Assembly: GCF_900108035.1 (NCBI RefSeq)
Contig: NZ_FNVS01000005.1
Coordinates: 1-64,000, forward strand
DNA length: 64,000 bases
From: Parabacteroides chinchillae
Lineage (GTDB): Bacteria > Bacteroidota > Bacteroidia > Bacteroidales > Tannerellaceae
Reading direction: 5' to 3'
Under the pieces are notes generated by a model. That model was given only the letters and a program-made list of their open reading frames with translations. It searched no databases and was not told the origin of the DNA. Made by a program: the position numbers and the translations under genes. Position 1 is the stretch's first letter. Each line of letters opens with the position of its first letter. Below are positions 1 through 64,000 of this stretch, one piece after another.

Positions 1-537
1 ACGAACTACAACAACTATATCCGCTGTGTGCGGGGTACATTAGTACCGCCAAATAAGGTCACCATCGACCAGTCCGTAGCCGATGCTTATAAGGCAGAAC
101 TGGATGCCCAGGGGAGAACCCTTACTCATTTTCCTCCATTCAATTACGATGGTGGTACAGTTACAGGCACAACCGGTTCCGATTATAAAGGTGTATCTTC
201 TACTGCTACTATAAGTACACCTTATTCTATCGAGGTGTCTAAGACTCAGCCTTCGGGTGCTTATCAATATGATAATGGCAATGCCAAAGCTCAGTGTACA
301 GCTTTGGGTAGCGGTTGGCGTCTTCCTACTCAGATCGAGTTGTTCGCCATGTATCAGAATAAGGCTACGCTAGAGAATATATCCGGCTTCGCTGCGTTCA
401 TCGGCTCTGGCTACTGGAGTAGTTCGGTCTACGATGGTTATGCCGGTGGCCGCTGCGTACTGCGCTTCAGTGATGGCAGTTTCAGTGGCAACGTCACGGT
501 CGACAGTCGGTATGTTCGCTGTGTCCGGGATATCTGA
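1..537 (+). CDS. C-terminal part of a tandem DUF1566/FISUMP-type (C-type-lectin-like) surface protein
   Basis: The reading frame is open from the first base, so the gene begins outside the window; 178 codons are visible. The first residues (NYIRCVRGT) are the end of one domain copy and the last (RYVRCVRDI) the end of a second. The second copy carries the family pattern GWRLPT, then YWSSS, then a final RCVR. Such Fibrobacter-succinogenes-major-paralogue/DUF1566 domains have a C-type-lectin-like fold and are usually exported or surface exposed; ligand unknown. About 45 residues of TG-rich linker separate the two units. Related folds are recurrent targets of diversity-generating retroelements, but no reverse transcriptase is visible here. 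Confidence 0.7.
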   Translation, partial: TNYNNYIRCVRGTLVPPNKVTIDQSVADAYKAELDAQGRTLTHFPPFNYDGGTVTGTTGSDYKGVSSTATISTPYSIEVSKTQPSGAYQYDNGNAKAQCTALGSGWRLPTQIELFAMYQNKATLENISGFAAFIGSGYWSSSVYDGYAGGRCVLRFSDGSFSGNVTVDSRYVRCVRDI

Positions 538-552
538 TCAATGGATAGAAAT

Positions 553-758
553 GGCTTTAGCCCGGTTTCAATTGCCGTCGGTTTCAACCGACGGATAGTA
601 GAGCCATCCTCTTTCAAGGGCTTTAGCCCAATTGGAATGTACATCCCTTAATCCGTCCACTAAAGTAGACGGCAACCGAACTTAGGCTAAAGCCTACAAA
701 GAGAACATACTTTAGACCGTCCGCTGAAGCGGACGGTAACTAAAACCAGGCTAAAGCC
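553..758. repeat. Cluster of REP-like palindromes
   Basis: Directly after the stop codon come three 20-bp hairpins of one family: 575-594 (9-bp perfect stem), 653-672 (one mismatch) and 717-736 (CCGTCCGCTGAAGCGGACGG, 9-bp perfect stem). Between them are four 10-mers: GGCTTTAGCC at 553-562 and 619-628, and its near-mirror GGCTAAAGCC at 685-694 and 749-758. The string GAATGTACATCC also occurs twice (about 635 and 765). The arrangement is a composite non-coding repeat, likely a REP/BIME-like element, that may also act as a terminator between the convergent neighbouring genes. No coding sequence is seen in 538-832. Confidence 0.7.
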
Positions 759-832
759 GACAGTGAATGTACATCCTTAATTTCGACTTTAGACACACCT
801 TCTTGTCTTCATTTGAATTGTCTACCGGCTAC

Positions 833-2689
833 TTACTCCTTATAATCTATCCACACTTTCATCTTACCGGCGTTGCGGTTATCCCAAGTATAGTAAGGAA
901 CCAAGCGGATGTTTTCGTTGCCATTGGCAGCCTGGATAGCTACTACTCCATCCAACAGGTTTGCATCGAATCCTTCGGTAAAAGTGGTTGCCGCAGAGAC
1001 GGCCAATTTATCAAAACCTTGCTTATTGTCGGTTTCTTCCATACAATAAACAAGCGGTCCGCGCTGAATGGCACGTTTGCCAATGTTCTCTTTCACACGG
1101 GAATCGGCTTCAACCATTTCGACAGGCATAGCCATATCCAATGTAATGATATCGCCGGACTTCCATTCGTTATCCAACACTGCATATCCCTTTTCTATCG
1201 CAGGGCTAACCTGTTTACCATTTACAGCAAGCGTATATTGTTTACACCAACCCGGAATACGCATACGTATCTCTTTCTTCAATGGAGAAGATGTAGAAAC
1301 CGTAAGTTGTACTTGTCCGCTCCATGGATAGGAGGTTTCCTGTTTCAATACGATATTACCTTTGTCGGTCGGAACTTCGGTGGTATTGCCCATATACAAG
1401 TTAACCCATATAGCCTTGTCGGAAGTACCATAAATATAGTTACCGATAGAAGGCAGGAAGCGTGAAATCTGGCTCGGACAACATGCACAACCATACCATG
1501 CCTGGCGGTGGTGCTCGCCTTTCGATTCCAACGGATTTACATAGAAGAAACGGTCACCCGCCAATGAAATACCAGCCAGAGCACCGTTATACATCGAACG
1601 TTCAAGCACGTCTATATACTTTGAGTCGCCGGTGAACTGGTTCATACGCTGATTCCAGTATACCATACCCACCGAAGCACATGTTTCGCAATAGGCATCC
1701 AGATTAGGCAGATCATAGTCTTCGGTAAAGCCTTCGTTATGTCGCGACGAACCTATACCGCCGGTAATATACATATTGCGCAACACCACATCATCCCAAA
1801 GGCGGTCTAATGCCTTTATATATCCTGTGTCTTTCTTCAGGGCAGCCACGTCGGCCATGCCGCAATAAAGATACATGCAGCGTACGGCATGTCCGGCAAT
1901 ATCCGTCATCTCTCGCACCGGCATTTCATCCTGGTAATAGTAAGGATTCCATTCACCCTCGCCTCCCATTGTTCCGTGGCCGTGGCCGCGTTCTTCGATC
2001 AGCCAGTTGGCAAAGTCGAGATATTTCTCCTCCTGTGTCACCTCATAGAGCTTGACAAGCGCCAGTTCTATCTCCTCGTGCCCGGGAACCCAATGGCGTT
2101 TATCAGGGCCAAACTGCGTCATCATGTGGTCGGCCATGCGGATGCAGACATCCAGCAGTTTACGCTTTCCGGTGGCTTTGTAATAAGCAACACCGGCCTC
2201 GGTCATGTGTCCGGCACAATACATCTCGTGCTTATCCATATTGGTCCACCGCTTATCCAGTCCGGTGAGGGTGTAGAACGTATTGATGTAACCATCCGGT
2301 TGTTGGGCGGCGGCAAACTTGTCGATCCATTCATCGGCTTTCTTTTCAAGTTCGGGATTGGGGTTATTGATAAGGCTGTAAGCTATGCCCTCAAGCGCCT
2401 TATAAACATCGGAGTCGTCGAAGAAGATACCGGAGTGCTCCCCTTCACCTTTCGCGGCATTCTCGAAGTTGCGGATGCGTCCCGTCTGGTTTTCGATCTG
2501 ATCGATACAAACCGGAAGCGTGGCCGATATGTGTTTAGCCAGGCGCGGCGACCAGAAGTTATCCTGTATCTTTACATGTGAGAAGTCTACTTGCTCAATC
2601 ATCTTAAGCGGCGCTTCCTTTGTAACTTGCTGTTCCTTGCATCCCCACAACGAAAGGCAGGCAAGGGATAATAATACGTACTGTTTCAT
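833..2689 (-). CDS. GH127 beta-L-arabinofuranosidase, lipoprotein
   Basis: 618 aa, the usual size for the DUF1680/GH127 family. These enzymes remove terminal beta-L-arabinofuranose from plant glycans, though some members act on other RG-II sugars such as aceric acid. A type II signal ends at LSLWGC (Cys17), predicting a lipid-anchored protein. Family catalytic features are visible: a putative acid/base Glu319 in NEGF, the metal-binding ETC at 335-337, and the nucleophile/metal Cys pair 403-404 in GCACCP. The gene is last in a minus-strand operon behind an SGNH hydrolase, SxtJ and DUF5989 (18-nt gap). The exact substrate cannot be read from the sequence. Confidence 0.88.
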   Translation of the reverse strand: MKQYVLLSLACLSLWGCKEQQVTKEAPLKMIEQVDFSHVKIQDNFWSPRLAKHISATLPVCIDQIENQTGRIRNFENAAKGEGEHSGIFFDDSDVYKALEGIAYSLINNPNPELEKKADEWIDKFAAAQQPDGYINTFYTLTGLDKRWTNMDKHEMYCAGHMTEAGVAYYKATGKRKLLDVCIRMADHMMTQFGPDKRHWVPGHEEIELALVKLYEVTQEEKYLDFANWLIEERGHGHGTMGGEGEWNPYYYQDEMPVREMTDIAGHAVRCMYLYCGMADVAALKKDTGYIKALDRLWDDVVLRNMYITGGIGSSRHNEGFTEDYDLPNLDAYCETCASVGMVYWNQRMNQFTGDSKYIDVLERSMYNGALAGISLAGDRFFYVNPLESKGEHHRQAWYGCACCPSQISRFLPSIGNYIYGTSDKAIWVNLYMGNTTEVPTDKGNIVLKQETSYPWSGQVQLTVSTSSPLKKEIRMRIPGWCKQYTLAVNGKQVSPAIEKGYAVLDNEWKSGDIITLDMAMPVEMVEADSRVKENIGKRAIQRGPLVYCMEETDNKQGFDKLAVSAATTFTEGFDANLLDGVVAIQAANGNENIRLVPYYTWDNRNAGKMKVWIDYKE

Positions 2690-2707
2690 GCTATTAGAAT
2701 TAAGTAA

Positions 2708-2860
2708 TTAAAAAATGGTATAAATAAACGGAGCCAAAGCCGTGCCCTGCGTGAGCACAACCAACAACGAAATAAGCAGCAGGATGATAACGAGCGGTAT
2801 CAACCAATACTTCTTCCGGTGTACCAGAAAACCGAAAAATTCCTTTATAAAGTCTGTCAT
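2708..2860 (-). CDS. DUF5989 small membrane protein
   Basis: A 50-residue gene. The product has a basic N-terminus (HRKKYW) followed by one hydrophobic helix (about residues 19-38) and ends APFIYTIF. This matches DUF5989, a tiny protein normally encoded beside SxtJ and often a carbamoyltransferase in saxitoxin-type modification cassettes and their many bacterial relatives. The start ATG lies 12 nt after the SxtJ stop and the stop is 18 nt before GH127, so it is embedded in the operon. Function unknown; it is probably a partner of SxtJ in the inner membrane. Confidence 0.75.
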   Translation of the reverse strand: MTDFIKEFFGFLVHRKKYWLIPLVIILLLISLLVVLTQGTALAPFIYTIF

Positions 2861-2872
2861 CTTATCTATGTG

Positions 2873-3241
2873 TTAATACTGTTTTTCCAAATCCGAAGCT
2901 TCATATAGCTTATTGCGCACCACAAACACGCTACCGGTATCTTTCTTAAACTTCCGGAGGCACAAGGCATCTTTGCCCAATATTCTCCGTAACAAGCCAA
3001 CCGGAGTTACGACAATGCAGAAGATCAGCAAAAGAAGTATTTTGGTAACTACCACATTCAATATCTCGCCCAGACGAAACCACAGCCACGTAAACGGGGT
3101 GAAAAGCTTCGGAAAAAGCAACGTGATCAACAGCACTATAATAATAACGGCCGAAAGCTGCAAATCCCTAAACCGGCCGGCAACCAATAATACCAATGCA
3201 GCAAGAATACCAAACTCCATATTCTTCCGTCTATCCGCCAT
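2873..3241 (-). CDS. SxtJ-family membrane protein
   Basis: 122 aa with about three hydrophobic segments (residues 10-23, 29-46 and 62-85) and a basic C-terminal tail. Size, topology and the neighbouring DUF5989 and SGNH genes fit the SxtJ family, a membrane protein of unknown activity. In other genomes it travels with an SxtI/NodU O-carbamoyltransferase; none is present here. The start overlaps the end of the SGNH gene by 11 nt, implying translational coupling. Confidence 0.7.
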   Translation of the reverse strand: MADRRKNMEFGILAALVLLVAGRFRDLQLSAVIIIVLLITLLFPKLFTPFTWLWFRLGEILNVVVTKILLLLIFCIVVTPVGLLRRILGKDALCLRKFKKDTGSVFVVRNKLYEASDLEKQY

Positions 3242-4805
3242 AACCTGCCTGTTTTAAATAATAAGACGCTTTTTCCTGTTGCTGCAAACGAAGAGCCAAA
3301 GAGGCCGCCTGTTTCAGGAAAACCTTTTCGTGCGGAAGTTCCAGACACATCTGTTCAACAATGCGAAGGGCACCGGCATAATCCTTATTCTGTATATAGT
3401 GATTATTCAACTGCTGCATGGCTTGTCCCCAGTTCAGTTTGCGAACAAAAAACTGTGCAGCTGTTCTGTACTCGCGGTTGTTTTTATCATAATTCAGTTT
3501 TGAGGCCGGCTCGTTGAAAGGCCATTGCTGCCGGAGCTTCCATATTACCAGATCGCCGTAGATGGTATCAAAAGAAGTTACCGGATATTCCGTAGCCAAA
3601 TCGACAGTAGTACCCACCTGTGCAGAAGTTTTGAATGCCGGAAAATCGGCTAGCAAAGCATCATAGAAGGAGTCGGCAATGAGCCGTTGCCCCGCCAGAT
3701 TAGGATGCACATGTTCTAGCATAAGTTCATTTCCAACAATGCCGTTGGGCGAGTTGGCGGCAAAACGGGCGGCAATATCTGTCACATAAACATTCTGTAT
3801 CTGTTTACCATACTTGCGAATAATGTCATTGAATGCCTCAGGAGCACGAAAACGCAAGCCGTCATACTCTTTGGCCAGCATATAATGCTGCTGTGCCTCG
3901 TGCCATGACGAGTCGGCATACGCCTTTTCCGCCAAATTATATTCTTGTATGGCATTATTTCGGACAGAAACAGAGTCTTTGCTTAATGGTTTTTGTCCTT
4001 TCAGATTGCAGGCTAATGTTCCGATAAAAACAGGGATATGATGTTGCTCAAACAAATACAGCATATCACCCAGATTGCGGTCGAACTGTTCGATCCCGTC
4101 CTGCCATGCTTCGGATTGGTAAGGAATTTGCTGACGTGCAGCCATACGTTCCATTAAAGTCAGGTCCTGGTCAGTAACAGAAGTATCTTTGGGTTTGAAA
4201 CTACCGGCCAGTTGAGAAAAGGCTTGTATCAGTTTCAGGTTGCGGGCAGCAAGCATCGTCCGTATTAATAACGGGTTACAGCCTATCCGGCTCGAAGAAG
4301 CAATACCCAACGCACCGTAATATTCGTTATGTCCGGCATAAACAAGAACACCGTCGGGTTCATAATCTGCCAACTGTCTGGAGAAGTCGTATAAGGCATA
4401 TGTATTAATAGCGGTAAGGGAAAGGTTAATGATTTCGATATTGTTCTGTGGAAAACGGAATTGCAGTTTATATTTCAGCATCCGGGCAAAGGAGCCGTTG
4501 TGCATATAAGGAAATCCGATGGAGGAAGATGCACCAAGTACAAAGAAGCGAAACGTACCGGCCGGTTTCTTTTTATAGAATGTTTCCCGGTTGCCAATAG
4601 TGGCATTCTGGTGTGCGGTAAAGTATTTTTTAGAGATGTCGTGGTTCATCACCCAAAAACGGGCGTCCTGATCGGTAACAAACAAGCGGGTATCATATCC
4701 GTAATTAACTATACGCAAAATGATTTCTACCACTGCCACCAGGATGAACGGCAAAAGTATGGCAATCAGTTTATATGTGTGTTGTCTTTTCATACTATGT
4801 TTCAC
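3231..4805 (-). CDS. SGNH/GDSL-like hydrolase with N-terminal membrane anchor and C-terminal repeat region
   Basis: 524 aa. One transmembrane helix (about 12-32) is followed by an SGNH fold: block I is GASSSIGFPY (Ser93-95), block III is YAGHNEYYG, and block V is the HVHPNLAG His motif near residue 365. The last 90 residues are helical and TPR-like (KDYAGALRIVEQM, LRLQQQEKASYYL). Enzymes of this fold are O-acyl esterases or acyltransferases on glycans; here probably on the periplasmic face of the inner membrane. It is the first gene of the operon with SxtJ, DUF5989 and GH127. An alternative start is Met5 (4793). The precise substrate is unknown. Confidence 0.7.
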   Translation of the reverse strand: MKHSMKRQHTYKLIAILLPFILVAVVEIILRIVNYGYDTRLFVTDQDARFWVMNHDISKKYFTAHQNATIGNRETFYKKKPAGTFRFFVLGASSSIGFPYMHNGSFARMLKYKLQFRFPQNNIEIINLSLTAINTYALYDFSRQLADYEPDGVLVYAGHNEYYGALGIASSSRIGCNPLLIRTMLAARNLKLIQAFSQLAGSFKPKDTSVTDQDLTLMERMAARQQIPYQSEAWQDGIEQFDRNLGDMLYLFEQHHIPVFIGTLACNLKGQKPLSKDSVSVRNNAIQEYNLAEKAYADSSWHEAQQHYMLAKEYDGLRFRAPEAFNDIIRKYGKQIQNVYVTDIAARFAANSPNGIVGNELMLEHVHPNLAGQRLIADSFYDALLADFPAFKTSAQVGTTVDLATEYPVTSFDTIYGDLVIWKLRQQWPFNEPASKLNYDKNNREYRTAAQFFVRKLNWGQAMQQLNNHYIQNKDYAGALRIVEQMCLELPHEKVFLKQAASLALRLQQQEKASYYLKQAGYGG

Positions 4806-4849
4806 TTTGTTTTATGCCTGTGAAACTTTTGTTTCGTCCTAACAAAACT

Positions 4850-4894
4850 TTTGTTTCATGCCGATAAAACTTTTTTGCATCGGCATGAAACAAA
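4850..4894 (-). terminator. Strong hairpin after susD
   Basis: A perfect 16-bp inverted repeat: left arm 4850-4865 (TTTGTTTCATGCCGAT) and right arm 4879-4894, with a 13-nt loop containing TTTTTT. It lies 34 nt beyond the SusD stop codon and before the SGNH start. It probably separates the SusC/D transcript from the operon to its left. The motif AAACTTTTGTTTC is also repeated just outside it. Confidence 0.65.
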
Positions 4895-4928
4895 GTTACA
4901 TTGAATTTATTTCAGAAGCAATCTGCTG

Positions 4929-6557
4929 TTACTTTGAAGTATAATTCGGATTTTGTGTCAGATTCGGATTGGATGTAAGTACACTTTCCGGAATAGGGAA
5001 TACGGTACGGTAATCGCCTTGCGGTTCGTGTGACAGCCAACTCTTTTTCGTATAAGTTCCGAAGCGGATCATATCGCGGCGACGGTGGGTTTCCCAAGCA
5101 AACTCCCAACCCAATTCGTCATACAGACGTCCGAACTGAACAGGATCAGTATTGCCATCTTTCACAATCTTGTAGTTTTCTACAAAGCCATAGCGATAAG
5201 AGGTGTTTGCTTTCAACTGTTCGTCGGTAACGATAGCCTTTTCAGGATTATCCTTAAAGTTACGTTGACGAACTTGTGTTACCAAAGCCCCTGCACCCGG
5301 TTTGCCTGTGCGCAACAAACATTCGGCCTTCATCAGCAACACTTCTGCATAACGCATCAACGGGAAGTCGGTATCGGAAGAACCCGGTGTACGTGGCAGA
5401 ACTTCAAACTTGTTCATACGGTAACCGTCTGTTTCGTTTGTATAGTTTCCGCTCATTACCTCTTTCTGGAAGCTCAGTGGCTGGCCTTTCTTATCGTATG
5501 TACACATCAACAGCGTTGTTCCGTCGTATGAATATTGGTCACCCATCAACCATGTGTCCGACAAACGTGTATCGGCAGGATCATAGGTGTCGATAAACTG
5601 CGTAATACCCATAGCCGATCCGCTGCCCCAAGGAGTTGCTTCCAAGTCGAACTTCTTCTGCAATTCACCATGCCAAGAAAACATGTGAATGCTTTGGCCA
5701 CCGGCCAGTGTCTTGTCATACGGAATGGTAAACAGGATTTCTTTTGAAGATTCGGTTCCTGTTGCACGGAACGAGTCTTTGTAATTTGGAGACAATGCGC
5801 ATTTGCCGCTGTTGATAATATCATCGCACTGAGCAATACAATCATCCCAATGGCTCTCGCCAACATACACTTCTGCATTCAGATATACGTTTGCCAACAC
5901 ACATTTGGCAGCCCATTTATTAAGACGTCCGTACATCTTGCCGCCTTGTTCTTCGCTCAAGTCAGGAATTGCTTCATTCAACTCGCTTACCACGAAATCA
6001 AAAATTTCTTTACGTGTTACCTTTCCCGGTAAATCTACGGTAGGTTCGGTAAGCAACGGAGCATCGCCGAAATTATCACAAATCAACCAGTAGAAATAAG
6101 CACGCACGGCTCTCAGCTCGGCAATACCTGCTTTTTTTTCTGCATCGGATGCAGCCGGCAATTTGCCTGAAGCAATCTGAGAAAGTACAGTATTTGACAA
6201 CACAACGCCCTGATAGAAACTATTCCACATGTGCAACGGATGCTGCTGTTCGGATGTCCATTTATGATAGTGCATCATACGATATGTCCCACCATCATCC
6301 CAACCGGAAGAGTTGGGTGGCATAACAATTTCGTCGGAACTGATTTCCTGTGCAGCCCAATATCTCTCGTGGGCAATAAAACGGAAATAACTGTACACAC
6401 TTGCAACCGTAGGCCCGAAGTCTTTTTCGGTATAGTTATAGTTTTGTTCGGTTACCTTTGAGAATACTTTCTCATCCAGATTATTGCTGCAGCTTACGGC
6501 AGAACCCATACAAAACAAAGCAACAGCTAATTTAATATATGTCTTCATATTCTTCAC
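4929..6557 (-). CDS. SusD/RagB-family glycan-binding lipoprotein
   Basis: 542 aa. A lipoprotein signal ends at GSAVSC (Cys23), followed by the SNN/DEKVFS start and helical TPR-like architecture of SusD. The C-terminal signature FPLMRYAEVLLMKAECLLRTG is typical, as is the ending on NPNLTQNPNY. SusD proteins form the lid of the outer-membrane SusC transporter and bind an oligosaccharide. The gene starts 3 nt after the SusC stop, so the two are co-transcribed. The promoter in front of SusC carries the operator shared with the arabinoside operon at 35.6-45.5 kb, which suggests an arabinose-containing ligand. Confidence 0.95.
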   Translation of the reverse strand: MKNMKTYIKLAVALFCMGSAVSCSNNLDEKVFSKVTEQNYNYTEKDFGPTVASVYSYFRFIAHERYWAAQEISSDEIVMPPNSSGWDDGGTYRMMHYHKWTSEQQHPLHMWNSFYQGVVLSNTVLSQIASGKLPAASDAEKKAGIAELRAVRAYFYWLICDNFGDAPLLTEPTVDLPGKVTRKEIFDFVVSELNEAIPDLSEEQGGKMYGRLNKWAAKCVLANVYLNAEVYVGESHWDDCIAQCDDIINSGKCALSPNYKDSFRATGTESSKEILFTIPYDKTLAGGQSIHMFSWHGELQKKFDLEATPWGSGSAMGITQFIDTYDPADTRLSDTWLMGDQYSYDGTTLLMCTYDKKGQPLSFQKEVMSGNYTNETDGYRMNKFEVLPRTPGSSDTDFPLMRYAEVLLMKAECLLRTGKPGAGALVTQVRQRNFKDNPEKAIVTDEQLKANTSYRYGFVENYKIVKDGNTDPVQFGRLYDELGWEFAWETHRRRDMIRFGTYTKKSWLSHEPQGDYRTVFPIPESVLTSNPNLTQNPNYTSK

Positions 6558-6560
6558 GTA

Positions 6561-9500
6561 TTAAAATTTAACAGATACACCTAACGTATACGTTCTTGCT
6601 GCCGGATAACGACTCTTATCATCAACACCCGGAGTAAGGCCACCAATGCTGACTTCAGGATCGATGCCCGAATATCCGGTGATGGTAGCCAGGTTAGAGA
6701 TTGTTCCGTAAACACGCAAGCTCTTCACCCAGGTATTAAAGTTGAATGTATATCCCAACGTTACATTGTCGATCTTCCAGTAATCACCCTTTTCTACATA
6801 ATAACTTACATATTGCAAGCCCTGATCGTCGGCCAGAGGAGTTTTGCCATATACTTTATCATAAGAAGTATTGAGGATATTACCACGAGTCAACATGATA
6901 GGAGCGCCAAATTGCAACTTAGCGACATTCAGGATGTCGAATCCGAATGCACCGCGCATCGTTACATTCAAGTCGAAGTTTTTCCATCTAACGGTATTGT
7001 TCCAGTTCAGATAATGCTTAGGAAGACCATTACCGATTACCTTCTTATCGTCGGGAACCTGATCGGCGATAGGTTTCGGATTGCCGTCGGCACCTTCAAT
7101 AATCCAGTGTCCGGTTTCATCAATATCAATACTCTTATATCCGTAGAAATTACCGATAGGCTGGCCTACTTCAATACGGTGTGTGGCCATCTGCATAGGT
7201 TCGGGCAACCATCCCTGATCTGAATAATCATTAGACACATACATATCGCTCGACAAAGAAAGCAACTCACTCTTGTTGGTAGAGTAGTTCACAGATGTCT
7301 GCCATTGCCAGTCTTTTGTCTGTACAGGAAGAGCAGAAACCGTTACTTCAATACCTTGGTTACGAACCGAACCACCATTTGCTGTCATATCAGAATACAA
7401 ATACGGAGGAAGAGGAACTTGGTATCTCCACAACAGGTCGCTTGTTGTACGATGATAATAGTCTACCGTAGCTGTCAAACGGTCGTCCAAGAAACCGGCA
7501 TCGATACCCACGTTGGCCTCTTTCTTACGTTCCCATCTTAGGTTTGGGTTGGCATTGGAAGCCGGACGGATTGTTTTAATAAAAGAGCCGTTATAATATA
7601 CATACGTACCGAAATCCAACGTATTCAATGACATATAAGCCTCTTCCGGAGCCGTACCGGTTACACCATAACCCGCACGCAGTTTCAACTGGCTTAACGG
7701 TTTAACATCCTCCATGAAATCCTCATCCTTAATGCTCCATGCACCTGATACCGATGGGAATGTACCCCATTTATGGTTAGCACCGAACTTAGAAGAACCT
7801 TCGTGACGCACACTGGCAGCCAACATATATTTGCCCTTGTAGCTATAGTTGAAACGACCGAAATAACCAATCAATAAACTTTCGGTTTGTTCAGAATTTT
7901 CAGCAGCGCGGCCGTCTTTCAATGCTTGCCCTGTCTGCATACCATTATAGGTGTAATCGTCAGAAGGGAAGTTGAAGTTCTGCATCCAATAGAACTGATA
8001 GTTTGTACGCATCCAGCTATAACCTCCCAGTAATGAGAATGTATGATCTTTAAACAAAGTCTTTTTCCAGGAAGCAGTCACTTCGGACAGATCGTCTACT
8101 TTACGTTTTGTACCTCTTGAAGCAAAACCGGTTCTGCCGTTTTTATATGAAGCAATATGATTTGTTGTTTCATAATAACCGCGTGTCTGGTTATAAGTAT
8201 TGGATGATACAAGGTATTTAATATCCAACCCCTCAATCGGAGTCAATGTAGCGGAAGCAAACATACGGAGGTTGGTCGCCTGGTTTTCACCTTCTACCTC
8301 TTCCAAAAGAGCCACCGGATTCAAATAGTCTGTTTTTGAAGGGCTTTCAGACCACTTACCATCTTCCCCCCTAACCGGAGTAGTTGGGTTATAAGTAATT
8401 GCATTACGGTATACTTCTTTATTATAACCGTTATCATCATCCGAACCGGCAAAATAAGATTGTTTGTATCCGCTCAAACTAGCATTCAATTTCAACATAT
8501 TGTTAAACATGCGGTGAGTAACTTCCACACGCGGATAATACATCTGGTTCTTGGTACGTTTAATAATACCTTCGATACCACGATATTCGAAACTGGCCAC
8601 ATAATTAGTAGTTTTCGTACCGCCACGCAAGCTGATATTATATATCTGGGTCAGAGGAGTCTGCATTACTTCGTCCAGCCAGTTCGTACTTGAACCGTCA
8701 TCCTGTGCTCCCGGTTTTCCCTGAGCCACCAGATTACGGTATTCATCGGCAGTGAAGAAAGGCAGTTTTTTTGTTATCTGCTGAGTGGCAAGATAAGCAT
8801 TTACATCTACTGATGTAGGCATTTCACCTTTAGCATTCTTTGTTGTGATAAGGATTACACCGTTTGTACCACGGGTACCGTAGATGGCCGCAGCCGAACC
8901 GTCCTTCAAAACGTCGATCTGTTCGATATCGTCCGGTGAAACCATATTCATATCACCTGGTATACCATCAATCAGCACCAGAGGTGCTGCACTTTGCAGC
9001 AAAGTGTTGGCTCCACGCAATGAAATCTGTGAATTCCCCACCGGGTTAGCATCAGGAGTAACAATGCTCAAACCGGCCACCTGGCCACGGATAAGCTGAG
9101 CAGCATCCGAAGTCGGAACCTTCACAAAATTATCAGATTTAATGGTAGAAATAGCGCTGGCTACTTCACCCTTTTTCTGTGTACCATAACCTACAACAAC
9201 CACCTCATCCAGACTTTGTGTATCATCAACCAGACGGATAGTCATCACATTTTGATTACCTACAGGAATATCCTGTGTCAGATAACCAATATAAGAGATC
9301 TGAAGAATTGCTTTATCAGGAACATCCAGGGCGTACTTTCCGTCGATGTCCGTTACAGTTCCGTTTGTAGTACCTTTTACTACAACATTGGCACCAATAA
9401 CAGGTTCGCCGGATTTATCAACCACAGTACCTGTAATCTGACGAGTTTTTTGCTGTGTAATCATAGGACTCGCTTCGTTCTGTACATTACTGCCATCTGC

Positions 9501-9575
9501 AGCATATGTACCAGTAGCAAAAATAAAAGGAGCGATTAAAATTAATTTTGCTATTCGTTTTTTTTCGTTGTGCAT
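6561..9575 (-). CDS. SusC/RagA-family TonB-dependent outer-membrane transporter
   Basis: About 1004 aa from the ATG at 9575 (MHNEKKRIAKL), which gives a normal signal peptide ending near TYAADG. An upstream in-frame ATG at 9617 would add 14 residues and spoil the signal. Domains in order: carboxypeptidase-regulatory-like domain (about 50-120, ITGTVVDKSGEPVIGANV), TonB box DEVVVVGYG, plug domain (SLRGAN, IYGTRGTNGVI), and a 22-strand barrel ending YTLGVSVKF. It imports an oligosaccharide with SusD. A long leader (about 290 nt) separates it from the predicted promoter at 9872-9879. Confidence 0.95.
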   Translation of the reverse strand: MHNEKKRIAKLILIAPFIFATGTYAADGSNVQNEASPMITQQKTRQITGTVVDKSGEPVIGANVVVKGTTNGTVTDIDGKYALDVPDKAILQISYIGYLTQDIPVGNQNVMTIRLVDDTQSLDEVVVVGYGTQKKGEVASAISTIKSDNFVKVPTSDAAQLIRGQVAGLSIVTPDANPVGNSQISLRGANTLLQSAAPLVLIDGIPGDMNMVSPDDIEQIDVLKDGSAAAIYGTRGTNGVILITTKNAKGEMPTSVDVNAYLATQQITKKLPFFTADEYRNLVAQGKPGAQDDGSSTNWLDEVMQTPLTQIYNISLRGGTKTTNYVASFEYRGIEGIIKRTKNQMYYPRVEVTHRMFNNMLKLNASLSGYKQSYFAGSDDDNGYNKEVYRNAITYNPTTPVRGEDGKWSESPSKTDYLNPVALLEEVEGENQATNLRMFASATLTPIEGLDIKYLVSSNTYNQTRGYYETTNHIASYKNGRTGFASRGTKRKVDDLSEVTASWKKTLFKDHTFSLLGGYSWMRTNYQFYWMQNFNFPSDDYTYNGMQTGQALKDGRAAENSEQTESLLIGYFGRFNYSYKGKYMLAASVRHEGSSKFGANHKWGTFPSVSGAWSIKDEDFMEDVKPLSQLKLRAGYGVTGTAPEEAYMSLNTLDFGTYVYYNGSFIKTIRPASNANPNLRWERKKEANVGIDAGFLDDRLTATVDYYHRTTSDLLWRYQVPLPPYLYSDMTANGGSVRNQGIEVTVSALPVQTKDWQWQTSVNYSTNKSELLSLSSDMYVSNDYSDQGWLPEPMQMATHRIEVGQPIGNFYGYKSIDIDETGHWIIEGADGNPKPIADQVPDDKKVIGNGLPKHYLNWNNTVRWKNFDLNVTMRGAFGFDILNVAKLQFGAPIMLTRGNILNTSYDKVYGKTPLADDQGLQYVSYYVEKGDYWKIDNVTLGYTFNFNTWVKSLRVYGTISNLATITGYSGIDPEVSIGGLTPGVDDKSRYPAARTYTLGVSVKF

Positions 9576-9871
9576 TTTTCGGAGAGGTGGTAAACTCTCT
9601 GTACAAATTCTTTCCATACAATTGTAGTGTTTTTATTTAATACTCAGATTTAAGGAGGAGAGTCTTGTACTGATTTTAAATTAAGTAGTATGACTATTCT
9701 CTTTGATTCAAATTTTGTCACTTCCTTACTCCATAGGCTAACAAATTATAAGTTTATATTTATCTCATTTCAGATGAAGCATACATAAATATCATTTGTT
9801 CTACAGCGTCCTATTCATTATCATGAATTATGGTTTATCCACAGCAAATCTTTTATTCGTTTAGAACTTTA
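9576..9871 (-). other. Probable long 5' leader of susC
   Basis: AT-rich sequence between the predicted transcription start (about 9865) and the SusC ATG, with no supported gene. It contains only a short in-frame extension from the alternative ATG at 9617. Leaders of this size in Bacteroidales polysaccharide loci can hold post-transcriptional control sites, but no clear structure was recognised by eye. Confidence 0.4.
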
Positions 9872-9957
9872 CAAATATAGATAATAATATTCCAAACTGA
9901 TACGAACTGGTATGATTAATTTACAATGTTATACAACATAGACCAGTTCGTACCTGT
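9872..9957 (-). promoter_or_regulatory. susC promoter with GntR-type operator (copy 1)
   Basis: A minus-strand -7 box TATATTTG (9872-9879) is followed, 16 nt upstream, by half-site ACTGATACGAACTGGT (9896-9911) and an inverted partner ACCAGTTCGTACCTGT (9942-9957). The spacing between half-site starts is 46 bp. A small dyad ATGTT-N4-AACAT lies between them (9926-9939). The same module recurs before the GRE operon and the GntR gene. A plus-strand -7-like box TAATTTTG (9974-9981) sits 16 nt beyond the distal half-site, although no plus-strand gene follows. Confidence 0.75.
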
Positions 9958-10041
9958 TGAAAAGAATAAATTATAATTTTGTAGACTAAAAAGGAAGTTT
10001 TATTTTTTCAAAAATTCCACAAAGAAAGGTTAACACTTGAT

Positions 10042-10491
10042 TTACAACATATCTTGCACTTTATATACAAATTCCATCCATACCCAATAACGAATGGCTT
10101 TTCCTAAAAACATGGAGATAGCAACAATCCATATATTTGCCCGAAGAAATCCTAAAGCTACTGCAATAAAGTCTCCTATCCCAGGAAGGAAAACAAAAAA
10201 CCCCATCCAAGAGCCTTTATCTTTTATCCAATTTTGCACTTTTTCAAGTTTCGAGGGATCCAACTTCAAATACTTTTCAATCCACTCTACCTTACCGAGC
10301 ATACCCAGCCAATAGCAGCTCATACCTCCCAGGAAATTTCCTAAAGTAGCAGCAACCATACAAGGCCAGTATGCGGCTCCGGCAAGCAATACTCCCGTCA
10401 GAACAACCTCACTGCTAAAAGGCAATATAGTTGCAGCTAAAAACGAAGCTACAAATACGCCGATATATCCATATTCTATAAGAAATTCCAT
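10042..10491 (-). CDS. YqaA/DedA-like (VTT domain) inner-membrane protein
   Basis: 149 aa with four to five hydrophobic helices. It shows the VTT/SNARE-associated pattern: FSSEVVLTG near the N-terminus, then GNFLGGMSCYWLG, and FLPGIGDFIAVALGFLR. Members of this family are implicated in lipid flipping or membrane homeostasis. Its start overlaps the upstream membrane-protein gene by 16 nt, indicating co-translation. Confidence 0.85.
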   Translation of the reverse strand: MEFLIEYGYIGVFVASFLAATILPFSSEVVLTGVLLAGAAYWPCMVAATLGNFLGGMSCYWLGMLGKVEWIEKYLKLDPSKLEKVQNWIKDKGSWMGFFVFLPGIGDFIAVALGFLRANIWIVAISMFLGKAIRYWVWMEFVYKVQDML

Positions 10492-11480
10492 AAGCGGATA
10501 AATAAAAGTGCAATAAACAGCAATACTGTAAAATGAAACAACCAGAATATATATTTGTTATGTACTACAGTAAAGAAATGCGCCATTAATATAGAAGAAG
10601 GAACACAGGCCATTTCCAAATATTCTTCAGATGATTGTTCATATATAAAAAACAAGACAAATGACCATATAGCCAAAACAATAACAAAAGACAAAAACTG
10701 CCGCGTACGTAAATTATCTTCATACTCATGCGCTAGGATGTTAATGGAAGCAATAATTGTTATCAATGCCACATAGATAAGGCCTATCCAATCTATAAAA
10801 GTTCCTTTTATCTGCAAGAAATGTATTTTAAACAATGAAGTAAAAGGAATAATAAATGGTGAAAAATCTTTTTGCCAGACACACCATCCCAAAACAAACC
10901 AATAAACAGTACTAACTCCTAAAAAGGATGCCATAAACGTACGGACATTCAACGAACGAAACCGATACATCCCATACCAGAATAATGGCAGAAACCATAA
11001 TATGTGTATCCAAAGCAGACTACCTACTCCGATTAACAGAGCGGCATTGTATGCTTTATCCATTGATTCCGGATTATGATAGGATGTGAACAATTGATAA
11101 ACAGCAAAAATCAGGCAAAAGACTCCTAAAGAAGTAGATTTAAGAGGGAAAAAGTCCGGGTTTGTACTAATAAGCAAAATAAAAAAAAGAAACGGGAGCA
11201 ACGTCTTTTCCCTGATAAGCATAAGAGCATAATTAGCTCTATGTAAAAGAAACGCACCTCCAATCATTAACGCCATACCGATTACATAGGTAAATGCCTT
11301 ATTAGGCAAAAGCTGGCAAATAGCATTCCAGAGAGGAGGAGCAGCTACCTCGCCATATACAGGATAGCCTATTGAATAAACATAGCTCACTATCCAACTG
11401 GCTATACATGCAATAAATGCATATAAATAGGCAGTTGGAGTAGCAATTGTATATTTACGATATTGTGACGTTCCTCTCAT
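10476..11480 (-). CDS. Polytopic membrane protein, DUF6427-like
   Basis: 334 aa with about nine to ten hydrophobic helices and few charged residues. The length and the pattern SLLWIHILWFLPLFWYGMYR resemble the Bacteroidetes DUF6427 family; this is recognised only loosely. Role unknown. It starts 29 nt after purD and overlaps yqaA, so it is probably expressed with them. Confidence 0.6.
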   Translation of the reverse strand: MRGTSQYRKYTIATPTAYLYAFIACIASWIVSYVYSIGYPVYGEVAAPPLWNAICQLLPNKAFTYVIGMALMIGGAFLLHRANYALMLIREKTLLPFLFFILLISTNPDFFPLKSTSLGVFCLIFAVYQLFTSYHNPESMDKAYNAALLIGVGSLLWIHILWFLPLFWYGMYRFRSLNVRTFMASFLGVSTVYWFVLGWCVWQKDFSPFIIPFTSLFKIHFLQIKGTFIDWIGLIYVALITIIASINILAHEYEDNLRTRQFLSFVIVLAIWSFVLFFIYEQSSEEYLEMACVPSSILMAHFFTVVHNKYIFWLFHFTVLLFIALLFIRLWNFL

Positions 11481-11509
11481 TTATACAGTATACAGAACTT
11501 CCGCCAATT

Positions 11510-12781
11510 CTATAAGTCAAAACCAATATCACTCCGGAAATATTTCTTTTCGAAGTTTATTGCTTTTGCACCTGCAAACGACCTATTTAAAGCATCCGCT
11601 TTATCTTTACCATACGAACTAACTGCAATAACACGGCCTCCGTTTGTCAGAATCTGTTCTCCGGAAACTTTTGTGCCGGCATGGAAAATTATATTTTCCG
11701 ACGATACTTTATCCAGTCCGGAAATAACTTTATCCTTTTCATAAGTTTCAGGATAGCCCCCGCTGACAAGCATCACAGTCACGGCTGCACGAGGGTCGTG
11801 TACTAATGTGCGCTTTGCTAAATTTCCTTCGGCAATGCCTTCCAACAACTCAACCAGATCGCTCTGAATACGAAGCATTACTACTTCTGTCTCAGGATCA
11901 CCCATACGGCAATTATATTCTATTACCATCGGTTCGTTCTTTACGTTGATAAGCCCTAAAAAGATAAAACCTTTATAATCGATCTTTTCAGCCTTCAGCC
12001 CTTCGATAGTAGGACGGATAATACGTTCGTCCACCTTTGCCATAAATACTTCATCTGCAAAAGGAACCGGAGAAACAGCTCCCATACCACCCGTATTCAA
12101 ACCTGTATTGCCTTCTCCTATACGCTTATAATCTTTAGCAACCGGCAGGATTTTATAACCGTTGCCATCTGTCATTACAAAAACAGAACATTCTATCCCA
12201 TCTAAAAACTCTTCAATAACGACAGTCTTACTGGCATCACCAAACATACCGCCCAGCATATCGCCCAACTCTTTCTTTGCTTCATCCAGACTATCGATAA
12301 TCAAAACCCCTTTTCCTGCTGCCAAACCATCAGCTTTTAATACATAAGGAGCAGACAACGATTCAAGGAATGTATATCCTTCCTGCAGATTTTCAGCAGA
12401 AATACTTTTATAGCGAGCTGTCGGGATATGATGACGCATCATAAAAGATTTGGCAAAGTCTTTGCTTCCCTCCAACTGGGCACCTTCTTTACTTGGTCCG
12501 ATCACAGGAATAGTAGCCAAGGCAGAATCTTTTTTAAAGAAATCGTATACACCTTTTACCAGAGGATCTTCCGGGCCAACAACAACCATATGAATATCAT
12601 TTGCCAAAACAAATTCTTTAATAGCAGAGAAGTCATCGGCCTTCATATTTACATTCGTACCAATAGAAGCTGTACCGGCATTACCGGGAGCAATATATAA
12701 CTTATCCGTTTTCGGACTTTGTGCAATCTTCCAGGCTATTGCATGTTCGCGGCCGCCGGAGCCCAATAATAAAATGTTCAT
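11510..12781 (-). CDS. purD: Phosphoribosylamine-glycine ligase (GAR synthetase)
   Basis: 423 aa from ATG 12781 ([14 protein letters not shown]), the family's normal start; an upstream ATG at 12814 adds an unlikely tail. ATP-grasp enzyme that joins glycine to 5-phosphoribosylamine in purine synthesis. Visible motifs: [45 protein letters not shown] and the metal-binding [12 protein letters not shown]. It lies in a minus-strand run with a DPP-IV peptidase upstream and two membrane-protein genes downstream. Confidence 0.97.
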
Positions 12782-12844
12782 ATATCCTTTCTTAGCTTTA
12801 ATAAATTGGGGCAAATGTACAAAATCTATTTTGAATACCCTCTG

Positions 12845-13022
12845 TTACCGGATAATAAGGTCGGTTGTTACTGTCCGTTTCAGCGGTATCCACAGGATTA
12901 ATTTGTCGCCGTAGTCTTCCAGGCTCTGATCTGTCATCCAGATATTGTTTTCGCTCACAATTGCCGGGATATATCCTGCACCTTTCCAAAAGATATACTT
13001 GATCGGTTTATCAGGGAGCAGT
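12845..13022 (-). pseudogene. Orphan open fragment between the DPP-IV gene and purD
   Basis: The minus strand is open for about 58 codons without a plausible start. It reads DKPIKYIFWKGAGYIP, then SENNIWMTDQSLEDYG, and ends TTDLIIR-stop. Its composition is protein-like, and the WKG-GYIP ... ENNIWMTDQ pattern recalls large exported Bacteroidetes proteins; I cannot name the family with certainty. Position and lack of a start suggest a leftover of a deleted gene. Confidence 0.35.
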
Positions 13023-13028
13023 TGCAGA

Positions 13029-15227
13029 CTATTTCTTCAGATAGTCATCGAAATACCGCGTGATTTTCTCATAAAGATGCGGACGGTCTTTTCCGGTTAC
13101 ATTATGAACATGGCGCGGATAAACAAAATAATCAGGATAAGTATCTGCATCCACACATGCCTTCAAGAAACCTAAACTATGCTGCCAGACAACTACCGGA
13201 TCAATATCACCATGTATCAGCAACAAATGCCCTTTCAGATTTCCTGCTTTCAGTTTCAGATTGGCATTCTTATATCCTTCCGGATTATCCTGCGGACGAT
13301 CCATATAGCGTTCACCGTACATAATTTCGTAATTGCTCCAATCGATCACCGGACCACCTGCTACTGCTACTTTAAACACGTCTGGATATGTCAGGATCAG
13401 GTTTGTCGTCATAAAACCACCATAGCTCCAGCCATGCACACCAATACGGTCAGAATCTACGTAAGACAGACTTTTCAGGAAATCCACACCTTTCATTTGA
13501 TCTGCCATTTCATTCACTCCTAAATTACGATGGATCACACTTTCAAATACATGTCCACGATTAGCAGAACCCCGGCTATCCAATGTAAAAACCACATATC
13601 CGCGTTGTGCCATATATATATCCCAACCACGCACACCATTCATCCATTCCCCTGTTACCAGCTGTGTGTGCGGACCACCATATACATATATAATAGTAGG
13701 ATATTTCTTTGTCCTATCAAGACCTAACGGTTTTACTAACCGATAATTCAAATCCGTAATCCCGTCATCAGCTTTAATTATACCTGTTTCAATCTCCGGC
13801 ATTGCATATCCTTCATACGGATTCTTTGCTGACAACAACGTTTTAACAGATTGTCCGTCCTTCGTCCTGATAACATCTATGTCACGGGGAACAGACGGGG
13901 AAGAATTACGATCTATTGCATACAAACCGGAAAGGCTGACAGACACGTTATGCACACCTTTCTTTATATTCAGACAGGTCCGTTTGCTATTCTTCAAATT
14001 TACTTTCCAAGCATACACCTCCATCGGGGTCCCGTAACTGAAAGAACTTAACGGGTGCGGAGCTGTTGCGGAAATAAAGATATTTTCTCCTTTTTGATCG
14101 AAACCAAGTATATCCAAAACCACCCATTCACCAGAAGTCAGTTGTTTTAGTTGTTTGCCAGTGGTGTCGTATAAGTAAAGATGGTTATATCCGTCTCGCT
14201 CACTTTGCCAAATAAACTTGCCCGGATCATTTGGCAAGAAAAGAACCGGATGCAAAGGATCAACATAACGTTCATCCTTTTCCGTAAATAACTCAGCTTC
14301 TTTTTCTCCGGTCAGAGCCGAATAGCGGACTAATTGCATATCGTTTTGATCACGATTCAATTCGGCAATATAAATACTCTTTTCATCCGGACTCCAAGCT
14401 ATATTTGTAAGATATTTTTCTTTGGGTAACCCCGTCTTAAGCCATATTGTATTTCCTGTAGACAAATTATAAACGCCCACTGTTACCTCATGGCTTTTCA
14501 TACCTGCCATCGGATATTTATGCGGTTCAACCACTGCACAACGGGCATCAATATTAACAAAAGGATAATCGGTAACCATACTTTCGTCCATCCGGTAAAA
14601 AGCCAGTGCAGAACCTTTAGGAGACCAAAATGTCCCTTTCACAATACCGAATTCATTCTGATGTACCGACTTACCACAAACAACTCCATCCTGTGTTTCA
14701 CATGTAACAACACTTACTTCATTATCGGGAGAAAGGATACGAAGATTATTTCCTTCCGTAAAAGCAAGATAACCATTAGCCGGACAAAAGTCATAATTCG
14801 CTCCATCCTTAGGCAAACGATAGTCTGCAACTATTTTATTCTCTTTAAAGTTATAACAAATCCGATGTCCTTTACTTTCAAAAGAAACAACCGGCTCTCC
14901 GGCATAAGGCAAAGATAACACGGGTAAATTTCCTGTTGTTTGCAAACCTGCTGCAACCAAGGCGTTATTCAACTGTTCACGTGTAAGCACTACCTTTTCT
15001 GTATTACCAGGAACAGTTCCCAGCAAACTATCACCTTTGGCATATATATACATATCACCACACCACTGCAACTGTTCCAGGTTTCGGGGAACAAAACGAT
15101 TATACGTCTTTCCTCCTGGAATCAGATCATGTAAGGTAAGAGTATCTTTATTTTGAGCTATAAGCGACATAGATACAGAAACGATCAGCAGACAGACCAG
15201 CCTTATTCTTTTAATCATCGAAATCAT
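13029..15227 (-). CDS. Dipeptidyl-peptidase IV (S9 family), exported
   Basis: About 732 aa from ATG 15227, chosen because GGGGAGG lies 5 nt upstream and a signal peptide (KRIRLVCLLIVSVSMSLIAQ) follows. An N-terminal beta-propeller DPPIV_N region covers roughly residues 60-460. The alpha/beta-hydrolase domain carries the nucleophile motif GWSYGGFMT, the acid HGDIDPVV and the His motif RHVHN. It probably releases X-Pro dipeptides in the periplasm. The start overlaps the upstream methyltransferase gene by 17 nt. Confidence 0.92.
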   Translation of the reverse strand: MISMIKRIRLVCLLIVSVSMSLIAQNKDTLTLHDLIPGGKTYNRFVPRNLEQLQWCGDMYIYAKGDSLLGTVPGNTEKVVLTREQLNNALVAAGLQTTGNLPVLSLPYAGEPVVSFESKGHRICYNFKENKIVADYRLPKDGANYDFCPANGYLAFTEGNNLRILSPDNEVSVVTCETQDGVVCGKSVHQNEFGIVKGTFWSPKGSALAFYRMDESMVTDYPFVNIDARCAVVEPHKYPMAGMKSHEVTVGVYNLSTGNTIWLKTGLPKEKYLTNIAWSPDEKSIYIAELNRDQNDMQLVRYSALTGEKEAELFTEKDERYVDPLHPVLFLPNDPGKFIWQSERDGYNHLYLYDTTGKQLKQLTSGEWVVLDILGFDQKGENIFISATAPHPLSSFSYGTPMEVYAWKVNLKNSKRTCLNIKKGVHNVSVSLSGLYAIDRNSSPSVPRDIDVIRTKDGQSVKTLLSAKNPYEGYAMPEIETGIIKADDGITDLNYRLVKPLGLDRTKKYPTIIYVYGGPHTQLVTGEWMNGVRGWDIYMAQRGYVVFTLDSRGSANRGHVFESVIHRNLGVNEMADQMKGVDFLKSLSYVDSDRIGVHGWSYGGFMTTNLILTYPDVFKVAVAGGPVIDWSNYEIMYGERYMDRPQDNPEGYKNANLKLKAGNLKGHLLLIHGDIDPVVVWQHSLGFLKACVDADTYPDYFVYPRHVHNVTGKDRPHLYEKITRYFDDYLKK

Positions 15228-16647
15228 TCTTTCCTCCCCTTCTAAAAGGTTTTTTAAATGAACGTTTATCATCACGACGCCGACCTTCATCACGATAACG
15301 CATTTTTCCAACCTTTTTACCCGGGATAAAATTAGAACGTTCTTCATCATTCTCACCATGAGCTGCTGCAAAACGGCGATCCGGACGATCCATGCGTGCA
15401 GTACGGAAATTTGTATTTTTAACCGTTTTCGAACCATCAGAACGCTTCACTACGGGAGAACGGCCGGAACGATCTTCATCTTTTCCTTCATTCAAAGCTT
15501 TCTTATAGTCTTTATTCTTTCCATCAAACATTTCATAGCAACGATATTCACATTCCAATGAGCCATTCATCAACTTCATCTTTTCACTCGGACGAAGTCC
15601 TATCTTATCAAAACATTCGTCTTTATAGCTCAAGATCCATGCCTGATAACCTGTAAATACATGCTTCAAACGTTCACCTATCATATTGTATAATCCCAGT
15701 AGGTCACGAGACGAAATACGTTCTCCATAAGGAGGGTTCATAACCAGTATACCAGGCTGTGGTGCTTCATTATATTGCTGTAAAGGCACTACTTTCAGAT
15801 CAATATATTTTACTAATCCCGCACTCCGGATATTTTCCAAAGCAATATCTATAGCTGCTTGCGAAATATCGGAACCGTAACACTTAAACGTGAATTCCCT
15901 CTCTTTACTTTCATCATTATAAATACGATCAAATAACTCCTGGTCAAAATCGATCCATTTCTCAAAAGCAAATTCCTTACGATGAATACCTGGTGCAATA
16001 TTAAGAGCAATCATGGCAGCCTCTATCAGCAGCGTACCCGATCCACACATCGGATCAACAAAATTAGATTCTCCTTTCCAACCTGTTTTCATAATCATAC
16101 CGGCAGCAAGCACTTCATTCAGCGGAGCTTCTGTTTGATCCACACGGTAACCGCGTTTATGCAAACTTTCGCCCGAGCTATCAATAGAGAGCGTACAATC
16201 ATTATGCGAGATATGAATATTAATATATAAATCAGGATTATTCACACGGACAGAAGGACGCTTCTGCATCTTTTCCATAAAATAATCGACAATAGCATCC
16301 TTCGTGCGATATGCAACAAATTTAGAATGGTTAAAATCTTCGGAATAAATCACAGAATCTATTGCAAACGTCTTGTCTAACGACAAATATTTTTCCCATT
16401 CTACTTTCTTTACTTCATTATATACGGTATCTGCATCTTTGGCTTTGAAGTGATAGATCGGTTTTAGGATACGAAGTGCCGTACGACAACAAAAGTTTGC
16501 CTTATAAAGCAACTCTTTATCTCCTGTAAAAGAAACCATACGACGACCTATTTGCAAATCGTTGGCACCCAAGGCTAATAACTCACCGGCCAAAATATCT
16601 TCTAACCCATAAAGGGTTTTGGCCACCATTTCAAATGTCTCGTTCAT
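15211..16647 (-). CDS. rlmL: THUMP-domain 23S rRNA guanine methyltransferase (RlmL-type)
   Basis: 478 aa. An N-terminal THUMP/RNA-binding part (about 1-160) is followed by an UPF0020-type Rossmann methyltransferase with the SAM motif DPMCGSGTLLIEAA and the catalytic NPPYGER, matching the RlmL N-terminal half that makes m2G2445. The last 90 residues are an extremely basic, low-complexity tail (RSGRS, RRRDDKRSFKKPFRRGG), probably for RNA binding. The E. coli-like RlmK half is absent. Confidence 0.87.
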   Translation of the reverse strand: MNETFEMVAKTLYGLEDILAGELLALGANDLQIGRRMVSFTGDKELLYKANFCCRTALRILKPIYHFKAKDADTVYNEVKKVEWEKYLSLDKTFAIDSVIYSEDFNHSKFVAYRTKDAIVDYFMEKMQKRPSVRVNNPDLYINIHISHNDCTLSIDSSGESLHKRGYRVDQTEAPLNEVLAAGMIMKTGWKGESNFVDPMCGSGTLLIEAAMIALNIAPGIHRKEFAFEKWIDFDQELFDRIYNDESKEREFTFKCYGSDISQAAIDIALENIRSAGLVKYIDLKVVPLQQYNEAPQPGILVMNPPYGERISSRDLLGLYNMIGERLKHVFTGYQAWILSYKDECFDKIGLRPSEKMKLMNGSLECEYRCYEMFDGKNKDYKKALNEGKDEDRSGRSPVVKRSDGSKTVKNTNFRTARMDRPDRRFAAAHGENDEERSNFIPGKKVGKMRYRDEGRRRDDKRSFKKPFRRGGKNDFDD

Positions 16648-16734
16648 TTCAATTGAAAGTTGAAAACAGATTCACAAATCTGCATTTTGATTATTTATAT
16701 TGTTTTTAAATTCATCCATCCAAATCAACAGCCA

Positions 16735-17628
16735 TTAACCAACGATCTGCTGCACTATCGCTCCGGCCGGAACATCTTCCGATATCCATACGTTACCGCA
16801 TATTGTAGCGCCCTTGCCAATTCGTATCTTGCCAATTAATGTTGCATTCGAATAAATAGTAACATGATCTTCCAATACCGGATGGCGTGCCACACCTCGT
16901 ATTGCATTGCCATTCTCATCCGGAGGCAATTTTTCTCCTGCCAGACTGACACCCTGAAATATACGAACAAAGTTCCCTATCACACTTGTCTCGCCAATCA
17001 CTGTACCTGTTCCATGGTCTATTGAAAAATGATGGCCGATCCGTGCTCCGGGATGGATATCTATTCCTGTCTCAGAATGAGCCATCTCTGCAATGATTCG
17101 TGGAATATAAGGAACATTCTGTTTGTAAAGCTGATGAGCAATACGATAATTGACTATTGCCCTAAAACCGGGATAACAAAATATAACTTCACCCGGATTT
17201 TGCGCAGCAGGATCACCATTAAAAGTAGCTTCTATGTCTGTTGCCAAAACAGCCCGTATTTCAGGAAGATTAGAAATAAATTCTTCAGAATGCTTTTCCG
17301 CAATCCGAAACACTTTTTCCTCCGGACAAGTAACACAAGAAGCATCTGCGAAACAAAGTCCGGCATAGATTTGGCGCGAAAGTAAAGCGTGAAGTGTTTC
17401 CACATTCACACCCGTATGAAAACGAATGGTTTGTTTGTTAATACGTGCATTTCCATAATATCCGGGAAATAAAACAGACCGGCACAAATCTACGATTTCC
17501 TTCAAAACCTCAGCCGAAGGAAGCGCCTCTTCATCCCGGTAAGCATGAAACAATTGCTTGTACGATGCCTCATCCGATAGTTTATCCACCGTGTCACCCA
17601 GTACTTTGCTATGCTCCTGCAAATTCAT
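16735..17628 (-). CDS. cysE: Serine O-acetyltransferase
   Basis: 297 aa. A helical N-terminal domain (1-165) is followed by left-handed beta-helix hexapeptide repeats: GIDIHPGARIG, FSIDHGTGTVIGETSVIG and the catalytic-region FQGVSLAGE. It acetylates serine with acetyl-CoA in the first step of cysteine synthesis. The length matches the longer EpsC-like SAT of Bacteroidetes. It stands alone, with AT-rich intergenic sequence on either side. Confidence 0.93.
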   Translation of the reverse strand: MNLQEHSKVLGDTVDKLSDEASYKQLFHAYRDEEALPSAEVLKEIVDLCRSVLFPGYYGNARINKQTIRFHTGVNVETLHALLSRQIYAGLCFADASCVTCPEEKVFRIAEKHSEEFISNLPEIRAVLATDIEATFNGDPAAQNPGEVIFCYPGFRAIVNYRIAHQLYKQNVPYIPRIIAEMAHSETGIDIHPGARIGHHFSIDHGTGTVIGETSVIGNFVRIFQGVSLAGEKLPPDENGNAIRGVARHPVLEDHVTIYSNATLIGKIRIGKGATICGNVWISEDVPAGAIVQQIVG

Positions 17629-17678
17629 TGTTTCTCAGAATATTCTTTATGCTTCGCAAAGATAACTTATTTTTCAAT

Positions 17679-18128
17679 TCAATAATTCAAGACTACCCTA
17701 AATTGCAATTCCCCCGGCGGTACATTAACTGCAAAATCACTATATGTTACATAGAAAGCAATTGACCCCGGCATAAAATCGAAGTTAATAATTTCAGACC
17801 ATCTTGCATCCTCTGTATTTTCCAAAGGTAATGTATATGGTAATGGGGTTTGCACTTCATTATTTTGTCCCGGATTCTGGATCAGATAAGCAAATACATT
17901 TCCGTCCACATAAAGATCGTTTGTAAGCTCCTTTATCGGAACTTCACACATATAATACGGATTACGCCCATCAGGATCAGAATACATCTTCCAATCTTTC
18001 TCACGTATTGTATATGTATCTACAAACCAGTACATACCAGAACCATCCTGCCCCGGAGGGCCAGCCGGACCTTCACAAGCCGTAAAGGCAAGCAAGATCA
18101 TAAAAAAAAGTAAAAAATTTTTCTTCAT
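17679..18128 (-). CDS. Small lipoprotein with collagen-like GPAGPPG start
   Basis: 149 aa. A signal with lipobox LAFTAC (Cys18) is followed at once by EGPAGPPGQDGSG, a short Gly-X-Y stretch common in Bacteroidetes lipoproteins. The remainder (TYTIREKDWKMY ... FRVVLNY) is beta-rich and of unknown function. It starts 21 nt after the PNPOx-like gene stop, so the two may be transcribed together. Confidence 0.75.
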   Translation of the reverse strand: MKKNFLLFFMILLAFTACEGPAGPPGQDGSGMYWFVDTYTIREKDWKMYSDPDGRNPYYMCEVPIKELTNDLYVDGNVFAYLIQNPGQNNEVQTPLPYTLPLENTEDARWSEIINFDFMPGSIAFYVTYSDFAVNVPPGELQFRVVLNY

Positions 18129-18149
18129 TATTATCTCTATTTTTATAGT

Positions 18150-18623
18150 TTACTTCTTATGCGGTGCTCCAAACTCCTTGCAGGTCACTTCGTCCATTTC
18201 CACCTTCCATATCTTAACATTCACAACGGCCGGATCACTATACTTGAAAGTCTTATCTGAATATTGTTTCATTATAATATCCAACGCTTCCACTTTCCGG
18301 TCAAAATTTTCTTCGTAAGCCACCTTGCCCCAACAGATTACGCTTTTGGAACGCATTCGGTAACTGCATGCCACTTCGGGGTGCTGAAACACCAGTGCAT
18401 GATCAGTGCTGAAGGTGATACAAACTTTCGGGTTTCTTTCCAGAATAGAAATACTGCGCCCTTCCTGTGCAGAATGCAGATAAACAACACCATCGCGATA
18501 GCCAAAATTCATCGGCAAAACATAAGGCGTTCCGTCCGTATCGGCCAGGCCTACGTAGCAAACATCACATTTGCTGATTATAAATTCTATCTGTTCTTTC
18601 TCTGTATGTACAAGCGTCTTCAT
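18150..18623 (-). CDS. Pyridoxamine 5'-phosphate oxidase-family flavoprotein (NimA-like)
   Basis: 157 aa split-barrel FMN-binding protein. It shows CYVGLADTDGTPYVLPMNFGY at the N-terminus, then VYLHSAQEGRSISIL and VICWGKV. This subgroup includes NimA-type nitroimidazole reductases, but many members are general flavin oxidoreductases; I make no resistance claim. The predicted start MKTLVHTEKE is the first in-frame ATG. Confidence 0.85.
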   Translation of the reverse strand: MKTLVHTEKEQIEFIISKCDVCYVGLADTDGTPYVLPMNFGYRDGVVYLHSAQEGRSISILERNPKVCITFSTDHALVFQHPEVACSYRMRSKSVICWGKVAYEENFDRKVEALDIIMKQYSDKTFKYSDPAVVNVKIWKVEMDEVTCKEFGAPHKK

Positions 18624-18754
18624 CTCTTATTCCAATTACGCTCACAAACATAATTAAAAAAGTTCAATCCTGTATTTTCTATTTATGCAATTCTTGCGCA
18701 GGATTATCTTAATCACACCGGCCAACACCGCTTTTTCCCGGCAACAAAATTCAT

Positions 18755-18836
18755 GTTGATAATTATCAACCGAACGGTTGATAGTCGTCAGCCATACGGT
18801 TGACAATTGTCGGCCGCTTGGTCGATAATTGTCAAC
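18755..18836. repeat. Four tandem 22-bp palindromic repeats upstream of frdC
   Basis: Units start at 18755, 18777, 18799 and 18821, in exact 22-bp register. Each has an internal dyad of the form GTTGAyAATTrTCAAC; the first is the perfect 16-bp palindrome GTTGATAATTATCAAC (18755-18770). The array ends about 100 bp before the predicted -33 box of frdC. The regular phase of two helical turns suggests a protein-binding array, but a repeat element is equally possible. The rest of 18624-19031 holds only the frdC promoter. Confidence 0.7.
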
Positions 18837-18934
18837 TCAAAACTTGTCCGTCACAAAAACAGATTTCATCACCAGGCCATTTAGAACCGGCAACGTCAGA
18901 AATTTTTCATTACAGAAATATTTCCTTATTCTTA

Positions 18935-18965
18935 TTGCTTGATATGCGGATTTAGCATACCTTTG
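18935..18965 (+). promoter_or_regulatory. frdC promoter
   Basis: A TTG (-33 region) at 18935-18937 and the -7 box TACCTTTG at 18958-18965 are 20 bp apart, the Bacteroidetes consensus. Transcription would start near 18972, giving a leader of about 60 nt before the frdC ATG. Confidence 0.7.
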
Positions 18966-19031
18966 CGTGATAATTACATAGTTTAAGGTTGAAACTTCTA
19001 AACACAATTAAATAACTTAAATTATTATCTT

Positions 19032-19730
19032 ATGTGGTTACTTAATTCTTCTATCGGGAAGAAACTGATAATGAGTATATCAGGTATCTTCCTTATTCTG
19101 TTTTTATTGTTCCATATGTCCATGAACGTGGCGGCTGTATTCTCCGGGGCAGCTTACGACGCGATCTGTGCATTTCTGGGAGCAAACTGGTATGCCGTAG
19201 CTGCTACAATGGTGTTGGCTGCAGGCTTCATTATCCACATCATTTACGCATTCATTCTGACATTGCAGAACCGTAAGGCTCGCGGAAACGACCGTTACGC
19301 TATCAATGCCCGTCCGAAAGGCGTAGAATGGGCTTCTCAGAACATGCTTGTGCTGGGTATTATTGTAATCCTGTTCCTGGTATTACACTTCACTCAGTTC
19401 TGGTACAACATGATGTTTGCCGAATTAATGGGACACCATGAAGTTATGCTGGGCGATGGTACAGTAGCTTCTCCTCAGAGCGGCGCCACTTTTATTAATT
19501 ATTATTTCAAAGGTAACATCCTTATTACCGTGTTATATCTGATATGGTATGTAGCTTTGTGGTTCCACCTGACTCATGGTTTCTGGAGCGCAATCCACAC
19601 ATTGGGTTGGAACAACACCATCTGGATGAGCCGTTGGGAATGTATCTCTAAAATCTTTGCAACCGTAGTTTGTGCTATCTTTGCAATTATCACTATTATT
19701 TTCTATCTGAATGGTGTTGGCGGTTGCTAA
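19032..19730 (+). CDS. frdC: Fumarate reductase/succinate dehydrogenase cytochrome b subunit
   Basis: 232 aa with five hydrophobic helices and several membrane His residues (LFHMSMN, FIIHIIYAF, LHFTQFWYN, LWFHLTHGFW), consistent with a di-heme class B subunit. It anchors FrdAB and exchanges electrons with menaquinone. It is the first gene of frdCAB with a consensus promoter; FrdA follows 58 nt later. In Bacteroidales this complex mainly reduces fumarate at the end of succinate fermentation. Confidence 0.93.
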   Translation: MWLLNSSIGKKLIMSISGIFLILFLLFHMSMNVAAVFSGAAYDAICAFLGANWYAVAATMVLAAGFIIHIIYAFILTLQNRKARGNDRYAINARPKGVEWASQNMLVLGIIVILFLVLHFTQFWYNMMFAELMGHHEVMLGDGTVASPQSGATFINYYFKGNILITVLYLIWYVALWFHLTHGFWSAIHTLGWNNTIWMSRWECISKIFATVVCAIFAIITIIFYLNGVGGC

Positions 19731-19788
19731 GAAACCGGTTTTCTGCATAAGCTGACAATTAATAATCAATCATTGAAAATAAATTATT

Positions 19789-21732
19789 ATGACTGAAATA
19801 AATTCTAAAATACCTCAAGGCCCGTTGGCTGAGAAGTGGAGTAATTATAAAGCTCACCAGAAATTGGTGAACCCCGCAAACAAACGTCGTCTGGATGTAA
19901 TCGTTGTTGGTACAGGTCTGGCTGGTGCTTCTGCTGCCGCATCACTGGCTGAAATGGGATTCAACGTATTGAACTTCTGTATCCAGGACTCACCTCGCCG
20001 TGCACACTCTATTGCCGCGCAGGGAGGTATCAATGCTGCAAAAAATTATCAGAATGACGGCGACTCTGTTTACCGTCTGTTTTACGATACAATCAAAGGT
20101 GGCGACTATCGTGCACGCGAAGCCAACGTATACCGTTTGGCTGAAGTATCTAACAGTATTATAGACCAGTGTGTAGCACAAGGTGTTCCTTTCGCCCGCG
20201 AATACGGCGGCCTGTTGGATAACCGTTCATTCGGCGGTGCCCAGGTATCACGTACATTCTATGCCCGCGGTCAGACCGGACAGCAATTGTTGCTGGGTGC
20301 TTATTCTGCATTAAGCCGTCAGATCGGATTAGGTAAAGTAAAGATGTACACACGCCACGAAATGCTGGACGTTGTTAAAATTGATGGCCGCGCCCGTGGT
20401 ATCATCGCCCGTAACCTGATTACCGGTAAGGTTGAGCGTTTTGCTGCCCACGCAGTAGTTGTTGCAACAGGTGGCTATGTAAATACCTTCTTCCTGTCTA
20501 CTAATGCAATGGCATCCAACGGTTCAGCTGCATGGCAGTGCTATAAGAAAGGTGCTTATTTTGCAAACCCATGTATGGTGCAGATTCACCCGACTTGTGT
20601 TCCTGTACACGGCGATTATCAGTCAAAACTGACTTTGATGTCCGAATCTCTTCGTAACGATGGACGTATCTGGGTTCCAAAAAAACTGGAAGATGCAAAA
20701 GCATTGCAGGCTGGAACAAAGAAAGGTAAAGATATTCCGGAAGCAGACCGCGATTACTATCTGGAACGCCGTTATCCGGCATTCGGCAACCTGGTTCCGC
20801 GTGACGTGGCTTCACGTGCAGCTAAAGAACGTTGCGATGCAGGCTTCGGTGTAAACAATACAGGTTTGGCTGTATTCCTTGACTTCTCCGACGCTATCAA
20901 CCGTTTGGGCAAGGAAGTAGTGAAAGCTAAATACGGCAACCTGTTCGATATGTACGAAGAAATTACCAATGACGATCCATACGAAACACCAATGATGATT
21001 TATCCTGCATTACACTATTCAATGGGTGGTTTGTGGGTAGACTATGAATTGATGACTTCCATTCCGGGCTTGTTCGCTATCGGTGAAGCAAACTTCTCAG
21101 ACCACGGTGCAAACCGTTTGGGAGCATCAGCCTTGATGCAAGGTTTGGCCGACGGTTACTTCGTATTGCCTTATACTATCCAGAACTATCTGTCAGACCA
21201 GATTCAGGTTCCGCGTTTCAGTACAGACCTGCCTGAATTTGCAGAAGCAGAAAAGGCTATCAACGCACGTATTGCAAAACTGATGGGCATCCAGGGTAAA
21301 GAGTCTGTTGATTCTATCCATAAAAAGCTGGGACACATCATGTGGGAACACATCGGTATGGCCCGTGATGCCAAAGGTTTGGAAGAAGCTATCCAAATGT
21401 TGAAAGACCTGAAGAAAGAATTCTGGACAAACGTACATATTCCGGGTAAAGGTGATGACCTGAACGTTGAACTCGAAAAAGCACTTCGTCTGGCCGACTT
21501 CATCGAAATCGGTACATTGATGGCTCACGATGCATTAGACCGTGCAGAGTCTTGTGGCGGACACTTCCGTACAGAGCATCAGACTGAAGAAGGCGAAGCC
21601 CTTCGTCACGACGATAAATTCATGTACGTATCTTGCTGGGAATACCAGGGTGAAGACAAAGATCCTGTTATGTTGAAAGAAGATCTGAATTATGAATTCG
21701 TAGTACCTCAGACACGTAACTACAAGAAGTAA
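19789..21732 (+). CDS. frdA: Fumarate reductase flavoprotein subunit
   Basis: 647 aa. FAD site [20 protein letters not shown] (residues about 37-56); flavinylation His in [16 protein letters not shown]; substrate-site [18 protein letters not shown] and capping-domain sequences. It catalyses fumarate/succinate interconversion on the cytoplasmic face. Codon usage appears strongly biased toward common codons, as expected for a highly expressed respiratory gene. FrdB begins 25 nt downstream. Confidence 0.97.
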
Positions 21733-21757
21733 TCAACCAATTACAAAAATTAGAATC

Positions 21758-22513
21758 ATGGATAAAGATATAAATATTTCAGTTAAAGTTTGGCGCCAGA
21801 GAGGTCCGAAGGAAAAAGGACAATTCGAAACCTATCAGCTGAAAAACATTAACCAGGGTACTTCTTTCCTGGAAATGTTGGATATTCTGAACGAACAGTT
21901 GATCAACGAGGGGAAAGAACCTATTGTATTCGATCATGACTGCCGTGAAGGTATCTGCGGTATGTGTTCTCTTTATGTAAACGGCCATGCACATGGTCCG
22001 GCTACAGGAGCAACAACCTGCCAGCTTTATATGCGTCGTTTCCACGATGGAGAGACAATCACGATCGAACCTTGGCGTTCTGCCGGATTCCCGATCATCC
22101 GCGACTTGATGGTAGATCGTTACGCTTACGATAAAATCATTCAAGCTGGTGGTTTCGTTTCAGTAAACACAGGTGGTGTACCTGATGCCAATTCAATTGC
22201 TATTCCTCGTGATGATGCAGAAATGGCTATGGATGCCGCCGCTTGTATCGGTTGCGGTGCTTGTGCCGCTGCTTGCAAAAACGGTTCAGCTATGTTGTTC
22301 GTTTCTGCCAAGGTTAGCCAGTTGGCTTTATTACCTCAAGGCAAAATCGAAGCTTCACGCCGTGCAAAAGCTATGGTAGCCAAGATGGACGAACTGGGCT
22401 TCGGTAACTGTACAAACACTCGTGCCTGCGAAATGGAATGTCCGAAGAACATCTCCGTCAGCAATATCGCCCGCATGAACCGCGAATTCATTTGGGCTAA
22501 GTTGAAAGACTAA
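21758..22513 (+). CDS. frdB: Fumarate reductase iron-sulfur subunit
   Basis: 251 aa. The [2Fe-2S] motif is CREGICGMC followed by a distal Cys in GATTCQ. The C-terminal part has [11 protein letters not shown] and [14 protein letters not shown] for the [4Fe-4S] and [3Fe-4S] clusters. It wires electrons from the FrdC hemes to FrdA. It is the last gene of the operon, followed by a strong hairpin terminator. Confidence 0.97.
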
Positions 22514-22540
22514 TATCCGTTATATTCGGATTTATAATAC

Positions 22541-22594
22541 AAAGGGCTGCAGGTGTCATACAAAATAATGACATTATGCAGTCCTTTATTTTTT
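22541..22594 (+). terminator. frdCAB terminator
   Basis: A stem of 11 bp (22541-22551 with 22577-22587, one G-U) extended by an inner GTGTCAT/ATGACAT pairing. It ends in a T-rich run at 22585-22594. Confidence 0.75.
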
Positions 22595-22630
22595 CAAACC
22601 ACAATAATACCACATAAGACCTATCACAAC

Positions 22631-23581
22631 ATGGAATCACTAAAAATAGCAACTGCCCAGTTTGAAACACGTGACAACGACAAAGCCTATAATCTTTCGG
22701 TAATCCGGGAAATATGTAGTAAAGCATCTGGCGAAGGTGCCCAGGTTGTAGCATTCCATGAATGTTCCGTTTGCGGATACACATTTGCAAAAGAGTTGTC
22801 AAGAGAAGAACTTTTAGCCATTGCAGAGCCAATCCCTTCGGGCAAAAGTACGCAAACATTAATCAGCATAGCAAAAGAATTTAATATCACCCTGCTGGCC
22901 GGATTCTTTGAAAAAGACAGTAACGACAATATCTACAAAGCACAAATTTGTGTAGATGGGAATGGACTGAAAGCAAAATACCGAAAACTCCATCCATTTA
23001 TCAATCCTCATATTCTTCCGGGCGATCGATATGTGGTATTCGATATAAAAGGATGGAAATGCGGTATTCTGATCTGTTACGATAACAATATTATTGAAAA
23101 TGTCCGCGCTACAAAATTGTTAGGAGCAGACATTATCTTCATGCCCCATGTAACCATGTGTACACTTTCTCCACGTCCGGGAGCCGGCTTGGTTGATCCT
23201 GCTTTGTGGGAAAAGCGCGATGCCGATCCTACCACCTTGCGTCAGGAATTTGATGGGCTGAAAGGTCGTTCCTGGCTAATGAAATGGCTCCCGGCCCGGG
23301 CATACGACAATGCCGTCTATGTAGTCTTTTCCAACCCGATAGGAAAAGATTATAATGAAATAAAAAATGGCTGCTCTATGATACTAGATCCGTTTGGTGA
23401 TATTCTGGCCGAATGCCGGAAACTGGGAGACGACTACGTAACAGCCACCCTTATCCCCGAAAAACTAACACAAGCCGGAGGGCATCGTTACCTCAACGCA
23501 CGCCGCCCTGAATTATATGCAGACATCATCAGCCAACCTCACACTTCGGTCCAAAAGGTAGCTTGGCTGACAGAGGAATAG
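22631..23581 (+). CDS. Carbon-nitrogen hydrolase (nitrilase superfamily)
   Basis: 316 aa from ATG 22631 (MESLKIATAQFETR); an upstream in-frame ATG at 22553 would read through the frd terminator. The catalytic triad is visible: Glu in AFHECSVCGY, Lys in KYRKLHPF, and Cys in CGILICYDNN. These enzymes hydrolyse amides (amidase, carbamoylase, omega-amidase). The substrate is unassigned. Monocistronic, ended by a short hairpin. Confidence 0.88.
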   Translation: MESLKIATAQFETRDNDKAYNLSVIREICSKASGEGAQVVAFHECSVCGYTFAKELSREELLAIAEPIPSGKSTQTLISIAKEFNITLLAGFFEKDSNDNIYKAQICVDGNGLKAKYRKLHPFINPHILPGDRYVVFDIKGWKCGILICYDNNIIENVRATKLLGADIIFMPHVTMCTLSPRPGAGLVDPALWEKRDADPTTLRQEFDGLKGRSWLMKWLPARAYDNAVYVVFSNPIGKDYNEIKNGCSMILDPFGDILAECRKLGDDYVTATLIPEKLTQAGGHRYLNARRPELYADIISQPHTSVQKVAWLTEE

Positions 23582-23612
23582 GTAACCGATTTTTGCTGCA
23601 ACCGGATATTGA

Positions 23613-23636
23613 AAATGCTTTTTACAAAAAGCATTT
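23613..23636 (+). terminator. Hairpin after the nitrilase-family gene
   Basis: AAATGCTTTTT (23613-23623) pairs with AAAAAGCATTT (23626-23636). Both arms are AT-rich, so it may serve as a weak terminator. Confidence 0.4.
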
Positions 23637-23668
23637 AAGTTATAAATGAAATATAGTACATTATTATA

Positions 23669-23676
23669 TACATTTG
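23669..23676 (+). promoter_or_regulatory. -7 box for the GH3 gene
   Basis: TACATTTG matches TAnnTTTG and sits 40 nt before the GH3 ATG; no good -33 TTG is seen at the usual distance. Confidence 0.45.
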
Positions 23677-23715
23677 CAAAGTCAATATTTGTCTTACAAT
23701 CTATACTATTTACTT

Positions 23716-26022
23716 ATGAACGGAAAATATATGTTTATTCTTTTGGCCAGTGCATTTGTCTATACAGCCTATCCACAATTATATAAAGACCCGAAAGCTT
23801 CGATAAAAGACCGTGTGGAAGATTTGCTTCAACGAATGACGCTGGAAGAAAAGGTGGAACAATTGTCGATGACTAGCCTTGCCGACTTCCCCAAGTCAAA
23901 ATCCGTATATGGCGTATGCGAAAGTCCTTTTATCGACATAAAACAAATTGCAGAACTATCAGCCAAAGCAAAAAAACATGCCCGCGAAAATACCCGATTA
24001 GGTATTCCTCCCATTCAAATAGGCGAATGCCTGCACGGACAACTGGCCTACGGAGCCACCATATTTCCGCAAGCCATTGCGCAGGGAAGCACATGGAGTC
24101 CTTCATTGATAGAAGAAATGGCTTCCGTAATAGCCTACGAAGCTTCGGCTTCAGGAGTAGATCAGGCATTATCTCCGTTATTCGACCTTATCAAAGATCC
24201 GCGTTACGGACGAAATGAAGAATGTTATGCAGAAGATCCGTATCTGGTAGGCGAGATGGGATCAGCTTTCGTTACAGGAATGCAAGGCAAACCCGAACAA
24301 ACACTTAAAGCCATTCCTGAAAACAAACTGATGTGCACAGCCAAGCATTTTGCAGGATACAGCCAACCGATTGCAGGGATCAACCTTGCTCCCTCTTCAC
24401 TGGGAGAACGCGAAATGAGATCGTTACACCTACCTCCTTTCCAGAAAGTAGTGCAAAAGGCAAACATTTATTCCGTTATGCCATCTTATAATGAGGTAGA
24501 TGGCATGCCGGCCCACGCAAATCATTTTCTACTGACTCAAATATTGCGTAATGAATGGAACTTCCAGGGCTATGTATTCTCCGATTACGGAGGCATATCC
24601 ATGCTACATTATTTCCATAAAACAGCCAAAGACAAAGCAGAGGCAGCACAACAAGCCATAACCGCAGGAGTAGACCTCGAAGCAGCCCGGCCGGAGAATT
24701 ATGCAGAACTGGTGCATTTAGTACAGGAAGGCAAAGTATCGGAAGAACTAATAAACCAATCGGTTCGGCGCATACTGACCGTCAAGTTTAAAGCCGGGCT
24801 TTTTGAAAAACCTTACCCCGACATAGCCAATCTGAAGAAAAGAGTTCATCTGCCTGCCCACGTCGAATTGGCGCAGAGGATTGCCGAAGAATCTATTATC
24901 CTCTTACAGAATGACAACAACCTGCTTCCGTTGAATCCCGATAAGCTGAAAAGTATTGCCGTGATAGGCCCCAATGCCAATCAGGTACAATATGGCGACT
25001 ATTCGTATACCCGTGACAACAAATCCGGTGTAACTGTGTTGGAAGGTATCAAACAATTGGTTGGAGACCGTATGCAAGTACACTATGCCAAAGGCTGCGA
25101 CATATCAGGACTAAGCAAGGAAGGCTTCGCCGAGGCAGTAGAGACTGCTCAAAAAGGTGATGCCGTAGTAGTTGTCCTGGGAGGAACCAGTGTGATTCTT
25201 TCCGGTATAGGTTGGGGAAAAGGGCCCGGAGAACAAGAAGCAGGCGATCCTTTCACCTGCGGCGAAGGGTATGACCTGACTGACATCAATCCGTTAGGTG
25301 TACAGCGTGAATTAATACAAGCACTGAAAGAAACGGGAAAACCAGTCATCCTCGTATTAATACACGGACGCCCCTGGAGTATTTCGTGGGAGAAGGAAAA
25401 CATACCGGCTATACTGGAAGCCTGGTACCCGGGCGAAAGAGGCGGTGCCGCCATCGCCAACATACTATTCGGTAAAGTAAACCCTTCGGGCCGGCTAAAT
25501 GTAACGATACCCCAATCAGTGGGACATATTCCGGTCAGTTACGATTATAAACCTTCCGGCAAAGGTATTAACCGCAAACCGGGCACAAAAGAGAAGCCGG
25601 GCAGAGATTATGTATTCTCTTCTCCCGCCCCGCTATTCCCATTTGGTTACGGATTATCTTACACCTCTTTCGCATATTCGGATATGCAAATCTCAAAGAA
25701 GACATTTGGTAAAGAAAGCATAGAAGTCTCCGTTAACGTCAAAAATACGGGTCAGTTAACAGGGAAAGAGGTAGTACAACTTTATGTAAACGACCTGGTA
25801 AGCAGTACAACTACTCCAGTTATGTCGTTAATACGTTTCCGGAAAATAGAATTAAAGCCGGCAGAAAGCAAACGAATCTCATTCACAATACCTTATCAGG
25901 AACTGGGTTTATGGAATGCCCGCATGCAATATGTTACGGAACCGGGACTGTTTGAATTTATGTTTGCCAAATCGGCAGAAGACATCCAATGCCGGGAAAT
26001 AGCAGAATATAAAGGTAATTAG
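23716..26022 (+). CDS. GH3 beta-glycosidase (beta-glucosidase/beta-xylosidase type)
   Basis: 768 aa from ATG 23716, which gives a signal peptide (MFILLASAFVYTAY). Domains: GH3 N (about 25-360) with nucleophile Asp in VFSDYGG; GH3 C (about 390-620) with IAVIGPNANQVQYGDYSY and the GEQEAGD acid/base region; and a C-terminal fibronectin-III-like domain (VKNTGQLTGKEVVQLYV). It removes terminal beta-linked sugars in the periplasm. Sugar specificity cannot be fixed; a xylosidase or arabinosidase activity is possible given the arabinose theme nearby. Confidence 0.93.
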   Translation: MNGKYMFILLASAFVYTAYPQLYKDPKASIKDRVEDLLQRMTLEEKVEQLSMTSLADFPKSKSVYGVCESPFIDIKQIAELSAKAKKHARENTRLGIPPIQIGECLHGQLAYGATIFPQAIAQGSTWSPSLIEEMASVIAYEASASGVDQALSPLFDLIKDPRYGRNEECYAEDPYLVGEMGSAFVTGMQGKPEQTLKAIPENKLMCTAKHFAGYSQPIAGINLAPSSLGEREMRSLHLPPFQKVVQKANIYSVMPSYNEVDGMPAHANHFLLTQILRNEWNFQGYVFSDYGGISMLHYFHKTAKDKAEAAQQAITAGVDLEAARPENYAELVHLVQEGKVSEELINQSVRRILTVKFKAGLFEKPYPDIANLKKRVHLPAHVELAQRIAEESIILLQNDNNLLPLNPDKLKSIAVIGPNANQVQYGDYSYTRDNKSGVTVLEGIKQLVGDRMQVHYAKGCDISGLSKEGFAEAVETAQKGDAVVVVLGGTSVILSGIGWGKGPGEQEAGDPFTCGEGYDLTDINPLGVQRELIQALKETGKPVILVLIHGRPWSISWEKENIPAILEAWYPGERGGAAIANILFGKVNPSGRLNVTIPQSVGHIPVSYDYKPSGKGINRKPGTKEKPGRDYVFSSPAPLFPFGYGLSYTSFAYSDMQISKKTFGKESIEVSVNVKNTGQLTGKEVVQLYVNDLVSSTTTPVMSLIRFRKIELKPAESKRISFTIPYQELGLWNARMQYVTEPGLFEFMFAKSAEDIQCREIAEYKGN

Positions 26023-26105
26023 CCTAAAACGAGGATAAATAATAAAAATCCGAACATAATTACAATTTATTATCTGTTTTACAACACAATTTAGCATTTT
26101 AACTA

Positions 26106-26135
26106 TTGATACTTATTGAAAAAGCCATACTTTTG
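26106..26135 (+). promoter_or_regulatory. Promoter of 93-bp element, copy 1
   Basis: TTG at 26106-26108 and TACTTTTG at 26128-26135, 19 bp apart. The predicted start lies near 26142, just inside the duplicated leader. Confidence 0.65.
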
Positions 26136-26224
26136 CATTGTGGTTTTTTCATAATAGTATTAGATTTAAGGTTAACAAAGTTTGGTTAGGGCTTGTCGTG
26201 AGACAGGCTTTAATTGTTTATAAG
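26132..26224 (+). repeat. 93-bp perfect repeat, copy 1
   Basis: Identical over 93 bp to 28248-28340. It begins inside the -7 box and ends with a 7-bp stem (GCTTGTC/GACAGGC, one G-U) capped by a GTGA tetraloop of GNRA type. The 5' half is U-rich (GTGGTTTTTTCATAATAG). Confidence 0.9.
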
Positions 26225-26386
26225 AGGCAGAATATTTCAAACAAGTCCGGAATCTACGCATTACAACACCGGAAGCATGTAAGCCTAAAGAACTTTTATA
26301 CCCCTTTATGTAAAAAGGAGTCCAAACAAGAAGAAAACACACCCCTGAAAAGGTCAAGGCAGCAACGTAATGTGCAGCCTTTTTTC
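26142..26386 (+). ncRNA. Candidate structured non-coding RNA or attenuated leader
   Basis: A consensus promoter starts transcription at about 26142, and an imperfect hairpin (26356-26363 with 26374-26381) followed by TTTTTT ends it near 26386. No convincing coding sequence lies between. The LiaF-like gene downstream has its own promoter, so this may be a free RNA of about 245 nt. Most of 26023-26528 is explained by this unit. Confidence 0.5.
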
Positions 26387-26470
26387 ATCCCTTATCTTAA
26401 AATACCATCTCTTTTTATCGGGAATATTCCGTAATTCACCGATATTTGTCTGTAATCAAGCGGTTTTATA

Positions 26471-26501
26471 TTGCATGTACTTTACATCAAACTTACATTT
26501 G
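26471..26501 (+). promoter_or_regulatory. Promoter of the LiaF-like/LytTR pair
   Basis: TTG at 26471-26473 and TACATTTG at 26494-26501, separated by 20 bp. The predicted start is about 26508, 21 nt before the ATG. Confidence 0.7.
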
Positions 26502-26528
26502 TATCAAACGAATTTAAAATAAGATATC

Positions 26529-27281
26529 ATGAATACAAATAACAAAAGTGTATTTTGGGCAATTCCGTTCATCTTTGTCGGCATTGTCTGGTTTCTGAAA
26601 AACATGGGGATAGTTACATATAGCTTATTTTCCATACTTATTTCATGGCAAGTACTTCTCATATATGTAGGACTGTTTAATCTATTAAGTAAACGTTTTT
26701 GGGCAGGATTGATTACCACTGCAATAGGAGTTGTATTTATTCTACCGGAAATAGGTTGGTCAAGCAGTAACTGGCTTCATGTTTATTGGCCTCTTATCTT
26801 CGTAATTATTGGTGTATTCCAACTATTCAAACCCCAAAGAAGGCCCAACACAAATTTCCATCAAAAACATTTTCAAAGAAATTTCCAAAAACATTGGAAG
26901 GAAGAAGCAAACACATACTCCAACACAGATTATTCCAGTCAGGATGGTTTCGTTATATCCTACAACACATTTGGCTCTGTTCAGCAAATCGTATTAGACC
27001 CGGTTTTCAAAGGGGCGGATATCCGAAATACATGTGGCGGAACAGTATTAGACTTGCGCCGAACTAAACTGGAAGCAGCGCAGACCTTCATCGATGTAGA
27101 ATGTACTTTCGGAGGTATTGAAATCTATTTGCCTGCCGAATGGAATTTACAATCACAAGTCAATACAGTTATTGGCGGATGCGATGACAAGCGTTATCAC
27201 TCTTCAGCCGAAACAGATCAGGAACATGTGCTGATTATCCGGGGGAAAGTAACTTTTGGCGGTATTGAATTTAAGAATTAA
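26529..27281 (+). CDS. LiaF-like membrane protein (DUF5668 plus LiaF C-terminal domain)
   Basis: 250 aa. Four hydrophobic segments in residues 8-98 form a LiaI/LiaF-type membrane domain. A His/Gln/Lys-rich linker follows, and then a beta-helical LiaF-like domain (about 140-248) with repeated FGG motifs (CTFGGIEIYLP, VTFGGIEF). In Gram-positives LiaF-type proteins gate envelope-stress signalling. Here the gene sits directly before a membrane-bound LytTR regulator, suggesting a two-protein sensor module. Confidence 0.8.
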   Translation: MNTNNKSVFWAIPFIFVGIVWFLKNMGIVTYSLFSILISWQVLLIYVGLFNLLSKRFWAGLITTAIGVVFILPEIGWSSSNWLHVYWPLIFVIIGVFQLFKPQRRPNTNFHQKHFQRNFQKHWKEEANTYSNTDYSSQDGFVISYNTFGSVQQIVLDPVFKGADIRNTCGGTVLDLRRTKLEAAQTFIDVECTFGGIEIYLPAEWNLQSQVNTVIGGCDDKRYHSSAETDQEHVLIIRGKVTFGGIEFKN

Positions 27282-27285
27282 TCAT

Positions 27286-28095
27286 ATGCAAACACATCCG
27301 TTTTTTGGATCAGTCATAAACCGGATGACAGGACTTCTGGCAACGGTAACAACATGGGCAATTTATTCCCTGTTGCTATATTGCTATGGAGGTCTCGAAT
27401 GGTGGATGGCAGGTATAGATGGATTGATCTCCATTGGGCTTTTAGCCATAGCCGGATATCTGTACGGATACATTTTTGAAGTAATTCATTCATTACAAAT
27501 GTATCTGTTACTAGGCATTCTGATCCAGATAATCAGTCTGGCGGGTGCGTGGGAAATAGAATTATGGCTACAACAAGAAGCGATCACAGATTTTTGTGCC
27601 ACCATTCCGCTCCGGCTTACTCTGGGAACCTTAATCTGGGTAATCTTGTCGATGTGGTATCGCATATATAACCTGGAAAAACAAAGCCTGGAAGAATCCA
27701 TTGAGCCGTCCGAACCGGAATATGCAATTAATGAATTATCTGTTGTAAAAGCTGATGAAGAAACCATACTCGACCGCATTTCCGTAAAAGACGGTTCACG
27801 CATACATATTATCCATTTAGAAGAATTGCTCTATCTACAGGCTTGCGGGGATTACGTTACCCTCTTCACTTCCACAGGACAATATGTCAAGGAGCAAACG
27901 ATGAAATATTTTGAGGCACATTTGCCCCAGGAAATATTTGTGCGCATCCATCGTTCTTGTATCGTTAATATGGAACAAATTCTACGTATCGAATTGTTTG
28001 GAAAAGAAAATTACCAGATACGTTTAAAGAACGGTATCTGTCTCCGCGCAAGTTTATCCGGTTATAAACTGCTAAAAGAACGCTTGTCTTTATAA
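27286..28095 (+). CDS. Membrane-bound LytTR-family transcription regulator
   Basis: 269 aa from ATG 27286, 4 nt after the LiaF-like stop. Four transmembrane helices (about 15-125) are followed by a linker and a C-terminal LytTR DNA-binding domain (about 165-265; IHLEELLYLQACGDYVTLF, then FVRIHRSCIVN). There is no receiver domain, so DNA binding is probably controlled through the membrane part or the partner protein. Confidence 0.88.
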   Translation: MQTHPFFGSVINRMTGLLATVTTWAIYSLLLYCYGGLEWWMAGIDGLISIGLLAIAGYLYGYIFEVIHSLQMYLLLGILIQIISLAGAWEIELWLQQEAITDFCATIPLRLTLGTLIWVILSMWYRIYNLEKQSLEESIEPSEPEYAINELSVVKADEETILDRISVKDGSRIHIIHLEELLYLQACGDYVTLFTSTGQYVKEQTMKYFEAHLPQEIFVRIHRSCIVNMEQILRIELFGKENYQIRLKNGICLRASLSGYKLLKERLSL

Positions 28096-28220
28096 GCTCT
28101 AAGAGATGTCTTATCTGTTAATTTTACAATATTTTGATTGGAATGTATTTACTTTTATGTTGAATAACACTTTTTGGCAACATATAAGATATTGCTTAAC
28201 ATATATTATCCGGGAAACTA

Positions 28221-28251
28221 TTGACAAAAGGGATTGACAGGTGTATATTTG
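28221..28251 (+). promoter_or_regulatory. Promoter of 93-bp element, copy 2
   Basis: TTGACA-like sequence at 28221 and TATATTTG at 28244-28251, 20 bp between TTG and the box. Both copies therefore keep a functional-looking promoter although the sequence upstream of the box differs. Confidence 0.65.
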
Positions 28252-28340
28252 CATTGTGGTTTTTTCATAATAGTATTAGATTTAAGGTTAACAAAGTTTG
28301 GTTAGGGCTTGTCGTGAGACAGGCTTTAATTGTTTATAAG
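28248..28340 (+). repeat. 93-bp perfect repeat, copy 2
   Basis: Identical to 26132-26224. Sequence identity stops abruptly at 28340, where a transposase remnant in the opposite orientation begins. A transcript from this copy would run to the terminator at 28540-28583 and would be antisense to that remnant. Confidence 0.9.
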
Positions 28341-28344
28341 GGTC

Positions 28345-28500
28345 TCATTCCCAAACACTCATCTCCTCCTTCATCTTAGTCACGTAAACAACTCCTCTTC
28401 GAGTTATCTGCTCCAACTTTTCATAGTCTATATAGGCCGGTTCATAGTCATTATACCATCTTTTGGGATAGAAGGAAGAAAACAGGACTTTTATTAGTAA
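28345..28500 (-). pseudogene. C-terminal fragment of an IS4-like transposase
   Basis: The minus strand reads FYPKRWYNDYEPAYIDYEK followed by LEQITRRGVVYVTKMKEEM, then a stop at 28345-28347. The pattern D-x-AYIDYEKLE...T.RGV.YVTKMK is that of the central DDE region of Bacteroidetes IS4-family transposases. Only about 50 codons survive, with no start or terminal inverted repeats. Most of 28096-28603 is this remnant plus the repeat element. Confidence 0.6.
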
Positions 28501-28539
28501 AACATATATCCTTTTATACCCTGCTTGCTATAAATACAA

Positions 28540-28583
28540 AAAGAAGGTTGCTTCATTATGGTTTCGAAACAACCTTCTTTTTT
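28540..28583. terminator. Bidirectional terminator after the FKBP gene
   Basis: AAAGAAGGTTG (28540-28550) pairs perfectly with CAACCTTCTTT (28570-28580), with T-runs on both strands. It closes the glyS-FKBP transcript on the minus strand and any transcript from the 93-bp element copy 2 on the plus strand. Confidence 0.8.
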
Positions 28584-28603
28584 ATAAACTACTATAGATT
28601 TGC

Positions 28604-29128
28604 CTATTGTTTAACTATTTCTGCAACTTCCAACTCAAATATCAATGTCGTATATGGAAGTATCGTAATCTGACCTGCCGCTTGCGCTTTTTTTCCGCTG
28701 GCACCATAGCCTAATTGCTGAGGAATCCAAATTTCCCATTTATCTCCTACATGCATATGTTGCAAAGCAGTAGTCCATCCGTCCACAACTCCGGAAACTT
28801 CAAATTTAGATGGAGCTCCTTCTTCAAATGTATGAGATTCAAAAACTGTTCCATCAATAAGGGAGCCTTTATAGTAAGCTTTAACCGTACTTGTATAATA
28901 AATAGGTTCTTTACCTTCGCCTTCCTTTATTACTTTATAAAGAATAAAGCCTTCATTACTTTGCGACTTCAGTTGCTGAAAACCCGGAGCAAATATCTGT
29001 GCCTGAAAGGCCTCATCATTTTCAATTTTCCACGCTTCATCTACTTCTAATGCATCTTCATTTTTGCTGCAGGAGGAAACCACCAGCACGCAAAACAACA
29101 TCAGGGCTATTTGCAGGTACTTCTTCAT
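28604..29128 (-). CDS. FKBP-type peptidyl-prolyl isomerase, lipoprotein
   Basis: 174 aa. Lipobox VVSSCS (Cys20); FKBP domain about 75-172 with VKAYYKGSLIDGTVFESH, MHVGDKWEIWIPQQLGYG and TLIFELEVAEI. It assists folding of exported proteins in the periplasm. It starts 10 nt after the glyS stop, so it is co-transcribed with glycyl-tRNA synthetase. Confidence 0.93.
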   Translation of the reverse strand: MKKYLQIALMLFCVLVVSSCSKNEDALEVDEAWKIENDEAFQAQIFAPGFQQLKSQSNEGFILYKVIKEGEGKEPIYYTSTVKAYYKGSLIDGTVFESHTFEEGAPSKFEVSGVVDGWTTALQHMHVGDKWEIWIPQQLGYGASGKKAQAAGQITILPYTTLIFELEVAEIVKQ

Positions 29129-29138
29129 TCTTCGTTTT

Positions 29139-30683
29139 TTATTCTATTACCTTTTTCAATAAATTCTTCAAACTAACTTTCTCAGAGATTATATCATGCA
29201 ACTTATCGATACTTACACGTTCCTGCTCCATTGTGTCGCGGAAACGGATAGTTACACAATTATCTTTCAAAGTATCATGGTCTACAGTGATACAATACGG
29301 AGTACCGATTGCATCCTGACGGCGGTAACGCTTGCCAATCGAATCTTTCTCATCATACTGGCAACGGAAATCGAAACGCAACATGTTTACAATCTCTTCT
29401 GCCTTTTCGGGAAGTCCGTCTTTTTTTACCAACGGCAATACAGCCAGTTTGATTGGAGCTAACGCTGCCGGCAATTTCAGTACAACGCGGGATTCTCCAT
29501 TTTCCAAAGTTTCTTCGCAATAAGAACCTGCCATAATACTCAGGAATACACGGTCTACACCGATTGAAGTTTCTATTACATACGGTGTATAGCTCTGGTT
29601 CAGCTCAGGATCGAAGTATTGTATCTTCTTACCTGAAAATTTCTCATGCTGGCTCAAGTCGAAGTCCGTACGGCTATGAATACCTTCTACTTCTTTGAAG
29701 CCGAAAGGCATTTCAAATTCTATGTCGGTAGCCGCATTTGCATAATGCGCCAGCTTTTCATGATCATGATAACGATACTTCTCATTACCCAATCCTAAAG
29801 CCTGATGCCATTTCAAACGGGTAGATTTCCATTTCTTAAACCATTCTATCTCTTCGCCCGGACGAACAAAGAATTGCATTTCCATCTGTTCGAACTCACG
29901 CATACGGAAGATAAATTGACGGGCTACGATCTCGTTACGAAAAGCCTTACCTATCTGTGCGATACCAAACGGTACTTTCATACGTCCGGTCTTCTGTACA
30001 TTCAAAAAGTTGACAAAGATACCCTGAGCTGTTTCCGGGCGCAGATAAATCTTGGTGGCTCCATCGGCTGTAGAACCCATATCGGTAGAAAACATCAGGT
30101 TGAACTGGCGTACTTCCGTCCAGTTGCGGGTTCCCGAGATAGGACATACAATCTCACAATCCAGAATCAGCTGGCGAAGGTCTTCAAAGTTACCATCGTT
30201 AAGCGCTTTCGAAAAGCGTTCGTGTATCTCGTTCCATTTTGCCTGATATTCCTGCACACGTCCATTTGTAGCACGAAACTGGGCTTCGTCAAAAGCTTCT
30301 CCAAACTTCTTGGCTGCCTTGGCAACCTCTTTATTCATCTTTTCTTCTATCTTAGCCAGATGGTCTTCAATCAACACATCGGCACGATAGCGTTTCTTAG
30401 AGTCTTTATTGTCAATCAACGGATCGTTGAAAGCGTCTACGTGACCGGAAGCTTTCCAGATAGTGGGATGCATAAAAATAGCCGAATCGATGCCGACTAC
30501 ATTCTCGTGCAACAACGTCATACTGTCCCACCAATATTTTTTTATATTATTTTTCAGCTCAACGCCATACTGTCCATAATCGTACACTGCACCTAAACCA
30601 TCATATATCTCTGATGAGGGAAATACAAAACCGTATTCCTTACAATGCGAAACTAACTTCTTAAAAACATCTTCTTGTGCCAT
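29139..30683 (-). CDS. glyS: Glycyl-tRNA synthetase (alpha-2, eukaryote/archaeal-type)
   Basis: 514 aa from ATG 30683 (MAQEDVFKKLVSHCKEYGF); an upstream ATG at 30737 is spurious. Class II catalytic core with YDYGQYGVELKNNIK, LRPETAQGIFVNF and FRMREFEQMEMQFF, and a C-terminal anticodon-binding domain (PIKLAVLPLVKKDG, KRYRRQDAIGTPYCI). It charges tRNA-Gly. Single-chain type, unlike the alpha/beta enzyme of proteobacteria. Confidence 0.97.
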   Translation of the reverse strand: MAQEDVFKKLVSHCKEYGFVFPSSEIYDGLGAVYDYGQYGVELKNNIKKYWWDSMTLLHENVVGIDSAIFMHPTIWKASGHVDAFNDPLIDNKDSKKRYRADVLIEDHLAKIEEKMNKEVAKAAKKFGEAFDEAQFRATNGRVQEYQAKWNEIHERFSKALNDGNFEDLRQLILDCEIVCPISGTRNWTEVRQFNLMFSTDMGSTADGATKIYLRPETAQGIFVNFLNVQKTGRMKVPFGIAQIGKAFRNEIVARQFIFRMREFEQMEMQFFVRPGEEIEWFKKWKSTRLKWHQALGLGNEKYRYHDHEKLAHYANAATDIEFEMPFGFKEVEGIHSRTDFDLSQHEKFSGKKIQYFDPELNQSYTPYVIETSIGVDRVFLSIMAGSYCEETLENGESRVVLKLPAALAPIKLAVLPLVKKDGLPEKAEEIVNMLRFDFRCQYDEKDSIGKRYRRQDAIGTPYCITVDHDTLKDNCVTIRFRDTMEQERVSIDKLHDIISEKVSLKNLLKKVIE

Positions 30684-30847
30684 GATAAAATAATTAATGG
30701 CGCAAAGTAAGTGATTTTTCATCAAAATACGATACATTTAGAACGCTTCTTTCTGATAAACACTTAATTTACTTTTAAAAATAACAATACAAATCCGTAT
30801 TTTTATTACATTTACGATTTTTCAACCATGCATTTATTTTTTCATAT

Positions 30848-33121
30848 ATGAAAACACCCACGAAAACATTTATCTTCTTTATCTCCATTTGTATATTCCT
30901 GGCTTTTACATCAGGTTGTACAAATACTTTACACGGAGACGTCGTATCTATTAACAACGGGAAAATCAAATTAGGTTTTGAACGATCTACAGGAAAGCTG
31001 ATCTCATTTTCCGACATTGCAACTTCATACGAGTATATAGACTCGGCAGCCGTAGAGGGTTTGCCCTGGCTATTGGATGTTGCCGCCGGAACTCCGGCAC
31101 CGGAGAAACTGCCAACAAAGGTAAGCTTCCAAAAGCCGGACCCACTCACCCTCAACATTGAATGGCAACAAGCAGACGGAACCAACGGCTTAAAAGTAAT
31201 AGCATCCGTATCACTCGATAAAGAAAAAGCTTTATCTTACTGGAATATCAAAGTAGAAGGAATGGGAGAACAAAACATTCAGAATGTTAAGTTTCCCGTT
31301 ATTGCCGGTATCAAAGACCTGGGTAATGAAGAACTGGCTGCAGCTACCTGGCTGGGCAGCCTCATAAAAAACCCCAGGGCAGAAGTAGTAAAACAGAAAA
31401 CACCGGCAACCTACACATGGAACCACCCGGGACACCTGTCTATGCAACTAATGGCTTTATACAACAAAGAATCGAGCGGCATTTATTTCTCCTGCAACGA
31501 TACGCTTGCCTATACTAAAAACTTCTCATTGACATTCGATACGAATAACAAACTGGAATACAGCATAACCAACATTCCGCCTTTCGACAATCGGATAGAC
31601 AGCTATCAACCTGCCTACCAAGCCATACTCGGATCTTTTCGCGGAGACTGGATTACAGCAGCAAAAATGTATCGCGAATGGGGTATCCAACAGAAATGGT
31701 GCAGGGAAAGCCGGTTCAAAAACAACTTAACGGCAGAATGGCTACCCCAGACAGGTATATGGGTTTGGAACAGGGGCAAATCACCAAATGTACTGCCTGA
31801 AGCTATCGACCTTCAGGAAAGAGCCGGAGTGCCGGTCAATGTCTTTTGGCATTGGTGGCACAATTGTTCTTACGACGATTATTTCCCCGAATACCTCCCT
31901 CCGCGTGAAGGAGGCAAATCTTTTATCGAAGCTGTAACCGCCGCCCGGCAGAAAGGGGTACGAAGCATTGTGTATATGAATTCCTTTCAATGGGGAACAT
32001 CCACCGATAGTTGGAAATCGGAAAATGCCGAACCCTATTGTGCCAAAACCATAGACGGGAAGACATACGAGCATGCTTACAATATATTTACCAACAAATC
32101 CATCACCCCGATGTGTATGGCCACAGAGTTCTGGCAAAATAAATATGCTTCCTTGTGCGACAGTGTGATAAACTTCTATCAGGCCAGCGGCGTATATATG
32201 GATCAGGCTTGCATGAACTTCCAGTGTTATGACAAAAGTCACGGACACGACCTGGGAGGAGGCAACTACTGGATAAACGGATTCCAGAAGCTAACCTCCC
32301 TCATCCGAAGTAAAATCACCGACAAAAAACAATCCATTCTTGCCGGAGAAGGTTCGGGCGAAGACTGGATTTCGAATCTCGACCTCTTTCTGACTTTAGA
32401 AACAAGCCGCGAGCGTTATGCCGGTATCAGCAATATCGAATCTATTCCGTTATATCAGGCCGTTTATCACGACTACGCTATAACCTATGGCAGCTATTCT
32501 TCGTTGGTATATCCCCCCTACGACGAATTATGGCCGGCCCAATACAGCCCGGCCAATAAAGAAAAAGCATTGCCTGAAGACTTCAACTCGCAGTTCCTGA
32601 TGGAACAATCGCGTGCTTTCGTATGGGGAATGCAGCCTACCATTGCCAATTACCATGCCTTCTTGGCCAAAGACCGTAAAGAAGAAATAGACTTTTTAAT
32701 CAAACTGGTTAAAACACGTTATAAGGCACTCGGTTATTTACTTTATGGCGAATACTGCCGTACTCCGGAGATCAACATACCAAATCAGGAAATCGACATA
32801 TCGAAACTTTCCATCTACGTAGGCCGCACCGGAAACAACGTTTCCAAATTCAAGAAAACAGTTCCTTCGTTATATACCGGAACATGGAAGTCACCCGACG
32901 GGGCTATCGGAATCGCACTGGCCAGCATAAGCGATAAACAGCTACCGGTGGACTTCACAATCAACCTATCCGATTATGATTTGCCTTCGGAAGGAGAAGT
33001 GTATGTAACAACAGACAGTACGCGCCTTCTTTTGCAAACATACGCCCACAGCAAGGCCAACATTCATTTTGACATGCCGGCCCGTGGAGTTTGTGTTCTG
33101 GAGTTTATTCCCAAACAATAA
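30848..33121 (+). CDS. DUF6259-type putative glycoside hydrolase lipoprotein
   Basis: 757 aa. Lipobox FTSGCT (Cys20). A beta-sandwich N-terminal half (about 30-280) is followed by a TIM-barrel-like domain (about 290-650) with VFWHWWHNCSYDDYFPEYLPP, VRSIVYMNSFQWG, GVYMDQACMN and ILAGEGSGEDW. The last resembles a catalytic Asp/Glu pair of clan GH-D/GH101-like enzymes. The overall layout matches DUF6259; activity is unproven. It is divergent from glyS and stands alone. Confidence 0.65.
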   Translation: MKTPTKTFIFFISICIFLAFTSGCTNTLHGDVVSINNGKIKLGFERSTGKLISFSDIATSYEYIDSAAVEGLPWLLDVAAGTPAPEKLPTKVSFQKPDPLTLNIEWQQADGTNGLKVIASVSLDKEKALSYWNIKVEGMGEQNIQNVKFPVIAGIKDLGNEELAAATWLGSLIKNPRAEVVKQKTPATYTWNHPGHLSMQLMALYNKESSGIYFSCNDTLAYTKNFSLTFDTNNKLEYSITNIPPFDNRIDSYQPAYQAILGSFRGDWITAAKMYREWGIQQKWCRESRFKNNLTAEWLPQTGIWVWNRGKSPNVLPEAIDLQERAGVPVNVFWHWWHNCSYDDYFPEYLPPREGGKSFIEAVTAARQKGVRSIVYMNSFQWGTSTDSWKSENAEPYCAKTIDGKTYEHAYNIFTNKSITPMCMATEFWQNKYASLCDSVINFYQASGVYMDQACMNFQCYDKSHGHDLGGGNYWINGFQKLTSLIRSKITDKKQSILAGEGSGEDWISNLDLFLTLETSRERYAGISNIESIPLYQAVYHDYAITYGSYSSLVYPPYDELWPAQYSPANKEKALPEDFNSQFLMEQSRAFVWGMQPTIANYHAFLAKDRKEEIDFLIKLVKTRYKALGYLLYGEYCRTPEINIPNQEIDISKLSIYVGRTGNNVSKFKKTVPSLYTGTWKSPDGAIGIALASISDKQLPVDFTINLSDYDLPSEGEVYVTTDSTRLLLQTYAHSKANIHFDMPARGVCVLEFIPKQ

Positions 33122-33123
33122 CA

Positions 33124-33642
33124 TTACATGCTGATCAAACCGCTGATTCCATCCAACGAATCGGCGGTTATTTCCTTAGCCATAACATATTCGACCGGGA
33201 AGCTTTCGTGATTAATACCGAACAAATGCGATAATCTATATCCGAAACGTTGGTAGTAATTAGGATCACCTATCAGAAAGGCCGATCCGTATCCCAGCGA
33301 TTCCGCTATGCGAAATCCCTCTTTCATAAGCGCCGAGCCAACCCCATGGCTTCGATACTCCAACAACACGGATAAGGGAGCAACCAAAAGAGTGTCATAC
33401 TTGCTGCCGTCCGGTTTTGTTACATACGTTTTCGTAAACATGATATGCCCGATCAGTTTGCCGCCAAACTCAGCCACTAAATCCAATTCCGGAATATACT
33501 TATCGCTGTTACGCAAACCTACGGCATAGTCTTGCTCGTTTCCATCACGATGTTCGGCCGTCAGGAAAGCTATCTGTATCAGGTTATATACTGTAGAATA
33601 ATCCGCTTCTGTTGTTTGTCTTACTGTGAAACCAGTTTTCAT
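33124..33642 (-). CDS. GNAT-family N-acetyltransferase
   Basis: 172 aa from ATG 33642 (MKTGFTVRQTTEADY). Acetyl-CoA-binding motif A is seen in PLSVLLEYRSHGVGSALMKEGFR, followed by AFLIGDPNYYQRFGY, typical of the YhbS-like subgroup. It is convergent with the DUF6259 gene, whose stop lies 2 nt away, with no room for a separate terminator. Substrate unknown. Confidence 0.85.
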   Translation of the reverse strand: MKTGFTVRQTTEADYSTVYNLIQIAFLTAEHRDGNEQDYAVGLRNSDKYIPELDLVAEFGGKLIGHIMFTKTYVTKPDGSKYDTLLVAPLSVLLEYRSHGVGSALMKEGFRIAESLGYGSAFLIGDPNYYQRFGYRLSHLFGINHESFPVEYVMAKEITADSLDGISGLISM

Positions 33643-33842
33643 CTCTATTATTTTTAAGATGTTATTATATGATATGATTAATAAGTTCGATACGTCCATG
33701 TATCAAAAATACGGAGTAGTCCAGCCTGAAAAAGAAGTTATCAGGCTGTATTATGCGGATATCTTATCAGTTTTCTGTTTCACGCCGCAAATATCAATAA
33801 TATTTTCCATTGAAACAACAAAGCAGAATAAAGAGTTTTTCC

Positions 33843-33850
33843 TACATTTG
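33843..33850 (+). promoter_or_regulatory. -7 box for the Gfo/Idh gene
   Basis: TACATTTG, 36 nt before the ATG at 33887; no TTG at the expected 19-20 bp distance was seen. Confidence 0.45.
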
Positions 33851-33886
33851 TTTGATCAGACTTATTAATATCTAAATAACTATATC

Positions 33887-35326
33887 ATGAAATCAACAGA
33901 TATTTCACGCCGCCTATTTTTGAAACAAACACTTGCTCTTTCGGCAACCGCCGTTATTCCTTCTATTTGGACGCCGGCTAAAGGACGCACGTTGCCAACT
34001 TCTCCGTTTGTCAGTGCAAACGACCGAGTCAACATTGCCTTTATCGGCATAGGCAACCGGGGAGGAGAGATTGCAAAAGAACTATACAATACCGGCCTCT
34101 GTAACGTTGTAGCCCTATGCGACGTAGACATGGGCGCTCCGCATACGCAGGAAATCATCTCCATGTTTCCGGATGCACCCCGTTTTCAGGACTTCCGGAA
34201 GATGTTCGACAAAATGGCGGATAAAATTGATGCCGTCACGGTAGGTGTGCCCGACCATGCCCATTTCCCCATCACCATCGAGGCCATGGCACACGGCAAG
34301 CATGTATATGTAGAGAAACCGATGGCACGCACCTTCAACGAAGTGGAGCTGATGATGAAGGCCGAAAAGAGGTTCGGAGTAGTAACCCAGATGGGAAACC
34401 AGGGACATTCCGAAGCTAACTACTTCCAGTTTAAAGCCTGGCAGGAAGCCGGCATTATCAAAGATGTAACAGCCATCACCGCCCACATGAACAATCCGCG
34501 CCGCTGGCATGGATGGGACCCGAAAATAACCCACTTTCCGGTAGCCGAACCCATCCCCTCTACGCTGGACTGGGATACCTGGCTTGGTGTAGTAAAACAT
34601 CACGACTACAATCACGATTTTCATTTGGGACAATGGCGTTGCTGGTATGATTTCGGCATGGGCGCTTTGGGAGACTGGGGAGCACATATTCTGGACACAG
34701 CCCACCAGTTCCTCGATCTGGGGTTACCCACGGAGATCAACCCAATCTACCTCAAAGACCACAACCCGTTCTTCTTCCCCATGTCGTCTACCATCCTGTT
34801 CAAGTTTCCAGAGAGAGGAACCATGCCGGCCGTAGATGTCACCTGGTACGACGGACTGGACAATATACCGGCCGTACCCGAAGGATATGGCGTATCGGAA
34901 CTCGACCCGAATATTCCCACCGTGGCAGGAGGAAAAATACAGCCTGCCAAATTGAATCCGGGTAAAGAAATTTACACAAAAACACTCACATTCAAGGGAG
35001 GCTCACACAGCAGCACCCTTTCCATTATACCGGAGGAAAAGGCAAAAGAGATGGAACCCCGGTTGCCGGAAGTACCGCAAAGCCCTTCCAACCATTACGC
35101 AAACTTCTTACTGGCTTGCCAGGGAAAAGAGAAAACGCGTTCGCCATTCTCTGTTGCAGGTCCGTTAAGCCAAGTCTTTTGCTTAGGCGTACTTAGCCAG
35201 CAACTAGGAGAAAAGCTGATATTTGACAGAGAAACCAAACAAATCAGCAATAACAAGTTAGCCAATCAAATGCTGGTAGGTGAACCTCCACGAAAAGGTT
35301 GGGAAGAATATTACAAAATAAGTTAG
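33887..35326 (+). CDS. Tat-exported Gfo/Idh/MocA-family oxidoreductase
   Basis: 479 aa. A twin-arginine signal (SRRLFLKQTLALSATAVIP) precedes an NAD(P)-binding Rossmann domain (NIAFIGIGNRGGEIAKEL, CDVD) with the conserved EKPMART Lys. The C-terminal substrate domain (about 170-420) carries WRCWYDFGMGALGDWGAHILD. Such secreted Gfo/Idh proteins oxidise, epimerise or hydrolyse sugars by an NAD-dependent mechanism (GH109 is one example). The sugar is not known. Confidence 0.88.
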   Translation: MKSTDISRRLFLKQTLALSATAVIPSIWTPAKGRTLPTSPFVSANDRVNIAFIGIGNRGGEIAKELYNTGLCNVVALCDVDMGAPHTQEIISMFPDAPRFQDFRKMFDKMADKIDAVTVGVPDHAHFPITIEAMAHGKHVYVEKPMARTFNEVELMMKAEKRFGVVTQMGNQGHSEANYFQFKAWQEAGIIKDVTAITAHMNNPRRWHGWDPKITHFPVAEPIPSTLDWDTWLGVVKHHDYNHDFHLGQWRCWYDFGMGALGDWGAHILDTAHQFLDLGLPTEINPIYLKDHNPFFFPMSSTILFKFPERGTMPAVDVTWYDGLDNIPAVPEGYGVSELDPNIPTVAGGKIQPAKLNPGKEIYTKTLTFKGGSHSSTLSIIPEEKAKEMEPRLPEVPQSPSNHYANFLLACQGKEKTRSPFSVAGPLSQVFCLGVLSQQLGEKLIFDRETKQISNNKLANQMLVGEPPRKGWEEYYKIS

Positions 35327-35356
35327 CCTACCAAACAAAGGTGGCTTGCAAGATTT

Positions 35357-35398
35357 AAAATCATCGGGATGTTTTAGAAAAATGATCCCGATGATTTT
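35357..35398 (+). terminator. Terminator after the Gfo/Idh gene
   Basis: AAAATCATCGGGAT (35357-35370) pairs with ATCCCGATGATTTT (35385-35398), a perfect 14-bp stem. The same stem sequence recurs at 57094-57133. Confidence 0.75.
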
Positions 35399-35401
35399 CT
35401 A

Positions 35402-35580
35402 AAAACACCCTGATGATTTTTTGAAAGGACCAGGGAAAGCCGTATTCGACAAGCTGCCCGACATTGCCAATGTCAGCAAGATACAGTCAATATCAAACCA
35501 TTTTATAATTTAAGGACAGCCCCGAAGATGGTGGCAGAAGGTGACAAAGTGAAGAATATCTAATCAATTTAAAGGATACT
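35402..35580. other. Intergenic region with possible tiny coding remnant
   Basis: No gene is supported. The plus strand reads KAVFDKLPDIANVSKIQS at about 35436-35490, then stops. It looks protein-like but is too short to assign. A half copy of the neighbouring hairpin (CTGATGATTTTTTG) lies at its left edge. Confidence 0.25.
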
Positions 35581-35585
35581 AAAAA

Positions 35586-35617
35586 AAGACCGGAAGAGGT
35601 GCCTCTCTCCCGGTCTT
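35586..35617 (-). terminator. Terminator of the six-gene arabinoside/GRE operon
   Basis: AAGACCGG (35586-35593) pairs with CCGGTCTT (35610-35617); on the minus strand the stem is followed by a run of Ts. It lies 30 nt after the last GH127 stop. Confidence 0.75.
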
Positions 35618-35648
35618 ACACACAATCCAAATCCTTGAAAAGTACTTA

Positions 35649-37745
35649 TTACTTGCCTTTAACAGGAAGCCAAACTTTATATGCATCTCCCTCCGTACGG
35701 TTTCCTACCGCATAATACGGAATGGCAGACACGGCAATCTCCTTCTCATCCTTATCGAATGCTTTGCCTTCTATCACATTAATCCCGCTCAAAAGGTCGC
35801 TGCGATAGTTCAAAGACATAGGAGATCGGGTATCAAACCTGATATCTTTCAGGTCTGTATTATCGCAACCCTCCAGACAATACACCAGCGGACCCGAAGC
35901 AAGGGCTACCATACTATTCAGGTCGGTAACAGATCCATCGGCAGTGATGATACGGGGTTGCATCGGCAACGACAGTTCTACCTTATCGCCTTTAGCCCAT
36001 TTACGATTGATCTCAGCATAGCCTTTTACAACGTTCATTTGCACCGGCTCGCCGTTCACCTTCAGTTCTGCAGGAGAGTTTACATCTGACTTATAAAGTC
36101 CATAGGGATTCTCGACGCCTTGTGCCCATCCGGGTATGCGTACACGCAATGCGAAATCGGCCGGCTTAGCCGGATCTACCGTCAGCGTAACAGATCCGTC
36201 CCACGGATATCGCGTTTCTTGCTTAACGGCTACAGACAGGTTTTTGCTAAGGTTAACGGTAGCTTCACTGCCGATAAACAGATTCACAGAGATTGTGTTG
36301 CCCTGATGTGAATAGATAAAGCCGGGAACGGCCGAAACCATCTTCAGGAACATGGGCGGGCAGCAGGGACATTCGTGCCACTCCCAGCGTGCATGCTTTT
36401 CGGCATTCAGGGGGTTCTGATACGTATAATGATCGCCGGACAGAGAAATTCCGGTCAATACGTTATTGTAGAGGGAACGCTCGAACTCATCCATATACTT
36501 ACCATCTCCGGTGAGTTCGTTCATACGCTGGCTAAAGAAGCCTGCACCAACAGCAGCACATGTTTCCAAATAAGCATCCGTTGGTAAATAATAGTCGGGG
36601 CCGAATTTTTCGTCGAAATGAACGGCTCCAACACCACCGGTTACGAACATACGCTTACCCACCATGTTATCCCACAAACGGGTTACGGCAGCAATATAAT
36701 CAGGGTTCTTATTTTCCAGAGCAGCGGCAGCAACACCTGTTGTAAAGAGGGTGGCACGAACGGCGTGTCCTTCTATTGTTTGTTGCTGGAACAGGGGAAG
36801 AGAATCTTGCGCATAGTCGCCGAAAGAAGGGCGCGAATGATTGCCGAACTGAAGATCGGCATATTTATTATCGCGGATCCACTGCTCGGCAACCGGATTA
36901 CCCCAAGTCAGCCACAAAGGCTGTCCGCAGTTATGGCCACGGTTCTCGATCCAGAACGTAGCCAAATCAAAATAGGCTTGTTCGTTTACCGGAACACTTA
37001 CTTTTTGTTTAAGGTCCGGATTATTCTTGTATAACCAATACAGTTTAACAAGCGGTTCTTCCGAACCGGAATGAGCCGGAACAATGTTCTTTTTAGGATA
37101 CGGCCCCATGTAATCGCACATATGGTTGGCAAAGCGGGTAGCCACTTCCAGTAATTTAGTCTTACCTGTAGCATTATAATAATGCACACCTGCCTCAACA
37201 AGCATACCGGCATTATATACATCATGCTGCCAACGGAGCATACCGCCGTTTTCACCCCAGCGATGATTGTCTTCCATCAGCTGGGTATAAGTGTTGATAA
37301 AGCCGTCGGGGTCGGAGGCCTGTGCCTTGGCAATAAGGTCGATATAACCGTCCACACGCTGTTCGAGAGCCTGATTAGACTGTTGGGCAATAAGGTCGGA
37401 AACGCCACGGATCGTCTCATATACCAAACCGTCAAACCATGGCATACCGGCATGGTCTCCCACATTACGCTCGCCATTAGCCACACGGTCGAAGTTTTCG
37501 AACGTATTGTGCATCTTCTTAGGGTCCGGGTTATGAAGGTGTTTGCCTTCAAACTTGTCGAACACATCGTTGGTGGTAACCTTATTCCACTGTTCAAATT
37601 TAGGTTTCCAGAAAGCATCCTGAACCTTTACCTGATTTACTTCCAGAAAATGAATACCTGTATCCGTATTCTCCTGCTCGCCCGGAGAGCAAGCAACGGC
37701 TCCCAACAGAAGGCAAGCCGGTAATGTGAGTGCATGTAGTTTCAT
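35649..37745 (-). CDS. GH127 beta-L-arabinofuranosidase-family lipoprotein
   Basis: 698 aa, longer than the 618-aa paralogue at 833. Lipobox GAVACS (Cys19). Catalytic positions are conserved: Glu379 (HFDEKF), E394-T-C396, and the Cys461-Cys462 pair in ECPCCPP. Several insertions between 210 and 320 (such as GQPLWLTWGNP) set it apart from the other two copies, hinting at a different aglycone or linkage. It is the last gene of the operon, 15 nt behind the epimerase gene. Confidence 0.86.
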   Translation of the reverse strand: MKLHALTLPACLLLGAVACSPGEQENTDTGIHFLEVNQVKVQDAFWKPKFEQWNKVTTNDVFDKFEGKHLHNPDPKKMHNTFENFDRVANGERNVGDHAGMPWFDGLVYETIRGVSDLIAQQSNQALEQRVDGYIDLIAKAQASDPDGFINTYTQLMEDNHRWGENGGMLRWQHDVYNAGMLVEAGVHYYNATGKTKLLEVATRFANHMCDYMGPYPKKNIVPAHSGSEEPLVKLYWLYKNNPDLKQKVSVPVNEQAYFDLATFWIENRGHNCGQPLWLTWGNPVAEQWIRDNKYADLQFGNHSRPSFGDYAQDSLPLFQQQTIEGHAVRATLFTTGVAAAALENKNPDYIAAVTRLWDNMVGKRMFVTGGVGAVHFDEKFGPDYYLPTDAYLETCAAVGAGFFSQRMNELTGDGKYMDEFERSLYNNVLTGISLSGDHYTYQNPLNAEKHARWEWHECPCCPPMFLKMVSAVPGFIYSHQGNTISVNLFIGSEATVNLSKNLSVAVKQETRYPWDGSVTLTVDPAKPADFALRVRIPGWAQGVENPYGLYKSDVNSPAELKVNGEPVQMNVVKGYAEINRKWAKGDKVELSLPMQPRIITADGSVTDLNSMVALASGPLVYCLEGCDNTDLKDIRFDTRSPMSLNYRSDLLSGINVIEGKAFDKDEKEIAVSAIPYYAVGNRTEGDAYKVWLPVKGK

Positions 37746-37760
37746 ATATCCTGTTATTTA

Positions 37761-38885
37761 TTATTTCACTCCGAATTTATATACGCAAATATGTTTATAC
37801 TGTTCCCCCGGTTTCAATACGGTAGAAGGGAAGTTCGGATGATTCGGACTATCGGGGAAATGTTGTGTTTCCAAAGCCAGCGAAGCCCTGTAATTGTACT
37901 TTTGTCCGCGTTTGCCAATCATCGAACCGTCAAAGAAGTTGCCTCCATAGAACTGGATGCCCGGCTCGGTAGTCCAAACTTCCATATATCTGCCCGAAAC
38001 GGGTTCGTGAACGGAAGCAGCCAGTTCCAATTCGTTGGCTGTCTTGCGCTTTAGTACCCAGTTATGGTCATATCCATGTCCGAAGGCAAGTTGCTCGAAA
38101 TTGTTGTCTACCCGCTCACCGATAGGGGTTGCCTTGCGAAAATCCATCGGGGTATCAGTTACATCAGTCAGTTCTCCGGTAGGAATCAGCACATTATTCA
38201 CCGGTGTAAATTTATCTGCATTAAGCATCAATACATGGTCGTTGATCGTACCGTTGCCTGCGCCATGCAGATTAAAGAAAGAATGATGCGTGAGGTTGAT
38301 TACGGTATTCTTGTCGGTGGTAGCCTCGTGCGTGATAACAAATTCGTTGTCATTGGAAAGGTGGTAGGTCATCTTCACCTTCATGGTTCCAGGATAGCCC
38401 TGCTCGCCATCTTTGGACACATAAGACAGCACCAATGTCTGGGGGTTTGTTTGATCCGCATCCCATACTACCATGTCGAAACCTTTGTCGCCACCATGCA
38501 GACTGTTAGGCTTATCATTAATAGGGAGCTGATAATCTTTACCGTCCAGCGTAAACTGTCCCTTATCGATACGGTTGCCGTAGCGGCCGATCGTTGCACC
38601 GAGGAAACGTTCGCCCTTGTAGTTCGCGTAAGCGTTTACATTGTCGTGTCCCAGCACAATGTCTGCAAACTGTCCGTTCTTGTCGGGAGCCCATATCTCC
38701 ACAACCCGGCCTCCGAAGTTGGTAACGGCAATCTCTACCCCGTTTTTATTTGTCAGATAATATAAGTCGGTCTGTTTACCGTCTACCTTTGCCTGAAAGT
38801 CTGCCCTGCCCAACCTGGAGTGGCGGGCTTGTCCGTCTTGTATACCCATCATAGATAAAAGAATTAAGAATAATATTTGTTTCAT
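37761..38885 (-). CDS. galM: Aldose 1-epimerase (mutarotase), exported
   Basis: 374 aa with a signal peptide (MKQILFLILLSMMGIQDGQA). Mutarotase motifs: GATIGRYGNRI, NSLHGGDKGFD, LTHHSFFNLHG (catalytic His), and FGHGYDHNWVL. The C-terminal ETQHFPDSPNHPNFPS contains the catalytic Glu. It interconverts alpha and beta anomers of the sugar released by the glycosidases, probably in the periplasm. It lies in the operon between two GH127 genes with 15-20 nt gaps. Confidence 0.93.
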   Translation of the reverse strand: MKQILFLILLSMMGIQDGQARHSRLGRADFQAKVDGKQTDLYYLTNKNGVEIAVTNFGGRVVEIWAPDKNGQFADIVLGHDNVNAYANYKGERFLGATIGRYGNRIDKGQFTLDGKDYQLPINDKPNSLHGGDKGFDMVVWDADQTNPQTLVLSYVSKDGEQGYPGTMKVKMTYHLSNDNEFVITHEATTDKNTVINLTHHSFFNLHGAGNGTINDHVLMLNADKFTPVNNVLIPTGELTDVTDTPMDFRKATPIGERVDNNFEQLAFGHGYDHNWVLKRKTANELELAASVHEPVSGRYMEVWTTEPGIQFYGGNFFDGSMIGKRGQKYNYRASLALETQHFPDSPNHPNFPSTVLKPGEQYKHICVYKFGVK

Positions 38886-38905
38886 GTTTTCCTGATTAAA
38901 GATTA

Positions 38906-41311
38906 TTACTTTGTTACATATCGCATCTTACAACCAAAGATCCCTCCGGCTATATTGCCGGGAAGCGCTTGGAGTTTCACAGTAACCTTTTCTCTCCCCC
39001 GGGTAAGCACTTCGGGAAGAAGATAAGGATGATCAATAAACAAATCAAATGTTTCGGTGCGGAGGCTTTGCTCTGCTATCTTGGTGTCACCCACCCATAT
39101 CTCAAACTGGCGGTTGCCGCCATCGGTGCTATGATAGGTCAAAACCAGCTCCATCGGTTTGTCGGGAAGTACTTTCAGGTCGTATGAGAACCATCCGTCC
39201 TGTGCATCGCGCCAGCCGCCCGATTTGTCGGCCCGCGTATTCTCTCCCCGAAGGTTATGAGCAGCCTCCGACTTTTCCTGTCCGATCAGCACCTCATCTA
39301 CCACGCGCAGTTCCTCCTGCAGGCTGGATACGATCTTTTCGCCGTTCCGAGGTAGCCAGACTTTCATTTCGCCGGCTCCGCGATAAGCCCGGGCATAGTA
39401 GGGAATAAAAGTAATACGGGTATCCTCAGACTGTATTTCTTTCCCTCCTGCCTTAGCGGTATACTTCTTTCCGGCAGCTATAATCGTATAAATACCATTC
39501 ATCAGGTCGGGACGCTTTTTCACTTCATACGAAGTCTTTCCGGGCAGCGACAGATTACGGACTTCGCCATTATTATCGACAAATTCTGCACAATAAACCA
39601 GCGGACCCCGTTCTACGGCAACAAGTCCATTATTTGTCTTAACGGCATCATTGGTTATAACCTGACGCGGTTCCATTGGAAAGGAGACGGTTACTCTATC
39701 GCCTTTTTTCCATTTATTTGTAATGATGGCATAGCCTTTTTCCTGCTGGTACTTGTATGGCTTACCATTCAAGAATATCTGCACATTGCCCTTCTGCTTT
39801 CCAACGAAGCTATACAGGTCGGAAGGAACAACACTTTCTTTGGCCCATCCCGGAATACGTATTTTCAGATCAAAGGAATTTGTTTCTACCGGATTCACCG
39901 TGATAGCCACATCACCACTCCAGGGATAATCGGTTTGCTGTTCAAGCAATACCTTACGGCCATTAAACTGTACCTCACCCGAACCGCTTACAAAAAGATT
40001 GGCATAAATAGATTTATCGTCTACCGCATAGATATATCCCGGAACGGCGGGGATAAACCGGGACAAGTTGGTAGGACAACAAGAGCAATCAAACCACAGG
40101 CTGCGTTCCTGTCCGTTTTTATTTGTCTCCAACACATTCGGATAAAAGAACATATCACCACTTATGGATATACCGCTCAAAACAGTATTGTAGAGCGAAC
40201 GTTCCAGTACATCTATATATTTGGCATCGCCGTGAAGCTTAAACATGCGGAGATTGAACATGCAGTTGGCAATAGAAGCGCAGGTTTCGCAATAGGCAGT
40301 TGCATTAGGCAGTTCATAGTTCTTGCCGAAAGCCTCGTTATTGGCTGTCGATCCCAATCCTCCGGTCAGGTACATCTTCTTGCCTACTATGTTGCTCCAG
40401 ATAGAATCGATAGCGTTCAGATAGGCCTTATCCTGCATGTGCAAGGCTATGTCGGCCATCCCGGAATAAAGGTAGAGGGCACGTACGGCATGTCCCACAG
40501 CCTCGCGCTGTTCGGTAACAGGCAGATGATCCTGCCAATACATACCGTTTTTACGTATATCGGCCGAGGTTTTATCAAAAACTTTATGCCCGCGGCTTTC
40601 AAGGAAATAACGGCATTGTTTGAGGTATTTCTCATCACCGGTTGCTTCATAAAGCCTCACAAGAGCCATTTCGATAACTTCATGTCCCGGGGCTATCTTC
40701 AGACCTCCCTCACGGAATACACTGCAAATCAGGTCGGCATTCTTAATGGCCACATCCAGCAAAGAGCGTTTGCCGGTTGCATAGTAATAAGCTATGGCAG
40801 CTTCATAAAGTTCGCCGGCATTAAATGTCTCATGACTCAAATTCCAATCCTGAACCCATCTCTCCTTTCCAACCCACGGGTGGAGCGGATTATTGATGGT
40901 ATGGTTCGTGAAGAGGTAGCCATCCGGTTCCTGCGCCGAAGCTATAATAGCAATAATGCTATCCATATATGCTTCCAGTTCCGGATCTTTCTTTACAGTC
41001 AACAGGTAAGAAGCTCCTTCGGCTATTTTATATACCTCGGCATCATCAAAAGGAAAGGCCGATTGGTATTTTCCTTGCTTCAAACCGCCGGCTATAGCGA
41101 AATTATCTATATATCCGGCCTTTTCACTACGTTTGAAAGCGTATGGAATTGTTTTTGTACGGATTGTATCGATCCGGGGTGCCCAGAAGTTATCCGTACA
41201 ATGTACAGAGGTAAAAGGGACTTCATGTATTTTACTTTTCCCTTCATTTGCGGCATACCCACTGAAAACAGAGAGCAGGGTAATGACAAGGATTGTTATT
41301 GTCTTTTTCAT
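38906..41311 (-). CDS. GH127 beta-L-arabinofuranosidase with C-terminal accessory domain
   Basis: 801 aa. Sec signal (ITLLSVFSGYA) without lipobox, so soluble periplasmic or secreted. Catalytic set: Glu326 (NNEAF), E342-T-C344, and Cys411-Cys412 in DCSCCPT. The final 130 residues (about 670-801) form an extra beta-rich domain (AAHNLRGENTRADKSGGWRD, VLTYHSTDGGNRQFEIWVG) of the DUF6805 kind, probably carbohydrate binding. Operon gene 4, 12 nt after the sugar porter. Confidence 0.87.
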   Translation of the reverse strand: MKKTITILVITLLSVFSGYAANEGKSKIHEVPFTSVHCTDNFWAPRIDTIRTKTIPYAFKRSEKAGYIDNFAIAGGLKQGKYQSAFPFDDAEVYKIAEGASYLLTVKKDPELEAYMDSIIAIIASAQEPDGYLFTNHTINNPLHPWVGKERWVQDWNLSHETFNAGELYEAAIAYYYATGKRSLLDVAIKNADLICSVFREGGLKIAPGHEVIEMALVRLYEATGDEKYLKQCRYFLESRGHKVFDKTSADIRKNGMYWQDHLPVTEQREAVGHAVRALYLYSGMADIALHMQDKAYLNAIDSIWSNIVGKKMYLTGGLGSTANNEAFGKNYELPNATAYCETCASIANCMFNLRMFKLHGDAKYIDVLERSLYNTVLSGISISGDMFFYPNVLETNKNGQERSLWFDCSCCPTNLSRFIPAVPGYIYAVDDKSIYANLFVSGSGEVQFNGRKVLLEQQTDYPWSGDVAITVNPVETNSFDLKIRIPGWAKESVVPSDLYSFVGKQKGNVQIFLNGKPYKYQQEKGYAIITNKWKKGDRVTVSFPMEPRQVITNDAVKTNNGLVAVERGPLVYCAEFVDNNGEVRNLSLPGKTSYEVKKRPDLMNGIYTIIAAGKKYTAKAGGKEIQSEDTRITFIPYYARAYRGAGEMKVWLPRNGEKIVSSLQEELRVVDEVLIGQEKSEAAHNLRGENTRADKSGGWRDAQDGWFSYDLKVLPDKPMELVLTYHSTDGGNRQFEIWVGDTKIAEQSLRTETFDLFIDHPYLLPEVLTRGREKVTVKLQALPGNIAGGIFGCKMRYVTK

Positions 41312-41323
41312 GATTATATGAAG

Positions 41324-42640
41324 TTATGTAAGTTCTTTCTGAATCTGTTCGAGCGACTTATTACGTGTCTCCGGCAACTTAATGGCAAACACAAGGCTTC
41401 CCAGGGCAATAACCGAGAAGAATCCGAAAATATAAGTCCCCCCTATGGAGAGGAAAATCGGGAAGAACCACGACAACAGAGCCGACCATACCCAATGCGT
41501 CATACTTCCGAACACCTGTCCTTTAGCACGCACACTATTAGGAAACACTTCCGAGATTACCACCCAGATAGTAGCACCCAATGATACAGCAAAGAAAGCA
41601 ATGTACCCCATCAAGCTCAACATCATATAGTAGCCTTCAAACTTCTCAAGATAGAACCCTCTGGCTACAAGAAACAACGACAAGAACATGCCGATAGATC
41701 CAAAACCTATCAATTTTTTTCGCCCTACTTTATCTATCAACAGCATGCCGATCATTGTAAACGTCAGGTTAGTCAGCCCGATAACAATGGACTGCATCAT
41801 CGCACCTTCACGGAATACACCAGACAATTCAAATATACGCGGAGCATAATAAAGGATCGCATTGATGCCTGTAAGCTGGTTGAAAGAAGAGATAAGAAAG
41901 GCTATCAATACGGGATAAAAGTATTTCTTCTGGAAAAGATTTTCGCCGACAACTTCCGTATCTTCAAGGGATTCTTCAATAGATTTCACTTCTCTATCCA
42001 CATCCGGTTCGCCAATCTTACGAAGCACCATGCGGGCTTTATCCACAAGGTTTTGTTTGATAAGCCAGCGGGGACTTTCGGGTACGGTCATTAACAGCAA
42101 CCCGAACAGAAGGGCCGGAATGGCTTCTATGCCAAGCATCCATTGCCAGTCGTGAGGTATACCTACAATATTATAATTCGCAACGTATGCTATCACAATG
42201 CCCAATACGATATTAAACTGGAAGAAAGCTACAAAACGTCCTCTCCAGTGTGAAGGAGATACTTCGGCAATATACATAGGTCCTACAACAGAAGAGGCTC
42301 CCACTGCAAGTCCACCCATAAAGCGGAAAAACATAAACGAATACCAGTTCACAATAACAGCACTGCCTATAGCCGAAACGAGGTAAAGGTACGCAATCAC
42401 AATAAGTGACCAACGGCGTCCGTATTTCTCGGCAGGTTTACCGCAGATCAAAGCACCGATAATAGTACCGATCAGCGCCGTAGCAATTGTGAAGCCGTGG
42501 GCAAAATCCGAAAGGTTGTAGACGGCCTGGATTGACTTCTCGGCTCCCGAAATAACCGCCGTATCAAATCCGAATAAAAGGCCGCCCAACGATGCTACAA
42601 AAGCGATGTAAAACATAAAACCTTTCACTGTAGTTTTCAT
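41324..42640 (-). CDS. Sugar porter of the major facilitator superfamily (XylE/AraE type)
   Basis: 438 aa, 12 transmembrane helices. Sugar-porter signatures: GFDTAVISG in helix 1, EKYGRRWSL and RGRFV loops, PESPRWLIK in the central loop, FNQLTGINAILYYAP in helix 7, and KVGRKK; it ends in PETRNKSLEQI. It imports a monosaccharide by proton symport across the inner membrane, probably the arabinose set free by the flanking GH127 enzymes. Lies 20 nt after the GRE gene. Confidence 0.93.
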   Translation of the reverse strand: MKTTVKGFMFYIAFVASLGGLLFGFDTAVISGAEKSIQAVYNLSDFAHGFTIATALIGTIIGALICGKPAEKYGRRWSLIVIAYLYLVSAIGSAVIVNWYSFMFFRFMGGLAVGASSVVGPMYIAEVSPSHWRGRFVAFFQFNIVLGIVIAYVANYNIVGIPHDWQWMLGIEAIPALLFGLLLMTVPESPRWLIKQNLVDKARMVLRKIGEPDVDREVKSIEESLEDTEVVGENLFQKKYFYPVLIAFLISSFNQLTGINAILYYAPRIFELSGVFREGAMMQSIVIGLTNLTFTMIGMLLIDKVGRKKLIGFGSIGMFLSLFLVARGFYLEKFEGYYMMLSLMGYIAFFAVSLGATIWVVISEVFPNSVRAKGQVFGSMTHWVWSALLSWFFPIFLSIGGTYIFGFFSVIALGSLVFAIKLPETRNKSLEQIQKELT

Positions 42641-42660
42641 AATAATATAGAGTTTAAAGA

Positions 42661-44730
42661 TTAAAGTCCAAATTCAATCCGGTTGATTACATGATCCTGG
42701 TAACATTCGTCCAGCTCCACAAAATAACCGCTCCATCCCCAGACACGGACAATCAGGTTGCGATAGTTCTCCGGATGCTTCTTTGCATCCAACAGTTTCT
42801 CCTTGCACACAGTATTCAACTGGAGTTGATGACCGCCTAAAGTAATAAAAGTTCTGACAAGCATACCCAGCTTGGCCACACTTTCATCGTTGCGGAATAC
42901 AGATTGATCGAATTCCAGGGTGAGAGGTCCACCGTTAACCACATTCTTTAAATCGGGCTTTGCAAACGATTTAATAACGGATAACGGCCCCTTTTGCTTA
43001 ATATACAAGCTGGGAGAATAATTAGCCGGAATTTTCTCATCGGCACTTCTACCGTCGGGAGTAGCTCCCAACTCCGTTGCATGGAATATATAGTACATAG
43101 CTGTTCCGGTTCCGGCGCGGTAAACGCCTCCTTTCTCATTGATCCGGCCTTGCAGTGCCCGATCGAAAGAGTTTAGAAGGTCTCTGGCAATCAAATCGAC
43201 ATAGTCGTCGTCCTGCCCCATCTTGGGAGCTTCTTTACGAAGCAACTCCTGCAGTTCTTTTTCTTCTTTGAAGTTATGGGTAAGCGCATTCATCCAAGCA
43301 CTATAATCCACCTTCTGCTCCTCATAATAATATTTTTTGATGGCAGCCAATGAATCGGCAGCCGTAGCTATACCTGTTCCATGGATTCCGTAATTATTAT
43401 ATTTGCCGCCTTCAGATATATCTTTTGCCCGCTCAATAGTTCCGTCCATAAGTAATGACATCATAGGAGCCGGAATCATATAAATGTTATGATGCTTTTT
43501 ACACATCGCATCCAACCGGTTTGCCATTTCTTTTTCTATCAAACTGTAGAAAGAGGCATAATCCGGACAGTCTTTCAGTTGTTCCATGCAATCTCTTACA
43601 CACTCTATTAAAGACAAAGCGTCAATATTAGGTATGTCCATAGCTACTCCGGGAATAATAAACTCCCAGCAGGCCGCCACTACATAATTATAGGCGTCTT
43701 CTTCAGCATATCCTTTCCGGATCAGGCCGGGGATAACAACATCGTCATTACTGTATTGCGGGAAACCCAACCCTATCTTGGTAAGTTGTGAACCCAGTTC
43801 GTAAATTTCGGCAGGAGTATCTCTGTCTACGCGGATATTGATTTTAGGATCGATCAGTTCCAGTTCGTAGCTTGCCTGCAAACACATACGGGAGAGTTCG
43901 TTAAACAGGTATTCACCCGTCATGCTTCTTCCGCCCAACACCATGCTCTGCCCATTGTCTCCTTGCTGCATGCCCGGATACAGATCGCTGTCTTTATTAC
44001 ATACCAGGAAGAACTCTTCCAACAGATCAAATGCGTCTTCTTTCGTTAACACACCGTTCTCAATATCCCGGATATAATACGGATACATATACTGGTCGAA
44101 ACGGCCTAACGTATTATGATAATTGCCGGCCTCCCAAATAGAAAAATGAAGAATACGCAGCAATTGAAGGGCTTCGCGGAAACTGGTAGCGCCGTTACAC
44201 TTAATAGCCTGCAAAGTCGTCGCAATCTCTGTTTCTCCAACCGACAACGCATATTGCGCATACTTTTCGATACAATCCTGAAGAGACACAAGACTGCTAT
44301 AGGCAGAAAGCAGAAATTCTTTTTGATCCTTTGTCAGGCCGGCATCTTCCAGTCTTTTGCTTATTTCTTCCTTTCGGGCTTCAAGGCCGTATGTTAATGT
44401 ATAGGCATAATCGGGAGAAATATTGCAAACATATCCCTTCTCATGTATATAATGACTCGTTTTAATAGCATCCCATTCCTCTTTTGTAAACACTTCGGGC
44501 ACTTCTGTAACCGTACGTGTAAAGACTATCTTTTCTCCCGGTAAGATAACAGGCTGTTCTTTCTCAAGCATAGCAGAGAAGCAGGCGGCAGAACGCTTTA
44601 CCGGAGAAAATCCGCTTGCCTTATATTCGTCACTCAGGTTTTGTATTCCCAACTCACCGGGAGTTCTGCGAAACTGATGGTGCTTCTTGTCCAGTAAATA
44701 CTCCCGTAGATTTTTTATTCTTTCATTCAT
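42661..44730 (-). CDS. Glycyl radical enzyme of unknown reaction (PFL-like fold)
   Basis: 689 aa, shorter than the usual 760-850 aa. GRE landmarks: LGRFDQYMYPYY (208-219), an active-site Cys354 in AACWEF with Glu356 two residues on, GATPDGR (555-561), and the C-terminal radical loop RVWGWSG with Gly665. Pyruvate formate-lyase has two adjacent Cys; here the pair is Ala-Cys followed by W-E. This resembles the Cys-x-Glu of GRE dehydratases and lyases (CutC, diol and hydroxyproline dehydratases). I infer a dehydratase or eliminase on a polyol or sugar, not PFL. It shares an ATGA overlap with its activase gene and heads an arabinoside-processing operon. No aldehyde dehydrogenase or microcompartment gene accompanies it. 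Confidence 0.85.
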   Translation of the reverse strand: MNERIKNLREYLLDKKHHQFRRTPGELGIQNLSDEYKASGFSPVKRSAACFSAMLEKEQPVILPGEKIVFTRTVTEVPEVFTKEEWDAIKTSHYIHEKGYVCNISPDYAYTLTYGLEARKEEISKRLEDAGLTKDQKEFLLSAYSSLVSLQDCIEKYAQYALSVGETEIATTLQAIKCNGATSFREALQLLRILHFSIWEAGNYHNTLGRFDQYMYPYYIRDIENGVLTKEDAFDLLEEFFLVCNKDSDLYPGMQQGDNGQSMVLGGRSMTGEYLFNELSRMCLQASYELELIDPKINIRVDRDTPAEIYELGSQLTKIGLGFPQYSNDDVVIPGLIRKGYAEEDAYNYVVAACWEFIIPGVAMDIPNIDALSLIECVRDCMEQLKDCPDYASFYSLIEKEMANRLDAMCKKHHNIYMIPAPMMSLLMDGTIERAKDISEGGKYNNYGIHGTGIATAADSLAAIKKYYYEEQKVDYSAWMNALTHNFKEEKELQELLRKEAPKMGQDDDYVDLIARDLLNSFDRALQGRINEKGGVYRAGTGTAMYYIFHATELGATPDGRSADEKIPANYSPSLYIKQKGPLSVIKSFAKPDLKNVVNGGPLTLEFDQSVFRNDESVAKLGMLVRTFITLGGHQLQLNTVCKEKLLDAKKHPENYRNLIVRVWGWSGYFVELDECYQDHVINRIEFGL

Positions 44731-45500
44731 AAGACTATCGTATTTATATTATTATCTTCAAAGACATTATAAACTCGTGGAGGTATTTCCGGATCAAACG
44801 GAGGATTATATTCTTTGCCTATCATGGAATACTTGGCACCGGCCATTTTATGGTAACGGAGTATTTCTACTCTTTGTAATGACTTTGCATCCCTGATTAT
44901 ATCCAGAACAGCAAGCATATTTTCTTTTGTATCGTTTATTCCCGGAATCAGGGGTATGCGTATAACAAAGTCTTTACCGGAGGAGCACAAACATTCCAGA
45001 TTTTTACGTATTAACTGGTTATCCACCCCCGTATATTTCTTATGTATCGCAGGATCTGTATGTTTGACATCAAACAACACTAAATCCAGTAAAGGAAGAA
45101 CTTCACGAAAAACCTCCTCCGAAGCGAAGCCACTTGTTTCAATTGCCGTATGTATTTCAGGCTTTATCTTACGGAGTACATTCAGCAAGAAACCGTATTG
45201 CAACAAAGGCTCTCCTCCCGTAAAAGTGACCCCGCCTTTATTTAATGAATAAATTTCTTTATTCTTCAAAAGCCGGCTTGCCAGTTCATCTGCAGTAATC
45301 CGATAACCACATACAGTTGTTTCATCCTTCTTCATCATATACTGTGGCTCAGGAGAGATTCCTTCCGGATTATGGCACCACACGCAATGCAACGGACAGC
45401 CTTTCAGAAAAACGGTAGTCCGGATACCTGGCCCGTCATTGACGGCAAACTCTTCAATGCTAAAGATTGTTCCTTGTTGTATGGAGTTCAAACTATTCAT
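44727..45500 (-). CDS. Glycyl-radical-enzyme activating enzyme (radical SAM)
   Basis: 257 aa. The radical SAM motif C35-x3-C39-x2-C42 (GCPLHCVWC) follows the GRE-AE signature IEEFAVNDGPGIRTTVFLKG; a SAM-binding GGVTFTGGEPLLQ follows. It abstracts hydrogen from Gly665 of the GRE. The segment between the motif and residue 75 is short with a single Cys, so the two ferredoxin-type clusters common in non-PFL activases are missing, giving a PFL-AE-like minimal enzyme. It is the first gene of the operon, about 26 nt downstream of the predicted start of transcription. Confidence 0.93.
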   Translation of the reverse strand: MNSLNSIQQGTIFSIEEFAVNDGPGIRTTVFLKGCPLHCVWCHNPEGISPEPQYMMKKDETTVCGYRITADELASRLLKNKEIYSLNKGGVTFTGGEPLLQYGFLLNVLRKIKPEIHTAIETSGFASEEVFREVLPLLDLVLFDVKHTDPAIHKKYTGVDNQLIRKNLECLCSSGKDFVIRIPLIPGINDTKENMLAVLDIIRDAKSLQRVEILRYHKMAGAKYSMIGKEYNPPFDPEIPPRVYNVFEDNNINTIVL

Positions 45501-45532
45501 GCTATATCAGATTGGTATTAGACTTAACACCG

Positions 45533-45617
45533 CAAATATAGAGAATAATATTCCAACTGATACGAACTGGTACGATGTTTTTATCATGTTATTAAACATA
45601 GACCAGCTCGTACCAGT
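45533..45617 (-). promoter_or_regulatory. GRE-operon promoter with GntR-type operator (copy 2)
   Basis: -7 box TATATTTG (minus strand, 45533-45540), half-site ACTGATACGAACTGGT (45556-45571) and inverted half-site ACCAGCTCGTACCAGT (45602-45617), with starts 46 bp apart as in copy 1. The central dyad ATGTT-N4-AACAT is at 45586-45599. The flank from 45533 to 45571 is almost identical to copy 1. Between 45618 and 45840 only an AACCATA/TATGGTT hairpin near 45720 is seen. Confidence 0.78.
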
Positions 45618-45837
45618 TAGCAAGGTTTCCACACTCAAGTTTAAGGATTCGGAGCTGCTCTATTTATACCTCATAATCATAACTACGTTTTTTTCAATTC
45701 ATAATTATAATTTTCAAAAACCATAGTTATGGTTATTTTTACAACCGGATAACCTTATATCCGTTAAAGCTATTCATTGCTTAACAAACTTCATAACAAC
45801 ATATGAATGAGAAGGAAATTCATAATCCATTTTGTTA

Positions 45838-45958
45838 TCTCCCAAAAGATTTCATGATTCACATCCTCAATGCAAGCTCCGTAAAGATATGCAGGGATCT
45901 CATTCATAACTTTGGAAGCATCTACAGTAATCTTAGAATTTTGAGCAAATACCTCACA
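45838..45958 (-). pseudogene. N-terminal remnant of a GH51 alpha-L-arabinofuranosidase
   Basis: The minus strand reads VFAQNSKITVDASKVMNEIP directly continued by AYLYGACIEDVNHEI, then diverges and stops. This is the mature N-terminus of Bacteroidales GH51 enzymes, just after the signal-peptide cleavage site; the motif YLYGACIEDVNHEI is diagnostic. The signal-peptide start is broken (a stop lies in the upstream ATG frame) and everything after HEI is deleted. It lies about 60-180 nt downstream of a leftward promoter with operator copy 3. Confidence 0.7.
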
Positions 45959-46023
45959 TGGAATGTTTGTCTATCTTCATGGTATCATAATAAATGGTTT
46001 TCAATACAATTGGGTCATCGCAA

Positions 46024-46132
46024 CAAATATAAACAAATCATTCACACTGGTACGAACTAGTCTATTATTTTTGTCTGTGTTATTAAACATAGACCAGCTC
46101 GTACCAGCCAGAACTAATTAACCATATCTTTG
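46024..46132. promoter_or_regulatory. Divergent promoter-operator of the GntR regulator (copy 3)
   Basis: A leftward -7 box TATATTTG (46024-46031), half-sites ACTGGTACGAACTAGT (46046-46061) and ACCAGCTCGTACCAGC (46093-46108), and a rightward -7 box TATCTTTG (46125-46132). Each -7 box lies 14-16 nt outside its half-site, so the operator covers both -33 regions. Half-site starts are 47 bp apart. This predicts autoregulation of the GntR gene, whose transcript would start near 46139. Confidence 0.75.
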
Positions 46133-46150
46133 TACAATAAAATAAGAGAA

Positions 46151-47128
46151 ATGAGAGTTAACGAATCAAAGTACAAGTTAGTGGTAAACCACGTTATAGA
46201 AGGTATTAATAACGGAACATATAAAAAAGGAGATTGGATTCCTTCTATAAATGAATTCAGGAAAAATTATACCTTATCCAGAGATACCGTTTTTGCCGGA
46301 TTAAGCGAACTAAAGTCAAAAGGTATAATCGATTCCAATCCCGGAATAGGTTATTATGTGACAAGTACAAGAATAACCCAGAAACACAACATATTCCTAT
46401 TGTTCAATGAACTTAATGAATTTAAAGAAGACCTGTATAACTCATTCATGGAGTCAATAGGAAAAGTTGCCACTGTAGATATCTATTTTCACAATTATAA
46501 CAGGAAAGTATTCGAAACGCTTATTAACGAAGCAAACAATAAATATACTACTTATATCTTAATGCCCGGAAAATTTGCAGGCATCGATCCTTTACTCCAA
46601 AGCTTATCAGGTAATGTATTTTTACTAGATCATTTCCATTCGGAACTAAAAGGGAAATACTCTTCTGTTGCACAAAATTTTGAAAAAGACACGTACGAAG
46701 CACTTGTCCACGGTTTATCCCATATAAAGAAATATCACCATATAATTATGGTCCAGAAAGAAGAGAAAGAACCGGTTGAACGTTATATAGGACTCTGTTC
46801 GTTTTGTAAAGACTATAATTTCACGCACGAGTATATTGGTTCCATCAAGGACAGAAGCCTTAACGCAGGTGAAATCTACATGGTAGTAAACGATCGTGAT
46901 CTGGTAGACCTGTTAAAACAGGCAACCAAACAAAACTTCATTCCCGGAAAAGACTTCGGTATCATATCTTATAATGACACTCCTTTAAAAGAGATTCTGG
47001 CAGGAGGTATCACTACGCTATCTACAGACTTTAAGCTTATGGGTCAAACAATGGCTTCCCTGGTTAATAAAAAAGGAATCGAAACCATTGAAAATCCATG
47101 GCAACTAAATTTAAGGAATTCATTATAA
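46151..47128 (+). CDS. GntR-family regulator with LacI-like sugar-sensor domain
   Basis: 325 aa from ATG 46151, 19 nt after a consensus -7 box; a TTG start at 46130 would lie inside that box and is rejected. N-terminal winged helix (about 5-70; GTYKKGDWIPSINEFRKNY, LSRDTVFAGLSELKSKGII). The C-terminal periplasmic-binding-protein-like domain (about 78-325; HNIFLLFNEL, FGIISYNDTPLKEILAGGIT) binds a small ligand, as in AraR-type repressors. The likely ligand is arabinose or a derivative, inferred from the operon it borders and the GH51 remnant. Confidence 0.88.
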   Translation: MRVNESKYKLVVNHVIEGINNGTYKKGDWIPSINEFRKNYTLSRDTVFAGLSELKSKGIIDSNPGIGYYVTSTRITQKHNIFLLFNELNEFKEDLYNSFMESIGKVATVDIYFHNYNRKVFETLINEANNKYTTYILMPGKFAGIDPLLQSLSGNVFLLDHFHSELKGKYSSVAQNFEKDTYEALVHGLSHIKKYHHIIMVQKEEKEPVERYIGLCSFCKDYNFTHEYIGSIKDRSLNAGEIYMVVNDRDLVDLLKQATKQNFIPGKDFGIISYNDTPLKEILAGGITTLSTDFKLMGQTMASLVNKKGIETIENPWQLNLRNSL

Positions 47129-47150
47129 CTGAGAATATCCAATACCATGA

Positions 47151-47197
47151 AATAAAGAAAAGGCGAATAATTTTGAATTATTCGCCTTTTCTTTATT
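47151..47197. terminator. Bidirectional terminator, 22-bp perfect stem
   Basis: Arms 47151-47172 and 47176-47197 are perfectly complementary around a TTG loop (core AAAAGGCGAATAATT). It lies between the convergent GntR and S37 peptidase genes and serves both strands. Confidence 0.9.
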
Positions 47198-47217
47198 TAC
47201 ACAAGCAGATAAAAACT

Positions 47218-48507
47218 CTACTCAGCTAACCATTTATTTATCTGCCTCAGTATTTTTTCTTTCATATCCTCCGGCATGTTACTTATACGGGCACGATGGC
47301 TTCCACCGGGCTGGATATAAATCTGTTCATTCTTTTTTCCTTTGAAAGAAGGAACGCGAGTTGCACTCCACGGGTCAACTTCACCATAAATGAATATCAT
47401 CTTGGGATCATTTTCTTTCAGAAAGTTATATACCTTTTGATAAAGCCCGGGGCGGAATTCTATCGTTCCGGCACTTTCGGGCAGCATAATACGGCTTAAA
47501 TAACCATCACTGTTCTTAATTGTCAGATACTTTTCAAATGGTTTCGTATCGTAGCCATAATAACCCAGTTCGCGAGCTGCTTGTACAAAGAAAGAGGTAT
47601 TGGGTTGGTCTTTCGCAAAATAATCGGGACCGCTGATAGAAACCAGATGTTTAAACAGTGTCTCCGTATCTGTTGATAAGGGAGGGATAGTCTTTACGGA
47701 AGTTCCCCACTGCCAAAGGGCAAAAGGATATTCCAATACGCAATAATCCAGAACTTCCTCCACCGGTATGCGGAACTGCAAGTTATTTTCCTTACAGAAC
47801 GATTCTAACATGGAAACAATCTCCATTTTACGTTTCAGCACCTCTATTTGGAAACTTTCTATTTTAGCACGTTCAGCTTTTGTTCCCACTTTACGAAGAA
47901 ACGGCTCATGGCGCCCATCTTCTACTGCCCGGTTTAAAGGTGCAACATAAGGAACCGAAAAATCTACATCATCCGGAAAAAATGCACGATATAATATAGT
48001 AGTCTGACCGCCCTTGCTGATCCCTGTACTTATCCATTTCCCCGTATTATATAGCTCACGGAAAGTCTGGTTCACATGATGCAAATCATATGCCGAATTT
48101 TCGGCTGTCAGATAATCCCAGTTCAGCGGATCGGGGGTTGACTCAAGGAAATAACGATATTCCACAAATATCAGATTTGCATTCAGCAGCCGGGTTAATT
48201 CTTCTTGATAACGGGGATTCAGGGCATAGGCTGCACCATATCCTTCGGTAACAAGAACCGTAGGACGGTCAAAACCCACATGTCCTATAATTACGCGCTG
48301 AGTAAATGTTCCAAGTTCAGGATGTTTCGGATCTAGCGGTTGGGTAATACGTACCACATATTTTTCAGGATAGCAGTCCGATTTCAATTGTTCAACACTT
48401 TCAATGCCTTTCAGTGCTTCCAGTTTTCCTTTTAAATCTTCGGAAGCAGCCATTGTGACTGCCGAATAGCAAAACAGCAGTACCAGCAGATGGATCATTT
48501 TCTTCAT
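47218..48507 (-). CDS. Peptidase S37 (tripeptidyl aminopeptidase-like)
   Basis: 429 aa with a signal peptide (MIHLLVLLFCYSAVTMA). Alpha/beta-hydrolase-like serine peptidase: nucleophile in STGISKGGQTTILYR, acid in YGEVDPWSATR, His in GGSHRARI near the C-terminus. It probably trims tripeptides from exported proteins in the periplasm. Last gene of a four-gene minus-strand operon, 4 nt after queG. Confidence 0.85.
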   Translation of the reverse strand: MKKMIHLLVLLFCYSAVTMAASEDLKGKLEALKGIESVEQLKSDCYPEKYVVRITQPLDPKHPELGTFTQRVIIGHVGFDRPTVLVTEGYGAAYALNPRYQEELTRLLNANLIFVEYRYFLESTPDPLNWDYLTAENSAYDLHHVNQTFRELYNTGKWISTGISKGGQTTILYRAFFPDDVDFSVPYVAPLNRAVEDGRHEPFLRKVGTKAERAKIESFQIEVLKRKMEIVSMLESFCKENNLQFRIPVEEVLDYCVLEYPFALWQWGTSVKTIPPLSTDTETLFKHLVSISGPDYFAKDQPNTSFFVQAARELGYYGYDTKPFEKYLTIKNSDGYLSRIMLPESAGTIEFRPGLYQKVYNFLKENDPKMIFIYGEVDPWSATRVPSFKGKKNEQIYIQPGGSHRARISNMPEDMKEKILRQINKWLAE

Positions 48508-48511
48508 GGAT

Positions 48512-49429
48512 TTATTCTTTTAAGTATTTTATTGTGCGCAACAGACCTTCATATTTTGCCCTTTTCACAGCAGAATAAGCAAATATACAATTATATTCCT
48601 CTTTCGTCAGCATACGCAATTGTTCTTTATTAAGAGACAAAAATGCTTCGGTAGGACAAAACTGTTCCTCTTGCGTCGGGGTTGCAAAGCGGTTCCAGGG
48701 ACAAACTTGCTGACAGGTATCGCAGCCATATAGACGATTGCCCAATCTGGCTGCCTGTTCCGGTGGTATTTCTCCTTTGTGTTCTATCGTCAAATAGGAT
48801 AGGCATCGGGATGCATTCAGATGCCGTTCGGATTCCAACGCGCCGGTAGGGCAAAATTCGATACATCGGTTGCAGTTTCCACAACGGTTCTTTTGGGGCG
48901 TATCGTACTCATCGACTTCCAAAGTAGTAACAATCTCTCCGAGGAAGAAATAAGAGCCTTTGCCGGGAATAATCAGGTTGGTATTTTTTCCAATAAAACC
49001 AATGCCGGCCCTCCATGCCCAATAGCGTTCAAGGATAGGAGCCGAGTCGGTAAAAAATCGGGCTTCATGCGTTTTATCCAACGAAGATGTAATGCTTTCC
49101 CACAACAAGCGAAGTTTATTTTTCAGTACAATATGATAATCCTTTCCATAGGCATAATAGGCAATATGAGGCATATCCGGGGAAAGCTTTTTCCCTGGAT
49201 AATAATTTAAGGCAACGGAAATAACGGAACAAGCTCCTTCTACTAATCCGGAAGGGTTGAAACGGATATCCCGGTAATTTTCCATATACTTCATTTCTCC
49301 GTGGCAGCCGTTTGCAATCCATTGATCCAGATAAACAATCTCGGTATCAGCAGGTTCCACACGGGCAATACCACACGCGCCGAATCCGTGTTTGCAGGCT
49401 AGTTCTTTTATTTTGGAAGAAACAAACAT
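48512..49429 (-). CDS. queG: Epoxyqueuosine reductase
   Basis: 305 aa. Cobalamin-dependent reductase making queuosine in tRNA. Two [4Fe-4S] motifs are visible: CGNCNRCIEFCPTGAL and CDTCQQVCPWNR. The N-terminal GFGACGIARVEPAD and RFFTDSAPILERYWAWRAGIGFIGKN are family signatures. Start immediately follows the deacetylase stop, so the genes are translationally linked. Confidence 0.95.
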   Translation of the reverse strand: MFVSSKIKELACKHGFGACGIARVEPADTEIVYLDQWIANGCHGEMKYMENYRDIRFNPSGLVEGACSVISVALNYYPGKKLSPDMPHIAYYAYGKDYHIVLKNKLRLLWESITSSLDKTHEARFFTDSAPILERYWAWRAGIGFIGKNTNLIIPGKGSYFFLGEIVTTLEVDEYDTPQKNRCGNCNRCIEFCPTGALESERHLNASRCLSYLTIEHKGEIPPEQAARLGNRLYGCDTCQQVCPWNRFATPTQEEQFCPTEAFLSLNKEQLRMLTKEEYNCIFAYSAVKRAKYEGLLRTIKYLKE

Positions 49430-50041
49430 TTACTCAAAGACCTTAAACTCATAGCCCTGCTGCAGCAACCATTCGACGGCGCGAGGCATGGCTTCACGCA
49501 TATTTCCTTCCGCTTTCAAAGAATCGTGGAAAACGATTACCGAGCCATTACGGGTATAGTTCTTCACTACATTGAAAACCCCGTTAGGCGTCATGTGCGG
49601 ACTATAATCACGCGTAACTACATCCCACATAATTATTTTATAATGCTGGCGAAGCGTAAGTATCTGCGGCAAACGCATGTGCCCATGCGGAGGGCGGAAC
49701 AAATCTGTTTTTATATACTCGGCCGCCTTTTTTACATTTGCCAGATAATTATTCGTCCAATATTGAATACCCTGGATATGGTTATACGTATGGTTCCCTA
49801 CACGATGGCCTCTATCTATTACCATCTGATAGATATCCGAATATCTACGCACATTGTCTCCTACCATAAAAAAGGTGGCTTTTACCCCATATTTATCCAG
49901 TATATCTAAAACCCAAGGGGTAACCTCGGGAATAGGGCCATCGTCGAAGGTAAGATATACACACTTCTTCTCAGCCGGTATTCGCCAGATTACCCCGGGA
50001 AACAGAACCCTGTATAACCAGGGAGGTTGTTCTATAAACAT
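49430..50041 (-). CDS. NodB-type polysaccharide deacetylase
   Basis: 203 aa, compact CE4 domain. Metal and catalytic motifs: YLTFDDGP (Asp-Asp), HRVGNHTYNH (two His), LFRPPHGHMR, WDVVTRDY, and VIVFHDS. It removes acetyl groups from amino-sugar polymers such as peptidoglycan. No clear signal peptide, only a mildly hydrophobic start. It lies 6 nt downstream of the GT117 gene. Confidence 0.92.
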   Translation of the reverse strand: MFIEQPPWLYRVLFPGVIWRIPAEKKCVYLTFDDGPIPEVTPWVLDILDKYGVKATFFMVGDNVRRYSDIYQMVIDRGHRVGNHTYNHIQGIQYWTNNYLANVKKAAEYIKTDLFRPPHGHMRLPQILTLRQHYKIIMWDVVTRDYSPHMTPNGVFNVVKNYTRNGSVIVFHDSLKAEGNMREAMPRAVEWLLQQGYEFKVFE

Positions 50042-50047
50042 ATTTCG

Positions 50048-53000
50048 TTATTCTGCATTTTGAGGAACACCGTAAGCCATACGGTAGTTGTCAAACTCTT
50101 CCTGATACTTCTTAGCAAACTCAGGGTTGTGCTGCTTGTTTACACGAAGCACTTCCTGCAGTACTGCCAGATTGTGTCCGAGTTCGTTCTCTACAGACGA
50201 CAGTTGTCCGGGTTTCAAGCGGAACAACCAATTCAGATTACGAACTGCATTATCGGCTATTCCGGTATATATTCCTTCTGCTTTTTCTTTTTGGCCAAGC
50301 ACATAATAAAGCTCACCAATTGAAAGGGCACTGTAATCCAAAGGAATATTTTCGGCAGGAAGAACCTCCATTGCCTTATCAAGTACTGCTAACGCTTTAT
50401 CATTCTTCTGTTCGTTAACCAACGCAGCCGCCAACTTAGCAAACAATACAGAGCGGTAGCTCTTGCACATACGCATTACGTTTTCATCCAGATAAACGCC
50501 CTTCGTATTTACGCCGCCCCATTTGAACTTGTTCATCACATTATCGTACATCTTTTCGGTATTAACCTCCTTAACAGTACCTTTCACCTGCATCGGGACA
50601 ATCTGGTTAGCCAGACCTGTCTGCTGGAAATATGGGTCAAGCTTCACCCATTGATCGCTTGCAACTGTTACAGCATAATACATCGGACGTTTCCAGTCAT
50701 TAGTCTGCAGCATATCCAGAATCATCAACTCCTGTTTACCAAGAACATCTTTACCCTTCAAATCAATAGTCATATCCTGCACATACCGGATATCAGCCGT
50801 ATCAACTACACCGTTATTCACAGCCGAATTAACATCTACCTTATATACTAAGCTCTGCGAAGGTATATAATCGAGTTCCTGACTTATATTCGGAATCTTT
50901 TTGTATTTCGGATCGTTACTACGGACAAAGTCCAATGCTGTTTTCAAATCAATCGACTGATCAGTCAGAGGGAATATAAAAGCAGCATCACGCGTACCCT
51001 GTATATAATCTGCACGGTTCCACGAAATAGGCAGTGGCTGCGATTCGTATGCCTGTTTCTTCATCTGGTCGATATACCAATCTGTTTGCAGATAACTGGT
51101 GTTGCATACGCGAACATCGGTACGTATACCCTCAACTTCCTGGGCATACCACAGCGGGAAGGTATCGTTATCTCCATTTGTGAAGATGATAGCATTCGGC
51201 TCGCACGATTCCAGATAATTTGCTCCAAAATCGCGGGCAACATAGCGGTTCGAACGATCATGATCGTCCCAATTCTGCGCACCCATCTGCATAGGAACGA
51301 ATAAACAAACAACGGAAGCAATAGCTCCTGCCGCTACAGCAGGCAACTTACCATATTTTTCGAGGCCTTTTGCCAAAGCCGCCACTCCGAATCCGATCCA
51401 TATACAGAACGCATAGAACGAACCGGCATACGCATAGTCTCGTTCACGCGGCTGATAAGGTGTTTGATTCAAATACAATACAATTGCAATACCCGTCATA
51501 AAGAACAGGAAGAACGTAACCCAGAATGCCTGAATACCCTTCTTTCCTGCATACGCCTGATACAACAGACCTAAAATACCCAGTAAAAGAGGCAGCATAT
51601 AATAGACATTATGCCCTTTATTATTTACAATATCAAAAGGCATATCTTCCTGAGGACCTACCAAAGCCTCATCTATAAATGGAATACCTGTTATCCAGTT
51701 ACCATTCAGCACTTCGCCGTTTCCTTGAATGTCATTCTGACGTCCGGAGAAATTCCACATAAAATAGCGCCAATACATGAAATTAAGCTGGTAAGCAAAG
51801 AAGAAACGCAGGTTTTCCATGAAAGTAGGTTTCACCACAGAAACCATTTCACCACAGCGGTTAAATTTAACAGGTTGTCCTTTTACCTGTGCCCATTCCT
51901 TATAGGCGGCTATATGGCGTGCATCATTGCTATACATACGTGGAAACAACATATCCAGTTCGTCCACATATTTATATTCCGTCTCATGACGGGAAACATA
52001 ATAGCGATCTTTCTCATTTTTATCCTTCTTGATAACACGGCTCCAGGTAGGTGCTCCCTCTTCAGTAACAGGAACACAGGCACCATCCTTAACCTCACGC
52101 AATACTTCCGATGCATAAGTCTGACCATACAATAACGGAGTTTTACCGTATTGCTCGCGAGCCAGATAGGTACGCAAAGTAAAAATGTCGCTCGGAGCGT
52201 TCTGGTTCATTGGGGTATCTGCCGAAGCGCGAATCAACGTCAGTGCATATGAAGAATAGCCTACAACAACTACCATCAGGCAAATCAGGATTGTATTCAG
52301 CATCTTGATATTTACCTTCTTACTCATAAACAAATAAGCCGTAAGGGCAGCAGTAAGGATCACAGCCAGTACATATCCGCTACCAATAAAAGGAATACCT
52401 ATCAGCACTATAGCCAATATAAAAGCAATTTTCATACGTAACGGATTGATCTCGTCGCGCATAGTTTCCCAAATCGACCAAATCAACACTCCGGCTAATA
52501 CTATAACATAAGCAAAAACACCCGAATTATAAGGCATTCCCAGTACGTTAACAAACAGAAGTTCAAAGTAACCGCATACTTCAACCAAACCCTGTACCAC
52601 ACCGTACATCATCAACGCAACAATAGCAAAAGAAACCAAAAGGGCTATTAACGTTCCCTTCATGGTAGGATTTTCAAACTTCTTATAATAATATACCAGT
52701 ACAATAGCCGGAATACACAATAAGTTCAACAAGTGGACACCAATACTCAATCCCATTAAATAGGCAATCAATACAATCCAACGATCGGCATGAGGTTGGT
52801 CTGCCATATCTTCCCATTTCAGAATTAGCCAGAATACAACAGCCGTAAACAAAGAAGAAGAAGCATATACTTCACCTTCTACCGCACTGAACCAAAATGT
52901 ATCACTGAATGTATATGCCAACGCACCCACAACGCCACTGCCCAGAATAGTAATCATCGTTCCGAGCGGCATATCATAACTATCCCCTACCATAATCTTA

Positions 53001-53305
53001 CGGGCCATGTGCGTAATACTCCAGAACAGGAATAAGATTGTCAGTCCACTAAAAAGAGCAGACATACTGTTCACCATCATGGCTACTTTAGAGGGATCGG
53101 AAGCAAACTGTCCGAAAAGGTTAGCTACTAACATAAAGAAGGGTGCTCCGGGAGGATGTCCTACTTCCAGTTTGAATGCTGAAGAAATGAACTCACCGCA
53201 ATCCCAAAAGCTGGCAGTAGGTTCGATTGTCATCAAATAAACGGTAAAAGCGGCTGCAAAAACAATCCACCCCAACGCGTTGTTGATTAATTTATACTTT
53301 CCCAT
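50048..53305 (-). CDS. DUF2723 / GT117-family membrane glycosyltransferase
   Basis: 1085 aa from ATG 53305 (MGKYKLINNALGW). N-terminal GT-C membrane region with about 11-14 helices (residues 1-560) carries the conserved first-loop acid (SFWDCGEF) and HPPGAPFF. A periplasmic C-terminal part with NGDNDTFPLWY, then TPR-like helices (about 1000-1075), follows. DUF2723 proteins are classed as GT117 and linked to protein O-glycosylation in Bacteroidetes. First gene of the operon with NodB, QueG and S37. Confidence 0.88.
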   Translation of the reverse strand: MGKYKLINNALGWIVFAAAFTVYLMTIEPTASFWDCGEFISSAFKLEVGHPPGAPFFMLVANLFGQFASDPSKVAMMVNSMSALFSGLTILFLFWSITHMARKIMVGDSYDMPLGTMITILGSGVVGALAYTFSDTFWFSAVEGEVYASSSLFTAVVFWLILKWEDMADQPHADRWIVLIAYLMGLSIGVHLLNLLCIPAIVLVYYYKKFENPTMKGTLIALLVSFAIVALMMYGVVQGLVEVCGYFELLFVNVLGMPYNSGVFAYVIVLAGVLIWSIWETMRDEINPLRMKIAFILAIVLIGIPFIGSGYVLAVILTAALTAYLFMSKKVNIKMLNTILICLMVVVVGYSSYALTLIRASADTPMNQNAPSDIFTLRTYLAREQYGKTPLLYGQTYASEVLREVKDGACVPVTEEGAPTWSRVIKKDKNEKDRYYVSRHETEYKYVDELDMLFPRMYSNDARHIAAYKEWAQVKGQPVKFNRCGEMVSVVKPTFMENLRFFFAYQLNFMYWRYFMWNFSGRQNDIQGNGEVLNGNWITGIPFIDEALVGPQEDMPFDIVNNKGHNVYYMLPLLLGILGLLYQAYAGKKGIQAFWVTFFLFFMTGIAIVLYLNQTPYQPRERDYAYAGSFYAFCIWIGFGVAALAKGLEKYGKLPAVAAGAIASVVCLFVPMQMGAQNWDDHDRSNRYVARDFGANYLESCEPNAIIFTNGDNDTFPLWYAQEVEGIRTDVRVCNTSYLQTDWYIDQMKKQAYESQPLPISWNRADYIQGTRDAAFIFPLTDQSIDLKTALDFVRSNDPKYKKIPNISQELDYIPSQSLVYKVDVNSAVNNGVVDTADIRYVQDMTIDLKGKDVLGKQELMILDMLQTNDWKRPMYYAVTVASDQWVKLDPYFQQTGLANQIVPMQVKGTVKEVNTEKMYDNVMNKFKWGGVNTKGVYLDENVMRMCKSYRSVLFAKLAAALVNEQKNDKALAVLDKAMEVLPAENIPLDYSALSIGELYYVLGQKEKAEGIYTGIADNAVRNLNWLFRLKPGQLSSVENELGHNLAVLQEVLRVNKQHNPEFAKKYQEEFDNYRMAYGVPQNAE

Positions 53306-53555
53306 GTTGTATAAAGTGATATAATTAGTTTCATATAAACTACCCTTACGCGGGCAATCGGGCGCAAAGGTAAGCATTTACGTTTAATACGTAACGTTCA
53401 GATTCCTTATAAATTGTAATTACAAAATTAGAAATATATTAAAGAGAAGGCAATTACACAAAAATCACACACTTTTTTTATATAAACAAAGCTGTATTCA
53501 AAACTGTTCTATATGCGTACGGACATTAAAAATTAAAGATTAAAGATTAAAGATT

Positions 53556-53861
53556 ATGGCTGAAGACTACGAATTAATAGACAATGAAACACATCATCAA
53601 TATGAATTTCATGTCGACAAATATATTCCAAAGATTGAATATATAAAATCTAAAAACGGAGAAATCTATTTAACCCATACCGAAGTTCCAATAGCTCTTG
53701 AAGGTAAAGGTATCGGATCGCAGCTTGTAGAAAAAGTTTTAAAAGATATAGAGAAACAAGAGCTACGACTGGTTCCCCTTTGTCCTTTTGTTGCAGGTTA
53801 TTTGCAAAAACACCCTGACTGGAAGCGTATTGTTATGAGAGGAATTAATATTCAGTCATAA
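53556..53861 (+). CDS. YjdJ-like small GNAT acetyltransferase
   Basis: 101 aa, a minimal GNAT fold of the GNAT_acetyltr-like (YjdJ) family. Acetyl-CoA site ALEGKGIGSQLVEKVLKDI, then VPLCPFVAGYLQKHPDW, the hallmark ending of this group. It is usually encoded beside the YjdI iron-sulfur protein, as here (15 nt gap). Function unknown. Repeats of TTAAAGATTAAAGA precede the start. Confidence 0.9.
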   Translation: MAEDYELIDNETHHQYEFHVDKYIPKIEYIKSKNGEIYLTHTEVPIALEGKGIGSQLVEKVLKDIEKQELRLVPLCPFVAGYLQKHPDWKRIVMRGINIQS

Positions 53862-53876
53862 ATTAAGAAAAATACA

Positions 53877-54095
53877 ATGGCAGAAAAAAAAGAATATTCA
53901 AATGGCGAACTGACCATCATTTGGCAACCCGGATTATGCCAACATGCAGGGATCTGCGTAAAAATGTTGCCCCGAGTGTACAATCCTAAAGAAAGACCTT
54001 GGATCAAAATAGGAAATGCTACCACGGAAGAACTGATAGCACAAATCAAACAATGTCCGTCGGGAGCTTTAAGTTATAAATTAAAGAAGAAGTAA
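53877..54095 (+). CDS. YjdI-like mono-cluster (4Fe-4S) protein
   Basis: 72 aa. Conserved Cys residues in LCQHAGICVKMLP and QCPSGALSY ligate one iron-sulfur cluster; the family is Fer4_19/YjdI. It may hand electrons to, or sense redox for, its YjdJ partner. A terminator hairpin follows. Confidence 0.9.
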   Translation: MAEKKEYSNGELTIIWQPGLCQHAGICVKMLPRVYNPKERPWIKIGNATTEELIAQIKQCPSGALSYKLKKK

Positions 54096-54124
54096 AGTAA
54101 ATAAAAACCGTTTTAAATAAAAGT

Positions 54125-54163
54125 AGAAGCCGTGTCAAAAGTTTCCCTTCTGTCGCGGCTTCT
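54125..54163 (+). terminator. Terminator of the yjdJ-yjdI pair
   Basis: AGAAGCCG (54125-54132) pairs with CGGCTTCT (54156-54163), followed by TTTTT. Confidence 0.75.
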
Positions 54164-54224
54164 TTTTAATTTACATTAAAATAATATTGTATTCTCTATT
54201 TTCTACAGAAATACTATCTTTGAA

Positions 54225-54232
54225 CACATCGA
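54225..54232 (+). promoter_or_regulatory. -7 box for the M16 protease gene
   Basis: TATCTTTG, with the ATG 16 nt further on; no -33 TTG at the usual distance, so the call is tentative. Confidence 0.45.
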
Positions 54233-54247
54233 TAATGTTATAATATT

Positions 54248-57067
54248 ATGATTAGAAAATATTCTTTATTAGCATTTCTCTTACTTTGCCTTACAGCCAT
54301 TTCATCGGTAATAAATGCACAAGAGGAAATACAGCCGTTACCTGTTGATCCAAAAGTACGGTATGGCAAATTACCCAATGGATTAACGTATTATATCCGT
54401 CATAACGAACAGCCCAAAGAAAGAGCCGATTTTTACATTGCCCAAAATGTAGGATCCATTCTGGAGGAAGATAACCAGCGCGGTCTGGCACATTTTCTGG
54501 AACATATGGCTTTCAACGGTAGTAAAAACTTTCCCGGACAAGGGATGAAAGATTTTATTGAAAATGCAGGTATGCGGTTTGGTGAGAATTTTAATGCTTA
54601 TACTAGCTTTGACGAAACAGTTTATATGATAATGAATGCGCCAGTCAGCAAAGAAAGCATAGTAGATTCTTGTCTGCTGATACTTCATGACTGGTCAAAC
54701 TTCATTACTCTGGCTGATACGGCCATTGAAAAAGAACGCAATGTAATACGCGAAGAATGGCGCACGCGACAGGATGCACAAGCACGTCTCTGGGAACAGC
54801 AACTCCCTCAAATGTACCCCGGTAGCCGCTATGCTAACCGTATGCCAATCGGCAGTATTGATGTAATCAACAACTTTAAACCGAACGAACTGAGAGACTA
54901 TTATAAAAAATGGTATCGTCCCGATTTGCAAGCCATCATTATTGTTGGAGACATCGATGTAAATAAAGTGGAAGCTGCGGTAAAGCGTATATTTACAGAT
55001 ATCCCGGCACCAAAAGCCCCTGCCCCACGCGAAAAGTTCAATGTGCCGGATAACGACATGCCACTTATATCCATAGCTAAAGATAAAGAAGCATCAAATA
55101 CTATACTTTATCTTTTTTATAAGCATGAAAAGTTACCTGCAGATCTTTACGCTTCCGTCACCGGGTTAGTAAAAGATTATATACAGGCAGTGTGTGCAGA
55201 CATGATAAACGAAAGGTTTGAAGAAATACTGCATCAGGCCAATCCTCCATTCGTATATGCCCAAGCTTATGACGGCGATTATATGATCTCCAAAACGCAA
55301 GGAGCATGGACAGTTGCAGCAATAGCGAAAGAAGGGGAAATAGACTCTACGTTAACAGCATTGGTAAACGAAACAGAACGGGTCAAACAATATGGCTTCA
55401 CTGCTTCAGAATATGACAGAGCTCGCATCAATGTGCTAAAACAATACGAAACAGCTTATAATGAACGTGATAAGCAAAAGAACAGTGCTTATACAAAAGA
55501 ATATGTCAACCATTTCACTAACGGAGGATATATTCCCGGTATCGAAACGGAATATTCTTTAATCAACCAAATCGCACCATCTATTCCAATAGAACAAGTA
55601 AACCATTACATACAGGATATGTTGAGCAGTGACGACAATATTGTAATAAGTCTTACCGGCCCGGACAAAGCAGGTATTGTTTACCCTACGGAAGAAAATC
55701 TGTTAAAAACGTTCCTTAAAGCACAACATATGACAGTGGAACCATTCCGGGAGAATGTTTCCAACGAGCCACTAATACCGGTACTTCCCTCTCCGGGAAA
55801 AATCATAAAAACAGAAAAAGACCAACGTTTCGGGGCTACTGTTTTAACTTTAAACAATGGTATTAAAGTCGTTTTGAAACCTACAAACTTAAAAAAAGAC
55901 CAAGTAGTAATGACTGCCACCTGTCCCGGAGGAAGCACTCTGTTCGGGGCTAAAGACATAGATAATTTAAAAGTCTTTAATGACGTTATCGGAATAGGAG
56001 GCTTAGGCAATTTTTCTGTAATAGAGTTAGGAAAACGTTTAGCAGGAAAACAGGTTTCATGCACTCCATCACTCGGGCTGGATAACGAAAGCATAAATGG
56101 TTCATCTACTCCTGCAGATTTACAAACACTTTTCGAACTAATCTATCTCAACTTTACAGCTCCTCGTACAGACGAAGAAGCTTACGCCTCATTCGAGAAC
56201 CGTATAAAGTCACAGCTGAAAAACCTGGAACTGAATCCAATGGTAGCTTTTAGCGATTCGCTTGCCAGGGCAGCCTATAATGACAATCCCCGTGCCATGC
56301 GTTTGCAAGCTACAGATTTTGAACATATCAGTTATCCCCGCATCATGGAAATGTATAAAGAGCGATTTGCTGATGCCTCCGGTTTCGTTTTCACTTTTGT
56401 CGGGAATATTGATCCCGATAGCATTCGTCCATATATAGAACTATATTTAGCTTCTTTACCATCAAAAGGACATATAGAAAAAGGGGATCCATCCAAGGTT
56501 CCAGCCTTACGCAAAGGTGTTTATACAAATATCTTCCAACGTAAGATGGAAGTACCCAAGGCAACAGTAGCAAATCTCTATTCTGGCCAGATTGATTACA
56601 CCCTGGAAAATATCATCTGTGCTACAGCATTGAAACAAATTTTAGATCTTGTCTACACAGAAAAGGTACGCGAAGATGAAGGAGGAACTTACGGAGTACA
56701 AACTTCTGCCTATATTTCTCCTTTCCCGCAAGGACAAACAACATTACAAATCTTTTTTGACACCGATCCGGACAAACGTGAACGGATGAATACAATTGTA
56801 CGAAACGAATTAAAACGTATATCAGATATGGGGCCACGTCCGGAAGATTTCAGAAAGAGCCAGGATAATATGATAAAACGTCATGCAGAGAATCTACAAG
56901 AAAATAATTATTGGTTAAATACTTTAGACAATTATTATTACAAAGGTTTTGACGGAGAAACAGATTACGAAAATCTATTACAAAACCTGACTCCCGCAAA
57001 AATACAAGCATTTACACGGCAATTACTTTCTCAAGGCAACAGTATAGAAATAGTAATGGAACCATAA
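54248..57067 (+). CDS. M16-family zinc protease (insulinase/pitrilysin type)
   Basis: 939 aa with signal peptide (LAFLLLCLTAISSVINAQ). Inverted zinc motif H82-FL-E85-H86 with the distal Glu in EKERNVIREEW. Two homologous halves: the N-terminal one (30-480) is catalytic; the C-terminal one (510-930) lacks the zinc motif but keeps the RVREDEGGTYGV-like substrate element (VREDEGGTYGVQTSAY). It degrades peptides in the periplasm. Monocistronic. Confidence 0.95.
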   Translation: MIRKYSLLAFLLLCLTAISSVINAQEEIQPLPVDPKVRYGKLPNGLTYYIRHNEQPKERADFYIAQNVGSILEEDNQRGLAHFLEHMAFNGSKNFPGQGMKDFIENAGMRFGENFNAYTSFDETVYMIMNAPVSKESIVDSCLLILHDWSNFITLADTAIEKERNVIREEWRTRQDAQARLWEQQLPQMYPGSRYANRMPIGSIDVINNFKPNELRDYYKKWYRPDLQAIIIVGDIDVNKVEAAVKRIFTDIPAPKAPAPREKFNVPDNDMPLISIAKDKEASNTILYLFYKHEKLPADLYASVTGLVKDYIQAVCADMINERFEEILHQANPPFVYAQAYDGDYMISKTQGAWTVAAIAKEGEIDSTLTALVNETERVKQYGFTASEYDRARINVLKQYETAYNERDKQKNSAYTKEYVNHFTNGGYIPGIETEYSLINQIAPSIPIEQVNHYIQDMLSSDDNIVISLTGPDKAGIVYPTEENLLKTFLKAQHMTVEPFRENVSNEPLIPVLPSPGKIIKTEKDQRFGATVLTLNNGIKVVLKPTNLKKDQVVMTATCPGGSTLFGAKDIDNLKVFNDVIGIGGLGNFSVIELGKRLAGKQVSCTPSLGLDNESINGSSTPADLQTLFELIYLNFTAPRTDEEAYASFENRIKSQLKNLELNPMVAFSDSLARAAYNDNPRAMRLQATDFEHISYPRIMEMYKERFADASGFVFTFVGNIDPDSIRPYIELYLASLPSKGHIEKGDPSKVPALRKGVYTNIFQRKMEVPKATVANLYSGQIDYTLENIICATALKQILDLVYTEKVREDEGGTYGVQTSAYISPFPQGQTTLQIFFDTDPDKRERMNTIVRNELKRISDMGPRPEDFRKSQDNMIKRHAENLQENNYWLNTLDNYYYKGFDGETDYENLLQNLTPAKIQAFTRQLLSQGNSIEIVMEP

Positions 57068-57093
57068 AATCCATTCATCAGGATCTTTTTTCG

Positions 57094-57133
57094 AAATCAT
57101 CGGGATGAAATGGAAAAAACATCCCGATGATTT
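57094..57133 (+). terminator. Terminator after the M16 gene
   Basis: AAATCATCGGGATG (57094-57107) pairs perfectly with CATCCCGATGATTT (57120-57133), followed by Ts. It shares its stem with the terminator at 35357-35398. Confidence 0.8.
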
Positions 57134-57141
57134 TTTTATTA

Positions 57142-57689
57142 TACAAAACGCTGCTTATAACCTAAGTTCTGGAAGAACTAATTTTAGTACCCTGAGAAAA
57201 CTTACTCTTCTTGGTTTGTGTGCAGCCGCTTTCCAGTTTCAGGTGATAGCAGCTTCATCACAAATGATTACCTTGAGTATCACACGGGGAACCATTTCTG
57301 ACGTTTTTAAAGCAATAGAAAGTCAAAGCGATTATAAATTTTATAACAATTCGATATGAGTGTAGGATTCCAATCCGCATCAAAAAGATACGATATGTTG
57401 GATGCCGAAGGTTTAATGGAATATAAGAACCGTGCCTATGCCGCTGCAGGAAAACAACTAACAGAAGACTTTGCCACACCGGAAAAGCGTGAAGCTATTT
57501 ATCTTTCCTGGAAAAGAATGGAGGACGTCAAGGTACAAATACAGACTACTGGGTATTTGATAACTATTTAACCTATAATCAAAAGTTTGATAAACATAAT
57601 GTGTCTGTAATGGCTGGTACTTCTGCAGAAAAGAATCGTTATGAAATTATTAATACTTATAAAGAAGGCATGGTAAATAATGACCCAAG
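57142..57689 (+). pseudogene. Fragmented SusC remnant
   Basis: Pieces of one SusC gene survive in order. The first is an N-terminal part with STN domain (about 57142-57359: NFSTLRKLTLLGLCAAAFQF, ITLSITRGTISDVFKAIESQ). The second is a post-plug piece (57356-57510: SVGFQSASKRYDMLDAEGLM). After a frameshift comes a barrel piece (about 57522-57680: GTNTDYWVFDNYLTYNQKFD, HNVSVMAGTSAEK). The start codon, carboxypeptidase-like domain and plug are deleted. The last piece runs on without a stop into a SusD remnant. Confidence 0.8.
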
Positions 57690-57950
57690 ACAGCACAGCC
57701 GTAAGCACTGGATTGATTATTCAAGAAGGCCAACCAATGACTTAACACAGACAGACTGTTTGATTGAGACAGGCGGTGATAAACAATTAGCTGTCGATTT
57801 AATTAATAAGGTTCGTTATCGTGCATTTGTAACCACTTCTCCTACTGATAAGTTTGCTCAGTTCCGTAAGTTTAATGTACCGGGTGATAAAAAGGTAACG
57901 GAAGAATTGACTTTGTTGGTGGCTCTTTAATTCAGAACGATAATTATTAG
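57690..57950 (+). pseudogene. Fragmented SusD remnant, fused to the SusC remnant
   Basis: Starts in frame with the SusC piece at HSRKHWIDYSRRPTNDL. It lacks exactly 17 codons present in the intact SusD at 61919 (WSFYHIRYADVLLMYAE), then continues CLIETGGDKQLAVDLINKV. A second deletion after KKVTEE jumps, with frame change, to the C-terminus VGGSLIQNDNY-stop (TAG 57948-57950). All remaining parts match the intact SusD, so this is a recent duplicate in decay. Bases 57951-58031 contain no further gene. Confidence 0.85.
57757..57906 (+). repeat. 150-bp inverted repeat, left copy
   Basis: Matches the reverse complement of 62198-62347 with three mismatches by eye. It is part of the SusD remnant. 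Confidence 0.85.
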
Positions 57951-58031
57951 TAATTGATTATTTCCTTATCTTTAAGGTCATATTCCAAATAAGGATATGG
58001 CCTTATTTTTTACTATTTAAACCATTTATAT

Positions 58032-59987
58032 ATGAAGAAAATCAAATTAATCATTTTGGCATGTTTAATGCCATTCCTGTCATTTGCTAAAACAGTATAT
58101 CTGGATCAATTAGATTTAGGGTATATGTTACAAGACTGGGGGATACCTTTAGCTAATAAGTCAGTTATGGGAACATCTCTGCAAGTAAATGGAGTGAAGT
58201 ATGAGCGCGGTATAGGATCTCATTCCGTCAGTCGTTTTTTATTAAATTTGGAAGGAAAAGCAAAAACGTTTTCCGGTCTGGCTGGTGCAGACGATCATAA
58301 TGACTTTGGAGGGAACCTCGAGTTTCAAGTCCTTGCTGATCGACAATTAGTATGGAGCAGTGGGACACTTTGCAAAGGGATGCCTGCTGTGCCTTTTAAT
58401 ATTAACCTAAAAGGAGTAAAGAAACTGGCATTGTTGATTAAAGAATCTGGAGACGGGATTATGTATGACCATGCAGATTGGCTTAATGCAAAGATTGAAA
58501 CCTCTGGTTCTGTAACACCTGAGCCGGTTATGCCCAAACCTCGTAAAGGCGAAAAGTATATCCTTACACCATGTCCTGACGCAACTCCCCGTATTAATAG
58601 CGCAAAAGTGTTTGGAATAAGACCCGGAAGCCCCTTTTTATATACTATAGCAGCCACAGGAGATCGTCCAATGAAGTTTTCAGCAGTTAATCTTCCGGAA
58701 GGACTGACTTTAGATCCTGAAACAGGTTTTATACGGGGCAAATTAATAAAGCAAGGCACATTTAATGTAATCCTGAAAGCTGAAAATAGTGTTGGCCAAG
58801 ATATACGTCCCTTACGTATCGAGGTTGGAAATGAGATTTGTCTTACTCCTCCGATGGGGTGGAATAGCTGGAATTGTTGGGGATTACAGGTAAACGACCA
58901 AAAGGTAAAAGATGCTGCAGATTATATGGCCCGCAATTTAATTAACCATGGATGGACTTATGTTAATATAGATGATGGATGGGAGTCAGGAGAACGTACT
59001 TCTGAAGGTGTGTTGATGGGCAATGAGAAATTTCCTGATTTTAAAGACTTAGGTGATTACATTCATAGCCGTGGGTTAAAGTTCGGAATCTATTCATCCC
59101 CGGGTCCGCTTACTTGCGGAGGTCATTTGGGCAGCTATCAACATGAGCAAATTGATGCCGATACATGGGCTGCCTGGGGCATCGATTACCTTAAATATGA
59201 TTATTGCTTGTATACACAGGTTGCTCCGGTTCCTACGGAAGAAATAATAAAAGAACCTTATACTGTAATGCGTAAAGCATTGGATAAAGTAAACCGCGAT
59301 ATTGTTTATTGTGTTGGCTATGGAGCTCCTAACGTATGGAATTGGGGTAGTGATGCCGGAGGCAATCAATGGCGTACAACTCGTGATATTACAGATGAAT
59401 GGAATGTTGTACGTAGTATCGGCTTCTTCCAGGATGTTTGTGCACAGGCAACCCGGCCAGGTAAGTATAATGATCCGGATATGCTTGTGGTAGGTAAACT
59501 TGGATTGGGTTGGGGAGCAAGAGCACACGACTCTTATCTTACTCCTGATGAACAATATTCACATATAAGTTTATGGTGCATCTTGTCTGCTCCGTTATTA
59601 ATAGGCTGTGATATGAATGAAATGGATGAATTTACCACCAACTTACTTACAAATGATGAAGTTTTGGCTGTAAACCAGGATCCATTAGTTATGCCTGCAT
59701 GTAAGATTATAACTGAAAACGGACAAATCTGGTATAAATACTTGGAGGATGGCTCGGTTGCAATAGGATTTTTTCATGCCAATCCGTATGCTATCTATTG
59801 GGATCAAACAGATGATGTACAAAGTCGTAAATATAAATTCGACCTGGATTTCAAGTCTATCGGGCTGAATGGAAAATATACGATACGAGATTTATGGCGT
59901 CAGAAAGATATTGCATCGTCTCAAACTTCCTTTAATACCGAAGTCCCTTATCATGGAGTAACATTTGTTAGATTAATTCCTGAATAA
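58032..59987 (+). CDS. GH27 alpha-galactosidase with NPCBM and Ig-like domains
   Basis: 651 aa. Signal peptide (LIILACLMPFLSFA). An NPCBM domain (about 22-155; YERGIGSHSVSRFLL) is followed by a putative Ig-like domain (about 180-265; LPEGLTLDPETGFIRG) and then the GH27 barrel (270-650; PPMGWNSWNCWG). Nucleophile is Asp390 in LKYDYC; acid/base is Asp452 in WRTTRDI. It releases terminal alpha-galactose (or beta-L-arabinopyranose in some relatives) from plant or host glycans. It lies beside an intact SusC/D pair on the other strand. Confidence 0.93.
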   Translation: MKKIKLIILACLMPFLSFAKTVYLDQLDLGYMLQDWGIPLANKSVMGTSLQVNGVKYERGIGSHSVSRFLLNLEGKAKTFSGLAGADDHNDFGGNLEFQVLADRQLVWSSGTLCKGMPAVPFNINLKGVKKLALLIKESGDGIMYDHADWLNAKIETSGSVTPEPVMPKPRKGEKYILTPCPDATPRINSAKVFGIRPGSPFLYTIAATGDRPMKFSAVNLPEGLTLDPETGFIRGKLIKQGTFNVILKAENSVGQDIRPLRIEVGNEICLTPPMGWNSWNCWGLQVNDQKVKDAADYMARNLINHGWTYVNIDDGWESGERTSEGVLMGNEKFPDFKDLGDYIHSRGLKFGIYSSPGPLTCGGHLGSYQHEQIDADTWAAWGIDYLKYDYCLYTQVAPVPTEEIIKEPYTVMRKALDKVNRDIVYCVGYGAPNVWNWGSDAGGNQWRTTRDITDEWNVVRSIGFFQDVCAQATRPGKYNDPDMLVVGKLGLGWGARAHDSYLTPDEQYSHISLWCILSAPLLIGCDMNEMDEFTTNLLTNDEVLAVNQDPLVMPACKIITENGQIWYKYLEDGSVAIGFFHANPYAIYWDQTDDVQSRKYKFDLDFKSIGLNGKYTIRDLWRQKDIASSQTSFNTEVPYHGVTFVRLIPE

Positions 59988-60005
59988 AGTCTGTAAAATG
60001 ATTCA

Positions 60006-60055
60006 AAATCAGGCATGTAATAACGTCTAAAGAATTATTGCATACCTGATTTTTT
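60006..60055. terminator. Terminator between GH27 and yitT
   Basis: AAATCAGG (60006-60013) pairs with CCTGATTT (60045-60052), extended by CATG/CATA and TAATAA/TTATTG, followed by TTTTTT on the plus strand. The genes are convergent. Confidence 0.65.
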
Positions 60056-60946
60056 CTATTTTTTCACTTTAATATGATCAAAACCTTCTCCATAGACACC
60101 AATAACTGCACTTTGCGAAACAAAAGCATTCGGATCAATATCATTAATAATGCGAAAAATAGTTGTGGACTGCCGTTTTTTAGCCAGAACAAACATTATT
60201 TTTTGCTCTTGTCCTGTGTAAAGACCTGTTGCATCAATAACTGTAACGCCACGGTGCAGTGCATTAATCTCAGTCCCGATCTCTTTATATTTTTTCGAGA
60301 TAATAAAAAACTGGACCGATTGGCGGGCACTATTCACAATCTGGTCAAGTACAAAGCTACATACGTATAATGTAACAAAACCATAAACAACTTTTTCCCA
60401 GTCTTTCAACACAAAATAACTGGACGTAATAATAATCATGTCGCATATCATTACCACACGTCCTAAAGTAATATCCCGGTATTTATTGATAATTGCAGCA
60501 ATAATATCTGTTCCTCCCGTACTTCCATTGGATGAAAAGGCTATACCTATACCGCTACCACAAAAGGAGGCTCCTAATACACAAGCCATAAAAGGCTGAT
60601 CATGTAAAAGATGTAACCCGGCAGTCAGCTTTTGAATCACAGACAAGAAAAAAGTCAGCACAAATACTGCAAAAATAGTTTTAATACTGAAACGAAATCC
60701 TAAAATCTTCAATGCAAGCAGGAGCAGAATACCATTTATAACAAAATAGGTATACTGCACCGGAAACCCTGTAGCCCAATAAATTATAGAGGCAATGCCC
60801 GGTACCCCGCCTGTTGTAATGTCATTAGGCAAAAGAAATACAGTCCAGCCGATACCGTAAAGTATCATACCGAGGGCTATCATCAGATAATCCCTCATTT
60901 CCCTCCACATGACTTGCCGTGAAGTCGTTAATAAAGTAGGATTCAT
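60056..60946 (-). CDS. YitT-family membrane protein
   Basis: 296 aa from ATG 60946 (MNPTLLTTSRQVMWREMRDY). Five hydrophobic helices (about 20-190) with FLLPNDITTGGVPGIASI and GIGIAFSSNGSTGGTDIIAA, the paired motifs of YitT. A C-terminal DUF2179 cytoplasmic domain (about 215-290; GVTVIDATGLYTGQEQKIM) follows. Function is unsettled; transport has been suggested. Confidence 0.9.
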   Translation of the reverse strand: MNPTLLTTSRQVMWREMRDYLMIALGMILYGIGWTVFLLPNDITTGGVPGIASIIYWATGFPVQYTYFVINGILLLLALKILGFRFSIKTIFAVFVLTFFLSVIQKLTAGLHLLHDQPFMACVLGASFCGSGIGIAFSSNGSTGGTDIIAAIINKYRDITLGRVVMICDMIIITSSYFVLKDWEKVVYGFVTLYVCSFVLDQIVNSARQSVQFFIISKKYKEIGTEINALHRGVTVIDATGLYTGQEQKIMFVLAKKRQSTTIFRIINDIDPNAFVSQSAVIGVYGEGFDHIKVKK

Positions 60947-60986
60947 TTTATTTTTGAATTTATGCGGCTGCAAAAGTAGTGAAAGA

Positions 60987-61772
60987 TTATTTATGCCGGA
61001 ACATCCAGTCCAGATAATCAGGTTCCGCAAATGCATTATCCCAACTATTATGATCGACACCCGGATATTCTTTATAACGAACATCTACACCTGCCTTTTT
61101 CAATGTTTCATAAGCATCACGCGAAAATTGTACATCTACCACACTATCATCTGCCCCATGGTAGATACTAAAAGCTGTTTTACCTTTGAAATTTGTTAAA
61201 CGTTGCAAGTTTGCCCCGCCACATATAGGAGTTGCAGCCGCAAAAAGATTAGGGTAACGGCAAACCAAATCAAATGTTCCCATTCCACCCATAGAAAGAC
61301 CGGTAATATAAATACGTTTTGTATCTACAATTCCTTTAGCTATATAACTGTCTAAAAGTTCTTTAACGGCAGCCATTGTTTTTGTAATCGGAGCTACCGT
61401 AGGATAATAACGTTTTTCGCCTTCTTTTTCAGGTCGTTGATAAGATGACCACCATAGATCTTTCGGACACTGCGGAGCAATAACAATTGCCGGATATTTG
61501 GACTGGTTAGTATATGAAGCAAACATATCACCTCCATGAAACAATTGCGCCTCATTATCATCTCCTCTTTCCCCTGCACCGTGCAAAAATAGGATGACAG
61601 GATATTGCTGATCCGGACAATAATTTTCAGGATACAATACCCGATAATTCAATTTATAACCATTTGCAGCAGTAAACTGTTTTTTAAGAAAACTGGCTTT
61701 ATCTCCGGCATACGAAGTGATAGAAAATAACAGGCATAGTGCCACGAAAAAAAATGAATTCAATGTTTTCAT
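60987..61772 (-). CDS. Exported alpha/beta-hydrolase esterase
   Basis: 261 aa. Signal peptide (FFFVALCLLFSITSYA). Oxyanion region FLHGAGERGDDN, nucleophile in ITGLSMGGMGTFD, acid in YHGADDSVVDV, His in YPGVDHNSWD. It belongs to the dienelactone-hydrolase/phospholipase-carboxylesterase-like group often seen as CE1-like glycan esterases in polysaccharide loci. It lies near a GH27 and a SusC/D pair, so de-acylation of a plant glycan is plausible. Confidence 0.85.
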   Translation of the reverse strand: MKTLNSFFFVALCLLFSITSYAGDKASFLKKQFTAANGYKLNYRVLYPENYCPDQQYPVILFLHGAGERGDDNEAQLFHGGDMFASYTNQSKYPAIVIAPQCPKDLWWSSYQRPEKEGEKRYYPTVAPITKTMAAVKELLDSYIAKGIVDTKRIYITGLSMGGMGTFDLVCRYPNLFAAATPICGGANLQRLTNFKGKTAFSIYHGADDSVVDVQFSRDAYETLKKAGVDVRYKEYPGVDHNSWDNAFAEPDYLDWMFRHK

Positions 61773-61870
61773 AATACTTATTTTAGATTAATGATAGAAC
61801 CAGAAAACAAATGTAATTGATTATCTCTTAGTTGGTGGTTTGTATCTTAATAATTTTTGTTTTAAAACAA

Positions 61871-61899
61871 AAAGCCATGCTCTTTTTGAGCATGGCTTT
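61871..61899 (-). terminator. Terminator of the second SusC/D operon
   Basis: AAAGCCATGCTC (61871-61882) and GAGCATGGCTTT (61888-61899) pair perfectly around a 5-nt loop; T-run on the minus strand. It lies 20 nt after the SusD stop. Confidence 0.88.
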
Positions 61900-61918
61900 A
61901 AGATCAACAACTTATTAT

Positions 61919-63571
61919 TTAATTGTAATTATCATTTTGCGTTAAAGAACCGCCTACATAATCAATTTCAGCTTGAGGAATAGGATATGGCCATGTTTTA
62001 TCTGTAACATTTGAGCCTACTCCAGAATATATTCCTTCTTTTGTTTTGCTGAATGCCTGCATAGTTGAAACAAAAGTTCCCCAACGAAGCAAGTCGTAAA
62101 GACGAAGACCTTCTCCTGCTAATTCAACACGACGTTCGTGACGGACAGCTTTTCGTAAATCGTCTGATACTTTCACTTTGTATTTTGCATTAAACACTTC
62201 TTCCGTTACCTTTTTATCATCCGGTACATTAAACTTACGGAACTGAGCAAACTTATCTTTAGGAGAAGTGGTTACAAATGCACGATAACGAACCTTATTA
62301 ATTAAATCGACAGCTAATTGTTTATCACCGCCTGTCTCAATCAAACATTCTGCGTACATTAACAATACATCAGCATAGCGGATATGATAGAACGACCAGT
62401 CTGTGTCCATTAAACTACCTGTAGGTCTCCTTGAATAATCAACCCAGAACTTACGATTATGTTGTTGTGGAAGGTTATCATAACCTGAATAATCGTGAGT
62501 TTCTGTTGTTACGCCATCTCCTTTATAGAAAATATCACCGGATGACATAACTGTATGTGTCAAACGAGGGTCACCTACTTCATATTCATTTACCAAATTC
62601 GTTGTAGGACATTCTCCACCCCAACCACCGGTTGTGTTACGACCGATACACATCTGAGGAACAACGCTACCTCCTGTATAATTAGGAATATAAGCACGGG
62701 TAGTGATAAATACAGCTTCTTTAGACATATAGCCTTCTGCCGCACTGTTAAACAAAGTCTGGTAGTCATTAATCAAATCAAACTGACCTCCGTCAACAAC
62801 AAGTTTTAAGTCTGCTTTTGCTCCTTCATAATCACCAAAAAACATTTTTACGCGAGCGCGGAAAGACAAAGCAGCCTCTTTGGATACACGACCTATATCA
62901 GAAGCTGGAATAGCATTTGCACTTGGCAAGTTTGCCTCAGCAATAGCTGCATCTAAATCCGAAAGAATAAATTTTCTAACCTCTTCTTTATCAGACTTTG
63001 TAATCGTATTTTTGTCTACTGCATTCAAAGGTTTGTCTATAATAGGAACATTAGCAAACATCATAGCCAAGTCAAAGTAATAAAATGCGCGTAAAAACTT
63101 AGCTTCTGCTATCCAACGTTGCTTTTCAGCAGTCGTAACTAATGCACCTCCATCTTTTATCAATTGCGTTTCAGGAGTAACCAATGATAAGAATACGTTA
63201 CATGCAGAAATGGCTGATTGATAACGATGATTCCATAAGCTTAGCAACATACTGCTGGATGCGGTCGGATTGCCTCGCGTTACTTCGGTAATAACAACAC
63301 GGTCTGCAGCATCAGATCCTCCCTTGGTACAGTCATCTGTTAACTGGTCGCCCATGTCGAATTTCATTTGCTGATAGTCCCAATGATTAACGATTGGCTG
63401 ATAACAATTTATTAATAGCTTAAAGCCTCCATTTTCAGAATTCAGATAAGTTGTCTCATCTACCGAACCTACAGTAGGACGATCCAGAAAATCTGCATTA
63501 CAGCTTGTCATCAAAGTACCTGCGAATAAAGCTACCGCACATACTTTTCCTAAATTTATTATTGATTTCAT
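61919..63571 (-). CDS. SusD/RagB-family glycan-binding lipoprotein
   Basis: 550 aa. Lipobox TLMTSC (Cys24) then NADFLDRPTVGSVDETTY. SusD helical core with WIAEAKFLRAFYYFDLAMMF, FYHIRYADVLLMYAECLIE and the C-terminal LAGEGLRLYDLLRWG; ends TQNDNYN. It pairs with the SusC whose end is at 63585. It is the intact parent of the remnant at 57690-57950. No operator of the GntR type can be judged because the promoter lies outside the window. Confidence 0.95.
   Translation of the reverse strand: MKSIINLGKVCAVALFAGTLMTSCNADFLDRPTVGSVDETTYLNSENGGFKLLINCYQPIVNHWDYQQMKFDMGDQLTDDCTKGGSDAADRVVITEVTRGNPTASSSMLLSLWNHRYQSAISACNVFLSLVTPETQLIKDGGALVTTAEKQRWIAEAKFLRAFYYFDLAMMFANVPIIDKPLNAVDKNTITKSDKEEVRKFILSDLDAAIAEANLPSANAIPASDIGRVSKEAALSFRARVKMFFGDYEGAKADLKLVVDGGQFDLINDYQTLFNSAAEGYMSKEAVFITTRAYIPNYTGGSVVPQMCIGRNTTGGWGGECPTTNLVNEYEVGDPRLTHTVMSSGDIFYKGDGVTTETHDYSGYDNLPQQHNRKFWVDYSRRPTGSLMDTDWSFYHIRYADVLLMYAECLIETGGDKQLAVDLINKVRYRAFVTTSPKDKFAQFRKFNVPDDKKVTEEVFNAKYKVKVSDDLRKAVRHERRVELAGEGLRLYDLLRWGTFVSTMQAFSKTKEGIYSGVGSNVTDKTWPYPIPQAEIDYVGGSLTQNDNYN
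62198..62347 (-). repeat. 150-bp inverted repeat, right copy
   Basis: Lies within the intact SusD and matches 57757-57906 in opposite orientation with three mismatches. The two copies flank the GH27, yitT and esterase genes. Confidence 0.85.
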
Positions 63572-63584
63572 AATACATCCGTTT

Positions 63585-64000
63585 TTAAAGTTTCATACTG
63601 ATACCAAACATAAAGGTTCTTGCCTGCGGATAATATCCCATATCAACTCCTCTATAGATAGGATTTTTATTAAACTCACCAATTTCAGGGTCCAGACCGG
63701 AATAACCTGTGATAGTAAATAAATTCTGTGCAGCAACGAATACACGAAGGTTATTCAATGTGATCTTCTTTGTGATAGAAGACGGAATCGTATAACCAAT
63801 CTGCAGGTTTTTCAGACGAATATAAGAACCGTCTTCAATAAACCATTCAGACATTTCACGATTCAAACGGCTGTCAGCATCGATTGCAAAGTTCTCATTT
63901 GTGCTACCCGGACCATTCCAGAATGTTGTTAGAATGTCTTTAGGAGCATTATACCAACCAACACCTCCATAGATGTCATATTTCAAAATATTCAACAGGT
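63585..64000 (-). CDS. C-terminal end of a SusC/RagA TonB-dependent transporter (partial)
   Basis: About 138 codons are visible and the frame is open to the window edge, so the rest lies beyond 64000. Typical end of SusC: WFIEDGSYIRLKNLQIGYTI, FVAAQNLFTITGYSGLDPEI and the final YPQARTFMFGISMKL with the aromatic barrel-closing pattern. The stop is 13 nt before SusD. Substrate unknown. Confidence 0.93.
   Translation of the reverse strand, partial: LLNILKYDIYGGVGWYNAPKDILTTFWNGPGSTNENFAIDADSRLNREMSEWFIEDGSYIRLKNLQIGYTIPSSITKKITLNNLRVFVAAQNLFTITGYSGLDPEIGEFNKNPIYRGVDMGYYPQARTFMFGISMKL

Follow-up and report, generated by a model that had tools for sequence, protein, structure and literature searches.

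The window analysed here, a 64,000-nucleotide stretch of the Parabacteroides chinchillae genome, carries a glycyl radical enzyme (GRE) which, on sequence grounds, is a member of a new, uncharacterised subfamily of dehydratase-type GREs (the CWE GREs). We propose that its substrate is a free neutral sugar or the corresponding alditol, in this organism most probably L-arabinose or L-arabinitol, and give this reading a probability of roughly 0.5; we infer the substrate, the C-O cleavage, the product and the downstream steps alike. GREs are oxygen-sensitive radical enzymes and, to our knowledge, those acting on sugars are hardly known. A literature search, with most subscription journals outside its coverage, retrieved no description of a GRE that acts on arabinose or is linked to GH127 genes. 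Many abundant GREs have no known function according to a 2024 review (PMC11574389), and work on the CWE family would help to name some of them. The wiring of this GRE to genes for the release of arabinose from plant fibre and for its uptake suggests an unrecognised anaerobic breakdown route for a common plant sugar. If true, this would be a missing route by which gut and rumen anaerobes degrade a sugar that ranks among the most common in plants.

Features of the window that bear on the proposed function (positions in the 64,000-nucleotide stretch; gaps are to the preceding gene of the operon)
Feature	Position	Strand	Remarks
Third GH127, 618 aa	833..2689	-	downstream of SusC/SusD on the same strand, separated by 3231-4805
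SusD-like glycan-binding protein	4929..6557	-	paired with the SusC-like gene
SusC-like TonB-dependent transporter	6561..9617	-	same putative regulon as the GRE operon
Two predicted operator copies (region 9895..9956)	9897-9914, 9939-9956		3 mismatches and 1 mismatch; upstream of the SusC gene
GH127, 698 aa	35649..37745	-	15-nt gap; lipoprotein signal by eye
Aldose 1-epimerase (mutarotase)	37761..38885	-	Aldose_epim 300 bits; 20-nt gap; signal peptide by eye
GH127, 801 aa, with DUF6805, putative beta-L-arabinofuranosidase	38906..41311	-	12-nt gap; signal peptide by eye
MFS sugar porter	41324..42640	-	Sugar_tr 356 bits; 20-nt gap after the GRE
GRE, 689 aa, CWE subfamily	42661..44730	-	Cys354-Trp355-Glu356; radical Gly665 in RVWGWSGYF
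Radical SAM GRE activase, 257 aa	44727..45500	-	TIGR02494 255 bits (cut-off 174)
Two predicted operator copies	45555-45574, 45599-45616		upstream of the activase
Two predicted operator copies	46047-46064, 46090-46107		upstream of the GntR gene
GntR regulator	46130..47128	+	divergent from the GRE operon; TTG start as listed, true start may differ

The GRE contains the Pfam PFL-like domain (322.3 bits, cut-off 24.3) and the Gly_radical domain (73.9 bits, cut-off 22.2). The first-pass annotation had placed the active site at Cys354 and Glu356 and the radical at Gly665. These residues were found as described and are invariant in all 72 aligned full-length CWE family members (the window GRE and 71 of the 80 homologous loci, the 9 partial or split loci being excluded), as are the surrounding AACWE and Trp-Gly665-Trp motifs. 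Pyruvate formate-lyase has two adjacent active-site Cys. Here Ala353 precedes Cys354, and the pyruvate formate-lyase model TIGR01255 scores 74.6 bits against a cut-off of 994. The invariant Glu356, two residues after the Cys, agrees with the earlier assignment to the Cys-x-Glu type of GRE dehydratases and lyases. Trp355, Trp664 and Trp666 flank Cys354 and Gly665, and a polar loop at 247-261 is invariant at D247, D249, Q255, D258, N259 and Q261. We read the loop and the three Trp residues as a putative neutral-sugar pocket.

The same annotation had called the enzyme uncharacterised, and this view holds. The window GRE missed every NCBIfam GRE equivalog cut-off by a factor of at least 3.8: HypD (NF043068) gave 287.5 bits (cut-off 1100), PRK09983, which we take to be PflD, 267.1 (1109), CutC (TIGR04394) 234.7 (1050), and the sulfopropanediol dehydratases NF048009 and NF048011 241.4 and 231.3 (1000). 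The PFL2-3 subfamily model TIGR01774 likewise fell short (324.8 bits, cut-off 678). In an unrooted tree of 22 of the 72 CWE family members and 23 other GREs, the window GRE and 21 sampled homologs formed one group (100/99), and the rows that pass as CutC, HypD or HpfG fell outside it; the C-terminal pattern filter used for this tree omitted at least four GREs (those of L143, L152 and L154 and the second one of L041), and L135 sits on a long branch. Arabinosylated extensins carry hydroxyproline and the Cys-x-Glu motif is present, so the enzyme might be a hydroxyproline dehydratase, or another characterised GRE (for choline, sulfopropanediol, glycerol or pyruvate), that neighbours sugar genes by chance. 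Against this stand the missed cut-offs, the tree and the recurrence of the sugar context across loci, and we regard it as very improbable. Hydroxyproline, which the first-pass annotation had listed among the candidate substrates, was set aside as unlikely because the same genome has a separate HypD (L100:6891-9296) that scores 1178 bits against the cut-off of 1100.

The GRE is the second gene of a six-gene operon on one strand, in the order activase, GRE, sugar porter, GH127, aldose 1-epimerase, GH127. As had been noted from the letters alone, the reading frames of the activase and the GRE are coupled by a 4-nt ATGA overlap (44727-44730), and the four further genes follow without promoter gaps. 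The activase (Radical_SAM, 76 bits) is without the ferredoxin-like CxxCxxC insertion, although 48 of 67 activase ORFs compared have it; an activase homolog was found by tblastn at 76 of the 84 other GRE loci, within the locus DNA examined. The sugar porter belongs to subfamily SP (327 bits, cut-off 238) and reaches 357 of the 608 bits of its best equivalog, XylE; its homologs occur at 21 of the 84 other loci in the DNA examined. Pfam GH127 gave 357 and 331 bits for the two GH127 genes of the operon. The best structure matches of the window GH127 proteins are 6ex6 (twice) and 4qjy, a GH127 beta-L-arabinofuranosidase; 6ex6 is filed as a six-hairpin glycosidase and is, we presume, also a GH127 beta-L-arabinofuranosidase. 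The 801-aa protein scores 693 bits with 6ex6 and 473 with 4qjy. The specificity of these enzymes is not fixed by the models, since among the GH127-type NCBIfam equivalogs only aceric acid hydrolase responded, with 463 and 347 bits where 950 are required.

The arabinoside link of the GRE appears to be partly regulatory. One predicted operator type precedes both the GRE operon and the SusC/SusD pair, and the divergent regulator resembles, weakly, a periplasmic-binding-protein-like domain. The GntR gene and its operators, the SusC/SusD pair with the same operators, the third GH127 and the activase without the CxxCxxC insertion are all additions to the first-pass annotation. The first operator pattern was derived from the very copies in the window. 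It was then refined by visual comparison with L004, L007, L009, L010 and L047 before all loci were scanned, so the scan is partly circular; L008, L011 and L036 had not been inspected beforehand. Of 80 other loci, 7 have a predicted operator immediately upstream of the GRE, and 5 of the 7 have a second, weaker copy (3-4 mismatches) in the gap between GH127 and activase. Counting the window, six Bacteroidales loci have the GRE and GH127 linked through operators. The background was two unrelated matches at 4 or fewer mismatches in 2.0 Mb (L004:8644 and L057:10925), and the reversed pattern gave one match. These predicted operators make the substrate question directly testable.

CWE GREs are spread thinly. 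Their loci come from records named Bacteroidales, Clostridia, Verrucomicrobia, Spirochaetes and Thermoguttaceae, and at E <= 1e-100 they were found in 1 of 393 genomes sampled from the window's order and in 5 of 392 sampled from that of Diplocloster, each count including the centre genome and both samples coming from larger groups. Among 59 genomes of the window's family, only the window's own (G000) has one; the other 21 GRE matches (in 20 genomes, plus the HypD of G000) are 30-33% identical and lie in frames of 794-903 aa. The expectation that the pairing of GH127 with the GRE recurs was borne out. Mechanical ORF choice missed some genes in GC-rich loci, and tblastn was used to correct the gene content. 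In the locus DNA examined, GH127 occurs at 12 of the 84 other GRE loci and GH127 or GH51 at 22, leaving 62 with neither. GH127 proximity exceeds chance (8 of 50 observed, 1.0 expected), where the Poisson value assumes independent loci and takes no account of the tendency of glycosidase genes to cluster. GH127 shares the operators and diverges from the activase in five other Bacteroidales loci, and the 698-aa enzyme is the window GH127 most similar to these. Mutarotase homologs occur at 11 GRE loci, the window included.

The window's GRE operon contains no reductase, kinase or aldolase gene. The earlier statement that no kinase accompanies the enzyme is thus correct for the operon and does not extend to the family, as a kinase and an aldolase lie beside the GRE in four other loci. 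Diplocloster L031 and L032 have GRE, DeoC (229 bits, NCBIfam cut-off 117), FGGY kinase and AKR genes in one run; the AKR resembles L-glyceraldehyde-3-phosphate reductase and falls short of its cut-off (412 of 448 bits). In L051, another clostridial MAG, DeoC and FGGY kinase recur with Zn-ADH, lactonase-like and GH88/GH105-type genes. In L109 a kinase and a class II ketose-bisphosphate-type aldolase adjoin the GRE, and past the activase, at a distance of a few genes, there is a PTS-type gene recognised by eye. The class II aldolase of L016 was not counted as linked metabolism, as it passes the general fructose-bisphosphate aldolase equivalog (615 bits, cut-off 511).

It is possible, if doubtful, that the substrate is another component freed together with arabinose, such as L-rhamnose, galactose, an alditol or a plant-wall substituent, and that the arabinose link is incidental to a broader plant-glycan regulon. 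An alpha-rhamnosidase and a GH88/GH105-type gene lie near the GRE in L035, GH88/GH105-type genes also in L031, L032 and L051, a lacto-N-biose-phosphorylase (GH112) type gene in L049, an Mgl-type importer in L026 (MglA, 771 of 828 bits) and GH36 or raffinose-synthase-type genes at 8 loci. However, the coupling of the GRE to GH127 by operators in the six Bacteroidales loci and the structure matches of the window GH127 proteins argue against an incidental link. Arabinogalactan protein side chains contain galactose- and arabinopyranose-capped L-arabinose, as described in two reports (PMC10688797, PMC8939339). Arabinose released from such side chains as the end product could account for the GH36- and GH39-type genes. 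The clostridial contexts, with their rhamnose and galactose genes and their kinase and aldolase, indicate that arabinose is possibly not the only substrate. The substrate may be broader than arabinose or may differ between clades, and arabinose as the single substrate of the whole family was not accepted. The first-pass proposal of arabinose, a derivative or another component of the same glycan is partly supported: it gains from the GH127 linkage and the operators, hydroxyproline becomes unlikely, and it may be too narrow for the Clostridia.

If the enzyme does act on L-arabinose or its alditol, SusC/SusD would import arabinosides, the periplasmic GH127 enzymes would release L-arabinose, the mutarotase would equilibrate its anomers and the MFS porter would carry it into the cytoplasm. 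The activase would then generate the radical on Gly665, from where it would pass to Cys354. This residue would take hydrogen from a hydroxyl-bearing carbon of the sugar, Glu356 and a nearby His would assist the departure of the neighbouring C-O bond, and return of the hydrogen would yield a deoxy sugar. This product would be split by a kinase and an aldolase, whose genes accompany the GRE in some Clostridia and would have to lie elsewhere in this genome. As a tentative version, L-arabinitol would give 2-deoxy-L-pentose, from which a kinase and deoxyribose-phosphate aldolase would form acetaldehyde and L-glyceraldehyde 3-phosphate. With similar reserve, we suggest that CWE GREs might be the entry enzymes of a radical pathway by which anaerobes degrade pentoses independently of AraBAD (dehydration of a free sugar or its alditol to a 2-deoxy sugar, phosphorylation, and cleavage by deoxyribose-phosphate aldolase to acetaldehyde and triose phosphate), within a wider, unrecognised set of sugar GREs that each have their own exo-glycosidases and importer: arabinosidases here, rhamnosidases in L154 and ABC importers in L142 and L144.

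The L-arabinose isomerase pathway (AraBAD) would have the same sugar and role, and AraA was not found in the window's genome, which is listed as 99.99% complete. This absence is weak evidence, because 18 of 50 genomes with a CWE GRE (of completeness not given) also have AraA, and 27 of 58 relatives without a CWE GRE lack it. Within the window's family AraA occurs in 31 of 59 genomes, G000 not among them. A strict rule that the GRE replaces AraA was rejected on these counts. The araA gene adjoining the GRE in L026 favours the arabinose reading and indicates that the two enzymes are not mutually exclusive. By assignments made partly by eye, the three FGGY kinases of the window's genome are glycerol kinase-like, rhamnulokinase-like and xylulokinase-like, and neither a ribulokinase nor a ribulose-phosphate epimerase was identified there. 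The only Aldolase_II of this genome adjoins rhamnose genes.

The solved structures nearest to the CWE family profile are glycerol dehydratase (391 bits), PflD (381) and diol dehydratase (370), of which we take the two dehydratases, by name, to be C-O-cleaving. The B12-independent glycerol dehydratase (1r8w), also the best solved relative of the single sequence (253 bits), shares Cys-x-Glu and the glycyl radical loop, and in the profile alignment a His of the CWE GRE falls in the region of its H281. It differs in length (787 residues, 689 here) and in its motifs, which read GCVEP and RVAGYS in place of AACWEF and RVWGWSG. The CWE pocket also appears to differ, since invariant Asn103 and Asn368 occupy the positions of its H164 and D447. 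H205 corresponds to H281, presumably the catalytic His, in the profile alignment and is unmatched in the MAFFT alignment.

PflD and YbiW, the 1,5-anhydrohexitol-6-phosphate GREs (381 and 300 bits with the family profile), resemble the proposed CWE sugar GREs as enzymes acting on a sugar-like ring. According to PMC12441222, PflD is a C-O-cleaving GRE, and both convert PTS-phosphorylated anhydrohexitol phosphates to 1-deoxyfructose 6-phosphate, which is further metabolised; the transporter beside the CWE GRE is, in contrast, an MFS porter here and of the ABC type in some Clostridia. By analogy, the GRE might open the ring of a cyclic aldose. Because C1 of an aldose carries a hydroxyl, the product from L-arabinose would be a ketose, making the enzyme a radical isomerase, or else an anhydro-ketose. 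PflD being the second-best solved relative, the mutarotases, which fit a ring substrate, the missing AraA and the aldolase and kinase of L109 agree with such a reaction. We nevertheless consider it unlikely, as DeoC in L031, L032 and L051 does not suit a ketose product, araA adjoins the GRE in L026, and the ribulose-handling enzymes named above were not identified in the window's genome. HypD belongs to the same superfamily as the proposed sugar dehydratase and has Cys-x-Glu, and is set apart by the 287 of 1100 bits that the window GRE attains. Apart from L135, the nearest branch to the CWE group (99/97) is formed by the Diplocloster CQE GREs (L142 and L144), which are about 750 aa long, carry Cys-Gln-Glu, are without the 255-261 loop residues and pass no equivalog, and which adjoin ABC sugar importer genes (by eye) and a Zn-alcohol dehydrogenase.

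Gene calls and Pfam bore out the operon described in the first-pass annotation. The radical SAM activase and the glycyl radical enzyme (GRE) overlap by four bases, and 3' of the GRE on the same strand lie an MFS sugar porter, a GH127 enzyme, an aldose 1-epimerase and a second GH127 enzyme, with gaps of 20, 12, 20 and 15 nt. By eye, both GH127 enzymes and the epimerase begin with signal or lipoprotein peptides and neither the GRE nor the activase has a signal peptide, which would place the cleavage of arabinosides in the periplasm and the GRE chemistry in the cytoplasm. Two genes, for a DUF6259 protein and a GFO/IDH/MocA oxidoreductase, lie next to the operon on the opposite strand, and scans of the window for operators revealed no site at either.

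Features of the window discussed in the text
Feature	Coordinates	Strand	Source or position
Third GH127	833-2689		downstream of SusC/SusD, after GDSL-like gene
GDSL-like gene	3231-4805		downstream of SusC/SusD
SusC/SusD pair	4929-9617		
Operator copy, three mismatches	9897-9914		upstream of SusC/SusD
Operator copy, at most one mismatch	9939-9956		upstream of SusC/SusD
DUF6259 protein	30848-33121	+	flanks GRE operon
GFO/IDH/MocA oxidoreductase	33887-35326	+	flanks GRE operon
GRE, 689 aa	42661-44730	-	gene call and Pfam
Radical SAM activase, 257 aa	44727-45500	-	gene call and Pfam
GntR-type regulator, weak match to sugar-binding-like domain	46130-47128		Pfam; divergent from GRE operon

As judged from profiles and phylogeny, the GRE belongs to an uncharacterised GRE subfamily. 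It reached no NCBIfam equivalog cut-off, the best scores being 324.8 of 678.2 bits (subfamily TIGR01774) and 287.5 of 1100 bits (HypD). The second dehydratase-type GRE of the genome is HypD (1178 of 1100 bits). From the 586 related stretches in a sequence-collection scan, the best 80 were taken; they are 44-70% identical to the window GRE and come from records that name Bacteroidales, Verrucomicrobia, Clostridia, Spirochaetes and Thermoguttaceae. The positions first assigned to Cys354, Glu356 and Gly665 hold. An alignment of 71 full-length loci with the window shows no variation in AACWE or Trp-Gly665-Trp, nor in N103, H205, D247, D249, Q255, D258, N259, Q261, K296, N298, R300, Y326, N328, D329, N368 and H450. 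Among solved chains the family profile scores glycerol dehydratase highest (391 bits), followed by PflD (381), diol dehydratase (370) and CutC (354). In a tree of 45 rows (22 from the family and 23 other GREs from this genome, Diplocloster, Hungatella, Eisenbergiella, C. symbiosum and CE91-St56; rooted at the midpoint just for display), the family with Cys-Trp-Glu (CWE) forms one group (100/99) and 13 rows, including those over the CutC, HypD and HpfG cut-offs, form another (96/97). Two CQE-type GREs fall on the CWE side (99/97). A long branch, L135, likewise carries CWE, so the triplet is not by itself diagnostic of the family.

The L135 gene (L156:5971-7986) encodes a 671-aa Hungatella hathewayi GRE with CWE and RVWGF in what by eye is a surface-polysaccharide synthesis cluster; such a biosynthetic setting would be unusual for a GRE. 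In four GREs of Eisenbergiella and CE91-St56 (L148, L149, L150 and L151), Cys-Asn-Trp replaces Cys-x-Glu, which is a predicted different active site within the superfamily. In the Diplocloster agilis genome that contains L031 (G417), TIGR01774 matched in sixteen pieces at 15 places; two of these places have one in-frame stop each, and two score identically. A ferredoxin-like CxxCxxC insertion is present in 48 of the 67 activase ORFs examined; the seven Bacteroidales family activases inspected are without it, as is L110, one of the Lachnospirales activases inspected.

The GntR regulator and its operators were absent from the first-pass annotation. The gap between this gene and the operon holds three copies of CTGGTACGARCTRGTCTA, a pattern derived from these copies themselves, and a fourth, degenerate copy. 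Genome-wide, the sole further copy with at most one mismatch lies upstream of the SusC/SusD pair, beside a three-mismatch copy. Matches at three mismatches mean little by themselves, since the genome gave five, including that at 9897, and the reversed pattern four in total. Both operon GH127s best match the solved chain 6ex6 (693 and 357 bits), labelled merely 'six-hairpin glycosidase' in the structure record and presumably B. thetaiotaomicron GH127 BT3674; the third best matches 4qjy, a GH127 beta-L-arabinofuranosidase (517 bits). Aceric acid hydrolase, the sole NCBIfam equivalog responding to the window GH127s, stayed below its cut-off (463 and 347 of 950 bits).

The proposed link between GRE and GH127 recurred in some other loci, where putative shared operators support it. 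Of 84 other loci, 12 have a GH127 in the available DNA on either side of the GRE, and 22 have a GH127 or GH51. Among 50 genomes whose GH127s were counted (44 have at least one), the GRE neighbourhood contains a GH127 in 8, where position alone would predict 1.0 (P ~1e-5). The operator evidence is stronger than these counts. CGTACCAGTYCGTAYCAGTT, a pattern partly built from some of the matching loci, occurs with at most one mismatch directly upstream of the GRE in L007, L008, L009, L010, L011, L036 and L047. All of these except L009 and L036 have a second copy (3-4 mismatches) between the activase and a divergent GH127 most similar to that at window 35649-37745. The reversed pattern gave one match in about 2 Mb.

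Several loci speak against arabinose as the only substrate. An alpha-rhamnosidase occurs with a GH88/GH105-type gene in L035, a GH112-type (lacto-N-biose-phosphorylase) gene with an aldo-keto reductase (AKR) in L049, an Mgl-like importer in L026, GH36 in L017 and L020, and raffinose-synthase-type enzymes in six loci from Clostridia. All of these could act on the side chains of pectin or arabinogalactan protein. Side chains of galactosyl- and arabinopyranosyl-arabinose, described in PMC10688797 and PMC8939339, would be a source of arabinose as well. Separately, a second GRE of a Prolixibacteraceae genome (L154:6333-8612, 759 aa) is flanked by alpha-L-rhamnosidases of GH78 type and GH106 type, and an MFS-like gene accompanies them (by eye); this GRE reached no NCBIfam equivalog cut-off and is possibly a rhamnose counterpart. 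The Diplocloster Cys-Gln-Glu GREs (L142:6706-8973, L144:6572-8827), which, L135 aside, branch closest to the CWE group, adjoin ABC sugar importer genes (by eye) and a Zn-alcohol dehydrogenase (scanned in L142), and L144 has a GH32-like protein.

A profile search of the genome found no AraA_N match, while five control genomes were positive. The sole Aldolase_II protein sits among rhamnose genes. Of three FGGY kinases, one resembles glycerol kinase and another rhamnulokinase; the third, which stands alone, is xylulokinase-like and could conceivably be a ribulokinase (assignments partly by eye). The absence of AraA is consistent with a route replacing the usual arabinose pathway. It is no proof of one, since 27 of 58 relatives that have no CWE GRE lack AraA too, and 18 of 50 GRE-bearing genomes possess it. 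In L026 an ORF agreeing in place with the AraA_N match of that genome is divergent from the GRE, next to araB and araD (by eye).

Loci from Bacteroidales hold little besides glycosidases, mutarotase and porter; metabolic genes accompany the GRE in some clostridial loci. Two Diplocloster loci (L031, L032) encode in one direction a Zn-alcohol dehydrogenase, an FGGY kinase (XylB, 375 of 380 bits), DeoC (229 of 117 bits), an AKR resembling L-glyceraldehyde-3-phosphate reductase (412 of 448 bits), activase (located by tblastn in L031) and GRE, with a lactonase-like protein, an MFS-like gene (by eye) and, in L031, a TIM-barrel protein. L051, another clostridial MAG, has GH88/GH105-type, LacI-like, GRE, activase, lactonase-like, FGGY kinase and DeoC genes in one direction and a Zn-alcohol dehydrogenase in the opposite one. 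L109 has a class II aldolase and an ADP-dependent-kinase-like protein beside GRE and activase, and by eye ABC importer genes and an RpiR-like regulator. PfkB kinases lie near the GRE in L024, L041 and L081 (other strand in L024 and L081). Kinase and aldolase thus recur near the GRE, in few loci. DeoC would suit a deoxy sugar product, and best of all a dehydrated alditol (2-deoxypentose); the class II aldolase would suit a ketose. An L-configured sugar would explain the AKR, because cleavage would yield L-glyceraldehyde 3-phosphate. We regard the 2-deoxypentose route as a tentative, rather doubtful proposal. Phosphatase-type genes also recur: an MDP-1-type HAD phosphatase in L020 and L023, another HAD in L071, L073 and L074, and an inositol-monophosphatase-type protein beside GH127 (L007, L010, L047) or activase (L009). 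Tandem activase-GRE pairs are found in L041:1-8185, the second GRE just 25% identical, with FGGY and PfkB kinases after them.

The best reading of the window GRE, to which we give a probability of about one half, is a dehydratase of a sugar, L-arabinose or L-arabinitol. Both the conservation of Cys, Glu and Gly and the chemistry of the nearest solved relatives favour a mechanism in which hydrogen is abstracted beside a C-O bond, which would then break. YbiW and PflD are reported in PMC12441222 as GREs cleaving an anhydro-sugar alcohol phosphate. His205 aligned with the glycerol dehydratase His in the family-profile alignment but not in the tree alignment. Unlike glycerol dehydratase, the family has invariant Asn at the residues that we take to be H164 and D447 of that enzyme; with the Trp of the triplet and the Asp/Asn/Gln loop, this suggests a larger neutral polyhydroxy substrate.
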